DNA of 64,000 nucleotides from Halichondria panicea (taxonomy: Eukaryota > Porifera > Demospongiae > Suberitida > Halichondriidae). The position numbers and the translations under genes were made by a program. The notes below the pieces were generated by a model. It did no database searches. It saw only the letters and a program-made list of their open reading frames with translations, and had not been told where the DNA came from. The stretch is taken from positions 4,875,963-4,939,962 of the forward strand of contig NC_087382.1 of the NCBI RefSeq assembly GCF_963675165.1. Reading direction: 5' to 3'. Shown piece after piece: positions 1 to 64,000 of this stretch; the first letter of the stretch is position 1; every line of letters begins with the position of its first letter.

Positions 1-781
1 ATAGGGCTGGCTACCAGTAGAAAGCCACCTGCTAGCTAACACATCATACTCCATTAAAGCCTATTGTGTATCATTTTATAACCTAGTTGGCTGTATTGTA
101 GAGAGTGACCTGCTTATTGGGTGACTACAATGGTCAGGTTTCACACAAGCTACCCCAGACTGTCATAGGAGCAGCTGTTCCATGACATTCAAGCATTCCT
201 GTGAGGGTGTAGTTAGACCTCTGCTGTGTCTAGGGTATTAATGTGCCAAGGAGCATCTAAGTGAGACATTCCTGGCTTTTCTTGTCAATTAGTTACAGTT
301 CTAGCATTGCCTTCCTGACTAATTTATAGGAATTACTTACTTAGGTATATTTGCGAAGATTCATAAGTTGTCTGAAGCCTGAACATCATAACATTGTGCT
401 CTGAATAATTATATCCATACATGTACTTATTTGTGAGCTTGACCAGTGGACTACATATGTGCACATTGTACCTAATAAGAGCTGCACTTGAGTCACTGTT
501 AGTGTAGCAGAATATTTGATTGTAGTCTGGATTCAATCTCTAGCCTAATAACGAACTTTGCAAAAATATAATCACAGAACCTAAACTAGTACTAGTAATT
601 ACACACGATCCTTGCCAGAACGCAATAGTTAGATCGCAAAGGGTCAATTTTTCTGCTGATTTGGCTCATTTGCAATGGTTTTTCACCAGCAAAATATTCT
701 AGTAATACGGTATACTCATTACACTACATTGTAACTGTGCAATAGTATTAATCATATCCTCTCCTTCTTTTCTACCATTAG
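1..781. other. Left-edge non-coding sequence, probably intron of the SLC4 gene
   Basis: I see no coding exon here. Positions 1-290 resemble a dispersed repeat also seen near 1930, 3052-3224 and 48170-48270 (shared phrase like GTGACCTGCTTA). Positions 549-712 are a 5'-truncated copy of the miniature element with terminus ATTCTAGTAATACGGTA. The first SLC4 exon in view starts after an AG at 780-781 and needs one base from an upstream exon, so this stretch is most likely intronic. Confidence 0.6.
549..712. mobile_element. MITE family 1, copy truncated at the 5' end
   Basis: The body (ACACACGATCCTTGCCAGAA, then ATCGCAAAGGGTCAA and CTGCTGATTTGGCTCATT) and the 3' terminus ATTCTAGTAATACGGTA are shared with copies at about 10089, 20115, 30082, 35160, 53473 and 61882. 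The matching left inverted repeat TACCGTATTACTAGAAT is missing here. No transposase is present, so it is non-autonomous. Confidence 0.75.
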
Positions 782-3700
782 GTCACAGGAACGTGTACGT
801 GACTGTTCATGTTCCGAGGAACAAGCACAAACACCACAAGAACCGCAGAAGGCACAATCGTAATGGTTCTCACGGTCACCATGTCGACCGTAGCCATAGC
901 AATACCGATCATACCGACTATGACAGTACCGTGCAAGGTTCCCACGGCGATCCGCAAAGTTCCCTTGGCAACACGCCGAGTTACCGTGGAGATGTAAGAG
1001 ACGGCGAGGAACATCCTCTATACTCCCCACAAGAATCAGTTGGCTTTGAGACACACAAGCCACTCCACGGGACAGTCAGCGATGTGACTCATAACTCCAC
1101 TAGTAGGAGCAGTATTAATGGACGTCCACGTTATCACAAGTCTAATAGTGTGCCCCAGAGAACTGCTGACCTCACCATTCCTAAGATCGTGAGAGGTGAG
1201 GGTGACTACATGTATAACAGTACGTATGTGTGTGTCCCGAACTGTACTTAGTTGTTGTTTTTTAAGCCTGTAAAGAACGCTTGTAGCAGCGGACATGTAC
1301 ATACATATACTTCATTACTTGCTACTATAATACTGGGCCTCACTTAGAGCCAAGGCAATTAAGTACACGTAAAGGGAACAGGAGCTTTATATTGACCACT
1401 ATTGTATTATAATTATCGTGTGATCTTGCGTGACAAATACTTATATGGTTTGGATGTCGCTCAGTTAGATACTGTTTTTGCTTGTTGAATCTCTTTGATA
1501 ACAAAGGTTTCAGTTCATACCTTTGCATGAGTAATGCAGTCATGTTGTAAATAGCTTAATTATACACTTTACAATTTAACCCCTTTAGATCCAACAACTC
1601 CGTGTGACCCGTGTGACCGTGTCAAGTTCATCCTGGGAGCAGCTGATGATGTAGACACCACTGGCTGCCATGACCCCACTGTACACACTGTGTTCACTGA
1701 GCTGGAGGAGCTCAAGTATGATGAACATGACCATGGAAAGTAAGTATACCATATACCATAATAAAATTTGGACAGTTACGTATTGTAGAACTTAAGGGAG
1801 AAGGTGTAAATGCTTGTGCACTGTAGAAGACCTGAAACACACTCACAATTCAGTGACACTACCTATAACTGTCTGTAGTGGCTTGCTAACACAATGATTG
1901 AAATACATGCTCAGTGGAGACGTTGGACCTATTAACCTGGTTGTATTACAGAGGGTGACCTGCTTATACGGTTTCATCTTACACTTGAATCCCCATTGAA
2001 TGTGTGTACACCTTGCACCAAGAGTTCATTGCTTGTACACATAACTCCCTGATATTACCACATGTTATAACAACCTATAGCTGCATATCACTTGTCAGCT
2101 TTCACAGTATATACCCACCACTGAATGTACAGAACACCATCCTAAGAATTAAATCACATCCTTTTGGTGTCCTACTAAATACACTTTGACACCTCACTGT
2201 TAAAACAGAATTGTACATGTATAGTCAACTAGCTATCAGATGAGGTCCGACACGAGTACCTCGATCAGGCTAAAATTGATTGAGTTAATTTAACAATGAC
2301 TTTACTGTTGAATTTTGCACATGACCAAGCCTAATCGAGGTACTCATGTCGGGCCACTAGGATCATGCACGATCGTGACTGTTACACACATATTTACGAC
2401 ATGCCCGCCCATTGCCCTACAGAATGGAGTGGAAAGAGACGGCTCGTTGGGTCAAGTTTGAGGAGGACGTGGAGGAGGGGGGCAACAAGTGGAGCAAGCC
2501 TCACGTGGCCACTCTCTCACTGCACAGTCTGTTTGAGTTGAGGAGCTGTCTTCTCAAGGGAACAGTGATTCTTGACATGAAGGCTGACAATCTAGCACAA
2601 ATATCAGGTCTGTGACAAAATAATGATGAGAGCTTGAGTACTATACCTTCATGTACCGTATAGAGGGGTAATTTTCGTGGGACAAAATATTCGTGGTTTT
2701 CGTGGTTGAAGGTCTGACCATGAATATTTTACCCACGAATGAAGCGACCTTGCCTACCTGCAGTGCAAGCAGCAACCACGAAAATAATATCCACGAAATG
2801 ACTAACCACAAATATATTGTCCCCCGAAAATTACCCGCTATACGGTATACATGTACATCTAACGACTATCCCTCCCCTGCCCCCTCACAGATTATGTACT
2901 GGATAACCTGGTGAGTACTGGTCAGCTAGAGGAGGAGAACAGAGACAGAGTCAGGTCTGCACTGCTGCAGAGACACAAGCATCTCAATTCACGTAAAGAG
3001 TCTGATAACAAGATCCTCGACAGTATCAGGTGTGTTGTTACTACATGTATAGTGAAACCTGTCTATATAGAGGTCACCCTTGAGGCTGACCAATGACCTA
3101 AAAAGGTCGCCAGCTAATACACTGGTTAAAACACCATGCTACATGTACGTGTATGGAGACATTAACCTGGCTGTATTATAGAGGATGCCGTGCTTATAGG
3201 ATGACCACTATACACAGGTTTCACACCGTTACAGTAGAGTGTTTTTGTGAGTACATAGCTTCAGACTCAAACAAACAAGCTGCAGTTTAGATCTCTACAT
3301 GTACACGATAATTATAGTGTATGGTCTGCTCTTATCGTTCTGTCCCTTCTCAGATCACTAGGCGACATGGGTCGTCTCAACTCAGCGCGACAGAATGACT
3401 TATCTGACCAGACTAGCAATCATAGCCGGTTTGGAAACTTCACTAAGTCAGCGTCCAGCATTGCCGGCCTGCCTGGCCATGGGAGCAGGGGAGGATCGAG
3501 ACGAGGCTCCACACAGGTGTGTGATGTGTGAGGGTGGTGTGGGTGTGTGGGGTGAAGGCTGGTTGAGTGAGTGCATGTTCATGTTCATTTATCAAACTAC
3601 ATGTGATGTCTACTTTAATGCATACATGTGCATCTGAATTTGATAACGTAAAATTGTGCATGTTATTTTAGTTTCTTTTTGATCACAGCCCCCCCAAGCA

Positions 3701-4103
3701 TAGAGCTTTCTTTCTGTTTGTTGGTCTCAATTAACATGTATGTTTTAATTTGGCTATGTACAATGTAGGTGCCAGGTGTGTCCCTGGTTGAAGGGGGCGC
3801 TGAGGGGAGTGGTGGCAGCAGTCTGACCAGACTAGAGGAGGGACAGAATGACTCAGAACAAGACCTCATCCACCTCTCCAAGGTGAGGAGGGGAAATGAT
3901 GACAGTGTATGTGTGTGGAGGGCACAGTGTACATGTGCCATACATGCATGTACCATCAGGAGTGCATGAAGTGTACTCCTGGTACCGCACGCCTGTATTA
4001 TCACTAATCACATTGTTGACCCTTTGCCAAACGCATACAACCATCCAATAATTATGTACATGTAGATGTGCAGTACATGTAACAAACTTTATCCCCCCCC
4101 CCT

Positions 4104-4143
<40 letters not shown>

Positions 4144-6999
4144 GTAGACGTCTGCCAACTTCATGAAGAAGATACCTCCAGGCTCAGAGGCGTCCAACGT
4201 TTTAGTGGGAGAAGTGGACTTCCTGTCACACTCCATCATCGGGTTTGTCCGTCTCTCTGAGGGGCGTGTCCTAGGGGACCTGACAGAGGTGCCCATCCCC
4301 ACCCGATTCCTATTCATCCTCCTGGGTCCCACTGGTAACCAGGAGCGCTATCACGAGATAGGGAGGTCCATTGCTACACTCATGAGTGATGAGGTACATG
4401 TACAAACTACCTACACTGTACATGTACAGCGTGTTACGTACACCTAGTCCATTGGTGTGCCCAACATTTTCAAAGTAATGGCTATTTTCGATCCTCGATC
4501 TCAAAAGATTTGTACATGTAAGAGGTGGTTTTCGTTTTGTCTAATTTGTCTGGAGGTGGTTACGATAGTATCGACCACCACCCACCAGTGGCCAGTGTGG
4601 GTACATTCCCACCCACCAGTGGCCAGTGTGGGCACATTCCTGTGATGTACATGTGCAGGTAGATAATGCATGTACAGTGTACCATAATGGGTATACAGAA
4701 GCACTATCTTTAAACTGACTGAGACCGTCCTCCTAGTCACAGTCGGTCACGCAACAGTGCCAGAGTGAGCCTCCACAATGTACACCATCACATGCACTAT
4801 CACTGTGTGTGGGACACTGAGTGGTTGGCACATGTTCCAGTACTGTTATAATTATAACGTGTACATTAAACGATTACAGCACACGCATACACACCCGATG
4901 CTCTTCAAAGAAAACTTAGTTTGCATCCTACATGTATACAAGCAAATAACAGTTACATGTAACCCAGGTACATGTACATGACGTTGCATAATTATTAAGA
5001 GCATGTTGGTAGATTGTAAACATTTTTTTCGGGCTAGTTCCATAAAATTATACAGAGCACTGGATTGTGCTAGTCTCAGAGCTTTTATGATGGACACAAT
5101 GTACCGATCCTACTGTGTATTATTTGTTCTTTGTTACCTTAGCTCTAGGCTTGTGCACACGACTTACATGTACCTTTGAACAGTGCTTCGTTCTCAACCT
5201 TACCAACCCCCCCGCCCCCCATAGGTGTTCCATGAGGTAGCTTACCGTGCTCGTAACAAAGGTGACCTTTTAGCGGGTATCGATGAGTTCCTGGACAAAG
5301 TAACAGTGCTACCCCCAGGGGAATGGGACCCTCAGATCCGACTGGAACCTCCGTCCAAAATCCCATCACAGGGCATCCGAAAACAGAGCAATGATCCTCG
5401 TAAGAAGAGCGTGATCTCCACGAAGGGAGAGGAGGAGAGAACACCACCAGTACGGTGGAGCAAGAGGTACTGTGCCTCTAGGCTAGAGCAGTAGTGGTGG
5501 GGCTTATGTGCTAGAGCAGTGGGGGCTTATGTGTGTGTGTGTGTGAAAACTAATGACTGATGTTCAGAGAGAAAGAGTCTTATGTACAATGTATATACCT
5601 TTGAATTGTGCTTCGTTTTAAGTTTATCCTCCCCCCACACACAGACCATTCCGAGGTTGTGTGAATGACTTGCTTCGTTGCTACTCGCTCTATCGCAGTG
5701 ACCTCAGTGATGCCCTCAGTCTGCAGTTCCTCTCCTCTCTGTTCCTCATCTATTTTGCCAACATTACCCTCGCCTTTGTGTTTGGTGCTTTCTTCTCCGA
5801 CATGACTCAAGGGGCAATGGTGAGTCAGAGTGTACATGAGCTTCAACTTGCACGATTGCAATCACTCTATAATACAGCCATATATGAATAGATCCCAAAA
5901 GCCTTGATAGCTATAATACAGCCATATATGAATAGATCCCAAAAGCCTTGATAGCTTGTGTTTCAACGTGTGTCAATAGCAATAATCTTGTCCCACCAAC
6001 TTACATGTATAATCGTAAAATAGATACTTGCACTACCCAAAGCCATAAAGCACGCACACACGCACACAGGGGGTGACAGAGATGATTCTGGCTGTCTCCT
6101 TTGGAAATTTCTTCTTCTCCATATTCTCCGGCCAACCTCTTGTCATCCTTGGAGCTACTGGTCCGTCCATCATCTTCGAGAGACTCATCTTCACGTTTTG
6201 CACCACTCCGGGCATCAACATACCGTTTCTAGAGTTTCGATTCTGGATTGGTCTATGGACAGCGCTCTTTATTTTCATTCTAGTTGGCCTGAACTCGAGC
6301 GCTATTGTGAAACTTGTCACACGGTTTACGGGCGAGATTTTCTCGGCTTTGATTTCGTTTGTGTTCATTTGGGAAGCATTAGGTGCTCTGTGGAAGATAC
6401 ATTTGGACTACCCGTACAATCAATGGATTTTGAGACCTGGAATGAGGAGACAATGCGATTGCTATGAATTTCCCGATTTAGACGGTTTGCAAAACTCGGA
6501 TTTGTCGAATGCATCGCGTCTAGGGTCTTATTGGGACGTGCGGGAGAGTGATTGCTCAGCTGGTCAGCTTCGGAGCTTTGTTGGTAGCGATTGTCCTGGT
6601 GATTTGTTCTCGAGCCATGACGTGTTCCTGATGTCTGTTATCCTGTTTTTCGGCACTTTTATTCTTTGTTTCTATCTCAAGAAGTTTCGAAGGAGCAAAA
6701 TCTTCAAAACCATTGTAAGTGTATCGTGTACATTGGTACAATGTGTTTAACTATAGGTTTCCTGCTAGCCTTGTACACTAACACTACAGTAGTGCAGTCA
6801 AGACTCGTGTGTATACATACAGATATATCCAGTCCATAAGTGTACATGTACATGTATAATTATGTGTACGTATAAGACCCTATGACATCATATTATGGTT
6901 GCCAGGCAGAAATGGTACAGTACACTGTAAGTAGATATGTATGTGTTCACTTACATGTACATGATCAAGTTGCCAGTTTGTGTATTCATACCCCCCCCA

Positions 7000-7038
<39 letters not shown>

Positions 7039-9562
7039 TCCGGCGTGTTGTGAGTGACTTTGGAGTGTTTATTGCCGTGTGTGTGTGGGTGGGTATAGAC
7101 GTCCTTGCAGATGTGGACACGCCCAAACTGGAGGTTCCTAACGTCTTCACAGAAAACTTCTATACCAGCCCCAACAGAACTTACCTATTCATAGCCCCAC
7201 TAGGTATGTGTGTATTCTTAGAAGAAGTATTGCTATGGCCTCTGTGGTGAGTGTGTGTGTAGTCAGTGAAATCTAACTGATGTTCAAGTTACATACTGAC
7301 AGTAATCTAGGATCGACTTACATGCACATAGAAAAATTGTCTTTGAATTCATATTTCTTTTATGCATGCGATATATCCATACTAATTATGGTGATGTGTG
7401 CAAACTGTAACTGCACATGGTAGTGTCGATTGTGGCTTTAAAATCATCTGCCTTTATAACGTGTGTTTTTACAGTACAGTACAGTACATGTAACTTTATT
7501 TGAGGTTAAAACTATCTCTTGTGCAGGCAATGGTTTCCCAGCGTGGGGTGTGGGTGCCGCCCTCCTACCAGCACTGCTCGCCACTGTACTCTTCTTTGTA
7601 GAGCAGCACATCACTGAGGCCATTGTCAACAAGAAGGGCAACAAACTGAAGGTGCGTGGTGTGTATATCAAGTGCTCATTGTGTTAGTTATTTTGGAAAT
7701 CACAATTGTACGAATCATAATTCAAATGCATATACACTGCTGGTTTCTATTCACGATTAACGTAGAGTACTTGTGCATGCACATGTGGTGTGTCATTTAG
7801 CTGGGTGTTTTAATGGTCTTAAAAGTGTAACACACTGTACAATGTGTATGTCAGGGTTATAAACAAGTTTGCTTCAGTTTTACAATGTATTCTGAGGTGA
7901 AGTCATTGCAGGACAGACTGTGAATTGTCTGCACTACTAGACTAAGTGCATGCATACATACGTGTAGGTTGTGTCTTGAAACCTAATGGAATGGTGACTA
8001 ATAAGATGCCCTTCAGTGGTTGAATAGTAGTCGCATGTACAAAATGTACGTGACTCACAATGAAAGTTGCATGATTTTCAGATTCACAAGTGGGAATAAT
8101 GTGCATACATTGTAACAGTTACTGAAAATGTAGCGTGGATTGATATATCTAAAGCAACTTGTTTGTAACCCTGCAAGGACTTTCACTTCTAATCCCTCAC
8201 CCTTCTCTCTCTCTCTCTACTCCTACAGAAGGGACCTGGTTACCATGTGGACATGTTCATTGTGGGTTTGATGATCTTTTTCCACTCTGTGATGGGTCTG
8301 CCGTGGGTAGTGGGGTCAACCATCCTCTCAGTCTCACACGTCCAATCGCTGCATCGCTACGGATCATCGGATAACCCGGGAGAGGCACCAAACTTCCTTG
8401 GAGTCAGGTGTGTACATCAACTACATGTTCATGGCATGCCCATCTTAAAGATTACTTTCTACTCAAAATCCGATTTCATGAACCTACATGTACACGTACA
8501 TACATTGTACAAGTACAATACTGACCTTTGTATCCAATTTCGTAAGAATTTCATGCAGACAATAAATATTTCCCAAAAATATCTGTACTGCATGTACACA
8601 CATTTTACTGTGCGGACTTTACCCTCTACAGAGAGCAACGTGTGACTCTGTTTGTGATGTCGATCCTTGTGGGGCTCTCTGTGATGCTGTACAGTGTGAC
8701 CAGTTTCATACCTCTACCCGTACTCTATGGACTCCTCTTTTATCTAGGCGTGGCTTCGCTGTACAACGTCCAATTTGTGCATCGATTCAAACTACTTTTT
8801 ATTCCAAACAAGTACAAACCGGACTATGCTTATCTCCGTCAAGTGCCCAACGTGCGAATACACATCTACACAATCATTCAAGTTGTCCTCTTAGTGCTGC
8901 TCTGTGCTGTGCAAGCTCAACCATCACTTAGGGTGGCTTTTCCCATCATTGTGATCGGTCTTATGATCATTCGTTGGCTGCTCGGATTTTGTTTCACTCG
9001 AAAAGACCTCAAAGTTTTAGACGATCCGTTGCCAGAGAAACTCTACTGTAAAAGATGCAAAGTACACGTCAAGAAAAGCTCTGAAAAGATTTTGGAAGAA
9101 GGGACATGTAGCACCAATTCCGACGAGATTGATGGCTTTGGAAACATTGTAACTGAAGAACCGCCTGCTATCGATCAAAACATATCCCCAGATCATGCTC
9201 AGCAACGTAAAGAACGTCGTTCAGCCTCTGCATTTAACATCACCCAAGAAGTTGATAAGTGTGAAATTTGGAGAACCATGGTTAAGGATTTGGACACGCC
9301 TTATTCAAGTCCCAGAATAACGGCAGAATACAGTGGAACACGTCCCTCTATTACTGTGACTAATCCGGAGAGAGTCCAACAAGCCGCCACTTACCAAGAC
9401 GATTATTCACCACAGGGGAACAACCCTTTGGAACGATTGGGGGATTCCCCTTTTGAAGGAGCGGAGCCGGAGGTGTTCACTGAGGCTACGATGTCACGAG
9501 AACAAGACCAGAAAACTAAATCTAAGGCCTGTAGAAAACTGTTTACAAGCACTGCTGTCTGA
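782..9562 (+). CDS. SLC4-family bicarbonate transporter (Na-coupled NBC/NDCBE type), 5' end off window
   Basis: Membrane transporter of the SLC4 family, expected to move bicarbonate, probably with Na+, across the plasma membrane for pH and ion control. Fourteen exons join without a frame break: 782-1195, 1589-1739, 2423-2607, 2891-3029, 3354-3516, 3769-3882, 4148-4393, 5225-5466, 5645-5819, 6070-6714, 7038-7203, 7527-7651, 8229-8407, 8632-9562, giving about 1291 visible residues. The cytosolic domain shows family motifs such as [45 protein letters not shown] and [18 protein letters not shown]; the last resembles Na-coupled members more than anion exchangers. The membrane domain includes [29 protein letters not shown] and [10 protein letters not shown]. 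The first exon is His/Arg-rich, and a hydrophilic tail of about 190 residues ends at TGA 9560-9562. The true start is outside the window. Transport mode cannot be settled from sequence alone. Confidence 0.95.
2242..2355. repeat. Fold-back element, family GGTCCGACA (intron of SLC4 gene)
   Basis: Near-perfect inverted repeats of about 30 bp (GAGGTCCGACACGAGTACCT on the left; GAGGTACTCATGTCGGGCC on the right) flank a spacer of about 55 bp. The ends resemble two other fold-backs at 46848-46916 and 53010-53133, so this is a dispersed family. Confidence 0.7.
2654..2847. mobile_element. MITE family 2b (ends TACCGTATAG / CTATACGGTA)
   Basis: About 194 bp with termini TACCGTATAGAGGGGTAATT and AATTACCCGCTATACGGTA, lying in an SLC4 intron. 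It has internal TTCGTGG/CCACGAA motifs in both orientations. It is related to copies at 12496-12926 and 22405-22835 and more distantly to 9668-9896. Confidence 0.75.
3052..3224. mobile_element. MITE-like element with 11-bp ends GTGAAACCTGT / ACAGGTTTCAC
   Basis: A 173-bp segment starts GTGAAACCTGT and ends with its exact reverse complement. Internal sequence (ATTAACCTGGCTGTATTATA) recurs at about 60-130, 1930-1975 and 48220-48265, so this is a dispersed family. It lies in the intron after SLC4 exon 2891-3029. Confidence 0.65.
4104..4142. repeat. (CA)n microsatellite forming a 3' splice-site tract
   Basis: About 19 CA units run into CCTGTAG, the acceptor of SLC4 exon 4148-4393. There is a C-run just upstream. 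Confidence 0.9.
5871..5957. repeat. Two-copy tandem duplication of 44 bp
   Basis: The unit containing ACAGCCATATATGAATAGAT and CCCAAAAGCCTTGATAGC is present twice head to tail in an SLC4 intron. Confidence 0.8.
7006..7036. repeat. (CA)n microsatellite abutting an SLC4 acceptor
   Basis: The CA repeat continues directly into CACAG at 7033-7037, the acceptor of exon 7038-7203. A C-run precedes it. Confidence 0.9.
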
Positions 9563-9667
9563 AATCATTATCTATTTATTTATTGTTGCATTACTATAAT
9601 TATATTATTATTACCTCAGTATATATAATTTAATTAATATTATTGTGCTTTGGGAGATAATTGTAAT

Positions 9668-9896
9668 TACCGTATAGCGCGAAATTTTCGAGGCACTTAT
9701 ATTTCGTGGATTGGCCTCTAAAAGCCATTTCGTTGCACAATGTTCGCGGAATGACTGCTTACCGGAAGCCACGCCTTTAAATCTTGCACGTTATAGCAGG
9801 TAAAGAACGATTTTCGTGGACTTAATTTTCGTGTAGGATTGCTAACCCACGAAATCCACGAAAATTAAGCCCCTCGAAAATTTCGCGCTATACGGT
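9668..9896. mobile_element. MITE family 2 (ends TACCGTATAGCGCGAAATTT / inverted)
   Basis: A 229-bp element has termini TACCGTATAGCGCGAAATTT and AAATTTCGCGCTATACGGTA. It lies about 100 bp past the SLC4 stop. Close copies are at 60598-60829 and, degraded, at 63035-63252. An AATAAA at about 9938-9943, just beyond it, is a possible SLC4 poly(A) signal. Confidence 0.85.
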
Positions 9897-10633
9897 ATTA
9901 TGTACCAAGGTGTGATTGTAAAAAATGCTGATTAATTAATAAATGAATTTATTCTGCTATATATATACGAAAGAATCTTTATGGTCGGTTCCCTGTCTTT
10001 ATATCTGTGCATGCATGTGACAAAATAACTTCATCACAATTTTTTTTATGCATATGGCATATGCATGATATTTACATAATCATATAACACCGTATTAAGA
10101 CTACTGAATGTTTTGCGAGCATAAACATTTGCAAACTTTGTGATATAATTAATTTATAGTTGATCAATAATTATTTGCAACAATAAAATCCGCAAAACCT
10201 AAATACTAGTAAATATGCACTATCCTTGCCAGAACGCGAGATCGCAAAATTAACGGGTCAAATTATCTGCCGAATTGGCTAATTCGCAAAACTATATAGG
10301 TTTTTTACCCGCAAAATATTCTAGTAATATTGTATTATTATATATAGCTAATAATTATACGTATATACATCACTGTCATAATACCTGCATGCATACATGT
10401 ACATGTATTTTATAGTGTCATACAAAATTACTTGCATGTTTTGATATTAATTTTACATGCAGACTGATATATATAATTATACATCAATCATAAATTAGAA
10501 CACACTTACAAAATCATAAAAAAGAAGGACCATACATCGACGAATTATAACTACACATAGACCTAAAAACTAAAATTTTATAAGTATATGAATGTTCTCT
10601 ATAAAACGGTAACACGTACAGTTAATTTCTCCT
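9897..10633. other. Convergent 3' intergenic region between SLC4 and the 14-3-3 array
   Basis: AT-rich DNA with no coding signal. It holds the family-1 MITE at 10089-10330, where the tandem duplication begins, and presumably both 3' UTRs. Confidence 0.6.
10089..10330. mobile_element. MITE family 1 copy at the left edge of the 14-3-3 duplication
   Basis: It starts ACCGTATTAAGACTACTGAA and ends ATTCTAGTAATAT, with the family-1 body between. It is longer than other copies through internal insertions. Homology between the two 10-kb duplication units begins inside its right end, at about 10319. Confidence 0.8.
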
Positions 10634-14069
<3,436 letters not shown>

Positions 14070-14465
14070 TGTGTGTTTCTTAGCTGCTAGCACCAAGCTG
14101 TTCCCAGTCTGTAGTCGATCTAGTCTGTGTCTTGATAATTAATTTTTACGCTGCAAGTCAATAATGGGTGTGACTGTCCTCCACCCACTGGCATCCAGAC
14201 ACGCCCACTATATAACGGTCTCTATGACCCGCCGCTGGCATGATCGAGGCAGGCACACCATGCATGTTACATATTGCACTCTCACAAATAATATTTAATA
14301 ATATGAATTGGACCGTACAAATACAAGTATATGTAATCACAAGTGGCTACAATAGTTATTATAGCTTTAGTATAGAATAATACGAATAATAATATGAAAG
14401 CTAGAAAATTCAATTGAGTTATACTTAAATTAATTTAAACTAGTAATCCGTTGCATATACGGTCA

Positions 14466-17003
14466 TCACTGATCTTCCCCAGCATCATCGTCACCGGCAT
14501 CTGCTGTCCACAACTGCAGATAAGAAAACATACCCTTGATTCAAACAAGTAATATTATAACAATGTTTCTGACTCCCCCCAAAACTTACTAACTTACTAC
14601 ATAATGTACATTGTATAAAGCCTCTCCACAAATGGAAAATGTCACGTATGTTGCCAACTCAATGCCCATTAATCAGAGATTTGTATTATACAGAGTACAA
14701 ACTGCTACACAACACACCACAACATATACAGAGGTTTATGGCTATCGTACAATTATGTATTATTATAATTATATCAAAGTTACAGACTTGCACATGCATA
14801 CAATTGAGACACCAGATACACTTAGACATAGGCTATTAATCTTTTAGAGCTACTATATGCAAAGTGATGAGAAAGTGAGTTCCAAAGGGGGTGTCAGTAC
14901 ACTCTACAAACCATAACTATGCTTCACTTACAGTGAGGTTGTCCCTAAGGAGCTGCATGATGAGAGTGCTGTCTTTGTAAGAGTCCTCCTTCAGAGTATC
15001 CAGATCGGCAATGGCTTCATCAAATGCCTGAAATAGTTAGAACGACATACACAGAGAGCCTACATAAATTGTACCGAGAAGATATTTTGAGGCTACATGT
15101 ATGTACAGCTGTAGACTTCAGAAAGCACCCACTAATCTTCTGTACATGCACTGAATTCTCAAATCTTCAACAAGTATACTGTACATGACCATGTGTGTGT
15201 TAGTATACCTTTTTAGCAAGCTCACACGCTTTGGTTCTGTTATCAGCAATCTCGTAGTGGAACACGGAGAAGTTGAGAGCCAGACCTAGTCGAATGGGGT
15301 GGGTGGGTGACATCTTCTCCTCGGCAAACTTAGAAGATTTTTCATAGGCCTTTTTAGCGTTTTCCACGACTGTATTAACAAAACAAGAGCTGTACGTAAT
15401 TTTAATGACTGGCAGATTGAAACAAGACATTATTACAAATGTGATGTGTTTTAGAATACATTTATACACAACAAAACCAATATCACATTGGATAGCCACA
15501 CTTGGAAACACACACTGACAAACTATTCAGAGCTCATGTGTACTGAAGATTAGATCAGTACCGAGACAATCGAATAAACTTACCATCTTTTTTTCCTTCT
15601 CCGTCTGTAACTTCGGCAATATAACGATAGTAGTCGCCCTTCATCTTGAGGTAGAACACCTTGGACTCTGCATCGTCTGTGTCTTCTTTAACGAGGTGAT
15701 CGTCAAGGAGAGCCTATAATTTTATTAGACAACATGTGGAGAGAGTAATAATTAAACGAGTCAAAAATGCCTATAAATTATATAAGTATATTAGTAAGTA
15801 CTTGTACTGTGTAACAGTGGAACTCCTCTCTTAATGGCCACGCCTGAATAAAGATCACTACGCAGGTTGCAATTACGATAGGCACTCAAGTCCCAAATGA
15901 ATAGTATGTGTACAAAACAATCAACAGAGGCCACCTACATGTATGTACACGTAGTAATAATTATAATGGTCGTTATATGGGAGGGGGGGGTTCACTATGT
16001 GCTGTATACGTACAACATGTGGTGTGTGCACATGTAGACATGCTAGCTTTACACTAATAGCCTCGCGTAAAACAATGACTATCTGGTAGTGGGTAATGGC
16101 AGGAAAGAGCCTATCTTGCAACGAGGAGATTAGATAGGACATACATTGATCAACTTACAATAACTTCATTACAAAGGTCATTAAGCTCCTTCTCAACGAT
16201 GCCAATGTACTCTTTTGTAACATCAGTTGGGTTCTTTGAATCAATGCTGGACAACACTCTCCACGCATTTCGACGAGCACCGACTATGTTCTTGTAGGCC
16301 ACTGAAAGTAGGTTCCTTTGGTTGGAATCTAACTTTACCCCAGAGTTTTTCACCACGTAGCTTTTCATTGCCTGAAGTGTGCAAATTGAAAAATTGTGAG
16401 AGCACGCTACAAAAAGGCTATAATTATATACACACGTAATGTACGCATGCAGCATGACAAGTGTGTCACCTTGGGTCAGCTCATAGTTTAGCATGCAGCT
16501 ATAAGTATATAGGTATAAGACAAGCGTTAAGTGTACGTACATGTGTATTTGTCGTAAGGTGACCTGTTAATACATACTTTGAGAAAACAATAGTTTGTAT
16601 AGGCACAGATTAGGTGGGTGGGATTACCACCTACCATATTCACGACGCCACTAAATAATTCCGTTTATGAGACGTTATAATATAAATAGTATGTACAAGA
16701 AAAGACTAACATGTCCCGAGCTCGAGTGTACTGCACACATTAGTTATGACCCACTGTATATTAAAACTAAAAGCACTTGGCACATTGTATTAATACACAA
16801 ACCATGTCACCATTCGTTGAGTTGAGTTGACTTTAGTTACCTAACTACAGCATGCAGTACAGTGAACACAACTTTAGTAATCACATTCAGCCCTTGATAC
16901 ATGTCAGACATTGATACAACCCTACCTGTGCCATGTCTTCATATCTCTCAGACTGCTCAGCCAGCCGGGCTCTGTCTAGAAGGGCATCGGTATCATTAGA
17001 CAT
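14466..17003 (-). CDS. 14-3-3 protein, paralog B
   Basis: Phosphopeptide-binding adaptor of the 14-3-3 family. Exons: 17003-16926, 16371-16159, 15713-15584, 15369-15209, 15027-14932, 14513-14466; 241 residues. The start is [20 protein letters not shown]. Exon 2 reads [19 protein letters not shown], exon 3 [10 protein letters not shown], exon 4 [20 protein letters not shown], exon 5 [14 protein letters not shown], so the binding-groove Lys, Arg, Arg-Tyr and Asn residues are all present. The tail [15 protein letters not shown] is acidic. Exon layout and phases match the other paralogs. Its copy at 24433-26970 appears identical. Confidence 0.95.
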
Positions 17004-17333
17004 CTTGGCTTGATATTTATGACAGCTAAAAATATCTCTTGTTCTGTTGTTGTACACACAACACACACACATTGATAATTTGACAGACTTTGGGCGAGGC
17101 TAAAAGGGGCGTTCCCAAATGACCTCACATAAGAGTGACGCAACAGTAATTATTAATTTTAATTAAGATATTTATACACTAGACTACCTTATAGCCAGCC
17201 ACAACAACTTGTATATAATTAATACACTCAGTCAACTTTGATTACAAAACGTTATAAGAACTAGTTTGTCTATACACTCTAAAGAATCTCAACATAATAA
17301 TTTATGCATGTGCAATAATAGTAGCAGGGACTT

Positions 17334-19152
<1,819 letters not shown>

Positions 19153-19532
19153 ATTCAGTACGAGTAATAAAGAGAAAGAGAGAGAAAGAGAGAAACGTTC
19201 TGTTCTTTGAGCGCTATTAGTGCAGTACTGTGATGTTCACATGTACATGTAGGTGTGGCTGATACAACACACATAGTGGGCGTGGTTAAAACCTCCCTGT
19301 AAAACGTGATATTGACTGACGTCATAAACAAGTGTGTATACTGACACACCCTATGCATACAATGGGCACATTGAGAAACGTCATAACAGTCCAAGAATAT
19401 TAATTAAGTTTAAGTTCACGTCACACAAAGTATATTATAATGTGTCATAATTATGTCTATACAAGCAATAAATGTACACCACCCTAGAGGATAATTATAA
19501 CTAAGTCATGTGAAAATAGTGTTTCAGAAACG

Positions 19533-20072
19533 CTAATTCTGGGGCTCCTCTTCCTCCTCTCCTTGCTGATTCTCAGACGTCCAAAGCTGTATAAAAAAAG
19601 CAGCCATAAAAATAGAGCATTTCTATAGAGACTATACACATCCTCTACAGGAGCAGTGATTCGTTTCCCCAGTACACAAAGCATGGATACAGTCATTCTA
19701 CAAAAAGCACTGTCATGACTATACAGTACAGCACACATGTGACAAATAAGAAGGCACTGATCACTTACAGTGAGATTGTCCCTAAGGAGCTGCATGATGA
19801 GAGTGCTGTCTTTGTAAGAGTCCTCTTTCAGATTGTCCAACTCCGCAATAGCATCATCAAATGCCTGTAAAAAACAACTAGTGTGATACTGCCATAAACC
19901 AATCTGCTCACCTTTTTAGCAAGCTCACAGGCTTTGTCTGGCTTGTTTGAAATCTCGTAGTAGAACACGGAGAAGTTGAGAGCCAGACCAAGTCGGATGG
20001 GGTGGGTGGGTGGCATTTTATTAGTGGCAGTGGTGTTGGCATCCAAATATGCCTGAGAAGCATTTTCCACAG
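19533..20072 (-). pseudogene. 14-3-3 paralog D, 3' half only (exons 4-6)
   Basis: Exons 20072-19912, 19864-19769 and 19586-19533 match the last three exons of the complete D gene at 29500-31583 ([27 protein letters not shown], tail [17 protein letters not shown]). Exons 1-3 are absent: upstream on the minus strand come a MITE and then gene A'. The fragment is a by-product of the tandem duplication and has no start codon or promoter of its own. All its splice sites and phases are intact, so it could serve as an alternative 3' exon set for transcripts reading through from A'. Without such splicing it is a pseudogene. Confidence 0.85.
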
Positions 20073-20114
20073 CTGTGTGTGTGGCAGAGTAGTACATATG
20101 TAGTTACGAGCAAA

Positions 20115-20310
20115 TACCGTATCACTAGAGTGTTTTGCGAGCATCAAACATATGCGAACTTTGCGAGGGTTGATCTAATAAAATCGCAAAACCTAGTAAA
20201 TACACACGATCCTTGCCCGAACGCAATAGCTAGATCGTAAAACAGTCAAGTTTTCTGCTGATTTGGCTCATTCGCAAAGGTTTTTCGCCCGCAAAATATT
20301 CTAGTAATAT
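20115..20310. mobile_element. Hybrid MITE family 1 copy at the duplication junction
   Basis: From TACCGTATCACTAGAG through CCCGCAAAATAT it matches the copy at 30082-30265. After that, TCTAGTAATAT and the following flank match the copy ending at 10330. The switch occurs in or next to the shared CCCGCAAAATAT. Confidence 0.85.
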
Positions 20311-20569
20311 ATTATACGTATACATCACTGTCATAATACATGCATGCATGTACATGTATTTTATAGTGTCATACAAAATTACTTGCATGTTTCGATATTA
20401 ATTTTACATGCAGACTGATATAATTCATAATTATAACACACTTACAAAATCATAAAAAAGAAGGACCATACATCGACGAATTATAACTACACATTAACCT
20501 AAAAACTAAAATTTTATAAGTATGTGAATGTTCTCTATAAAACGGTAACACGTACAGTTAATTTCTCCT

Positions 20570-24040
<3,471 letters not shown>

Positions 24041-24432
24041 TGTGTGTTTCTTAGCTGCTAGCACCAAGCTGTTCCCAGTCTGTAGTCTAGTCTGTGTCTT
24101 GATAATTAATTTTTACGCTGCAAGTCAATAATGGGTGTGACTGTCCTCCACCCACTGGCATCCAGACACGCCCACTATATAACGGTCTCTATGACCCGCC
24201 GCTGGCATGATCGAGGCAGGCACACCATGCATGTTACATATTGCACTCTCACAAATAATATTTAATAATATGAATTGGACCGTACAAATACAAGTATATG
24301 TAATCACAAGTGGCTACAATAGTTATTATAGCTTTAGTATAGAATAATACGAATAATAATATGAAAGCTAGAAAATTCAATTGAGTTATACTTAAATTAA
24401 TTTAAACTAGTAATCCGTTGCATATACGGTCA

Positions 24433-26970
24433 TCACTGATCTTCCCCAGCATCATCGTCACCGGCATCTGCTGTCCACAACTGCAGATAAGAAAACATAC
24501 CCTTGATTCAAACAAGTAATATTATAACAATGTTTCTGACTCCCCCCAAAACTTACTAACTTACTACATAATGTACATTGTATAAAGCCTCTCCACAAAT
24601 GGAAAATGTCACGTATGTTGCCAACTCAATGCCCATTAATCAGAGATTTGTATTATACAGAGTACAAACTGCTACACAACACACCACAACATATACAGAG
24701 GTTTATGGCTATCGTACAATTATGTATTATTATAATTATATCAAAGTTACAGACTTGCACATGCATACAATTGAGACACCAGATACACTTAGACATAGGC
24801 TATTAATCTTTTAGAGCTACTATATGCAAAGTGATGAGAAAGTGAGTTCCAAAGGGGGTGTCAGTACACTCTACAAACCATAACTATGCTTCACTTACAG
24901 TGAGGTTGTCCCTAAGGAGCTGCATGATGAGAGTGCTGTCTTTGTAAGAGTCCTCCTTCAGAGTATCCAGATCGGCAATGGCTTCATCAAATGCCTGAAA
25001 TAGTTAGAACGACATACACAGAGAGCCTACATAAATTGTACCGAGAAGATATTTTGAGGCTACATGTATGTACAGCTGTAGACTTCAGAAAGCACCCACT
25101 AATCTTCTGTACATGCACTGAATTCTCAAATCTTCAACAAGTATACTGTACATGACCATGTGTGTGTTAGTATACCTTTTTAGCAAGCTCACACGCTTTG
25201 GTTCTGTTATCAGCAATCTCGTAGTGGAACACGGAGAAGTTGAGAGCCAGACCTAGTCGAATGGGGTGGGTGGGTGACATCTTCTCCTCGGCAAACTTAG
25301 AAGATTTTTCATAGGCCTTTTTAGCGTTTTCCACGACTGTATTAACAAAACAAGAGCTGTACGTAATTTTAATGACTGGCAGATTGAAACAAGACATTAT
25401 TACAAATGTGATGTGTTTTAGAATACATTTATACACAACAAAACCAATATCACATTGGATAGCCACACTTGGAAACACACACTGACAAACTATTCAGAGC
25501 TCATGTGTACTGAAGATTAGATCAGTACCGAGACAATCGAATAAACTTACCATCTTTTTTTCCTTCTCCGTCTGTAACTTCGGCAATATAACGATAGTAG
25601 TCGCCCTTCATCTTGAGGTAGAACACCTTGGACTCTGCATCGTCTGTGTCTTCTTTAACGAGGTGATCGTCAAGGAGAGCCTATAATTTTATTAGACAAC
25701 ATGTGGAGAGAGTAATAATTAAACGAGTCAAAAATGCCTATAAATTATATAAGTATATTAGTAAGTACTTGTACTGTGTAACAGTGGAACTCCTCTCTTA
25801 ATGGCCACGCCTGAATAAAGATCACTACGCAGGTTGCAATTACGATAGGCACTCAAGTCCCAAATGAATAGTATGTGTACAAAACAATCAACAGAGGCCA
25901 CCTACATGTATGTACACGTAGTAATAATTATAATGGTCGTTATATGGGAGGGGGGGGTTCACTATGTGCTGTATACGTACAACATGTGGTGTGTGCACAT
26001 GTAGACATGCTAGCTTTACACTAATAGCCTCGCGTAAAACAATGACTATCTGGTAGTGGGTAATGGCAGGAAAGAGCCTATCTTGCAACGAGGAGATTAG
26101 ATAGGACATACATTGATCAACTTACAATAACTTCATTACAAAGGTCATTAAGCTCCTTCTCAACGATGCCAATGTACTCTTTTGTAACATCAGTTGGGTT
26201 CTTTGAATCAATGCTGGACAACACTCTCCACGCATTTCGACGAGCACCGACTATGTTCTTGTAGGCCACTGAAAGTAGGTTCCTTTGGTTGGAATCTAAC
26301 TTTACCCCAGAGTTTTTCACCACGTAGCTTTTCATTGCCTGAAGTGTGCAAATTGAAAAATTGTGAGAGCACGCTACAAAAAGGCTATAATTATATACAC
26401 ACGTAATGTACGCATGCAGCATGACAAGTGTGTCACCTTGGGTCAGCTCATAGTTTAGCATGCAGCTATAAGTATATAGGTATAAGACAAGCGTTAAGTG
26501 TACGTACATGTGTATTTGTCGTAAGGTGACCTGTTAATACATACTTTGAGAAAACAATAGTTTGTATAGGCACAGATTAGGTGGGTGGGATTACCACCTA
26601 CCATATTCACGACGCCACTAAATAATTCCGTTTATGAGACGTTATAATATAAATAGTATGTACAAGAAAAGACTAACATGTCCCGAGCTCGAGTGTACTG
26701 CACACATTAGTTATGACCCACTGTATATTAAAACTAAAAGCACTTGGCACATTGTATTAATACACAAACCATGTCACCATTCGTTGAGTTGAGTTGACTT
26801 TAGTTACCTAACTACAGCATGCAGTACAGTGAACACAACTTTAGTAATCACATTCAGCCCTTGATACATGTCAGACATTGATACAACCCTACCTGTGCCA
26901 TGTCTTCATATCTCTCAGACTGCTCAGCCAGCCGGGCTCTGTCTAGAAGGGCATCGGTATCATTAGACAT
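24433..26970 (-). CDS. 14-3-3 protein, paralog B' (copy of B)
   Basis: Direct copy of gene B at an offset of 9967 bp: exons 26970-26893, 26338-26126, 25680-25551, 25336-25176, 24994-24899, 24480-24433. Its translation and introns appear identical to B, so it encodes the same 241-residue protein. It is intact, with all splice sites retained. The identity implies very recent duplication, gene conversion, or an assembly effect. Confidence 0.95.
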
Positions 26971-27300
26971 CTTGGCTTGATATTTATGACAGCTAAAAAT
27001 ATCTCTTGTTCTGTTGTTGTACACACAACACACACACATTGATAATTTGACAGACTTTGGGCGAGGCTAAAAGGGGCGTTCCCAAATGACCTCACATAAG
27101 AGTGACGCAACAGTAATTATTAATTTTAATTAAGATATTTATACACTAGACTACCTTATAGCCAGCCACAACAACTTGTATATAATTAATACACTCAGTC
27201 AACTTTGATTACAAAACGTTATAAGAACTAGTTTGTCTATACACTCTAAAGAATCTCAACATAATAATTTATGCATGTGCAATAATAGTAGCAGGGACTT

Positions 27301-29119
<1,819 letters not shown>

Positions 29120-29499
29120 ATTCAGTACGAGTAATAAAGAGAAAGAGAGAGAAAGAGAGAAACGTTCTGTTCTTTGAGCGCTATTAGTGCAGTACTGTGA
29201 TGTTCACATGTACATGTAGGTGTGGCTGATACAACACACATAGTGGGCGTGGTTAAAACCTCCCTGTAAAACGTGATATTGACTGACGTCATAAACAAGT
29301 GTGTATACTGACACACCCTATGCATACAATGGGCACATTGAGAAACGTCATAACAGTCCAAGAATATTAATTAAGTTTAAGTTCACGTCACACAAAGTAT
29401 ATTATAATGTGTCATAATTATGTCTATACAAGCAATAAATGTACACCACCCTAGAGGATAATTATAACTAAGTCATGTGAAAATAGTGTTTCAGAAACG

Positions 29500-31583
29500 C
29501 TAATTCTGGGGCTCCTCTTCCTCCTCTCCTTGCTGATTCTCAGACGTCCAAAGCTGTATAAAAAAAGCAGCCATAAAAATAGAGCATTTCTATAGAGACT
29601 ATACACATCCTCTACAGGAGCAGTGATTCGTTTCCCCAGTACACAAAGCATGGATACAGTCATTCTACAAAAAGCACTGTCATGACTATACAGTACAGCA
29701 CACATGTGACAAATAAGAAGGCACTGATCACTTACAGTGAGATTGTCCCTAAGGAGCTGCATGATGAGAGTGCTGTCTTTGTAAGAGTCCTCTTTCAGAT
29801 TGTCCAACTCCGCAATAGCATCATCAAATGCCTGTAAAAAACAACTAGTGTGATACTGCCATAAACCAATCTGCTCACCTTTTTAGCAAGCTCACAGGCT
29901 TTGTCTGGCTTGTTTGAAATCTCGTAGTAGAACACGGAGAAGTTGAGAGCCAGACCAAGTCGGATGGGGTGGGTGGGTGGCATTTTATTAGTGGCAGTGG
30001 TGTTGGCATCCAAATATGCCTGAGAAGCATTTTCCACAGCTGTGTGTGTGGCAGAGTAGTACATATGTAGTTACGAGCAAATACCGTATCACTAGAGTGT
30101 TTTGCGAGCATCAAACATATGCGAACTTTGCGAGGGTTGATCTAATAAAATCGCAAAACCTAGTAAATACACACGATCCTTGCCCGAACGCAATAGCTAG
30201 ATCGTAAAACAGTCAAGTTTTCTGCTGATTTGGCTCATTCGCAAAGGTTTTTCGCCCGCAAAATATGCTAGTGATACGGTACTCTAATATAAATGCAAAG
30301 TATAGTGCTGTTGTAAAGGAGTCTATAATATTATACAGCTATAGCTCTACGGGATTGATAGCGGAGACATGTTAGTAGCAAACACTTGTGTGTGCATTGA
30401 AACACCGTGTTCATACATGTAACATACCATACAGTAAGCGTACATGTACATTGTACTTGCGCTTGCATCAAAAGTGTGTCTTGCTTACACAAATAATGCG
30501 GAGTTTCATCTAGTGGGGGGGGGGGGGGGGTGAACCTCCTCCCTCAAATTTTGTAAAATAATGACATCAAGACATTGGCTAACGTGATTAACTCAACTAA
30601 GCCAAACTTTTGCAGCGTGCTTACGTGCGCCCAAATCCCCCCCCCCCCAACTTTATAACCTAGATGAAACCAACCCTAAAGATATACGGTGTACACGTGG
30701 GAATACTACACAGTTACCAAGACTACGTACCCCAATAACAGCTCTGGCCTATTCGCAAGGCACTGTTTGAGAAATCCCAAATATACATGAGTTACAAACA
30801 CGTAGTATATACCTGCTGTTTTGTCGTCACCAGTTGCAACCTCAGCAAGGTAACGGTGGTAGTCGCCCTTCATCTTGAGGTAAAACACCTTAGACTCAAC
30901 GTCTTTCTCGGTCATGTCCTTTTCTTCCTCTTTAGTATCTTTGCTAATGAGATACTTTGAAAGCAGATTCTGCAGGACAAGTTAATAAGAACGTGACAAA
31001 GTATGCTTTGGGATGGTGTTGGTGGTTTCGTGGGAGGATATGATACTGTGGGTGACTATTGATACAGTAGTATGGGGGAGAGAGAGAGTGGTATAATGGA
31101 AAGGCAGTGGGAGATAATTGGAGACAAATAATATTAACTTACGATCACTTCACCACAAATGTTTTTTAGCTCTTCCTCAATTGTGATCTTATACTCCTTG
31201 ATAACTTCCCCTCTTGCACTGCTGGCATCCGCCTTCTGTTCCATGCTAGAGACCACTCTCCAAGCACTGCGGCGAGTCCCAACAACGTTCTTGTAGGCCA
31301 CAGACAACAAGTTTCTCGATTCAGATGACAATTTTCCCTCGTTTTCAACATATTCCTTCATTGCCTGGGTAAAATGTAAAAGCACGTTGAATCGTAAATA
31401 CTACACACAGGAATCGATAGTAGTACGTGTTCGTGTTCGTACAGTTAAGTTACCACATGTGCCCATAGAAAGTACATTGAATACCTACAACACATTCACA
31501 CTGTAGCTAGCTACCTTTGCCATGTCCTGGTATCTTTCAGCCTGCTCAGCAAGCTTAGCTCTTTCTATCAGAGTATCAGCCAT
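29500..31583 (-). CDS. 14-3-3 protein, paralog D (complete copy)
   Basis: Complete D gene. Exons: 31583-31515, 31364-31143, 30969-30813, 30039-29879, 29831-29736, 29553-29500; 252 residues, the longest of the array. It starts [20 protein letters not shown] and is the most conventional 14-3-3: [67 protein letters not shown] keeps both groove Arg residues. Intron 3 holds a family-1 MITE (30082-30281) and a fold-back with G/C runs. Exons 4-6 lie inside duplication unit 2 and exons 1-3 outside it, so this is the ancestral locus. Its start faces the start of the plus-strand membrane-protein gene 307 bp away. Confidence 0.95.
30082..30281. mobile_element. MITE family 1 copy in intron 3 of 14-3-3 D
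   Basis: It runs from TACCGTATCACTAGAG to GCTAGTGATACGGTA, with both inverted ends recognisable. It marks the right-hand boundary of the 10-kb duplication. Confidence 0.85.
30492..30671. repeat. Fold-back with long G-run and C-run
   Basis: GTTTCATCTAG followed by about 18 G lies opposite a run of about 12 C followed by CTAGATGAAAC, about 180 bp apart. It is an inverted-repeat element of unknown family in intron 3 of D. Confidence 0.6.
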
Positions 31584-31890
31584 TCTTTTGTGATAGGTAC
31601 TAGGGTTAACGGTGGGGAAGAAGAACCACAGTCTAGTCTGATCTGGGTGAGAACTCAAAACTCTTCGTGTGCTGTGTGTAATAGTCCCGGTGCACGTGAT
31701 TAGAAATACCAACACGATAAAGGGCTATTGCGCATGCGCGCATGTTCGACAGAAAAGTACGCTTCTCTCTAGCTCTAATAATTATATACTAGCTAGCTGC
31801 TCTGCTATCATTTTTATAGCTTGATTTTAGCATACAGTATTGACTAGAGCATACTATATATCTATACAAGCAACTCTTTCCTGACACGAT
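31584..31890. promoter_or_regulatory. Divergent promoter region, 14-3-3 D / repeat-tailed membrane protein
   Basis: 307 bp between the two start codons. It contains TGCGCATGCGCG at 31729-31740, matching the NRF1 consensus, and an E-box CACGTG at 31693-31698. No TATA box is obvious. Promoter function is inferred from the divergent arrangement. Confidence 0.5.
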
Positions 31891-33291
31891 ATGAGCCCTT
31901 CATTCAGTATCTTGTATTCTCTCATTGCAGTGGTTATTTTGTTTGCCATCATTATCATCATTCTCACTGTGTTTACAATTATTTTGTGGCCTAGTAGAAC
32001 CTCAGTAAAGGAGGCTTCAGTTCTTAATGTCGAATCTGTTCCTCAAAATGAAATTGAAAATGTCTCTGATGTCACTCCCGTAAGCAGTCATGTCCCTATT
32101 ATAAATGACCATACATATAATGTGACGATACATAATGACCGTATGGCTCGTATCACAGAAGCTCCGATTGCTCCGGTTGCACAGAACATATCAATTCACG
32201 AAGTGCAAGGCCATGCGACTGACGTGAGTCAAACATATCAGAATATCACTTGTACTGCAGATGCTTTAGAGATTTCTGTAGCCCCAGAGATTTCTGTAGT
32301 ATCAAACTTGTCGTATGGGAAACTGACACAGGACACCCACACCACTGTCACTGCAGGTGATTAACTATATTTCATTTGCATGTCTGTACGTACATCCTGT
32401 ATGTACACTCTATTGACTCATACGTATGAAACACACACATTAAAGCTCTGAAGCTGGTTAGGTGTGAAAGACAATGTGATATCTTTCTTTGTACATGTAA
32501 CTTAGTATGTATTATAGCCTTTTGTTGCATGTGTCTGATGCCCTCGAAAAAATTATCCAGAGGAAAGGTTCACACATAATTAAAGCTAGAAAAACATATC
32601 CATTTGAAAAGCTCTATATAAGTTAGTCTTCTTTGGATGCTTAACTTATCTATAGGTATTACATACGCATACAGACTCTGATGACTACTACGTGGTGGAG
32701 GATCTACCACCTCGTAGTGCATTAAGACCTATTAATGAAGGGGTCCGTGCACGCAGTACTATCGAGGCCAATACGCACACAGACTCCGAAATAACACCAC
32801 CCTGTGAAAAGGTCAAGATCAGTGCACACAGTACTACCGAGGCCAATACGCACACAGACTCTGATGACTACTACGTGGTGGAGGATCTACCACCTCGTAG
32901 TGCATTAAGACCTGTTAATGAAGGGGTCCGTGCACGCAGTACTACTGAGGCCGGTACGCACACAGACTCTGATGACTACTATGTGGTGGAGGATCTACCA
33001 CCTCGTAGTGCATTAAGACCTGTTAATGAAGGGGTCAGTGCACGCAGTACTACTGAGGTAAATACGCACACAGACTCTGATGACTACTATGTGGTGGAGG
33101 ATCTACCACCTCGTAGTGCATTAAGACCTGTTAATGAAGGGGTCAGTGCACGCAGTACTACTGAGGTAAATACGCACACAGACTCTGATGACTACTACGT
33201 GGTGGAGGATCTACCACCTCGTAGTGCTTTAAGACCTGTTAATGAAGGGGTCAGTGCACGCAGTACTACCAAGGCTGTATCCCAATGCTAA
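31891..33291 (+). CDS. Single-pass membrane protein with tandem 36-residue YY/PP repeats (unrecognised)
   Basis: I do not recognise a family. The N-terminus MSPSFSILYSLIAVVILFAI continues as one hydrophobic segment to about residue 33, then WPSRTS, suggesting a short outer end, one membrane pass and a long cytosolic tail. The tail includes a Thr/Val-rich segment and then tandem 36-residue units containing DSDDYYVVEDLPPRSALRP and NEGVSARSTTEVNTHT: five full units and one short divergent unit. Each offers YxxV/YxxE-type tyrosines and an LPPR proline motif. Two in-phase splice models exist: donor 32224 (GTGAGT) to exon 32656-33291 (322 residues), or donor 32357 to exon 32675-33291 (360 residues). 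The stop is TAA. A signalling or scaffold role is speculative. Confidence 0.6.
32656..33285 (+). repeat. 108-bp coding tandem repeat
   Basis: Head-to-tail units of 108 bp (for example GACTCTGATGACTACTACGT and CTACCACCTCGTAGTGCATT), nearly identical in nucleotide sequence, with one shorter degenerate unit at about 32783-32857. Homogeneity implies recent expansion or concerted evolution. Confidence 0.9.
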
Positions 33292-33576
33292 AAGTGCTGT
33301 ATAGAGTGACACCACACTAATAAAGAGATTACAGTTAGCATTATTATGGAAAGTTTGTTTTATCAGTTATTATTGGCATGCATAAAGGTAATTTTTCCTT
33401 TCATTTTTATATAATTGGACACAAAATTATTACATGCTTTTTATAAATTAGTGCACATTGATAATTATAAACCAAACAATTATTATCGCACAACACAACA
33501 TGGTAGTCATAGCAATGTACACCAATGGTGACTAAAAAAAAACAATGTACAGTTATAGTGATTAAATGAAGACACA

Positions 33577-36296
33577 CTAGTTTTCTAAGAATGAAATAAT
33601 GTCAGTCAGTTTCTGAAGTCTCTCCTTATGCTCCTGCAATAGCTCACCCTCCAACACTGTATTAGAAGATAAAGAGTTGAATTGAACGATGGCTGTACAT
33701 GTACAGACAACAAAGTTTCAAGACTTGCCTACTGTTTTTACTTAAATATTGTAATTATGCATTTTTATACATGTACATGTCTTAATAGGGGGCAGAACTG
33801 AATGAGAGAGGGATACGTAGTACGGTAGTCTTTTCCTGAGCTTAAAATCTAGTAACAAATGACACTCCTAAATAAAGCTGACACAAACATGTACAATACG
33901 TGTACAATTAATTATTTAGAGACTATTATAAGTAGCTGTATAGGTGTACCTTTTATAGGTTTCGGTAATATGACATTTCTCTGGTCATCGAAATCCCAGC
34001 TTCTCTCAACAGACACTGTGGAAGTACACACAAAAGCAGTGAACTACAGTTAAAGACTCATCACACAATAACATAGTCAACAGAACTGCATGCATCATGT
34101 CATTTAACGGTATACATGTATAAACACTAAACATCTACCGGTAGGTAACTATACGTATACATGTACATGCACTATGAATCTGAACTAGATATTTCTGTAC
34201 TGAGCTCACTTTGCTTAATTTCTGCCTCAGACTGTCCCAGCAGGGTGCAAAGGTCAGGTACTCGTATTGTAGTGTATGCCTTGCCCACTAGAATGAGAAG
34301 TCGCTCTCTTAATTTGGCTGGGGAGGAAGTAAAATTAAATGACCAATATGAACACACACAACTGCACAGTCATACACGTTGTAGGACATATATGCATGAC
34401 TTATGTATGTGCAGTTACCATTGTGGTCACCCTATCACCTCTCCATTATACAGCTACCCCAAAAGTGTTCATAGCATGTGTTTCAACCGTGTTAGCATCT
34501 ATATTAGAGCCATTGTTGGTTTAAACAAGGGTGAACGGTTTCACTGTCTTTAAGATTGTATAGCTGTATAATGAGGGGTATTTTTAATCAATCAGAGGCT
34601 TTCATCTTGCTCTACAGTTTGTAAAAATAATCAATCAGAGGCTTTCATCTTGCTCTACAGTTTGTATACACATTACTATGCTATTACCTACCGTATAATC
34701 TGGTTAGTAAGCGCATGCGCCTATAGGGAAAAGAGCAGGCCTCTATGCACCTATTATCCGGATGCACTTATAGAGATTAACCACGCCCATGACATTTCAA
34801 TGAAGCAAATCTCCATTAGCTAGCTCGATCGTTTGTCTGCAAGAGGTCTATATAGTCATATCTGACAGCAGTAACCCAACTACCGGTAGTGAAATAACAT
34901 CTATAAATAAATAAAAAGTGTGGAGACCAGTTGTTGGGCAGAGAACTGTGCAGAAAACCATGCGCCTTCTATCAAGGCTCTTGGTCTGCTAACCAGTATG
35001 CGCCTATTAGTTGATGTGCGCTTATTAACCAGATTATAGATTACGGTATACACATGCATGTACATTGTATGTTGTATTGATCAGTATAATGGAGCTGCCT
35101 CAGCAGTATACACATGCGTTTAAATATGGAACAGTATCACGCACACATAATAACTATGCTACCGTATTACTAGAATGTTTTGCGAGCATCAAACACATAA
35201 GCAAATTTTGGGAGTGTTGATAACTTCGCAAAACTAAAACCGTAAAAACCTATATTAGTACTGGTATGACACACAATCCTTGCTAGAACGCAATAGTTGA
35301 TCGCAAAGGGTCAAGTTTAGAAATTAAAGGTTTTTCACACACTAAACATTCTAGTAATATGTACGGTATTGCACTTGTACATAAGATGGACATCAACGCA
35401 CCCACTAGTCCGGACACGATGGACTCTAAATAGGGTGGCCATTCTGGATTCTTGGCCAGTTCATACACAGCAGAGAAGTCTCTCCTCCATAATCTCTTTC
35501 CAATCTCCCAGAGTTCTCCTATCTCACGACTGTCCTGCTTCATTGACTCGGGGATCCTCTGCCATAGGAGCTTAGCGTGGTCTCTGTGTGTAGTGTGTGT
35601 GTGTGTGTGTAGGGGTTGGTAGTGAGGACATGCATACATGTGTGTGTGTGTGTGTGTGTGTGTGCGTGCGTGTGTGTGTGCGTGTGTGTGTGTGTAAGCA
35701 CAGAATTTATGTGTGCGGGGTGGGAGTTAGCGGTGGCAGTGAGCATGTGTATACGTGTGTGTGCTCTATATGATAAGTTATCTACTGAAGGGTTGTGTGT
35801 ACACAGGGATAGGATGCTTATGCATGGAATAGGTGTGTATAATCACACATACGTACAGTGAAATGGGTGTGTATAATCACACACATACGTACAGTTCGTT
35901 TTGGAGCAGATAAACTCCCAACAGAGTTGAGTACACTTGAGCACTGGCCACACCTCCCATAGCCTGTATAGAGTCAGCAATACCATTATAATGCATGTAA
36001 CAGTGGCAGCAAGTTCTTCAATACAGCACACATTATTTATAACTTTTCAGATGTGGTAAATTGAGTAAATTTTAGTGAGAATAGGTAGCTCACTGCCACT
36101 CTTGCTGGTAAAAACTATTTAGAACAAGGACATTTGACATTGTAAGTACACGGATTGTCTGAGTCATCTACCACTATTACTGTTGACTCAAGATCAGACA
36201 ATCTTAGTGAGGTATGTACAAGTTCACCTTCAACTCTTCTTGCTCACAATAGTACGCAAGAGCCCCAAAATCTTCGGTTCTCAACAGATCATCCAT
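33577..36296 (-). CDS. COP9 signalosome subunit 8 (CSN8)
   Basis: Small PCI-type subunit of the COP9 signalosome, which removes NEDD8 from cullins and so regulates cullin-RING ubiquitin ligases. Six exons in transcription order: 36296-36228, 35963-35893, 35583-35402, 34317-34210, 34015-33950, 33656-33577; 191 residues (human about 209). It begins MDDLLRTEDFGALAYYCEQE. Matches to animal CSN8: AKLLWQRIP, ELWEIGKRLWRRDF, a helical segment ending LVGKAYTTIRVPDLC, VILPKPIK and the C-terminal RLQKLTDIISFLEN. The loop between LPKPIK and the last helix is shorter than in vertebrates. All phases join. Introns hold MITEs at 34689-35048 and 35160-35367. It is divergently paired with TAF8. Confidence 0.92.
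34586..34665. repeat. Two-copy tandem repeat of about 40 bp in a COPS8 intron
   Basis: The unit containing AATCAATCAGAGGCTTTCAT and CTTGCTCTACAGTTTGTA occurs twice in tandem. Confidence 0.75.
34689..35048. mobile_element. MITE family 4 (TACCGTATAATCTGGTTA... ends)
   Basis: About 360 bp. The left end is TACCGTATAATCTGGTTAGT and the right end TTAACCAGATTATAGATTACGGTA, imperfect inverted copies, followed inward by GCGCATGCGCC-like motifs on both sides. It lies in a COPS8 intron and encodes no protein. Confidence 0.75.
35160..35367. mobile_element. MITE family 1 copy in a COPS8 intron
   Basis: It starts TACCGTATTACTAGAATG and ends CATTCTAGTAATATGTACGGTA, ending about 35 bp before COPS8 exon 35402-35583. 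Confidence 0.8.
35588..35694. repeat. (GT)n microsatellites next to a COPS8 acceptor
   Basis: Read on the minus strand this is a CA repeat running into CACACAG, the 3' splice site of COPS8 exon 35583-35402. A second, longer tract lies at 35640-35694. Confidence 0.85.
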
Positions 36297-36355
36297 TTTA
36301 ACCCAATGTTTTATTTAAAGCCCACTTTGTCTTTTCTCCATTTGGAGCGCACCTA
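36297..36355. promoter_or_regulatory. 59-bp bidirectional interval between COPS8 and TAF8 start codons
   Basis: The two ATGs point away from each other with only 59 bp between them, leaving room for very short 5' UTRs or overlapping transcription starts. No TATA box is evident. A shared promoter is inferred from the geometry. Confidence 0.6.
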
Positions 36356-38644
36356 ATGGAGAGAGTTGAGTTGACTAGAAGAACTGTCCTACAGACGGCC
36401 GTAGCCGCCCTATGTGTGGAGACTGGATACCTGAGCGTGGAGAAGCATGCTCTAGGATCTCTGACAGAAGCTACTCAGAGCTGTCAGTGAAGTTTAAGAG
36501 ATTTGTGCTCTAAAAGTTCAGCAAACCTGGCCTGTAGCTAGTTGTAACTTTAATCTAGTTGTATGTGCAGCTAGTATGTAAATGCTAAAGGATATTGCTG
36601 TGTGACTTATAGTGTATGTGTGTTTATTCAGTTATCAGTGAGCTGGGACGCACTGCTCGTATGTACAGTGAGCTGGCCTCAAGGACAGAGCCTACAGTCT
36701 CAGACGTACACTCAGCACTCATTGACGCAGGTCTGATATAGTATACTGTACCTATTCTTATCGTAATTATAGGATGGAGTGATTGTGAGTACGTTGTTTA
36801 TGATATGCACCATGTACGTACCTGTATCAATACATTCACCTGTCAAGATGGTATTGCTGTGCAGGATTTGATGTCAATGGTCTCCCTGAGTACTCTAAGA
36901 GACCGCAGAGAAGACACTTGGCAAAACGTGCGTACACTTAATGTGCATTGTGTACACTAAAAATTGATTGTCTTCAGCTCAATAATTATACATGTAGAGA
37001 TCACTTCCACATTGCAAAGGTTTTTTCCGGACTAGTGTGTACAAGCTTTGTTGATTGTCTTTACCAACAGTAAAATGTCTACGTTTGTACTAAGCCATTG
37101 TATACCCCCCCCCCATACAGAGCCATTATTTACCCCCCCCCTCCCTCCTATACAGAGCCTCGTAGCTACCCTCAACCTCAACCACGATGCCTTCAGGTGG
37201 GGTCAAAGTGCACCCGTCCGTCCAACATCCCTCCACACCTCCCCCTCCTCCCTGACCCCCACACCTACGTCAAGACCCCTGTAAGTGCTCTGATTGAACG
37301 TGCTCCCTAACCTTGTCATCACGCCCACTGCCTCCTCGTACATGTATTAAGAAGGTCTCAATAGAAGTCTGCATAAGAGGAAATAGGAAAACAATTGTGC
37401 TCTTATTAAGCTTGCTACTGTACAGGAAGGCTAATATTTTTATGCATCAGGGTGATGATTTCTTCAAACAATCTACATCTACATTGTATGGTGGTGTACA
37501 CATGCAATGTCTTTATAGGCTCCAAAGTAATTATCAGCATGGTATATTTATACATTCATGTACTGTATGTTCAATATTTGCATGACATATTGTACACATA
37601 ACTATAACACATATGGTAATACACCCAATCCAAGAGACTAGGTAGATCAAATGTTTCTAAAGAGTATGAACATTCTCAGCGGCAATCAATACTTCTGTGA
37701 ATATATGTGGCGTCATTGTATATTACATGTATGTGTTCATGCTCACTATACAGTGTATCCCTCCTCTCAGACGTTTATTGTCCCTGCCAGTGACTACCGG
37801 AGTGTGAGGGAGAAACTAGCCATGGAGAAGCGCAACTCACGACGAGCTCTCTCCACCCTCCTCTCAAAGACACGCCCCTCCCACCCCGTGGCTGGGACCA
37901 CTGACGCCTCAGGACTTTATACAGGTTAGTATGTACGGAGTAGTGCAGTGTATAGAACTGGAAAGATAATTCCAAAAGTAGATTTGATGACACCTTACCG
38001 GATATGAAAAGTGGTTAACTTTAACTGGGAATGTCCATTCCCTGAAGTAAAACATAGTTCTAAGACATCTCTATTACATTTATAGCTCGTGAGTTTTCAT
38101 CGATTAGAGAGTCTGGACCCAAAGTGGTAGCCTGCAAAATTTGGTGTCTTCTACTTGCCAATTTAGGTTTCCCTTTAACAAAAGTCCAACGCCTTGATTT
38201 CTGATTTCTATGTTCATTTATTATTACTACTGTGATGTGCCCAAAATTGTTGGAGTGGTGGCTATTTTTTCAATCCTGCTTCTTTTAAGTAGTAAAACGA
38301 CATGGTTATTTTTGTCTAACCGCCAAGTCAGTGTGGGCGGCACATCCCTTGTTATACATGTACACTCCCATTTGCTAACCACACACACCCACACACACAC
38401 AGTGGTCACCAGCGAGCTGACAGCCTCTCCCTCCTACATGCAAGCACTTCTAGTCTCCACAGAGGAACAAGAGGAGGCTAATGATGACCACACCCCTCAG
38501 GACCCCCCTGGAGATGTGGACCTCCTGCAGAGCCAAGAGAGGTCAGAACAAACAGAGACTAATAACAGTGACTCTTATGAGAACCCGTTTTTGAAACCAG
38601 CTAAACAAGTCAAAATAACATTATTAAATAGATCCACTCAATAG
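36356..38644 (+). CDS. TAF8, TFIID subunit with histone fold
   Basis: TFIID component that pairs through its histone fold with TAF10 and acts in RNA polymerase II pre-initiation. Six exons, phases consistent: 36356-36482, 36632-36730, 36865-36927, 37156-37280, 37771-37924, 38403-38644; 269 residues (human about 310). Matches in order: histone-fold segment VETGYLSVEKHALGSLTEA with FISELGRTARMYSE; GFDVNGLPEYSKRPQRR; the TAF8 C-terminal signature IPPHLPLLPDPHTYVKTP; SDYRSVREKLAMEKRNSRRAL; and NPFLKPAKQVKI near the end. The basic tail that follows this last motif in vertebrates is replaced by TLLNRSTQ, so nuclear import may differ. The last exon's acceptor is a CA repeat. Confidence 0.92.
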
Positions 38645-39435
38645 TTGTTAAACTGTTTTGTGCTGCTCATTAATTTTCATAATGTTAATATTGAATTTCT
38701 ATCTTTTTCATAACCAGTAAACTACTTACCGTATAGCGGGTATATTTCGAGAGTATAAACTTTTGCAGAATGACCGTTAAAAGAAATTTTCGCGGATTTA
38801 ATTTTTGCAGAATACCAGCCTTTCTGCAGCATGCATGTGGGGTTACTGGTGGGTGGCCAGTGGGTAAAGCATTCGACTCCAGATCGGAAGATTGATAGTT
38901 CGAGTCCCATCAGTAGCGGAAATATTTTCCAAAGAGTTCACTCAGCTTTGCCCTGAAAAATAAGTAGTGCTCACCACTTACTGCCACCGCATCCTGACGG
39001 ATGGGATGCAAAGCAGGATGGGATGCAAAGCCAGAGGTTGGGGGATCTGACTTGATAAGCTTCAAGCTTCCCTCCCCTTCTAATGCTTGATGGGGTTTTA
39101 TAAATAGACTATAGTATTAACTTGTAAAGGGGCGCATGGGAAAAAATGCATATGTGTGGGTAGCTCTTATGACATCACGTAGAAAACATACATGTACATT
39201 AGGGAAAATCCGGTCCTCTTCCTGTACTTACTCCAACGCAAAGTACAACTACAAGCTATGTACTCTATATATCTATGGTACAAGCCATTTACAAGCTAGC
39301 CTTGCAGGTAAAAACCCCACTACTGTTTAGCTAGCTTAAGCCATGTGCTCTTAGATTATCTGCCAAGGTAACGCAACCACTAGCTCACAGTGTATCTATA
39401 GCTAGCTCAAGAGCTGTGCTAGATTATTTATATCA
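38645..39435. other. Intergenic region between TAF8 and the Trio-like gene
   Basis: Holds a family-2 MITE fragment (TACCGTATAGCGGGTATATT at about 38729) and a tRNA-derived SINE-like element at 38841-39105. No coding exon is seen. The proximal promoter of the Trio-like gene should lie within 39106-39435. Confidence 0.6.
38841..39105 (+). mobile_element. tRNA-derived SINE-like element
   Basis: It contains A-box-like TGGCCAGTGGG at 38854-38864 and B-box-like AGTTCGAGTCC at 38897-38907, spaced as in a tRNA promoter, followed by an unrelated body of about 190 bp (GGATGGGATGCAAAGC repeated) and a T-rich end. The head does not fold into a convincing complete tRNA, so this is a SINE head rather than a tRNA gene. 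Confidence 0.6.
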
Positions 39436-42233
39436 ATGGCTGAAGGAAGAGACCCAATTCAAGATCAGCTTAGACGCAGTCAAAGTCTCTCCTTGGAAAC
39501 CTCCAACAGTACAAGGCCAGTGCATGATGGTCATGACAGCTCAGTCTCCATGGAGGGGCTCAATGCAGCAGACATTGGTGAGTGTGGATGCATTGGACTG
39601 TGTGTGGATGTATAGATCTATATTTAAACACAAGAGGAGCTAGCTATGCTAAGATAGACAACAGATTGTCTAGTTTCCAGGGTGGTGTTATTTTAAATGG
39701 CTGTATTGCATATGCATGTAAATAGCTTCGTGCAGATTTATACCGTATCATTTGAATACATTTTTGGAAGCCAGATTCCATGGGAAAACACGAATGCCAA
39801 TTATTATGCGTGTAGGTTTGCATGCCAGCCAAGCACTGCATGCTAGTAGTGCTGACTTGCATTACATACAATATACATACATACATACATACAACCCTAT
39901 AATTATAGTAACAAACACTAATTTAGAACTCTGTATTCCGTGTACAGCCGGCCATGAATACTTAGACCAGTATAGCTATTGTTTTTCCTTGGCCTGCAGT
40001 TATAGCAACTAGATGCTATGTGTTGATAACCATTGACTGATTGTACGTGGTTATTTTTGTAAACGCTATGTACAGCAGTGAGTGTTAATGTGTCACACAA
40101 TAAAATACCATACCAATGAGTGCAATACTGACGAAAAAAAGTTGCTTGCCTTTTAATTTCAGGTTTAATTTGCTGAAATCAGCACATTATTAATTGTTGC
40201 CCTTGGTAATAGAAACATATTTGCTATGAATACTTTCGTCCTATTAACCTGCATGTCCATAATAATTATATATAGCAGGTGACAACATGCATTATTATTA
40301 TAAATTATAGTGAGCATAATACATTGTAGGTCTTATTGTACACAAGGTGACCTCAATAGATTGTATTACAGAGATTGAGCAATTTTCAAGAGGCGCCATT
40401 GACAAGTTCCCACTGTACTGTACACTAGCACTACCCATAACATTTTAGAACAGAGTGCCGGTTTGAATAATTATGTGTTGTATAATTATATAATTATTAC
40501 TAATAACTACGATTGTGTGGTCTATCTGTCGTATGTTGTGTCCATTTGATTGTTAAATGGAAATCGTCTCCTCTAGATCTATTGCAAAAACTGTAATATA
40601 AACCATCTTTGTAGTCTGTGTGTATTCCCACACGTAACTCTTGATTGATCATTGTCTGGTGAATGCCACACCCCCTGACTGTGTTGAACTAATGATTGCA
40701 AGCTTGTATGTATGTAATTCCGAGAATTTTTATCTCGCATTCTAATTTATTAGCAAGAGACTAGCCAGCCAAGAGTCGTTGTGTATCTGCACTGTACGTA
40801 TTCCCAGCTAATGCTTCCATGAGCTGTGGCTGGGTTTCCTATAAGCTTTCCTACTAGTATACTTATGATCAGTGATGTAACTCAATAATGACATGCAATT
40901 TAATGTTTTCTGTTGACGTACGTGCATCAATTATGAGCTGCTGCATAAGCTAGATTCTAGTGGAATGATTTTGTCCAGCCCCTAAAGAGAGGGCCACTTT
41001 GATCCATGGGTCGTTTGATTATTGTACCAGTCGGTGCCAATCTATCAAAATAGTCATAATTATTATATTACATGTATAGTTGTGATCACCGCATTTCCTG
41101 CAGTTCAATTAATATATCCCATGTCCTTGTTGTACTGGTAACTAAACTACCTTCCTCCGCTTAAAGTGATCATGTTGTCATCTCTGTAACTCCCCCCCCT
41201 CAAAATAGTAACTATGGTGACTACATGTATATAGTCAGTGAAGGAGTTGATCATTCAATTATCTTACTCTGACACTAATTGCATGCAATGGGGAGGGAGT
41301 TCACGCTCGTGTACACTATGAATTGATCGTGTGTGAATACTTAATGAGGTGTGCGTAATAAGTGTAAGATCTTTGAAGGTGGATATACCCATTCATATTT
41401 GCTCCATCGAATGTGGCAGTTATGTATGCATGAGTGCCCCCGCGTCAGGCAGATGTCTAGCAGTCTAAATAGATGCCCAAGGGCTAACCACTATTATAGA
41501 CAGAGTTGCCCCAGGGAGGAGTAGGCAGCTGACTATATATAGTGCTCAGTGTTGGATATTAATTTTGTCGGCGAATGTCTGCTTCCTCAGTTTCTGAGGC
41601 ATGTACACAGAGCCCAAAGAGAGGTGGTTTTGTGTGGCCTCAGTTTACCCAGTTAGCATGTATTGACTATTAATAACACGTAGCACTGCATTCATTCTGT
41701 TCATTACTTAATATTGGCCACTGACAATGTTATGGGCATGAAGATAAACACACATTAGGGTGGGTTGCCTAGTAACAATGTACGTACCAATTTGGGATGG
41801 ATAAGATCATACTACCTAGTATGCTTCCCTATTTAATATGAGCTGGACCTGCTGGCCTCCTCCTACTATATGTAGCTACCGGCTCAATTAGAGCCTGCCC
41901 TATCCAATTGCAAATATCAGCTGCACCTACATGCTAAATAATCCTCTTACTGCTGGTGCTTGAGAAAGTTTGTTTACACCCACTCGTTAGCTCTTAGCCA
42001 GTACATACTCCCTCCCACACACTTTGTTGTCAAAGCACACATGCACACAGTCATGCATATGTAACCACCTACCAAAAGCTGTGCCCACAAGAACACACAC
42101 ACACACACACACACGCACGCAAGAATGCACACACACCACACACACCACACACACACGCACTCACACCACACACACACACGCACACACACGCACGCACACC
42201 ACACACACACACGCACGCACACGCACGCACACG

Positions 42234-42271
<38 letters not shown>

Positions 42272-45200
42272 TGCCATTGTCAACAAGAAATGGATGATTG
42301 ACGAAGTCATTGGATTGGTGCGATCGAAACTTGCAATTCTGACAGGTCAGTGCAATGAAAATACCACTAGTACATGAATTCAATTTAGAACGATATTCAA
42401 TCCTCTTTGAAATTTTTGTGATATGACCTTTCATCTAGATGGATTAAAGTTGAACTAGAAATTCCACAAAATCAATGTTTGATTTGCTTGTCACTTGATA
42501 TCACTTGATCTAGACTACAATAGCTCATATAAGGTGATGGTTTTTGGTAAACAGTCGTTGAAATCGACCCCTGCATACCATTACAAGCTGTGTGCCAGCA
42601 CATAGCAGTGTGAATGAGAGGGTAATTGGTGGTACAATAGTGGTACACGTATGTATGCTCTGTATTCAAATACCAGATGATTATAATCAATGTGTCAATG
42701 TCTCAAGTATTAAAATATCTGCTGATTTGGCTTATAATTCGCAAAGGTTTTTCACTCGCAAAATATTGTAGTAGGTATAATAATGCAAGTGAGACTATCA
42801 TTTACCTGTGGTCATTGTGATATGTGCATGATACATGTTTGTTAGCTTTTTGTTGATGGCTTGTAAGCATAGTTCAGCATTGAAGTGTATCTTACATACA
42901 TGCATATGTATACGTGTATGTGTGTGTATTTCGTTGTTACTTGATCCCTTCGCATATTTTAGCTTATCAGTTTGTGGGGGAGATACATGTATAACTTAAT
43001 AATTATGTGTGACATTTTGTCGCATATATTCATGTTACAGTACATGATACTTCATTTCTTGGTTAGTATTTGCTGTATTAAAGAGGGGGCCTATTACACA
43101 AACACGTAGATTTAATGGAGTGTGTGTGTCCTAATTTGGATATTGAAGTCGTCAAATTCATTGTAATAATGTTTGTCTCCTATAATACGTACCTACAGGT
43201 GGACGTGACAAAAGGGGAGCCCCCGTAATTACGATAACCTGTAACGAGCACTCTGATGTGAGACCCATCAATGTCGGCAAGCTACTCTCCTACCTCAGCA
43301 AAGCAGTCGAGTGAGTGGGTGGGTGGGTGGATGGATGAGGTCTCAGAGATACGTAGCCTTAGGGCAGTACTCAATTATACTATAAAGTGCCGAGAAGGGG
43401 GAGGAGCATAATTATATAATTATATTCTCTTGATTGTGCGTTTTTGAATATACAATTACGATACAGTGAACAAGTTGTGTAAGCGGGATTCATAATAAAA
43501 TAACAATTTTCAATTTTCAATTTTGATCAAACTGTTTTCAATCCGTAAACAAGCAACTCGTACCGTGCAGTTAAGCGTCATGTAAAAGTGATTATAACTT
43601 GTGATTATAACTCACATGCTTAGATACTCTCTCCCTCTTTCCCTCCCTCCAGCGAGCCTCTCCAAGGAAAGGGCTTCACTATGGTACTGGACATGCAGAA
43701 ATCTTCATGGGCCGTCACCAAGAATTTGCTCAAGTCTCTACAGCTGACTTTTGTGGAGCACATTCATCACGTATTTATCGTCAAGCCCAAGGCTTTCTGG
43801 CAGAAGAGGAAAGTTGGTGTCAGTCTCTCCATGCAAAAGGCCAGATATAACTTCCCGGTAAGTGAGTGGGAATCACATGATACTAGCCTAAGGGATAATT
43901 AAGTTATACCGCTAATGAAAACTGGCCCTATACATGCATGCATGTCATTGTGGACATTTTTGGGACAAGGAAAGTTCATAGCTGCTTATTTGAAGTGTCC
44001 TAATTTCAGCGGCAAACAGTTCAGGATCTGTGTCTTGTGATTGTTGAGGTGGAGACTTAATTGAGTATATATGTGTCCTGGTTGCAAAGGGTGCTCCTAC
44101 ATATGTATATGTATAATCCTGGTAGTCCATTTTTAAGGATTCTTGAAGCGTATATGGCTCAATCTTACATGTACATGTACAATGTATGTATATTATTGTT
44201 GTTATTGGATACATGTACATGATTGTATGTATTAACATCCTGTTCACACCAGACGTACTAAGAGTCCCTTCCTTTCACCCACCCCACACCTCACATGTTC
44301 CACCCCTCACCACCCACCCCACACTCTTCACCACCCACACCTCACATGTTCCACCCCTGATCATCACCCACCCATACCTCACATCTTCCACCCCTCACCA
44401 CCCACCCCCTCCACAGGTGGTGTTGCTGGACAATAGTAACGGGTTGCTCCAGTATCTGCCGGCCCCTCAGGTGCACAAGGAACTGGGCGGGTCACTAGTC
44501 TACAACCACGACGAATGGATAGATGCACAGAGGGTGAGCAACCTACTTATACGTTTTTGTTTCACTTTGATATTTTTACCTTTGCTCAAGGACGTGTTAT
44601 CTACATGTACACGTAGCTTCCTCTACAGGCCTGTATCTTAATTGCATGCTGTACGTAGATTGCTCATTTTTGTATCTTAGAACACTGTTCCCTTTCTAGA
44701 GGTACCACGGCCCTGAATTAGGAAGAGTCTTAATTGTAATGAAGTGATAATTATAGTCACATACAATGTTAAGGTAAAGCTCTACCCCAATGTCATGTTG
44801 TGTGTCGACTAAAGAATTCAAACTTTTGTAGAGAACATAAAATTAAGCTATTCTTTTGTAAAATGGGAGAATGCGTGATGCTCACACTGATGTTGTGTTG
44901 TGCCTCTCTCAGTGTCTGGAGAAGCATCTGTTGGAACTGAAAGCTCGTCTCGAGGGTATAGAGTCACTGAGGGAGCAGTTGGAACGGAATGAGGACCCGG
45001 TGAATCTGAATGAGGCTCGTGATGCGGTACGGAGACACGTTGATGCTCGGTCCCTCCTGGACAAGGGAGGTCTGGACACAGCCTGTGAAGCCGCCATTCA
45101 TGCGGTGTCTAAGTTGAAGGGATGCAGTCATCCGGACATCACTGGTAAGTATGCACTTTATGTGTGTGGGGATTTCCCTGTGTCCTAATTGAACTATCCA

Positions 45201-48200
45201 TCCAGTGAGTGTAGTACGATCGTTTAGTAGGCTTAGCCCAGAGGAGAATCGTTATGGGTCAAAAGGTCTTAATCATAAACCTTTTAGTATCTCCAATTCA
45301 CGTGGAGCTAGCTGAGTGGAAATCTTCCAGAAGCAGCTAAGACCTTTTGACTCTGACGATCCTCCTCTGGGCTTAGCCTACATTTAAATTCATGTTCTTC
45401 TTGTCACATACATTGTACACAAAGTAGCTAGCTTGTAATTGATACTAGAATTGTGTTCATTGAAGTAACTATGTCCGTTGCTACCCTTTGCTATTTCGAC
45501 AATAGTAGCCTTTCAAAATGCTGCCAATTTTGCCATCTTGTAATTTAATTTTCCTAAAATGGTTAATTAAGAGTGCCTATAATTATAATGGTACATGTAT
45601 ATAAAGCTACATGTTATTTATGTACATGTACAGCTAGTACATACATGCTTTGTAATAACTTCATGCACATTCAAACAATTGTAATACTTTATTTTTGTCC
45701 ATTTACAGATTTTTTTAACCGCATTGATGAGTTGTGCGGCACTCTCCAGTCTACACGAGGTCGACTACAGCAGACCTGGGACGAGAAGGGAGGGAAGCTG
45801 GATCAGGTAACCATGGACACACTCCCACACATATACATGTATGAGACTATAAGCATATTTACACAACTTAAGCTCAATAACAGTACATTTAATTTGTATT
45901 CCTTACAACTAATCCTTTCAAATTAAGATCAAAATCAGTTCATTTACAAAATGTGTGGTACCTGAATTGAAACATTTCCTATATCCTATAATTACTAGTA
46001 CTTAAGTGCTATGTCAAAGATACTACTTTTAAACCACACCCCCTTATACAGGTGCTACAGTTGAGGATATTCGAGAGCGATTCCAGCCAATTGCGAGAGT
46101 GGGTGGAATACGAGGGCGGCTCCTTGTCGAAGAAGCACACCGACATTGGTGACTCCCATTCCAGTGCAGCTGCAGCCAAACAGAGCTTTGCAGACTTCAA
46201 CTCTCGTGTCAAGGTATGTAGGTATCATCTGCATGGTCCTGTATATTATTGCGTGTAAAGTATCAGACTTTTGGACAGTCTGTTACTTTGCCCTTATGGA
46301 GGAGAGGGTGTCCTTTTGGTGAGTGGGTAAATGGTGCCATTAGGAGCGTCCCTTTAGTATAGAGAGATACGTACCATTGACAGTTGATTCCACGCCCATG
46401 ACGGTAGCTTCCATTGTACTCAAAAGCCATGAGATCATGCATGTAACGTTGAAATAAGTGATTAAAGGTCTTAATCTTATCGTTAGTGTACTACAGTCAT
46501 GTGCTATAGGTGCAAAACATGCTGGAAATTCTCATTGTAAATACTGATGTTCACATGTACTTAGCTACATTGCATCCTGGTAAATAACCTTAGTGTATCC
46601 TGTACTAGCAGCGATTGATGGCTACATTGACTGTGATATCACACTAATGTTGACATTCCAATCCCCACACATGGCAATCTCTGTAATTACCTTGCACCCG
46701 ATATCATAAGGGAAGACTTACGTTCATGCATGACGCTCTAGCTTGCACTCTTAGTAACTATGCATGTGAGCTGATTGCACTCTCAACCTTACCCTCCCCC
46801 CCATCAGTGATAGGGGTGGAGGTAAGGTTGAGATAGCTCAGAGGAGGTCCGACATGCGTACACAAATCACAACAAGTTCAATGCATTGATTCATTGCGCA
46901 TGTCGGACCTCCTCTGGAGCTAGCTAGCTAGCATTTCATTGGGTGGTTTCTTTCCTATATGCCAATTTTCACTGATAGACGGCAGTGATACTAATCAAGG
47001 CGTATACATATAGTTCTAGATAAGACTCGGAACATATTCATCGTAATTTAAGTACATGTACATGTACCAATTCAATAACATGCAATTTGACATTTTCTCC
47101 ATACATGTACATGTACATGTACTATATATAGCACATGTACATATACGTACATACGTATAACAAGTATTATTCCAATAGGCTTACTATTTAAGTTCGAATA
47201 CCTTCATAGCAATATGAAAATTGCAATAGTTTTGGGTAATGCTTTAGTGTTACCTCTCCTTCTCCTCATGCAGTTCAAGTCCCAGGAGCTCAAACGGGTG
47301 GTGGTGTTGGGGGAGAGGCTGGTGGCGGCCAATCACTACGCTGCCGAGGATATCAAGATTAAAAGTACAGAGGTCAAAGGTCAATGGGACCGCCTGTTGG
47401 TGCTGGTAGAGGATAGAGAGTCGTTGCTGACACTGTCAATGAGCTTCTTTGACAGACAGCAGACGGTGAGCTTCATTGTATACACAGTGTAGCACTATTA
47501 TTGTACCGTGTACGTTTGCTCTGATGTATGCTAAATTGATATTTCTGTCAATTTCAATAATGCACAAGCAATTATCTCGCAAATCCTTAATCTAGTACAG
47601 TACATTGCACATGCATATACGCATGCTCTCTATATTTATTACAGCTCTGACCAAACACGTATTACAAATCTCTAAATAGCTGCATGTTACCACATTTAAT
47701 TCACTATGCATAGATTATCCTCCACCCACTCTCATAGTTCTTTGACAATGTGGAGGAGTGGTCAGAGACTTGCGGTACAAAGGACATGCCTCCTGATATC
47801 CCGTCCCTGGAGGAGGCCATCGCCGCCCACAAAAAGCTCCAGGAAACATTTCAAACCTGCTACTCTCTTGTTCGAGAAGAGGGTCACAAGATCATCGAGA
47901 GACTACGGAAGCCAGTTGGAGATAGCTCACTCCCTCAGGCGTTTGTTGCACGCACTCGTGTCGTCAAGGAGATATTAGAGTCCATGTTTGACGAGGAAAA
48001 CTGGTTGGACGAGCAGGTAGGAACTAAAAAAACTACATGTACATATAGTAAACTTTCGGTCCCCCATAAACTTTTTGGTTGAATTACTAACCCACATAAA
48101 AACATAAATTTAATTATTACACAGTGAACTTGTCTACATCCCTAGGCAGCTAGACTAACAGTGGCTGTAGTAAAGAGGTGGCCTGCTAACACAGATTGAA

Positions 48201-49347
48201 TGCTATTGACGCCTATTTTAACCACGTTGCATTATAGAGGCCAGGTGACCAATAGACAGGTTTCACTATAAATGCGTACGCACAATAAAATGGAATGTCC
48301 ATGCTTGTGTCTTACACCTACACATACTGTACTATGTGTGTGCTCACACGAACAGTGGAACACGAGAAATGTGACTCTGGAGCAAACACTTCATCTAAGG
48401 CAGTATCAGAAGGAAGCTAAGGAAGTGTACGAGTGGCTGGAGAACGTCGGGAGGCCATTCCTCACAGCTGCCAACAGCATAGGTGAGTGAGTGGGGGAGA
48501 CGATGAACTCAGTAACTGTGTAACCGTGTTTTATTATTGATTCAAACACAATTTCTAATACATGTATACATAGTTGAGTCTTGTAATAATTTTCATGCAA
48601 ATCGCAAGCTGTGTGTGCGCACAAGTACAGTATAGGAACTGTTTACGGGCTATTTTAGATAATCTCTTTCCCAATATTAATGGTGCATTGTATAGCAACA
48701 GCTGTGCATGGGCATTATTATATATAGATTTGTCTTTTCTCTTCTCTTGCATGTGTAACATTTGTCAATCAGATTTTTATAACTCCTTGTATGCTCTTGT
48801 GCAGGTGAGAATGAATCGGATACTATCCAGCTGCTCAAAAATCACGATGCCTTCGAGAAAACCACCAATCCAATCTATACTACTGCTAGCCAGCTGTTCA
48901 CCAAGGCAACACACCTGGCCAAAAGCAGCCAATGCAAACCTGAACTTATCCAACGAGAGTCATCAGCTCTGGAGGGTGTGGTCAACTCGTTTGCCTTAGG
49001 GCTTGACACTCAAAGGGAGACTATTCTGCAGGCACAGGAGGTCTTCAAGAATATGGAGCAGGTACATACGTTACTTAGTTTTTGAACCTTGTTCAGTCAC
49101 CCTGACAACAAAAGTGACACGTACATTCTGAATCAACACAATGTGCAAAAATAATACTATATTATAGTCTTTGATTTTCACATACTTTTTGCTGAAGGGT
49201 GTTTAACCGTCACAATACTAACCTCATTTTGTATTAATTGGTAGCATGGTATTTGACACACAGTACGTGCAACAAGCTTTAGTTTTTGATACTCCATCAG
49301 ACGTTAATTCCCACACACCCACACCCCCACACACTCACCCATACACT

Positions 49348-49402
<55 letters not shown>

Positions 49403-52400
49403 CCTCTCTCAGTTTGATCAGCTGACGCTACCAATACCTCGCAGCCAATTCATCAGCTCCTCCACTAATGACCTCGAGCTCTCCCTCTCCAAATACTCTG
49501 ACCAACACACTCTTGCTTCGTCCATCACCACGGAGACGTATACTCATGTGGACTCGCTATTAAACCTGTTGAAGACGGGTTCAAAGGTCAAGGAGGATAA
49601 AGAGCAGGGTGCAAAGGTTACGGATTATTCGGATGCTATTATGTATCTTGAGACAAGAGTGGAAGGTGTACGTTGTGATGTGGGTGTGGCCAATCAGGTG
49701 TGTGAGCGACGAGAGAGACTGTGGAACTTGTCCATCCAGTTCAACCAGTTGGGGCCTGACGTCGATGAGGTGAGTAGCGTTGACAATGACATGCATGTAC
49801 AAAGAACGTTCTGATTAACTGCCACAACATATACAGTGGCAGCTTATTATCAATTATCAATAGCTTGTGTGCTCTTGTTTCTATTGGCCTGCTTTATTTT
49901 AGCTAATGTAATTAAGATTACAGTAAATCGTTTGCTCATTAATTATTCATGAGCAAACGGTGTACCGTAACTTAAGCCACAGCACTCTTGTAAGAGTTTG
50001 GAGCGAGCTTTTGTAAAGGAAAAGTCTAGAGAGAAGTTTTGCAAGCGTCACTTTCCACAGATTTCTGGTTAAAATGCCTACATTGTACATGCCATGTTCT
50101 TTTGTTTTTTGCAGCATATCATGTCACTCGGGTCCTGGACTCAGGAACAGGAGAATTGGGAATGGGAACCGGCCTCAAACCTCATAGATGCTCAACTACA
50201 ACTGGACGCATTCCAACGTCAGTACAATCAATTCGTCTCGTCACACGACGAACTCGTAACTAGGGGGCAAAGTGTTGCCAAGGAGCTGGCGGAACTGGAT
50301 ATGTTGCTGTTTGGAGAGACGGGTGACCACTTTGCTGTGAAAGGTGTAGAGGTGTGGGTGGGACAATTGGAGGGGGCGTGTCAGCGGATGAGGGGCGTGG
50401 CTGGGAAGAAGATGGAAAAACTGAAGAGTTGTCTTCAGTTTCACCTTCTTCAAGAAAGAGCCACACAGGTGGGTGATTCTTCTTAGCACAGCGGAGCTTG
50501 CAACGTACATTCATTACAGTAGTGCTACAACACATGACATCATTGAATCAGTGTGCTGGTGGTTTTGTTAACTCATACTGAAAACTGAAATGGGCCTGTT
50601 CCAATTGGTAACTTTGCGTGCCCATACATAGTTTGAATTGTTCAATGTAATAATTATAGTACTATAGCCCTTTGAAACACGTACCTACATGTACATGTTC
50701 CAAGGTATACAAGAGTGCTCTCTGTAGAGGCCATTAATTATGATACAACTTAAAATACCCCTGTCCTCAGTTGACCTCTGAACTAACAACTCTCTCGTCA
50801 TCCCTCGCTCTTGTTTCTGGTGTCGGAGAAACCTTAGAAAAAGCCGAGCAACTCAAGCAGCAAGCCATCGAGCTCAGTCACAAGTCAGAGACAGTCGCCT
50901 CTGAGCTAGAGCAATACCAGGCCGAAGTGGAGGAGTGTGTCAAGGCTAAACATTACCAGGCCACTAGTTTGAAACTGTTAGCTAAGTCACTACACGAGAA
51001 GAGAGGAAGTGTTTCGAGCAGCGTTGAAGATAAACTGACGTTAGTGACGGCTGCGGTTGAGTTCCATCTGGACGTCAAGAATGTGAGAATACATTTTATT
51101 GCATTTATTAGCTCTAGATCTGCTTTTGGGAACACATTTACAACAACTTGTTCGTTAAGTTGCATGATAAGTTATTTCTACATAATTATGTGAAAGCTTT
51201 AGTCTCGGGCAATATAGCAGATACTGTTATTATTATTAGTGTAGATGCCAAGAGTGTACGTAAATCAAAATTTTTTCCTGAATTTTTTCCTCAAAATTTC
51301 GTTAGTGTGTGTGTGTGTATGTTCTTCAGTAATTCGCTCTCCTTATCAGGCAAAATACACTAAGAAATTGATGTTTACATCGGGCTAGTACATGTATACA
51401 TGTTCATTCATTGTGTGTGTCTCCCTTTAGCTGTCGTATGGTCGTTTGTTGATCCTTACCTAATATGTATTGTAAATCTTAATCATCTATTGTAGGAACG
51501 CGATACCATATACATGTATAACCACACCCATTGACCTCCCCTCCCTCCCATGCAGCTGTTCTCCTCCGTGGATCAGTACGAGCTGCAAGTACATTCAGAG
51601 GACACGATTACCTCACTGGAAGATGTTGATGGCCTCGTTAGATCGTCCAATGAACTGCACACGTCTATCCAAGAATTGGCCAGTGTGGTCAAATCTTCCG
51701 GCATAAAGTTGGGGGAGTTGGTGATGGAACATTCCACAAAACATCCCTCTCAAAAAACGTTTAGTTTGGACTTTGTAGCATCTCCGATTCTCTCAAAACG
51801 AACTCGTACCCACAACGCTTCGACCAATGATATTAAAGCCGAGCCAAGCAGGAAAGGCAACGGTTTACTCGATGAGATTGATGGGCATATACAAAACGAG
51901 AACAAACGAAAAAGTTGGGACGTTCTCGACTCTAAACATGCTGAGACAATAATCGAAGAAGAACAAACATTAAAAACAACAACAGACTCGCCGAAATTAC
52001 TGGTAGCCCCACGCAGAGCTAGGGCAGCTGGTATAAAGGCAGCAAGGAGCATGCCGGCTCTCGGACCCTCGTCTAGGGACCATGATGTCATTGATAATCT
52101 TCTCGAGGATGTATCAAAGAGAGCGAGTGTGGTGGAGGGATTGTGGAGTGGGCAGATTAAAGAGTTGGAACAGTTGAAGGAGGTGGTTGGTTACCGTGAA
52201 GATGTTCTGAGAGTGTTGGAGTGGGTGGAGAGTGTGGGAGACAAGTTTCTGGAGAGGAAGAACGATCTAGGACGATCGATTGAAGAGGTGAGTAATCTAT
52301 TGCATGTACAATGTCATGCATGTACGTACCTGTTCTTGATGTCACCTGTTCTTAAATGGACTTGCACATTTTCTCTTCAGTGTCATTAGTGCATCATGCA

Positions 52401-53103
52401 TACGCGTATACATGTACAATCGTACATTCCCATTGTACTACATGTAGTTGCATACATGTATATCCATGTTAATGCTTGCTTGTAATAATTATGTTTATGT
52501 TAATTATACTCAGCGTTTTTGATTTTGAAACGATTTGTCCTGTTTATACTGACTGTCGTTTTATGTGTAATTAAATGCAGGTGAAATCTCTGATTGCTGA
52601 GTGTAAATCCTTTGCCGATAAAGATGTCACCCCTTTTTCTAATCTCGTCAGTAAGCTGGATTCTGTCTACCAGGCCCTAGCCGGAGGTCGAAGGTCACCG
52701 AAGGGTAGTATCGCTGATAAAAGATCTGTTAGCATGGACCCTGAAGCTGCCAAAAGAGATTATACCAAACCAATCAGCAGAGCATTCAGCATTGATGTCG
52801 GAGGTCAAAGGTCGTTCAGTGACGGTACTGAAGATCCAAAGGTACTTCAGGAAGTGTGTACTCTGCATTCTACGCTGGAGAGCAAGTGGGGAGCATTTGA
52901 GAAAGACTTCAAGAGATACTCGACAAAGATGGATCTGTCACTCAAGTTTAATGAGGTTATCTTCGAGGTGAGTGTATGTGTATGTGTGTGTGTGTGTATG
53001 TGTGTGCAAAGGAGGTCCGACATATGCGTGCACGAATCACTACAAGTTCAGTGCATTGATGTTATTGCAGTTACGTGATAACGTCCAGGCCAAATACAAG
53101 TAG
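39436..53103 (+). CDS. Trio/Kalirin-like protein: SEC14 domain plus spectrin repeats, no GEF module
   Basis: Exons: 39436-39577, 42271-42345, 43199-43310, 43653-43857, 44417-44533, 44913-45144, 45709-45806, 46052-46213, 47274-47465, 47738-48016, 48356-48482, 48805-49061, 49401-49769, 50115-50468, 50771-51082, 51556-52287, 52581-52967, 53071-53103. All phases join to 1394 residues ending in TAG. After about 47 disordered residues comes a CRAL-TRIO/SEC14 domain (residues about 48-217: [32 protein letters not shown], then [10 protein letters not shown]). The rest is spectrin-like helix bundles with signatures such as [20 protein letters not shown] and [20 protein letters not shown]. Ser/Lys-rich linkers interrupt the rod at about 1090-1200 and 1290-1330. 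This order is that of the Trio/Kalirin N-terminus, but no DH-PH exons follow; the last exon encodes [10 protein letters not shown] then stop. SESTD1-type proteins also have SEC14 plus spectrin but are shorter. Confidence 0.85.
39578..42270. other. First intron of the Trio-like gene
   Basis: 2.7 kb, the largest intron of this gene. I see no exon or recognisable repeat until the CA tract at 42093. Enhancers could sit here, but nothing specific is visible. Confidence 0.6.
42093..42270. repeat. Long imperfect (CA)n microsatellite forming a 3' splice tract
   Basis: About 180 bp of CA with CACG and CACACC interruptions, ending in CACAG at 42266-42270, the acceptor for Trio-like exon 2. Confidence 0.9.
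42711..42775. mobile_element. MITE family 1 fragment
   Basis: CTGCTGATTTGGCTTATAAT through CGCAAAATATTGTAGTA matches the right end of family 1. The left part is missing. Confidence 0.6.
45230..45378. repeat. 149-bp imperfect palindrome
   Basis: GGCTTAGCCCAGAGGAG on the left and CTCCTCTGGGCTTAGCC on the right are exact complements, and inner GGTCAAAAGGTCTTA pairs with AAGACCTTTTGACT. It lies in an intron of the Trio-like gene. Confidence 0.75.
46775..46916. repeat. Two adjacent hairpins, including a GGTCCGACATG fold-back
   Basis: A short hairpin (TCTCAACCTTACC / GGTAAGGTTGAGA, 46775-46833) is followed by a fold-back at 46848-46916 with ends GAGGAGGTCCGACATGCG and CGCATGTCGGACCTCCTC. The second belongs to the same family as 2242-2355 and 53010-53133. 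Confidence 0.75.
49313..49400. repeat. (CA)n microsatellite forming a 3' splice tract
   Basis: The CA repeat continues into CACAG at 49396-49400, the acceptor of Trio-like exon 49401-49769. Confidence 0.9.
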
Positions 53104-53133
53104 TAATTCATACACGCATGTTGGACCTCCTCT
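53010..53133. repeat. Fold-back element overlapping the last exon of the Trio-like gene
   Basis: Ends are GGAGGTCCGACATATGCG and CGCATGTTGGACCTCC. The left part also matches the fold-back at 46848 (ACAAGTTCAGTGCATTGATG). The putative terminal exon 53071-53103, with its acceptor and TAG stop, lies inside it in extra sequence that the 46848 copy lacks. Confidence 0.75.
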
Positions 53134-53812
53134 CAGCGTCACTGGTGTGTGTGTGTGTGTGGTTTTCTGACCTATCACTGCATGTGTGCTCATGTCATGT
53201 ATATAATATGGTGTTTGTAAGATCAACTTATTATAACATGTACGGTTAAAGTTGAGTTGTTTATTTTTCAAGTGTTGTATTTGTTTCTTCATGACTACAA
53301 TGTGTGCTCACTTTGGTATAAAAAGGTGTTTGTAAGACTGATAACGTATAGACTACATTTATAACGTGAGGTGCTCATTTTTTATAAGCATCTTTAATTA
53401 ATTTCAAGTCGATCTGTAGGAATCTTTTTAGCCCGGCCCTTAATTAATACATTTCTTATGTGGTACGTTCCGTACCGTATTACTTTTTGCTGGTGAAAAA
53501 CCTTTGCGAATGAGCCAAATCAGCAGAAATTTTGACCTTTGCTATCTAACTATTGCGTTATGGCAATTAAGGACCGTGTGTATTTACTATTAGGTTTTGT
53601 GATTTTATTGTTGCAAATTGATCAACCCTCGCAAAGTTCACAAATGTTTGATGCTCGCAAAACATTCTAATGTAAGGAATTGCTTGTTTCTACTAGCTAA
53701 CATTAATGGTTGTTTAAATACATACAGTAGACTAACTAAAACTAAACTCAGTTTTTATGCACTATCTATAGTGTTAATGCAGTGTCTTTCACTTCTTCTG
53801 AGGCTTCACATT
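53104..53812. other. Convergent 3' region between the Trio-like gene and Calx-beta gene 1
   Basis: No coding signal. It contains the rest of the fold-back and a family-1 MITE at 53473-53670. I looked for RhoGEF (DH) domain exons here on the plus strand and found none. Confidence 0.6.
53473..53670. mobile_element. MITE family 1, inverted copy
   Basis: It begins TACCGTATTACTTTTTGCTG and carries the family body in reverse orientation (TTGCGAATGAGCCAAATCAG), ending GCAAAACATTCTAATG. Confidence 0.8.
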
Positions 53813-55087
53813 TCATTTTTTCGATCGTTTTTTCACCAGTACAACTATTAGTATGGTTGCTGCTGCAATTGCAAGAAGGACAATGACAACTGAACCGACC
53901 GCTATTCCAGCAATGTCACCAGCTTCCAGACCTTTTTGTGTGTCTGTGTGCATGTGTGTGAATAAGAATCTTAAAAATATATTTTTGTGAATTATCCTTA
54001 ATCTTGTATAATGTCAGTTACATACATTGCCGATCTTATTGGTTATTCTAGCATTACCTTATAGTATACACACCTGTAGTGACAATTTTTATTGTGAGCA
54101 ATCCACTAGAAATTTTCACATTGCTGGCAGATGATGTTAGGTTAAGTGTCTCTAAGATTGTCTCTCCTATTGAGACAATCTCTAGAATAGTGACATTTAC
54201 TGTTAGTAGGTTTTTTCCACTCAGAAGCTCAATTTCTCTGTTAGCAACTGTGTTTAAGATTTATAACAAACACTTTTATTATTAACATAATAGGTACATA
54301 CTTGATGCTGTATTTGAAGATTCCAGTTGAATTGTTGTGGTATCGCCTTCAGCAATATTCCCTGTGACACTTACTTCAACCTCAAATGTAGAATTAGAAG
54401 GGCCAGGACTTATTTCTATCTCATCCTTAGTGAAACCTACTGATACTGCATGTATGATTGTACATTTGGAAAGTCAGCTTGCATTATTATATCAATGCAT
54501 ATGCAAGTATGATTTATTGAGTAGCGAATGATTTCATAATCATTACAGTAAACCCACCTGCAATAGTTATCGTAACTTTTGGTGAGAAGAGTGCCAGAGT
54601 GTTATTATCAATTTTACTGAGCATAAGTGAAAACGTGTTTCCTTTAGTAGCATTTGTGAGTATTTCAACACTGACAGATTGTGACAGATCTCCGCCTGGA
54701 CTGAATGTGATAGGTTCATTTACCCTCTTATAGTCTTCACCCTCTATTGAGAATTAAGAAATATACTGAATGCATGTACTGAATCCAGATATTGTGGTAT
54801 ACCTGTTGCCGTTTCATCTGTAGAGGTACACTGAACAGATTTGGTCATGTTGAGCGCTCCATTTGTCACATCAAGTATTACAAAAACTGTCACCGTAGAA
54901 TTAGCGCTTGCTAGTATCGCTGTCTTGTTAAACCCTATGGAAACTACACAGTGCAGATATAATTATATATATGGTTTGTGTGAATCATACCAATTGAAGT
55001 CATAATTATATATATCTTACCTTCAGCATTAGTGTGTTGTATGGAAAGTAAAGCTATAATAGCTGCAACGACAATGATAGACTTCAT
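53813..55087 (-). CDS. Type I membrane protein with two Calx-beta-like domains (gene 1)
   Basis: Exons in transcription order: 55087-55021, 54934-54803, 54743-54558, 54439-54302, 54247-54074, 53943-53813; 275 residues. The signal peptide is MKSIIVVAAIIALLSIQHTN. Domain 1 spans exons 2-3 and shows the Calx-beta pattern: VGF-like start (GFNKTAIL), STVTVFVIL, TSTDETATEGEDYKRV, then ITFSPGGDLSQSVSVEI. Domain 2 spans exons 4-5 (VGFTKDEIEIS, TFEVEVSV) and is more divergent. The last exon encodes a linker, one membrane segment (IAVGSVVIVLLAIAAATILI) and the short basic tail VKKRSKK. Every intron is phase 1, so domain halves are modular. Several N-glycosylation sequons fit an extracellular location. 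Adhesion or recognition is a guess; the ligand is unknown. Confidence 0.8.
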
Positions 55088-56275
55088 GTTTCTTCAGCTT
55101 TTCTTCAGTAATGCGATGAATGAGTTGGTTGCAATGCCTAGCAGACACTTGCTTTATATAAGAGGCTTTCGTTTGCTATTTGTTATCGTTCAATTTCCGT
55201 CTCTAATTTAGTACCTGTTGTATTTAATAGCTCACCGATAAATTAAACTGAGAAACATGAATAGTCTGAAACTGAAAATATAACACCTTAAACTGAAAGA
55301 GGATGTGTAACTGTTTGATAGTAGATTACATCGATCTGAAATTAGTTTTAATTCTCATTTATTACCCTAAGCGCGTTAGCGGCCAGGGGTATAGTAGTAC
55401 GTTGGTTTGTTTGTTTGTAATATGCCAGTATACTCACCTGGATGCCACAGCACTGCGTTTACAGCATGGTTAGCCTTCACACAACAAGTTATTAGTTTTA
55501 AAAGTGGCAGATTTCAATATTAAATCTTAATTCATTGTCGTTTAAAAGCGAGCAAAAGCTAAGGCGCTAAGAAACTTTGCACTAAGAAGCTTTGCACGTT
55601 GCCTAGCTCTACACGCGACCTTCATTCGAGGTAGATGTATATAATTATTTGCAGCTGAAGTGATCCTTTACCGATCTCTATTAAAAATAGAATTGTAGGT
55701 TGTTGCTTCTTTACTCCTCTGAAAAATCTATTTATTCCTGTCAACAGCCGATGGTTAGCACTTCAGTGCTCTAGTTATAAAGTTAATGCCACTAAAAAGT
55801 TTCACTCTGCATCATAGGGAGTGGGCTCATGTATGGCAACAATTAATCGCGAGGTCCTGTAATTATAGTGCTTGTACATGTATATATATGTAAGATCGTC
55901 TTTTGTGTTCGCCATCTATACATAATTTTATGTATGCAGGCAGGCTCCCCCTCTATATATAGTACAGCCATGCATGCAGGTTATACAATGTACAATCATG
56001 CGTGTGTTTCATTGGACTAATTTGCCAGTATAGATAATAATTATTATGCTTGTAATCGTGCACTAGTCTGCATGGGTACACTTAACGGTCATCCCATTAT
56101 ACAAGTCAAAAGTTATGTACATGCAACTGTTCATATGCAATACACAAAAAAAAGAATATTTACTGTAGCATGTATACTATGTGCATGCAAGCGGCTATAT
56201 AGCACAACTATATACACATGCATCCAGTCACACTATTCATACACAGTCTTCAATGTCTACAACAATGTCATTAGT
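55088..56275. other. Intergenic region between Calx-beta genes 1 and 2
   Basis: No exon is recognised. At 55365-55640 there is a repeat-like segment (TACCCTAAGCGCGTTAGCGG ... CTACACGCGACCTTCATTCG), unclassified. Confidence 0.5.
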
Positions 56276-58063
56276 CTATTTATGGCCTCGTAAAGCTTCT
56301 TTTGAGCAAAGGGTGACGATTATGGCTATACCCAACAGGACGAGGAAGATTCCAGCAACTATAGCTACAGCACAGCTGATGATTGCAATTTTCTCAGCAG
56401 GGGATAGGTCTGTGTGTGTGTGGTGTGTATGTGGTGTGGGTGTAGTTTTAGTATCACAAATGCTGAATTTATTGTTCATTAAGTGATGGTTCTACAATAA
56501 CAGGTCCACTAAATTAACTTAGCTATGTACTTTCAATTCGACGGCTTACCAATGTAAACTCTGTATCTCGGTCAATAAGAGCCATTCGTGAGTCATGTGT
56601 TAATAGAGTGAGCTCAAATGTTTGTCCTGCTCTTGCATGTGATGGGATTTTAAAACTCACGTCAGCCGTTGTGTAATTTTGACTCAGTGTAATTGTTTGG
56701 AAAACCTGCATATGGGTATTGCAATAACAGCCATTCGTGAATAGAATGAGCTCAAACGTTTGTTCTGCTCTTGCGGGATTTCAAAACTCACGTTGTAGTA
56801 ATAGTCCGTTGTGTAGTAGTTCGTTGGGTAGTTTTCTTCATATATACCATAGTCTGACGAATGTATACATGCAGTAAAGTTATCATCTTTATACACGTAT
56901 ATATAGTACCTGTTACGAGTTGCATAGATGTGCATGAAATTATAGCAAATAGTTCTAAATTTCTATTTAGCACTTTCACTGTAGCAGTCACAGTAGATCC
57001 TGCGTACCCTCTTATTTCAGATCCAGTGAAGCCGACATTCACTGCAGTTGATGCATGTGGAAAGTGTCAGGTTCTATTGCATGTGTTATCTAGCTTACCA
57101 ATTATGCTAACACGAATAGTCCGTGCATTAGGGTCAATACGAGCCGAATATGTTGATATGGAAGATAAATGAAGGTAAAATGTTTGTCCTGCTGTGGCAT
57201 TTGAATTGATCCATACTGAGACGTTGCTCGAAGTTTCACGTGGTGCCAGCGAAATACATCCATTGATACGTTTGTAGTCAAAGTTATCTGTACATAATTA
57301 TGTTATATGGTTCATGAGAGATTGGCATTCGCATGCACAGATTGCATAAAGTGTTACCTTGAGCCGTTCCGTCTTGTGAATAGTAATACATAGATGTATA
57401 ATTCTGCAATGTCCCACTTATCACTGCCACTATAGCAGTTACAGTAGATCCTGGGTACCCTCTTATCTCAAATCCAGTGAAGCCGACATTCACTGCAGTT
57501 GATGCATGTGGAAAATGTCAGGTTCTAATGCATGTGTTATCTAGCTTACCAATTATGGTAATACGAATAGTCTGTGCATTAGGGTCAATACGAGCCCAAT
57601 AATTATGTTGATGAGGAAGATAAACGAAGGTAAAATGTTTGTCCCTCTGTGGCATTTGAAGTGATCCATACTGAAATGTTTCTCAAGTTTCATGTGGTGC
57701 CAGTGAAATATATCCATTGAAACGGTTGCAGTCAAAGTTCTCTGTACATATATTGTGGTTCATGAGATTGGCATTCGCATGCACAGATTGCATAAAGTGT
57801 TACCTTGAGCTGTTCCGTCTTGTGAATAGTATCTTATATATGGATAATTCTGCAATGTCCCACTTATCACTGCCACTGTAGCAGTCACAGTAGATCCTGC
57901 GTATACCCTCTTATATCATATTCAGTAAAGCCGACAGTGACTGCATGCAGACATACAGAGAATTGCTCATTCAATAGTTGCTATAACTTTCATGCGTAAC
58001 ACACAAACCTTGAGCGGTTGCTTGCTTGAAAGCTAACAATATTAGAACTGTTAACAGGATCAT
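56276..58063 (-). CDS. Calx-beta-like type I membrane protein (gene 2), partly decayed
   Basis: The signal-peptide exon is 58063-58009 (MILLTVLILLAFKQATAQ). An intact domain is encoded by 57492-57358 (VNVGFTGFEIRGYPGSTVTA ... SQDGTAQ) and 57287-57099 (NFDYKRINGCISLAPRETSS, NATAGQTFYLHLSS). A further first-half exon is 57041-56910 (VNVGFTGSEIRGYAGSTVTA). The membrane exon is 56409-56276: DLSPAEKIAII, a hydrophobic stretch GIFLVLLGIAIIVTL, then CSKEALRGHK and stop. These exons are all phase 1 at both ends. Exons at 57940-57804 and 57741-57550 carry frame breaks and must be skipped, which preserves frame. The second half of the third domain (56550-56870) is a messy tandem duplicate that I could not join in frame. 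The gene may be active through exon skipping or be a decaying pseudogene. Confidence 0.6.
56550..56870 (-). pseudogene. Duplicated, rearranged Calx-beta second-half exons of gene 2
   Basis: Two tandem versions of one exon (ADVSFKIPSHARAGQTFELT in 56550-56705; YNVSFEIPQEQNKRLSSFYS in 56706-56870). Neither can be joined to the neighbouring phase-1 exons without a stop or phase clash. Confidence 0.55.
57550..57940 (-). pseudogene. Broken Calx-beta domain (two exons) inside gene 2
   Basis: Exon 57940-57804 matches the intact 57492-57358 exon but has two extra bases (GGGTATACGCAGG versus GGGTACGCAGG in the family), bringing an early TGA. Exon 57741-57550 matches 57287-57099 but reads HET then TGA. 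Splice sites survive, and both exons are phase 1-1. Confidence 0.8.
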
Positions 58064-58679
58064 CTTTCTCAAATTTTAAATTGTAGCTGAAAATTGCTGG
58101 ACCAACTATTATACGTACCAAATGTTTATTTATGCATGTACATGCATGTACGTCATGCATGCTTACTGATTAGTATACTCATCAAATACATTGTGAGAGA
58201 GTAAATTGTAAAGTGATTTCCAAAAACATTTGAATTTCCGTGTACAAATACTAACTGTGCAGCTTACAAGAATAATCATATCTCTTGTATTTATTACCAA
58301 GTCACCCCAAAGGTAGCGTTACAGCTTTCATAATCAACTTAGCTTGTGCATGGCTTGTGTATATGCAGTGGTCATACATGCAGTATTAATGCATGCATAC
58401 TACTACTGAAAGAGGTATATGAGTTTTAGCTACTAAATAAATGCGTTACCCTACTATAATGAATTTTGCCAGCTCCCACTGTGCTAATACCCCTTGGCAT
58501 GTTTTACTTTGCTTAGGGTGTATAGAAAAGGACATTAGTTTGCTTTAATGTGTATATTACACTGCATGCATATGCAATAATTTTTGAACAAATTCCAAAC
58601 AATTCAGAGGTGTAATGCAGTATTGTAGAGGAGCTTAATGAAACAAAATAATGTCTAATGGCTAGAGATGATCTTTAAT

Positions 58680-59095
58680 CTTCAAAGCGTAGGTGTTGTT
58701 GCATTTCCTGTCAATGAATAATTAGAAACAGGTGGATCTGCAAAGAGGTCAAGAGTTCACAATGGTTTGCTTCTGCTTCTGGCATACAGCTTTGCAGCTA
58801 GCTCTTTTCCAAGTCTTGTAGCTAACAAAACGCTAGGCGCTTTAGTGCGAGGCTACTCATAAGTTGAGTAGAAAGCTTGTATTAACAGATGTTGCTGACA
58901 AAAGATTCTGAAGAGACTGTAATAGCCTTCACTGTAGCCATAACTCGAGACAGTTTGCAAATCCACGAGTCAAAGTATATAGAAGCTGTTAGCATTGCAA
59001 CCGTTGAGCAGTTATATACAGCTAGAACAAATACCGCATACACAGTCAGCTTTACCGTATATCTCGTACGGCTACACTTCAAGGTATAATTAGTT
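58680..59095. repeat. Interspersed repeat also found at 62520-62930
   Basis: Shared phrases include GTAGCTAACAAAACGCTAG, CATTGCAACCGTTGAGCAGT and CAGTCAGCTTTACCGTAT, with many differences between the copies. It has no coding capacity in either copy. The class is unknown. Confidence 0.6.
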
Positions 59096-59231
59096 CATTG
59101 CCCCCAGGCCAGAAATTGCATAGAGTTACAAAAAAACACCTGAGCAGTAAAAAAAGAATAGTAATTTAGTTCACTATAAATTATATAAGCCAGTAAAAGA
59201 AATTATCAAGTCCACACATTTTTTTAATTAA

Positions 59232-60105
59232 CCTCAGGGGAACTCTGTTCTATTGTGGGCAGTATCACAAATGACTATACCTTTGAAGTGTTCAGAGGAT
59301 GCTCCATTGTTAGCTCAATCGAGCGATGAAGAGGCATTAAATCTTTGTAGCTGTATAGTTACGTTGTGCATCAATCTCCAATCTGTGCATGCATTTACAA
59401 TGTACCGTATTTACTTGATTAAACGCCCTCCTTGAATAAACGCCCATCTCGTTTAAACGCCCAGGGTAAAAGCTGTCTTTGCCAATAAACGCCCATCTTA
59501 AATAATCGCCATGTATGGGGCGTGGCACTGTGGGTGGAGTTGAGATAGCACATGGAACCCAGTTGCAAGCATTGCAGCATAGAATAATAATACTTTTTAT
59601 GATGCATCGATGGCAGAGAGAGAGATACCGACACAGAGGACACTCCTATGACTTAAATTTAAGCAGCTGAGACAGCAGCCCAAGAAGAACACAATAACTG
59701 CTACTGTGCAAGAGTTTTGGAGTAGACATAACAATAAATGCCCTCCTGGATTAAACGCCCTCCTCGTTTAAACGCCCCCTCTAAAGACTTCGATCTGAAA
59801 TGAACGCCCGGACGTTTAATCAAGTAAATACGGTATATACATGGTAGATAATTATGCACTTTGAAGTGTTAAACTATAGTCTTGTAAAATAGTCCCCAAG
59901 TTTCGTAAAATTTGGGGATAAGCACCCTTATTTGTGTTTATTTGGCAGTGGTATGTATTTGGGTTACCTATATAGCAGATTCATTTTCAGATGTAAGCAA
60001 GAGTTTCACTGTATCATTTGGGCCTAAAGTTCCTTCTATCACTCCCACCGTGATATCTATTGTTGAGCCTGGGATTACTGATACCTCCCCAAACATGTAA
60101 ATGAA
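59232..60105 (-). pseudogene. Relic of a Calx-beta membrane-protein gene related to gene 3
   Basis: Segment 59232-59345 matches gene-3 exon 61404-61210 in part (TTTGAAGTGTTC and GAGCGATGAAGAGGCATTAA on the plus strand). Segment about 60105-59969 matches gene-3 exon 63450-63295: it translates VIPGSTIDITVGVIEGTLGP and NDTVKLLLTSEN but reads into TAG next to the donor. The 433-bp MITE is inserted between the two segments. No signal-peptide or membrane exon was found nearby. Confidence 0.7.
59403..59835. mobile_element. MITE family 3 (ends TACCGTATTTACTTGATTAA)
   Basis: 433 bp with long inverted ends (TACCGTATTTACTTGATTAA; TTAATCAAGTAAATACGGTA) and repeated AAACGCCC motifs inside in both orientations. 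It lacks a transposase and is inserted in the relic Calx-beta gene. Confidence 0.85.
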
Positions 60106-60597
60106 TCCAATAATCACTCCTATTTATAAACATATATACGACTGACTTAAGTGCTATACAGTACTGTTACTGTGTTATATACCATTGACATGCTAGTACT
60201 GTCACTATATTATAGGAAGATTGTAACATGACGTATGTATGTATAATTATGAATGAAGTACATGTAGTAACCGTATAGTATAAATTAAAGGTACATTTTA
60301 ACCTTGAGAAGTAGTAGGTTCTATGACACACAGGCAACTATGTGAGTTGTCTTCGTAGTTTGCTTCTGACTTGCGAAACAGTAACAGTGTCTTTTGAGGC
60401 GTATGCAACTGGTCCACAGTAAACCTTTCCTTATTTGTTGTGTAGGTACTCTTCACAATACGTATTAGTCATGTCTAATACACTATAATTTAATGTGTTG
60501 TGTAACACTGTACTTTTAATTATATGCTTGCTGAACTGCTGATAACTATATCCAATTTGTATAGGAAGCAAGTCACTTCCTATAGTGTGCAGATAAT

Positions 60598-60829
60598 TAC
60601 CGTATAGCGCGAAATTTTCGAGGGGCTTAATTTTCCTGGATTTCGTGGGTTAGCAATCCTACACAAAAATTAAGTCCACGAAAATTTTTCTTTAATTAGA
60701 ATTATCTGCTATAACGTGCAAATATTTAAAGTCCTTTAACAGTCATTCCGCGAACATTGTGTAGCAAAATGCTTTTAGAGGCCAATCCACAAAATATAAG
60801 TACCTCGAAAATTTTCACGCTATACGGTA
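60598..60829. mobile_element. MITE family 2, inverted relative to 9668-9896
   Basis: Starts TACCGTATAGCGCGAAATTT and ends TTTTCACGCTATACGGTA; the internal sequence matches 9668-9896 in reverse. Confidence 0.85.
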
Positions 60830-61007
60830 TGTTCCCATATTGCACGCCCATATATTATTGCTTGCACTCTGAACATTTTATGTAAAAGTATACTAACAAA
60901 ATCGTGCCATCCCAATACACATATATACATACTGACAGGCAATAATTATTGCAACTCTCTAGGTATAGGTGTAGGTGTTCGCCTCATGCTAGTCCATGAA
61001 TATTTAC

Positions 61008-63584
61008 TTAAATAGGTGCCAGTTCCATCAGTGTTCTTCTTTTTTTCATTTTGTAGATAATGGGCGCTATTCCTCCTACTGCTGCTATTAATGCAGCAAA
61101 TCCTACGAGATAGGCAATGTAGGTACACGCATCATCAGGCACACCTGCATATGTTGGTAAACACACTGTATTCAATATTATTGTTGAAAGAGTTAACTTT
61201 CTGACTTACCGGTTATTTTGATACTAAAAAAACCAGCAAACGTTACCACAACATCACCAGTTGAGTCAGTTTCTGGTGTCGTCAACCTCACGGGAAACTC
61301 TGTTCCCTCGTGGGCAGATTCACGGATGACTACCTTTGAAGTGTTCCGAGGGTGTACCATTGTTAGCTCAATCGGGCGATGAAGAGGCATCAAATCCTCA
61401 TTTACTGCATTAAATATATAATGAAGGGGGGGTAATTTCAGTAATGTATATATAGTACGTATAATATTATGCCGCCAGATTTGTTTGATGCTAAGCTTTT
61501 CCACACTGTAATTCACACGTACGTGCATGATTTTAGGCAACGACATCTATACGTAGCATTGGATGGTCAGAGTGAATTGTAGTACAAGTAAGCATTTTTA
61601 ACCCAGGCGTGTGGGCGGCCACGGATTATAGTGGTCGGCTGGTCTGTCTGACTGCCTCTTTGTTTGTTTGTCTGTGTGTTCTGCCTGTGGAGGCTATCCA
61701 TGCGTAAACGCAGTACTATGGCCATCCTCTTACACAATACTAATAGTGACTTTTCAGTTGACAACACTCTGAGTGATTACTACCTTGATACGTACGTATC
61801 TAGAAGGTGGTCCAAGGTTCATTATAGCCACACCCACTTTAAACGCTGTCCAATTCGTTAATCACTGTAAGAATTGTTACTTACCGTATTACTAGCGTGC
61901 ATCAAACATTTGTGAACTTTGCGATGGTTGATTAATTCTAAAATCCGCATTATTACTAGTAAATACACACGATCCTTGCCAGAACGCAATAGTTAGATTG
62001 CAAAGGGTCACATTTTCTGCTGATTTGGCTTATTTGCAAATGTTTTTCACCAGCAAAACATTAATTGTTACTGAGAATCACTGTGTTAATGAGTGTTGCA
62101 AGCGTGCGCTTGCTAATGCCTCTCGCCATGTTTTTGCTTTCGCTCAAAAGTATTAGAAGAGATAAATAATTTGCAATGTGCTTTGATTGTTTCACAAGAA
62201 AGGGGGGTCCACAGTTAATAGTGTATACTGATCGTCTTAAATGGCCTGTAGCCAAACAGTGGGAGTAAACCTTTGTCAAAGTCATAATCAGTAGTCTGTG
62301 AGATAAGTATTAAAGACAGAATTCAATCACAGAAAGTATTATCTACATGTATAACAAGCAGTCTAAAAAGAGTTATCAGAAAAGGTTGGTTTGTGGCTTA
62401 CCAGGACCTTGCAAAGAATAAAATTGCAGGATCTGGGGTTCAAAATGGTTTCTCTTACACTCGTGGTATGTAGCGCGCATGCGCATTACATCCAGGAATA
62501 AGGGGTGTGTCTGCAAGTTCACTAATGGCTACTAAAATAGCTAGCTTCTTTAGCAGCTCTTTCTGACTCTCGTAGCTAACAAAATGCTAGCGCTTTAGTG
62601 CAAGGTTAACTCATAAGTGGAATAGAAAGTTTGTGCGAACACATGATGCTATGAAAGATTTTGAAGAGACTGCAACAGCCTTCAATGTGAGTCAAACTAG
62701 CCTTAACTCGAGAAAGAAGCTTTAGTTTGCTAATCCATGAATCAAAATCCAAGAGAACGTGGCTAGAAGCCTATAGAAGCTGTTAGTTTTCGTCGCATTG
62801 CAACCGTTGAGCAGTTACAGCTGGAACAGACACACAGACACACACACACACACACACACAGTCAGCTTTACCGTATCCCTCGTGCGGCTACGCCTCGAGG
62901 CATAATCATGCTATGCGTTATTGCTCTGTTAGTTATACGGTATAATTACAATTTCGTGAACACGAAGTGGGATGGTCAGAATGCCTGCGTATAAAATTAT
63001 TCTACCCATGTATATAAATCTAATTTCAAAAGGGATATAATCCTAATTTTTGAAGCACTTCTATTTCGTGGAATGGCCTCTAAAAGCATTTCGTTGCACA
63101 ATGTTCGCGGAATGACTGCTTACCGGAAGCCACGCTTTTAAATCTTTGCACGTTATAGCAGATAATTCTAATTAAAGAACAATTTTCATGTAGGATTGCT
63201 AACCCACGAAATCCGCGAAAATTAAGCCCCTCGAAATTTCGCGCTATATGGTACATTAAAACCAGCACTCTTCATTGTGATAATATATTTTTACCAATAG
63301 CTGAGCCTGGTCCAGATGTCAATAACAGTTTTACGGTCTCATTGGGATGTAATCGTCCCTCTAACACTCCCACTGTGATTTCTACTGTAGACCCGGGGGT
63401 TGCTGTTGTCACACCAGACAAGTCAGTGAATCCCACCACCACTTCGTGCCCTGTGACATGACATTCACTGAAGTGCTTTACTTATGTAGATCTAGCTATT
63501 ACCAAGTTTCAGACTCTTACCTGCTTGAGTTCTTTCAGCCATGCTAAAAACAAGTAAACTTGCAAGAAGAATGAAAGCAGTCAT
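61008..63584 (-). CDS. Small type I membrane protein with one Calx-beta-like domain (gene 3)
   Basis: Four exons: 63584-63521, 63450-63295, 61404-61210, 61144-61008; 183 residues, all introns phase 1. The signal peptide is MTAFILLASLLVFSMAERTQ. Exon 2 has the first half of the fold (VVVGFTDLSGV, PGSTVEITVGVLEG, ETVKLLLTS). Exon 3 has the second half (LTMVHPRNTSKVVIRESAHE, GTEFPVRLTTPETD), more divergent from Calx-beta than gene 1. Exon 4 encodes VPDDACTY, one membrane segment (AYLVGFAALIAAVGGIAPII) and the tail YKMKKRRTLMELAPI. The large second intron carries two MITEs and an interspersed repeat. Surface adhesion or recognition is inferred from the architecture only. Confidence 0.75.
61882..62062. 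mobile_element. MITE family 1 copy in gene 3 intron
   Basis: It starts TTACCGTATTACTAGCGTG and contains ACACACGATCCTTGCCAGAA and CTGCTGATTTGGCTTATT. The right end is degraded. Confidence 0.75.
62520..62930. repeat. Interspersed repeat (copy of 58680-59095 family) with CA tract
   Basis: Shares GTAGCTAACAAAATGCTAG, GCATTGCAACCGTTGAGCAG and CAGTCAGCTTTACCGTAT with the 58680 copy. A (CA)n tract is inserted at about 62836. Confidence 0.6.
63035..63252. mobile_element. MITE family 2, degraded copy
   Basis: Same order of motifs as 9668-9896 (GGAATGGCCTCTAAAAGCAT, ATGTTCGCGGAATGACTGCT) and right end TTTCGCGCTATATGGTA. The left end is lost. It ends about 40 bp from exon 2 of gene 3. Confidence 0.8.
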
Positions 63585-64000
63585 ATTTAGTGTCTTGAGT
63601 TAGTCAGTATAATTATAGCAGCTGTATTAACCTCAGCTGTCATTTATACTCATCAACCTCATCAACCTCAAAAACCTCAGAGTGTTATCTAAAGCAGATT
63701 CATAGCCATCAAATTGTCGTAGTAAACAAACAATTTACACTTGTAACCACTGTGCAGAGACACGCATACGACACAGCTGCAGGATGTCACTACGTGTGTT
63801 GTATACTGGGTCACGTGAACGTTTCCAACCCCTTTCTCTATTTATGCCTCGGTCCGCATGTGCAAGCGAGGTATACAGTAGTGTGTTTGTGTGTGTGTGT
63901 GTGTAGACTGCTACAGCTGCTCAAGGATCAATGAAGTGTAAGTAAGAGTTTCTATAGGCTTCTAGTCATGTTTTCTTGGTGGATTTGCAAAATAATGCTT
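63585..64000. other. Right-edge sequence upstream of Calx-beta gene 3
   Basis: Presumed promoter and 5' flank of gene 3. It includes a short repeat CTCATCAACCTCATCAACCT near 63650 and a GT tract at about 63886-63904. No exon is seen. Confidence 0.5.

Follow-up and report, generated by a model that had tools for sequence, protein, structure and literature searches.

A partly decayed cluster of small genes for putative single-pass membrane proteins with Calx-beta-like domains in a sponge

Results

Two intact genes, a damaged gene and a fragment share one minus-strand cluster

Between positions 53,813 and 63,584, the minus strand of the window (the whole stretch of 64,000 nucleotides analyzed) carries two intact small genes, g1 and g3, together with a damaged gene, g2, and a decayed fragment. 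The gene plan consists of a hydrophobic leader, one or more Calx-beta-like domains each spread over two exons, a single membrane segment and a short tail. The g1 gene encodes 280 amino acids with two Calx-beta-like domains in six open exons, and TATATAAA lies 71-73 nt upstream of its ATG; g3 encodes 183 amino acids with one domain in four open exons. All introns in the models of g1 (5) and g3 (3) are GT-AG and phase 1 by raw count. The features, in gene order from the low end of the cluster, are as follows.

55021..55087, minus: g1 exon 1, hydrophobic leader (gene model)
54803..54943, minus: g1 exon 2, first half of domain 1 (gene model and Pfam)
54558..54743, minus: g1 exon 3, second half of domain 1, with an NAT sequon in the loop (gene model and Pfam)
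54302..54445, minus: g1 exon 4, first half of domain 2 (gene model, weak profile match)
54074..54247, minus: g1 exon 5, second half of domain 2 (gene model, weak profile match)
53813..53943, minus: g1 exon 6, membrane segment and tail with a KKRSKK end (gene model, hydropathy)
58009..58063, minus: g2 exon 1, hydrophobic leader (gene model)
57550..57940, minus: g2 repeat 1, both halves, decayed (2-bp insertion, stop, indels)
57358..57492, minus: g2 repeat 2, intact first half (gene model and Pfam)
57099..57287, minus: g2 repeat 2, intact second half (gene model and Pfam)
56910..57041, minus: g2 repeat 3, first half, frame open
56548..56886, minus: g2 repeat 3, second half, broken and duplicated
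56276..56409, minus: g2 last exon, membrane segment and tail
59177..60117, minus: decayed g3-type fragment, first half at 60117-59971 and second half at 59346-59177 (tblastn and alignment)
63521..63584, minus: g3 exon 1, leader (gene model)
63295..63450, minus: g3 exon 2, first half of domain (gene model)
61210..61404, minus: g3 exon 3, second half of domain (gene model)
61008..61144, minus: g3 exon 4, membrane segment and tail (gene model)
52968..64000, plus: probable intron of a RhoGEF gene holding the cluster in antisense (12,097 nt, ending at 65,064 beyond the window; phase-compatible donor and acceptor)

A first-pass annotation of this DNA had described three related genes, and their coordinates and plan held up, including the split domains, the one membrane segment and the short tail, all of which are seen in the gene models. 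Only g1 and g3 are intact, however, since g2 is damaged in two of its three domains. The signal peptides claimed there correspond to hydrophobic leaders, which we assessed by eye and by hydropathy in g1, g2 and g3; the leader of g3 lacks a 19-residue stretch above 1.6. The decayed copies it mentioned correspond to the single g3-type fragment and, within g2, to repeats 1 and 3b.

Repeat 2 of g2 is intact. Repeat 1 carries lesions in both halves, a 2-bp insertion in 1a and a stop with indels in 1b, while repeat 3b is duplicated and contains indels. With this damage, g2 is either a pseudogene or a gene dependent on exon skipping.

Across 104 kb, comprising the window and 40 kb to its right, we found no further family copies; reading frames were listed in the first 20 kb to the right, and the search of the following 20 kb covered family copies and Calx-beta. 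Matches to RhoGEF, PH and SH3 lie downstream of the 12-kb intron and on its strand, and the cluster is probably antisense within this intron of a RhoGEF gene.

The domains range from recognizable Calx-beta to weak members of the family

The domains had been called Calx-beta-like, a description that Pfam supports for g1 domain 1 and g2 repeat 2, while g3 and g1 domain 2 fall below recognition when taken alone. PF03160 matches g1 once, at residues 19-127 (domain 1; 1.7e-11, 44.6 bits against a cut-off of 27), and it matches the g2 piece with the intact repeat at 2.8e-8 (34.2 bits, same cut-off). Domain 2 of g1 had no Calx-beta stretch of its own in this search, and no Pfam match was listed for g3 at E up to 10. 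With a profile built from the Calx-beta domains of this genome, composition shuffles scored as well as g3 in 2 of 2000 cases and as well as g1 domain 2 in 11 of 2000; with one built from g1 domain 1 and g2 repeat 2, the counts were 0/2000 and 2/2000. These two domains are thus weakly linked to Calx-beta, or linked to it through the family. The best PDB matches are Calx-beta domains of the sodium/calcium exchanger, and a profile comparison of four window domains with seven canonical ones gave a probability of 96.9% (E 2e-10). On these sequence profiles, the window domains may have a Calx-beta fold.

An intron site is shared with large Calx-beta arrays on other contigs

A large Calx-beta array on contig C5 has its domains interrupted by an intron at the profile position (~47) and in the phase seen for the internal phase-1 intron of the window domains, and in both the intron precedes the DY motif. 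This shared position and phase make common descent of the window domains and the C5 array likely. The module at the C-terminal end of the C5 array has no Pfam match, and we take it to be the Wreath domain. The module has 82 matching places on C5, C1 and C14, and on C1 these are near VWD matches; we assume that the arrays carrying it on these three contigs are aggregation-factor-type genes.

The first-pass annotation had proposed a check of the neighboring DNA for aggregation-factor genes. None of the 82 module matches falls on the window contig, C6, nor do any of the 21 VWD or 29 VWA matches (E up to 0.001), which rules out, at the thresholds used, linkage of the cluster to such genes on C6. 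The suggestion that the small genes could be partners or relatives of aggregation factors is supported by the Calx-beta kinship and the shared intron site, but not by linkage, by the acidic loop, which is missing, or by family size, which is tiny.

Genome searches return to the same locus. With g3 as query all six matches were in the cluster, and with g2 seven of nine were, the other two being weak and within Calx-beta loci on C15. The g1 query gave 15 matches, seven in the cluster and eight elsewhere (five on C17, two on C1 and one on C5; E 0.001 to 0.33). We discarded those on C17 and C1 as relatives, because they align mainly with a membrane stretch belonging to other families; the single C5 match is a Calx-beta array. 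A DNA search with the intact second-half exon of g2 matched only that exon and its decayed twin. At the sensitivity of these searches the family appears to be tiny and confined to one locus, with no convincing relative elsewhere. A genome-wide Pfam search scored 150 of 645 candidates, with the window exons not among the matches listed, and its silence elsewhere is no evidence. Six other loci of ~3.3 kb, each with at least two Calx-beta matches, have no evident membrane exon after the last Calx-beta domain in these short stretches, where some frames do contain hydrophobic stretches. Among the literature matches listed, no title concerns short membrane-anchored Calx-beta genes of sponges.

The acidic loop is missing from the window domains

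Acidic residues of the Calx-beta loop have a calcium-binding role. The acidic loop pattern, which we picked after inspection, occurs in 17/17 C5 domains and in 0/6 window copies, two of the latter coming from decayed repeats. The loop is two residues shorter in all four aligned window domains; one retains the last glutamate column and three retain the D of DY. With the acidic loop absent and shortened, calcium binding by these domains is probably reduced or lost. Glycosylation sequons number eight in g1, two in g3 and three in the g2 piece, and in two intact domains one sits at the position of the former calcium loop.

The many sequons of g1 would weakly fit surface proteins of innate immunity, or ones induced by stress, with microbes or other ligands as targets, as would candidate TATA-like sequences before all three leaders, which would suit restricted expression. 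Against this, Pfam found no partner domain of a known immune receptor in the three proteins, and we consider such a role highly improbable.

Signs of both decay and constraint

The broken state of g2 and the reduction of one copy to a fragment mean that the family may be in decay. In its extreme form, this would make g1 and g3 the last open copies of a former family, with little or no present function. The damage to two of three g2 repeats and the fragment agree with such a remnant, as does the 1.9-kb intron of g3, which contains repeat-like sequence. However, the six exons of g1 and the four of g3 are open with intact splice sites, and g3 compared with its fragment gives a dN of 0.29, below the dS of 0.66 (42 codons), which suggests constraint on this pair. 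We regard a mere remnant as unlikely.

The same numbers bear on whether this is a self-recognition or aggregation-receptor locus, in which short membrane modules would bind each other or large Calx-beta factors and vary among individuals. The single-pass surface plan, the small cluster with decayed copies, an internal exon duplication (88.5% identity) and descent from the gene type of aggregation-factor-like genes would all fit such a locus. Yet there is one locus with two intact genes, it is unlinked to aggregation-factor-type genes, and the g3 pair indicates constraint rather than excess amino-acid change. Comparisons of g2 repeats give dN close to dS (0.115 against 0.100, and 0.125 against 0.108), though on 29 and 24 codons only. 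This reading, too, seems to us improbable.

Discussion

We propose that the cluster encodes a small family of type I membrane glycoproteins that would have arisen by duplication and loss from a split-exon Calx-beta gene type, the same type that would also build this genome's large aggregation-factor-like genes. We are confident of the anatomy and descent of the family. From the sequence we infer surface location, glycosylation, calcium independence and adhesion as follows: the leader would target the protein to the cell surface, where one or two modules of the beta-sandwich type would face outward, and a single helix followed by a short tail, in which no signaling motif is evident, would serve as the anchor. 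With the acidic loop gone and a glycosylation site in its place in two domains, the ectodomain would most likely be a calcium-independent contact or docking module for adhesion. For calcium-independent adhesion or docking glycoproteins as a complete account, our judgment stops just short of an even balance, and the adhesion or docking role considered by itself is possible but rather doubtful.

We know of no gene that has been firmly assigned to the receptor side of sponge aggregation. If g1 and g3 are expressed at the surface, the membrane side of aggregation-factor adhesion would gain candidates that can be tested, and the two genes would show how the adhesion module of large sponge proteins turned into a short membrane protein lacking the acidic calcium loop. 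We speculate further, as a long shot, that they form a membrane-anchored, calcium-independent branch of sponge Calx-beta adhesion. Its members, short receptors or partners with an origin in the gene type of the secreted aggregation factors, would dock onto one another or onto the large factors and would determine adhesion or compatibility. Should g1 and g3 instead be remnants in decay, they would be of little importance.

The window copies resemble the Calx-beta domain (PF03160) of the sodium/calcium exchanger and integrin beta-4 in sequence profile and strand order as far as the alignments go, and differ from it by the shortened loop that has lost its acidic residues. With the presumed aggregation-factor arrays on C5, C1 and C14 they have in common Calx-beta domains that a phase-1 intron interrupts at an identical site. 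In contrast to those arrays, the window genes have one to three domains rather than many, possess a membrane segment, lack the C-terminal module, VWA and VWD, and lie on another contig. No animal immunoglobulin family matched the window proteins at E up to 10, and the bacterial Ig-like family Big_8 reached 0.051 with g1, below its cut-off. The Alr genes of the Hydractinia allorecognition complex encode single-pass membrane proteins of the immunoglobulin superfamily and form clusters with pseudogenes, with at least 41 loci that are highly polymorphic (PMC11067881). The likeness to the window cluster lies in the single-pass plan and in clustering with pseudogenes; Alr is Ig-type with at least 41 loci, whereas the window cluster has two intact genes and Calx-beta-like domains.

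Gene structure and decayed copies

Between 63,584 and 53,813 on the minus strand lies a genuine gene family, small and unusual, with two intact small genes (g1 and g3), one damaged gene (g2) and one fragment. The g1 model has six exons encoding 280 aa and the g3 model four exons encoding 183 aa, and all introns of both are GT-AG and phase 1. In each, a leader exon is followed by domain halves on paired exons; the final exon encodes a hydrophobic segment, whose hydropathy peaks at 3.4 in g1 and 2.2 in g3, and then a short tail with basic residues. Leaders were called by eye, and the g3 leader has modest hydrophobicity only. The same layout recurs in g2 with three domains, together with an internal tandem duplication (unit of about 450 bp, 88.5% identity over 537 aligned columns). 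Of the three related genes described in the first-pass annotation, g1 and g3 stand as intact and g2 proves to be damaged; the decayed copies it described are present, in g2 repeat 1, g2 repeat 3 (second half) and a g3-type fragment:

g2 repeat 1, minus strand: 2-bp insertion in the first half, stop and indels in the second
g2 repeat 2, minus strand: intact
g2 repeat 3, minus strand: first half open, second half duplicated and broken
59,177-60,117, minus strand: g3-type fragment

Comparing g3 with its fragment gave dN 0.29 against dS 0.66 (42 codons), which suggests past constraint. The g2 repeat comparisons, with dN about equal to dS, cover 29 and 24 codons and are too short to interpret.

The domains probably derive from Calx-beta and have lost most of its invariant acidic residues

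Two domains exceed the Pfam cut-off for Calx-beta, g1 domain 1 (1.7e-11) and g2 repeat 2 (2.8e-8). In the PDB, sodium/calcium exchanger Calx-beta domains match best (E 0.0008 for g2 alone, 0.00014 for the profile). Judged by sequence, both are Calx-beta domains. The initial Calx-beta-like label thus holds for these two by Pfam, whereas g3 and g1 domain 2 have no Pfam match of their own. With a profile of the genome's Calx-beta domains, composition shuffles scored as well in 2/2000 cases for g3 and 11/2000 for g1 domain 2; when the profile was built from g1 domain 1 plus g2 repeat 2, this happened in 0/2000 and 2/2000. A profile of all four window domains matched a profile of seven canonical domains, drawn from 12 listed in this genome, with probability 96.9% and E 2e-10.

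Acidic columns E15, D53, D80, E84 and E87 are invariant in the seven canonical domains, and acidic residues of this kind in Calx-beta domains bind calcium. E15, D80 and E84 are lost in all four window domains, E87 in three (g1 domain 2 retains it) and D53 in one. All four also miss two loop residues and carry a glycine directly ahead of the last glutamate column. The acidic loop D...E..E.F, a pattern picked after inspection, occurs in 17/17 second halves or whole domains of a large Calx-beta array gene on contig C5 and in 0/6 window copies, two of which are decayed repeats. An N-A-T sequon lies in the loop of g1 domain 1 and g2 repeat 2.

We read 16.4 kb of the C5 array and took intron positions from the first 8.4 kb, where most domains occupy two exons split at profile position ~47, directly ahead of the DY motif; one domain is unsplit. 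As raw counts, 8 of 11 second halves have a phase-1 acceptor at or near their start, and phase-1 donor candidates turn up in the stretch examined for 8 of 9 first halves, exactly one base past position 47 in three of those eight; donor candidates in other phases are also present. The domain introns of the window genes match this position and are likewise phase 1.

Genomic setting

The plus strand carries an exon that ends at 52,967; a phase-compatible acceptor lies 12,097 nt on, beyond the window end. Past it, on the plus strand, are RhoGEF matches in Pfam (2.2e-7, over the cut-off; 0.0058, under), a PH match (0.00046, under) and an SH3 match (2e-8); therefore, the cluster is most likely intronic and antisense to a RhoGEF gene of DBS or Trio type. 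The exons joined across this intron matched the DBS-like spectrin family weakly (0.037, under the cut-off). Exons further left gave no Pfam match over the cut-off, and we infer that they belong to the RhoGEF gene. Further right, a cathepsin L gene is likewise antisense (Pfam 2.4e-87), as is a second frame nearly identical to it, and the window itself holds a tandem duplication of about 10 kb at 10,345-30,276 (L-numbers are loci read from the genome):

L031:7279-8202 and L032:300-1214, antisense within the probable RhoGEF gene: cathepsin L gene and near-identical second frame
L031:9264-9999: partial cathepsin L copies, between gene and second frame
13,701-20,309 and 23,672-30,276: duplication part, 99.8% identical
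10,345-13,746 and 20,302-23,655: duplication part, 96.9% identical

Elsewhere, on contig C17, we observed a tandem family (L050, L052, L053, L054, L058; G000:C17, 4.52-4.57 Mb) whose membrane segment is rich in glycine and valine; tyrosine motifs NEAYG, EYSVI and NEAYVEI are repeated in nearby frames resembling cytoplasmic tails.

Relation to aggregation factors and proposed function

Genome-wide, a Pfam search gave at least 155 Calx-beta matches, a lower bound since scores cover 150 of 645 candidates. Of the matches listed, the window's contig has one, ~2.5 Mb from the cluster. The Calx-beta match at G000:C6:2382998-2383231, on this contig, sits in a stop-free open frame of 10,065 aa, striking for an intron-rich animal genome. 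At its C-terminal end the C5 array carries a module of ~290 aa, which had no Pfam match over the cut-off and which we take to be the Wreath domain known from sponge aggregation factors. On C1, several module matches have a VWD match at a distance of 1 to 12 kb. Arrays with this module form a large expansion:

L065 and L066 (C5); C5 7.15-7.59 Mb; C1 4.03-4.09 and 9.1-9.8 Mb; C14: Calx-beta arrays with C-terminal module

These are very probably the aggregation-factor genes. The first-pass annotation proposed a check of the neighbouring DNA for such genes. All 82 places matching the module are on C5, C1 and C14, which supports a sponge source and puts these genes on contigs other than the window's.

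From sequence, the cluster most likely encodes a small family of predicted type I membrane glycoproteins; their ectodomains, derived from Calx-beta, would have lost calcium binding and would serve adhesion or docking. By eye, the tails show no evident signalling motif. Self-recognition, raised beside adhesion in the first-pass annotation, is a possible role for the locus, but its two intact genes make a small number against the at least 41 loci that PMC11067881 gives for the Hydractinia complex. For Amphimedon grafts, PMC5450542 describes aggregation-factor-mediated adhesion genes as without significant enrichment. Compared with sponge aggregation factors, the window genes fall outside the family by its membership tests, yet they have the exon plan in common.
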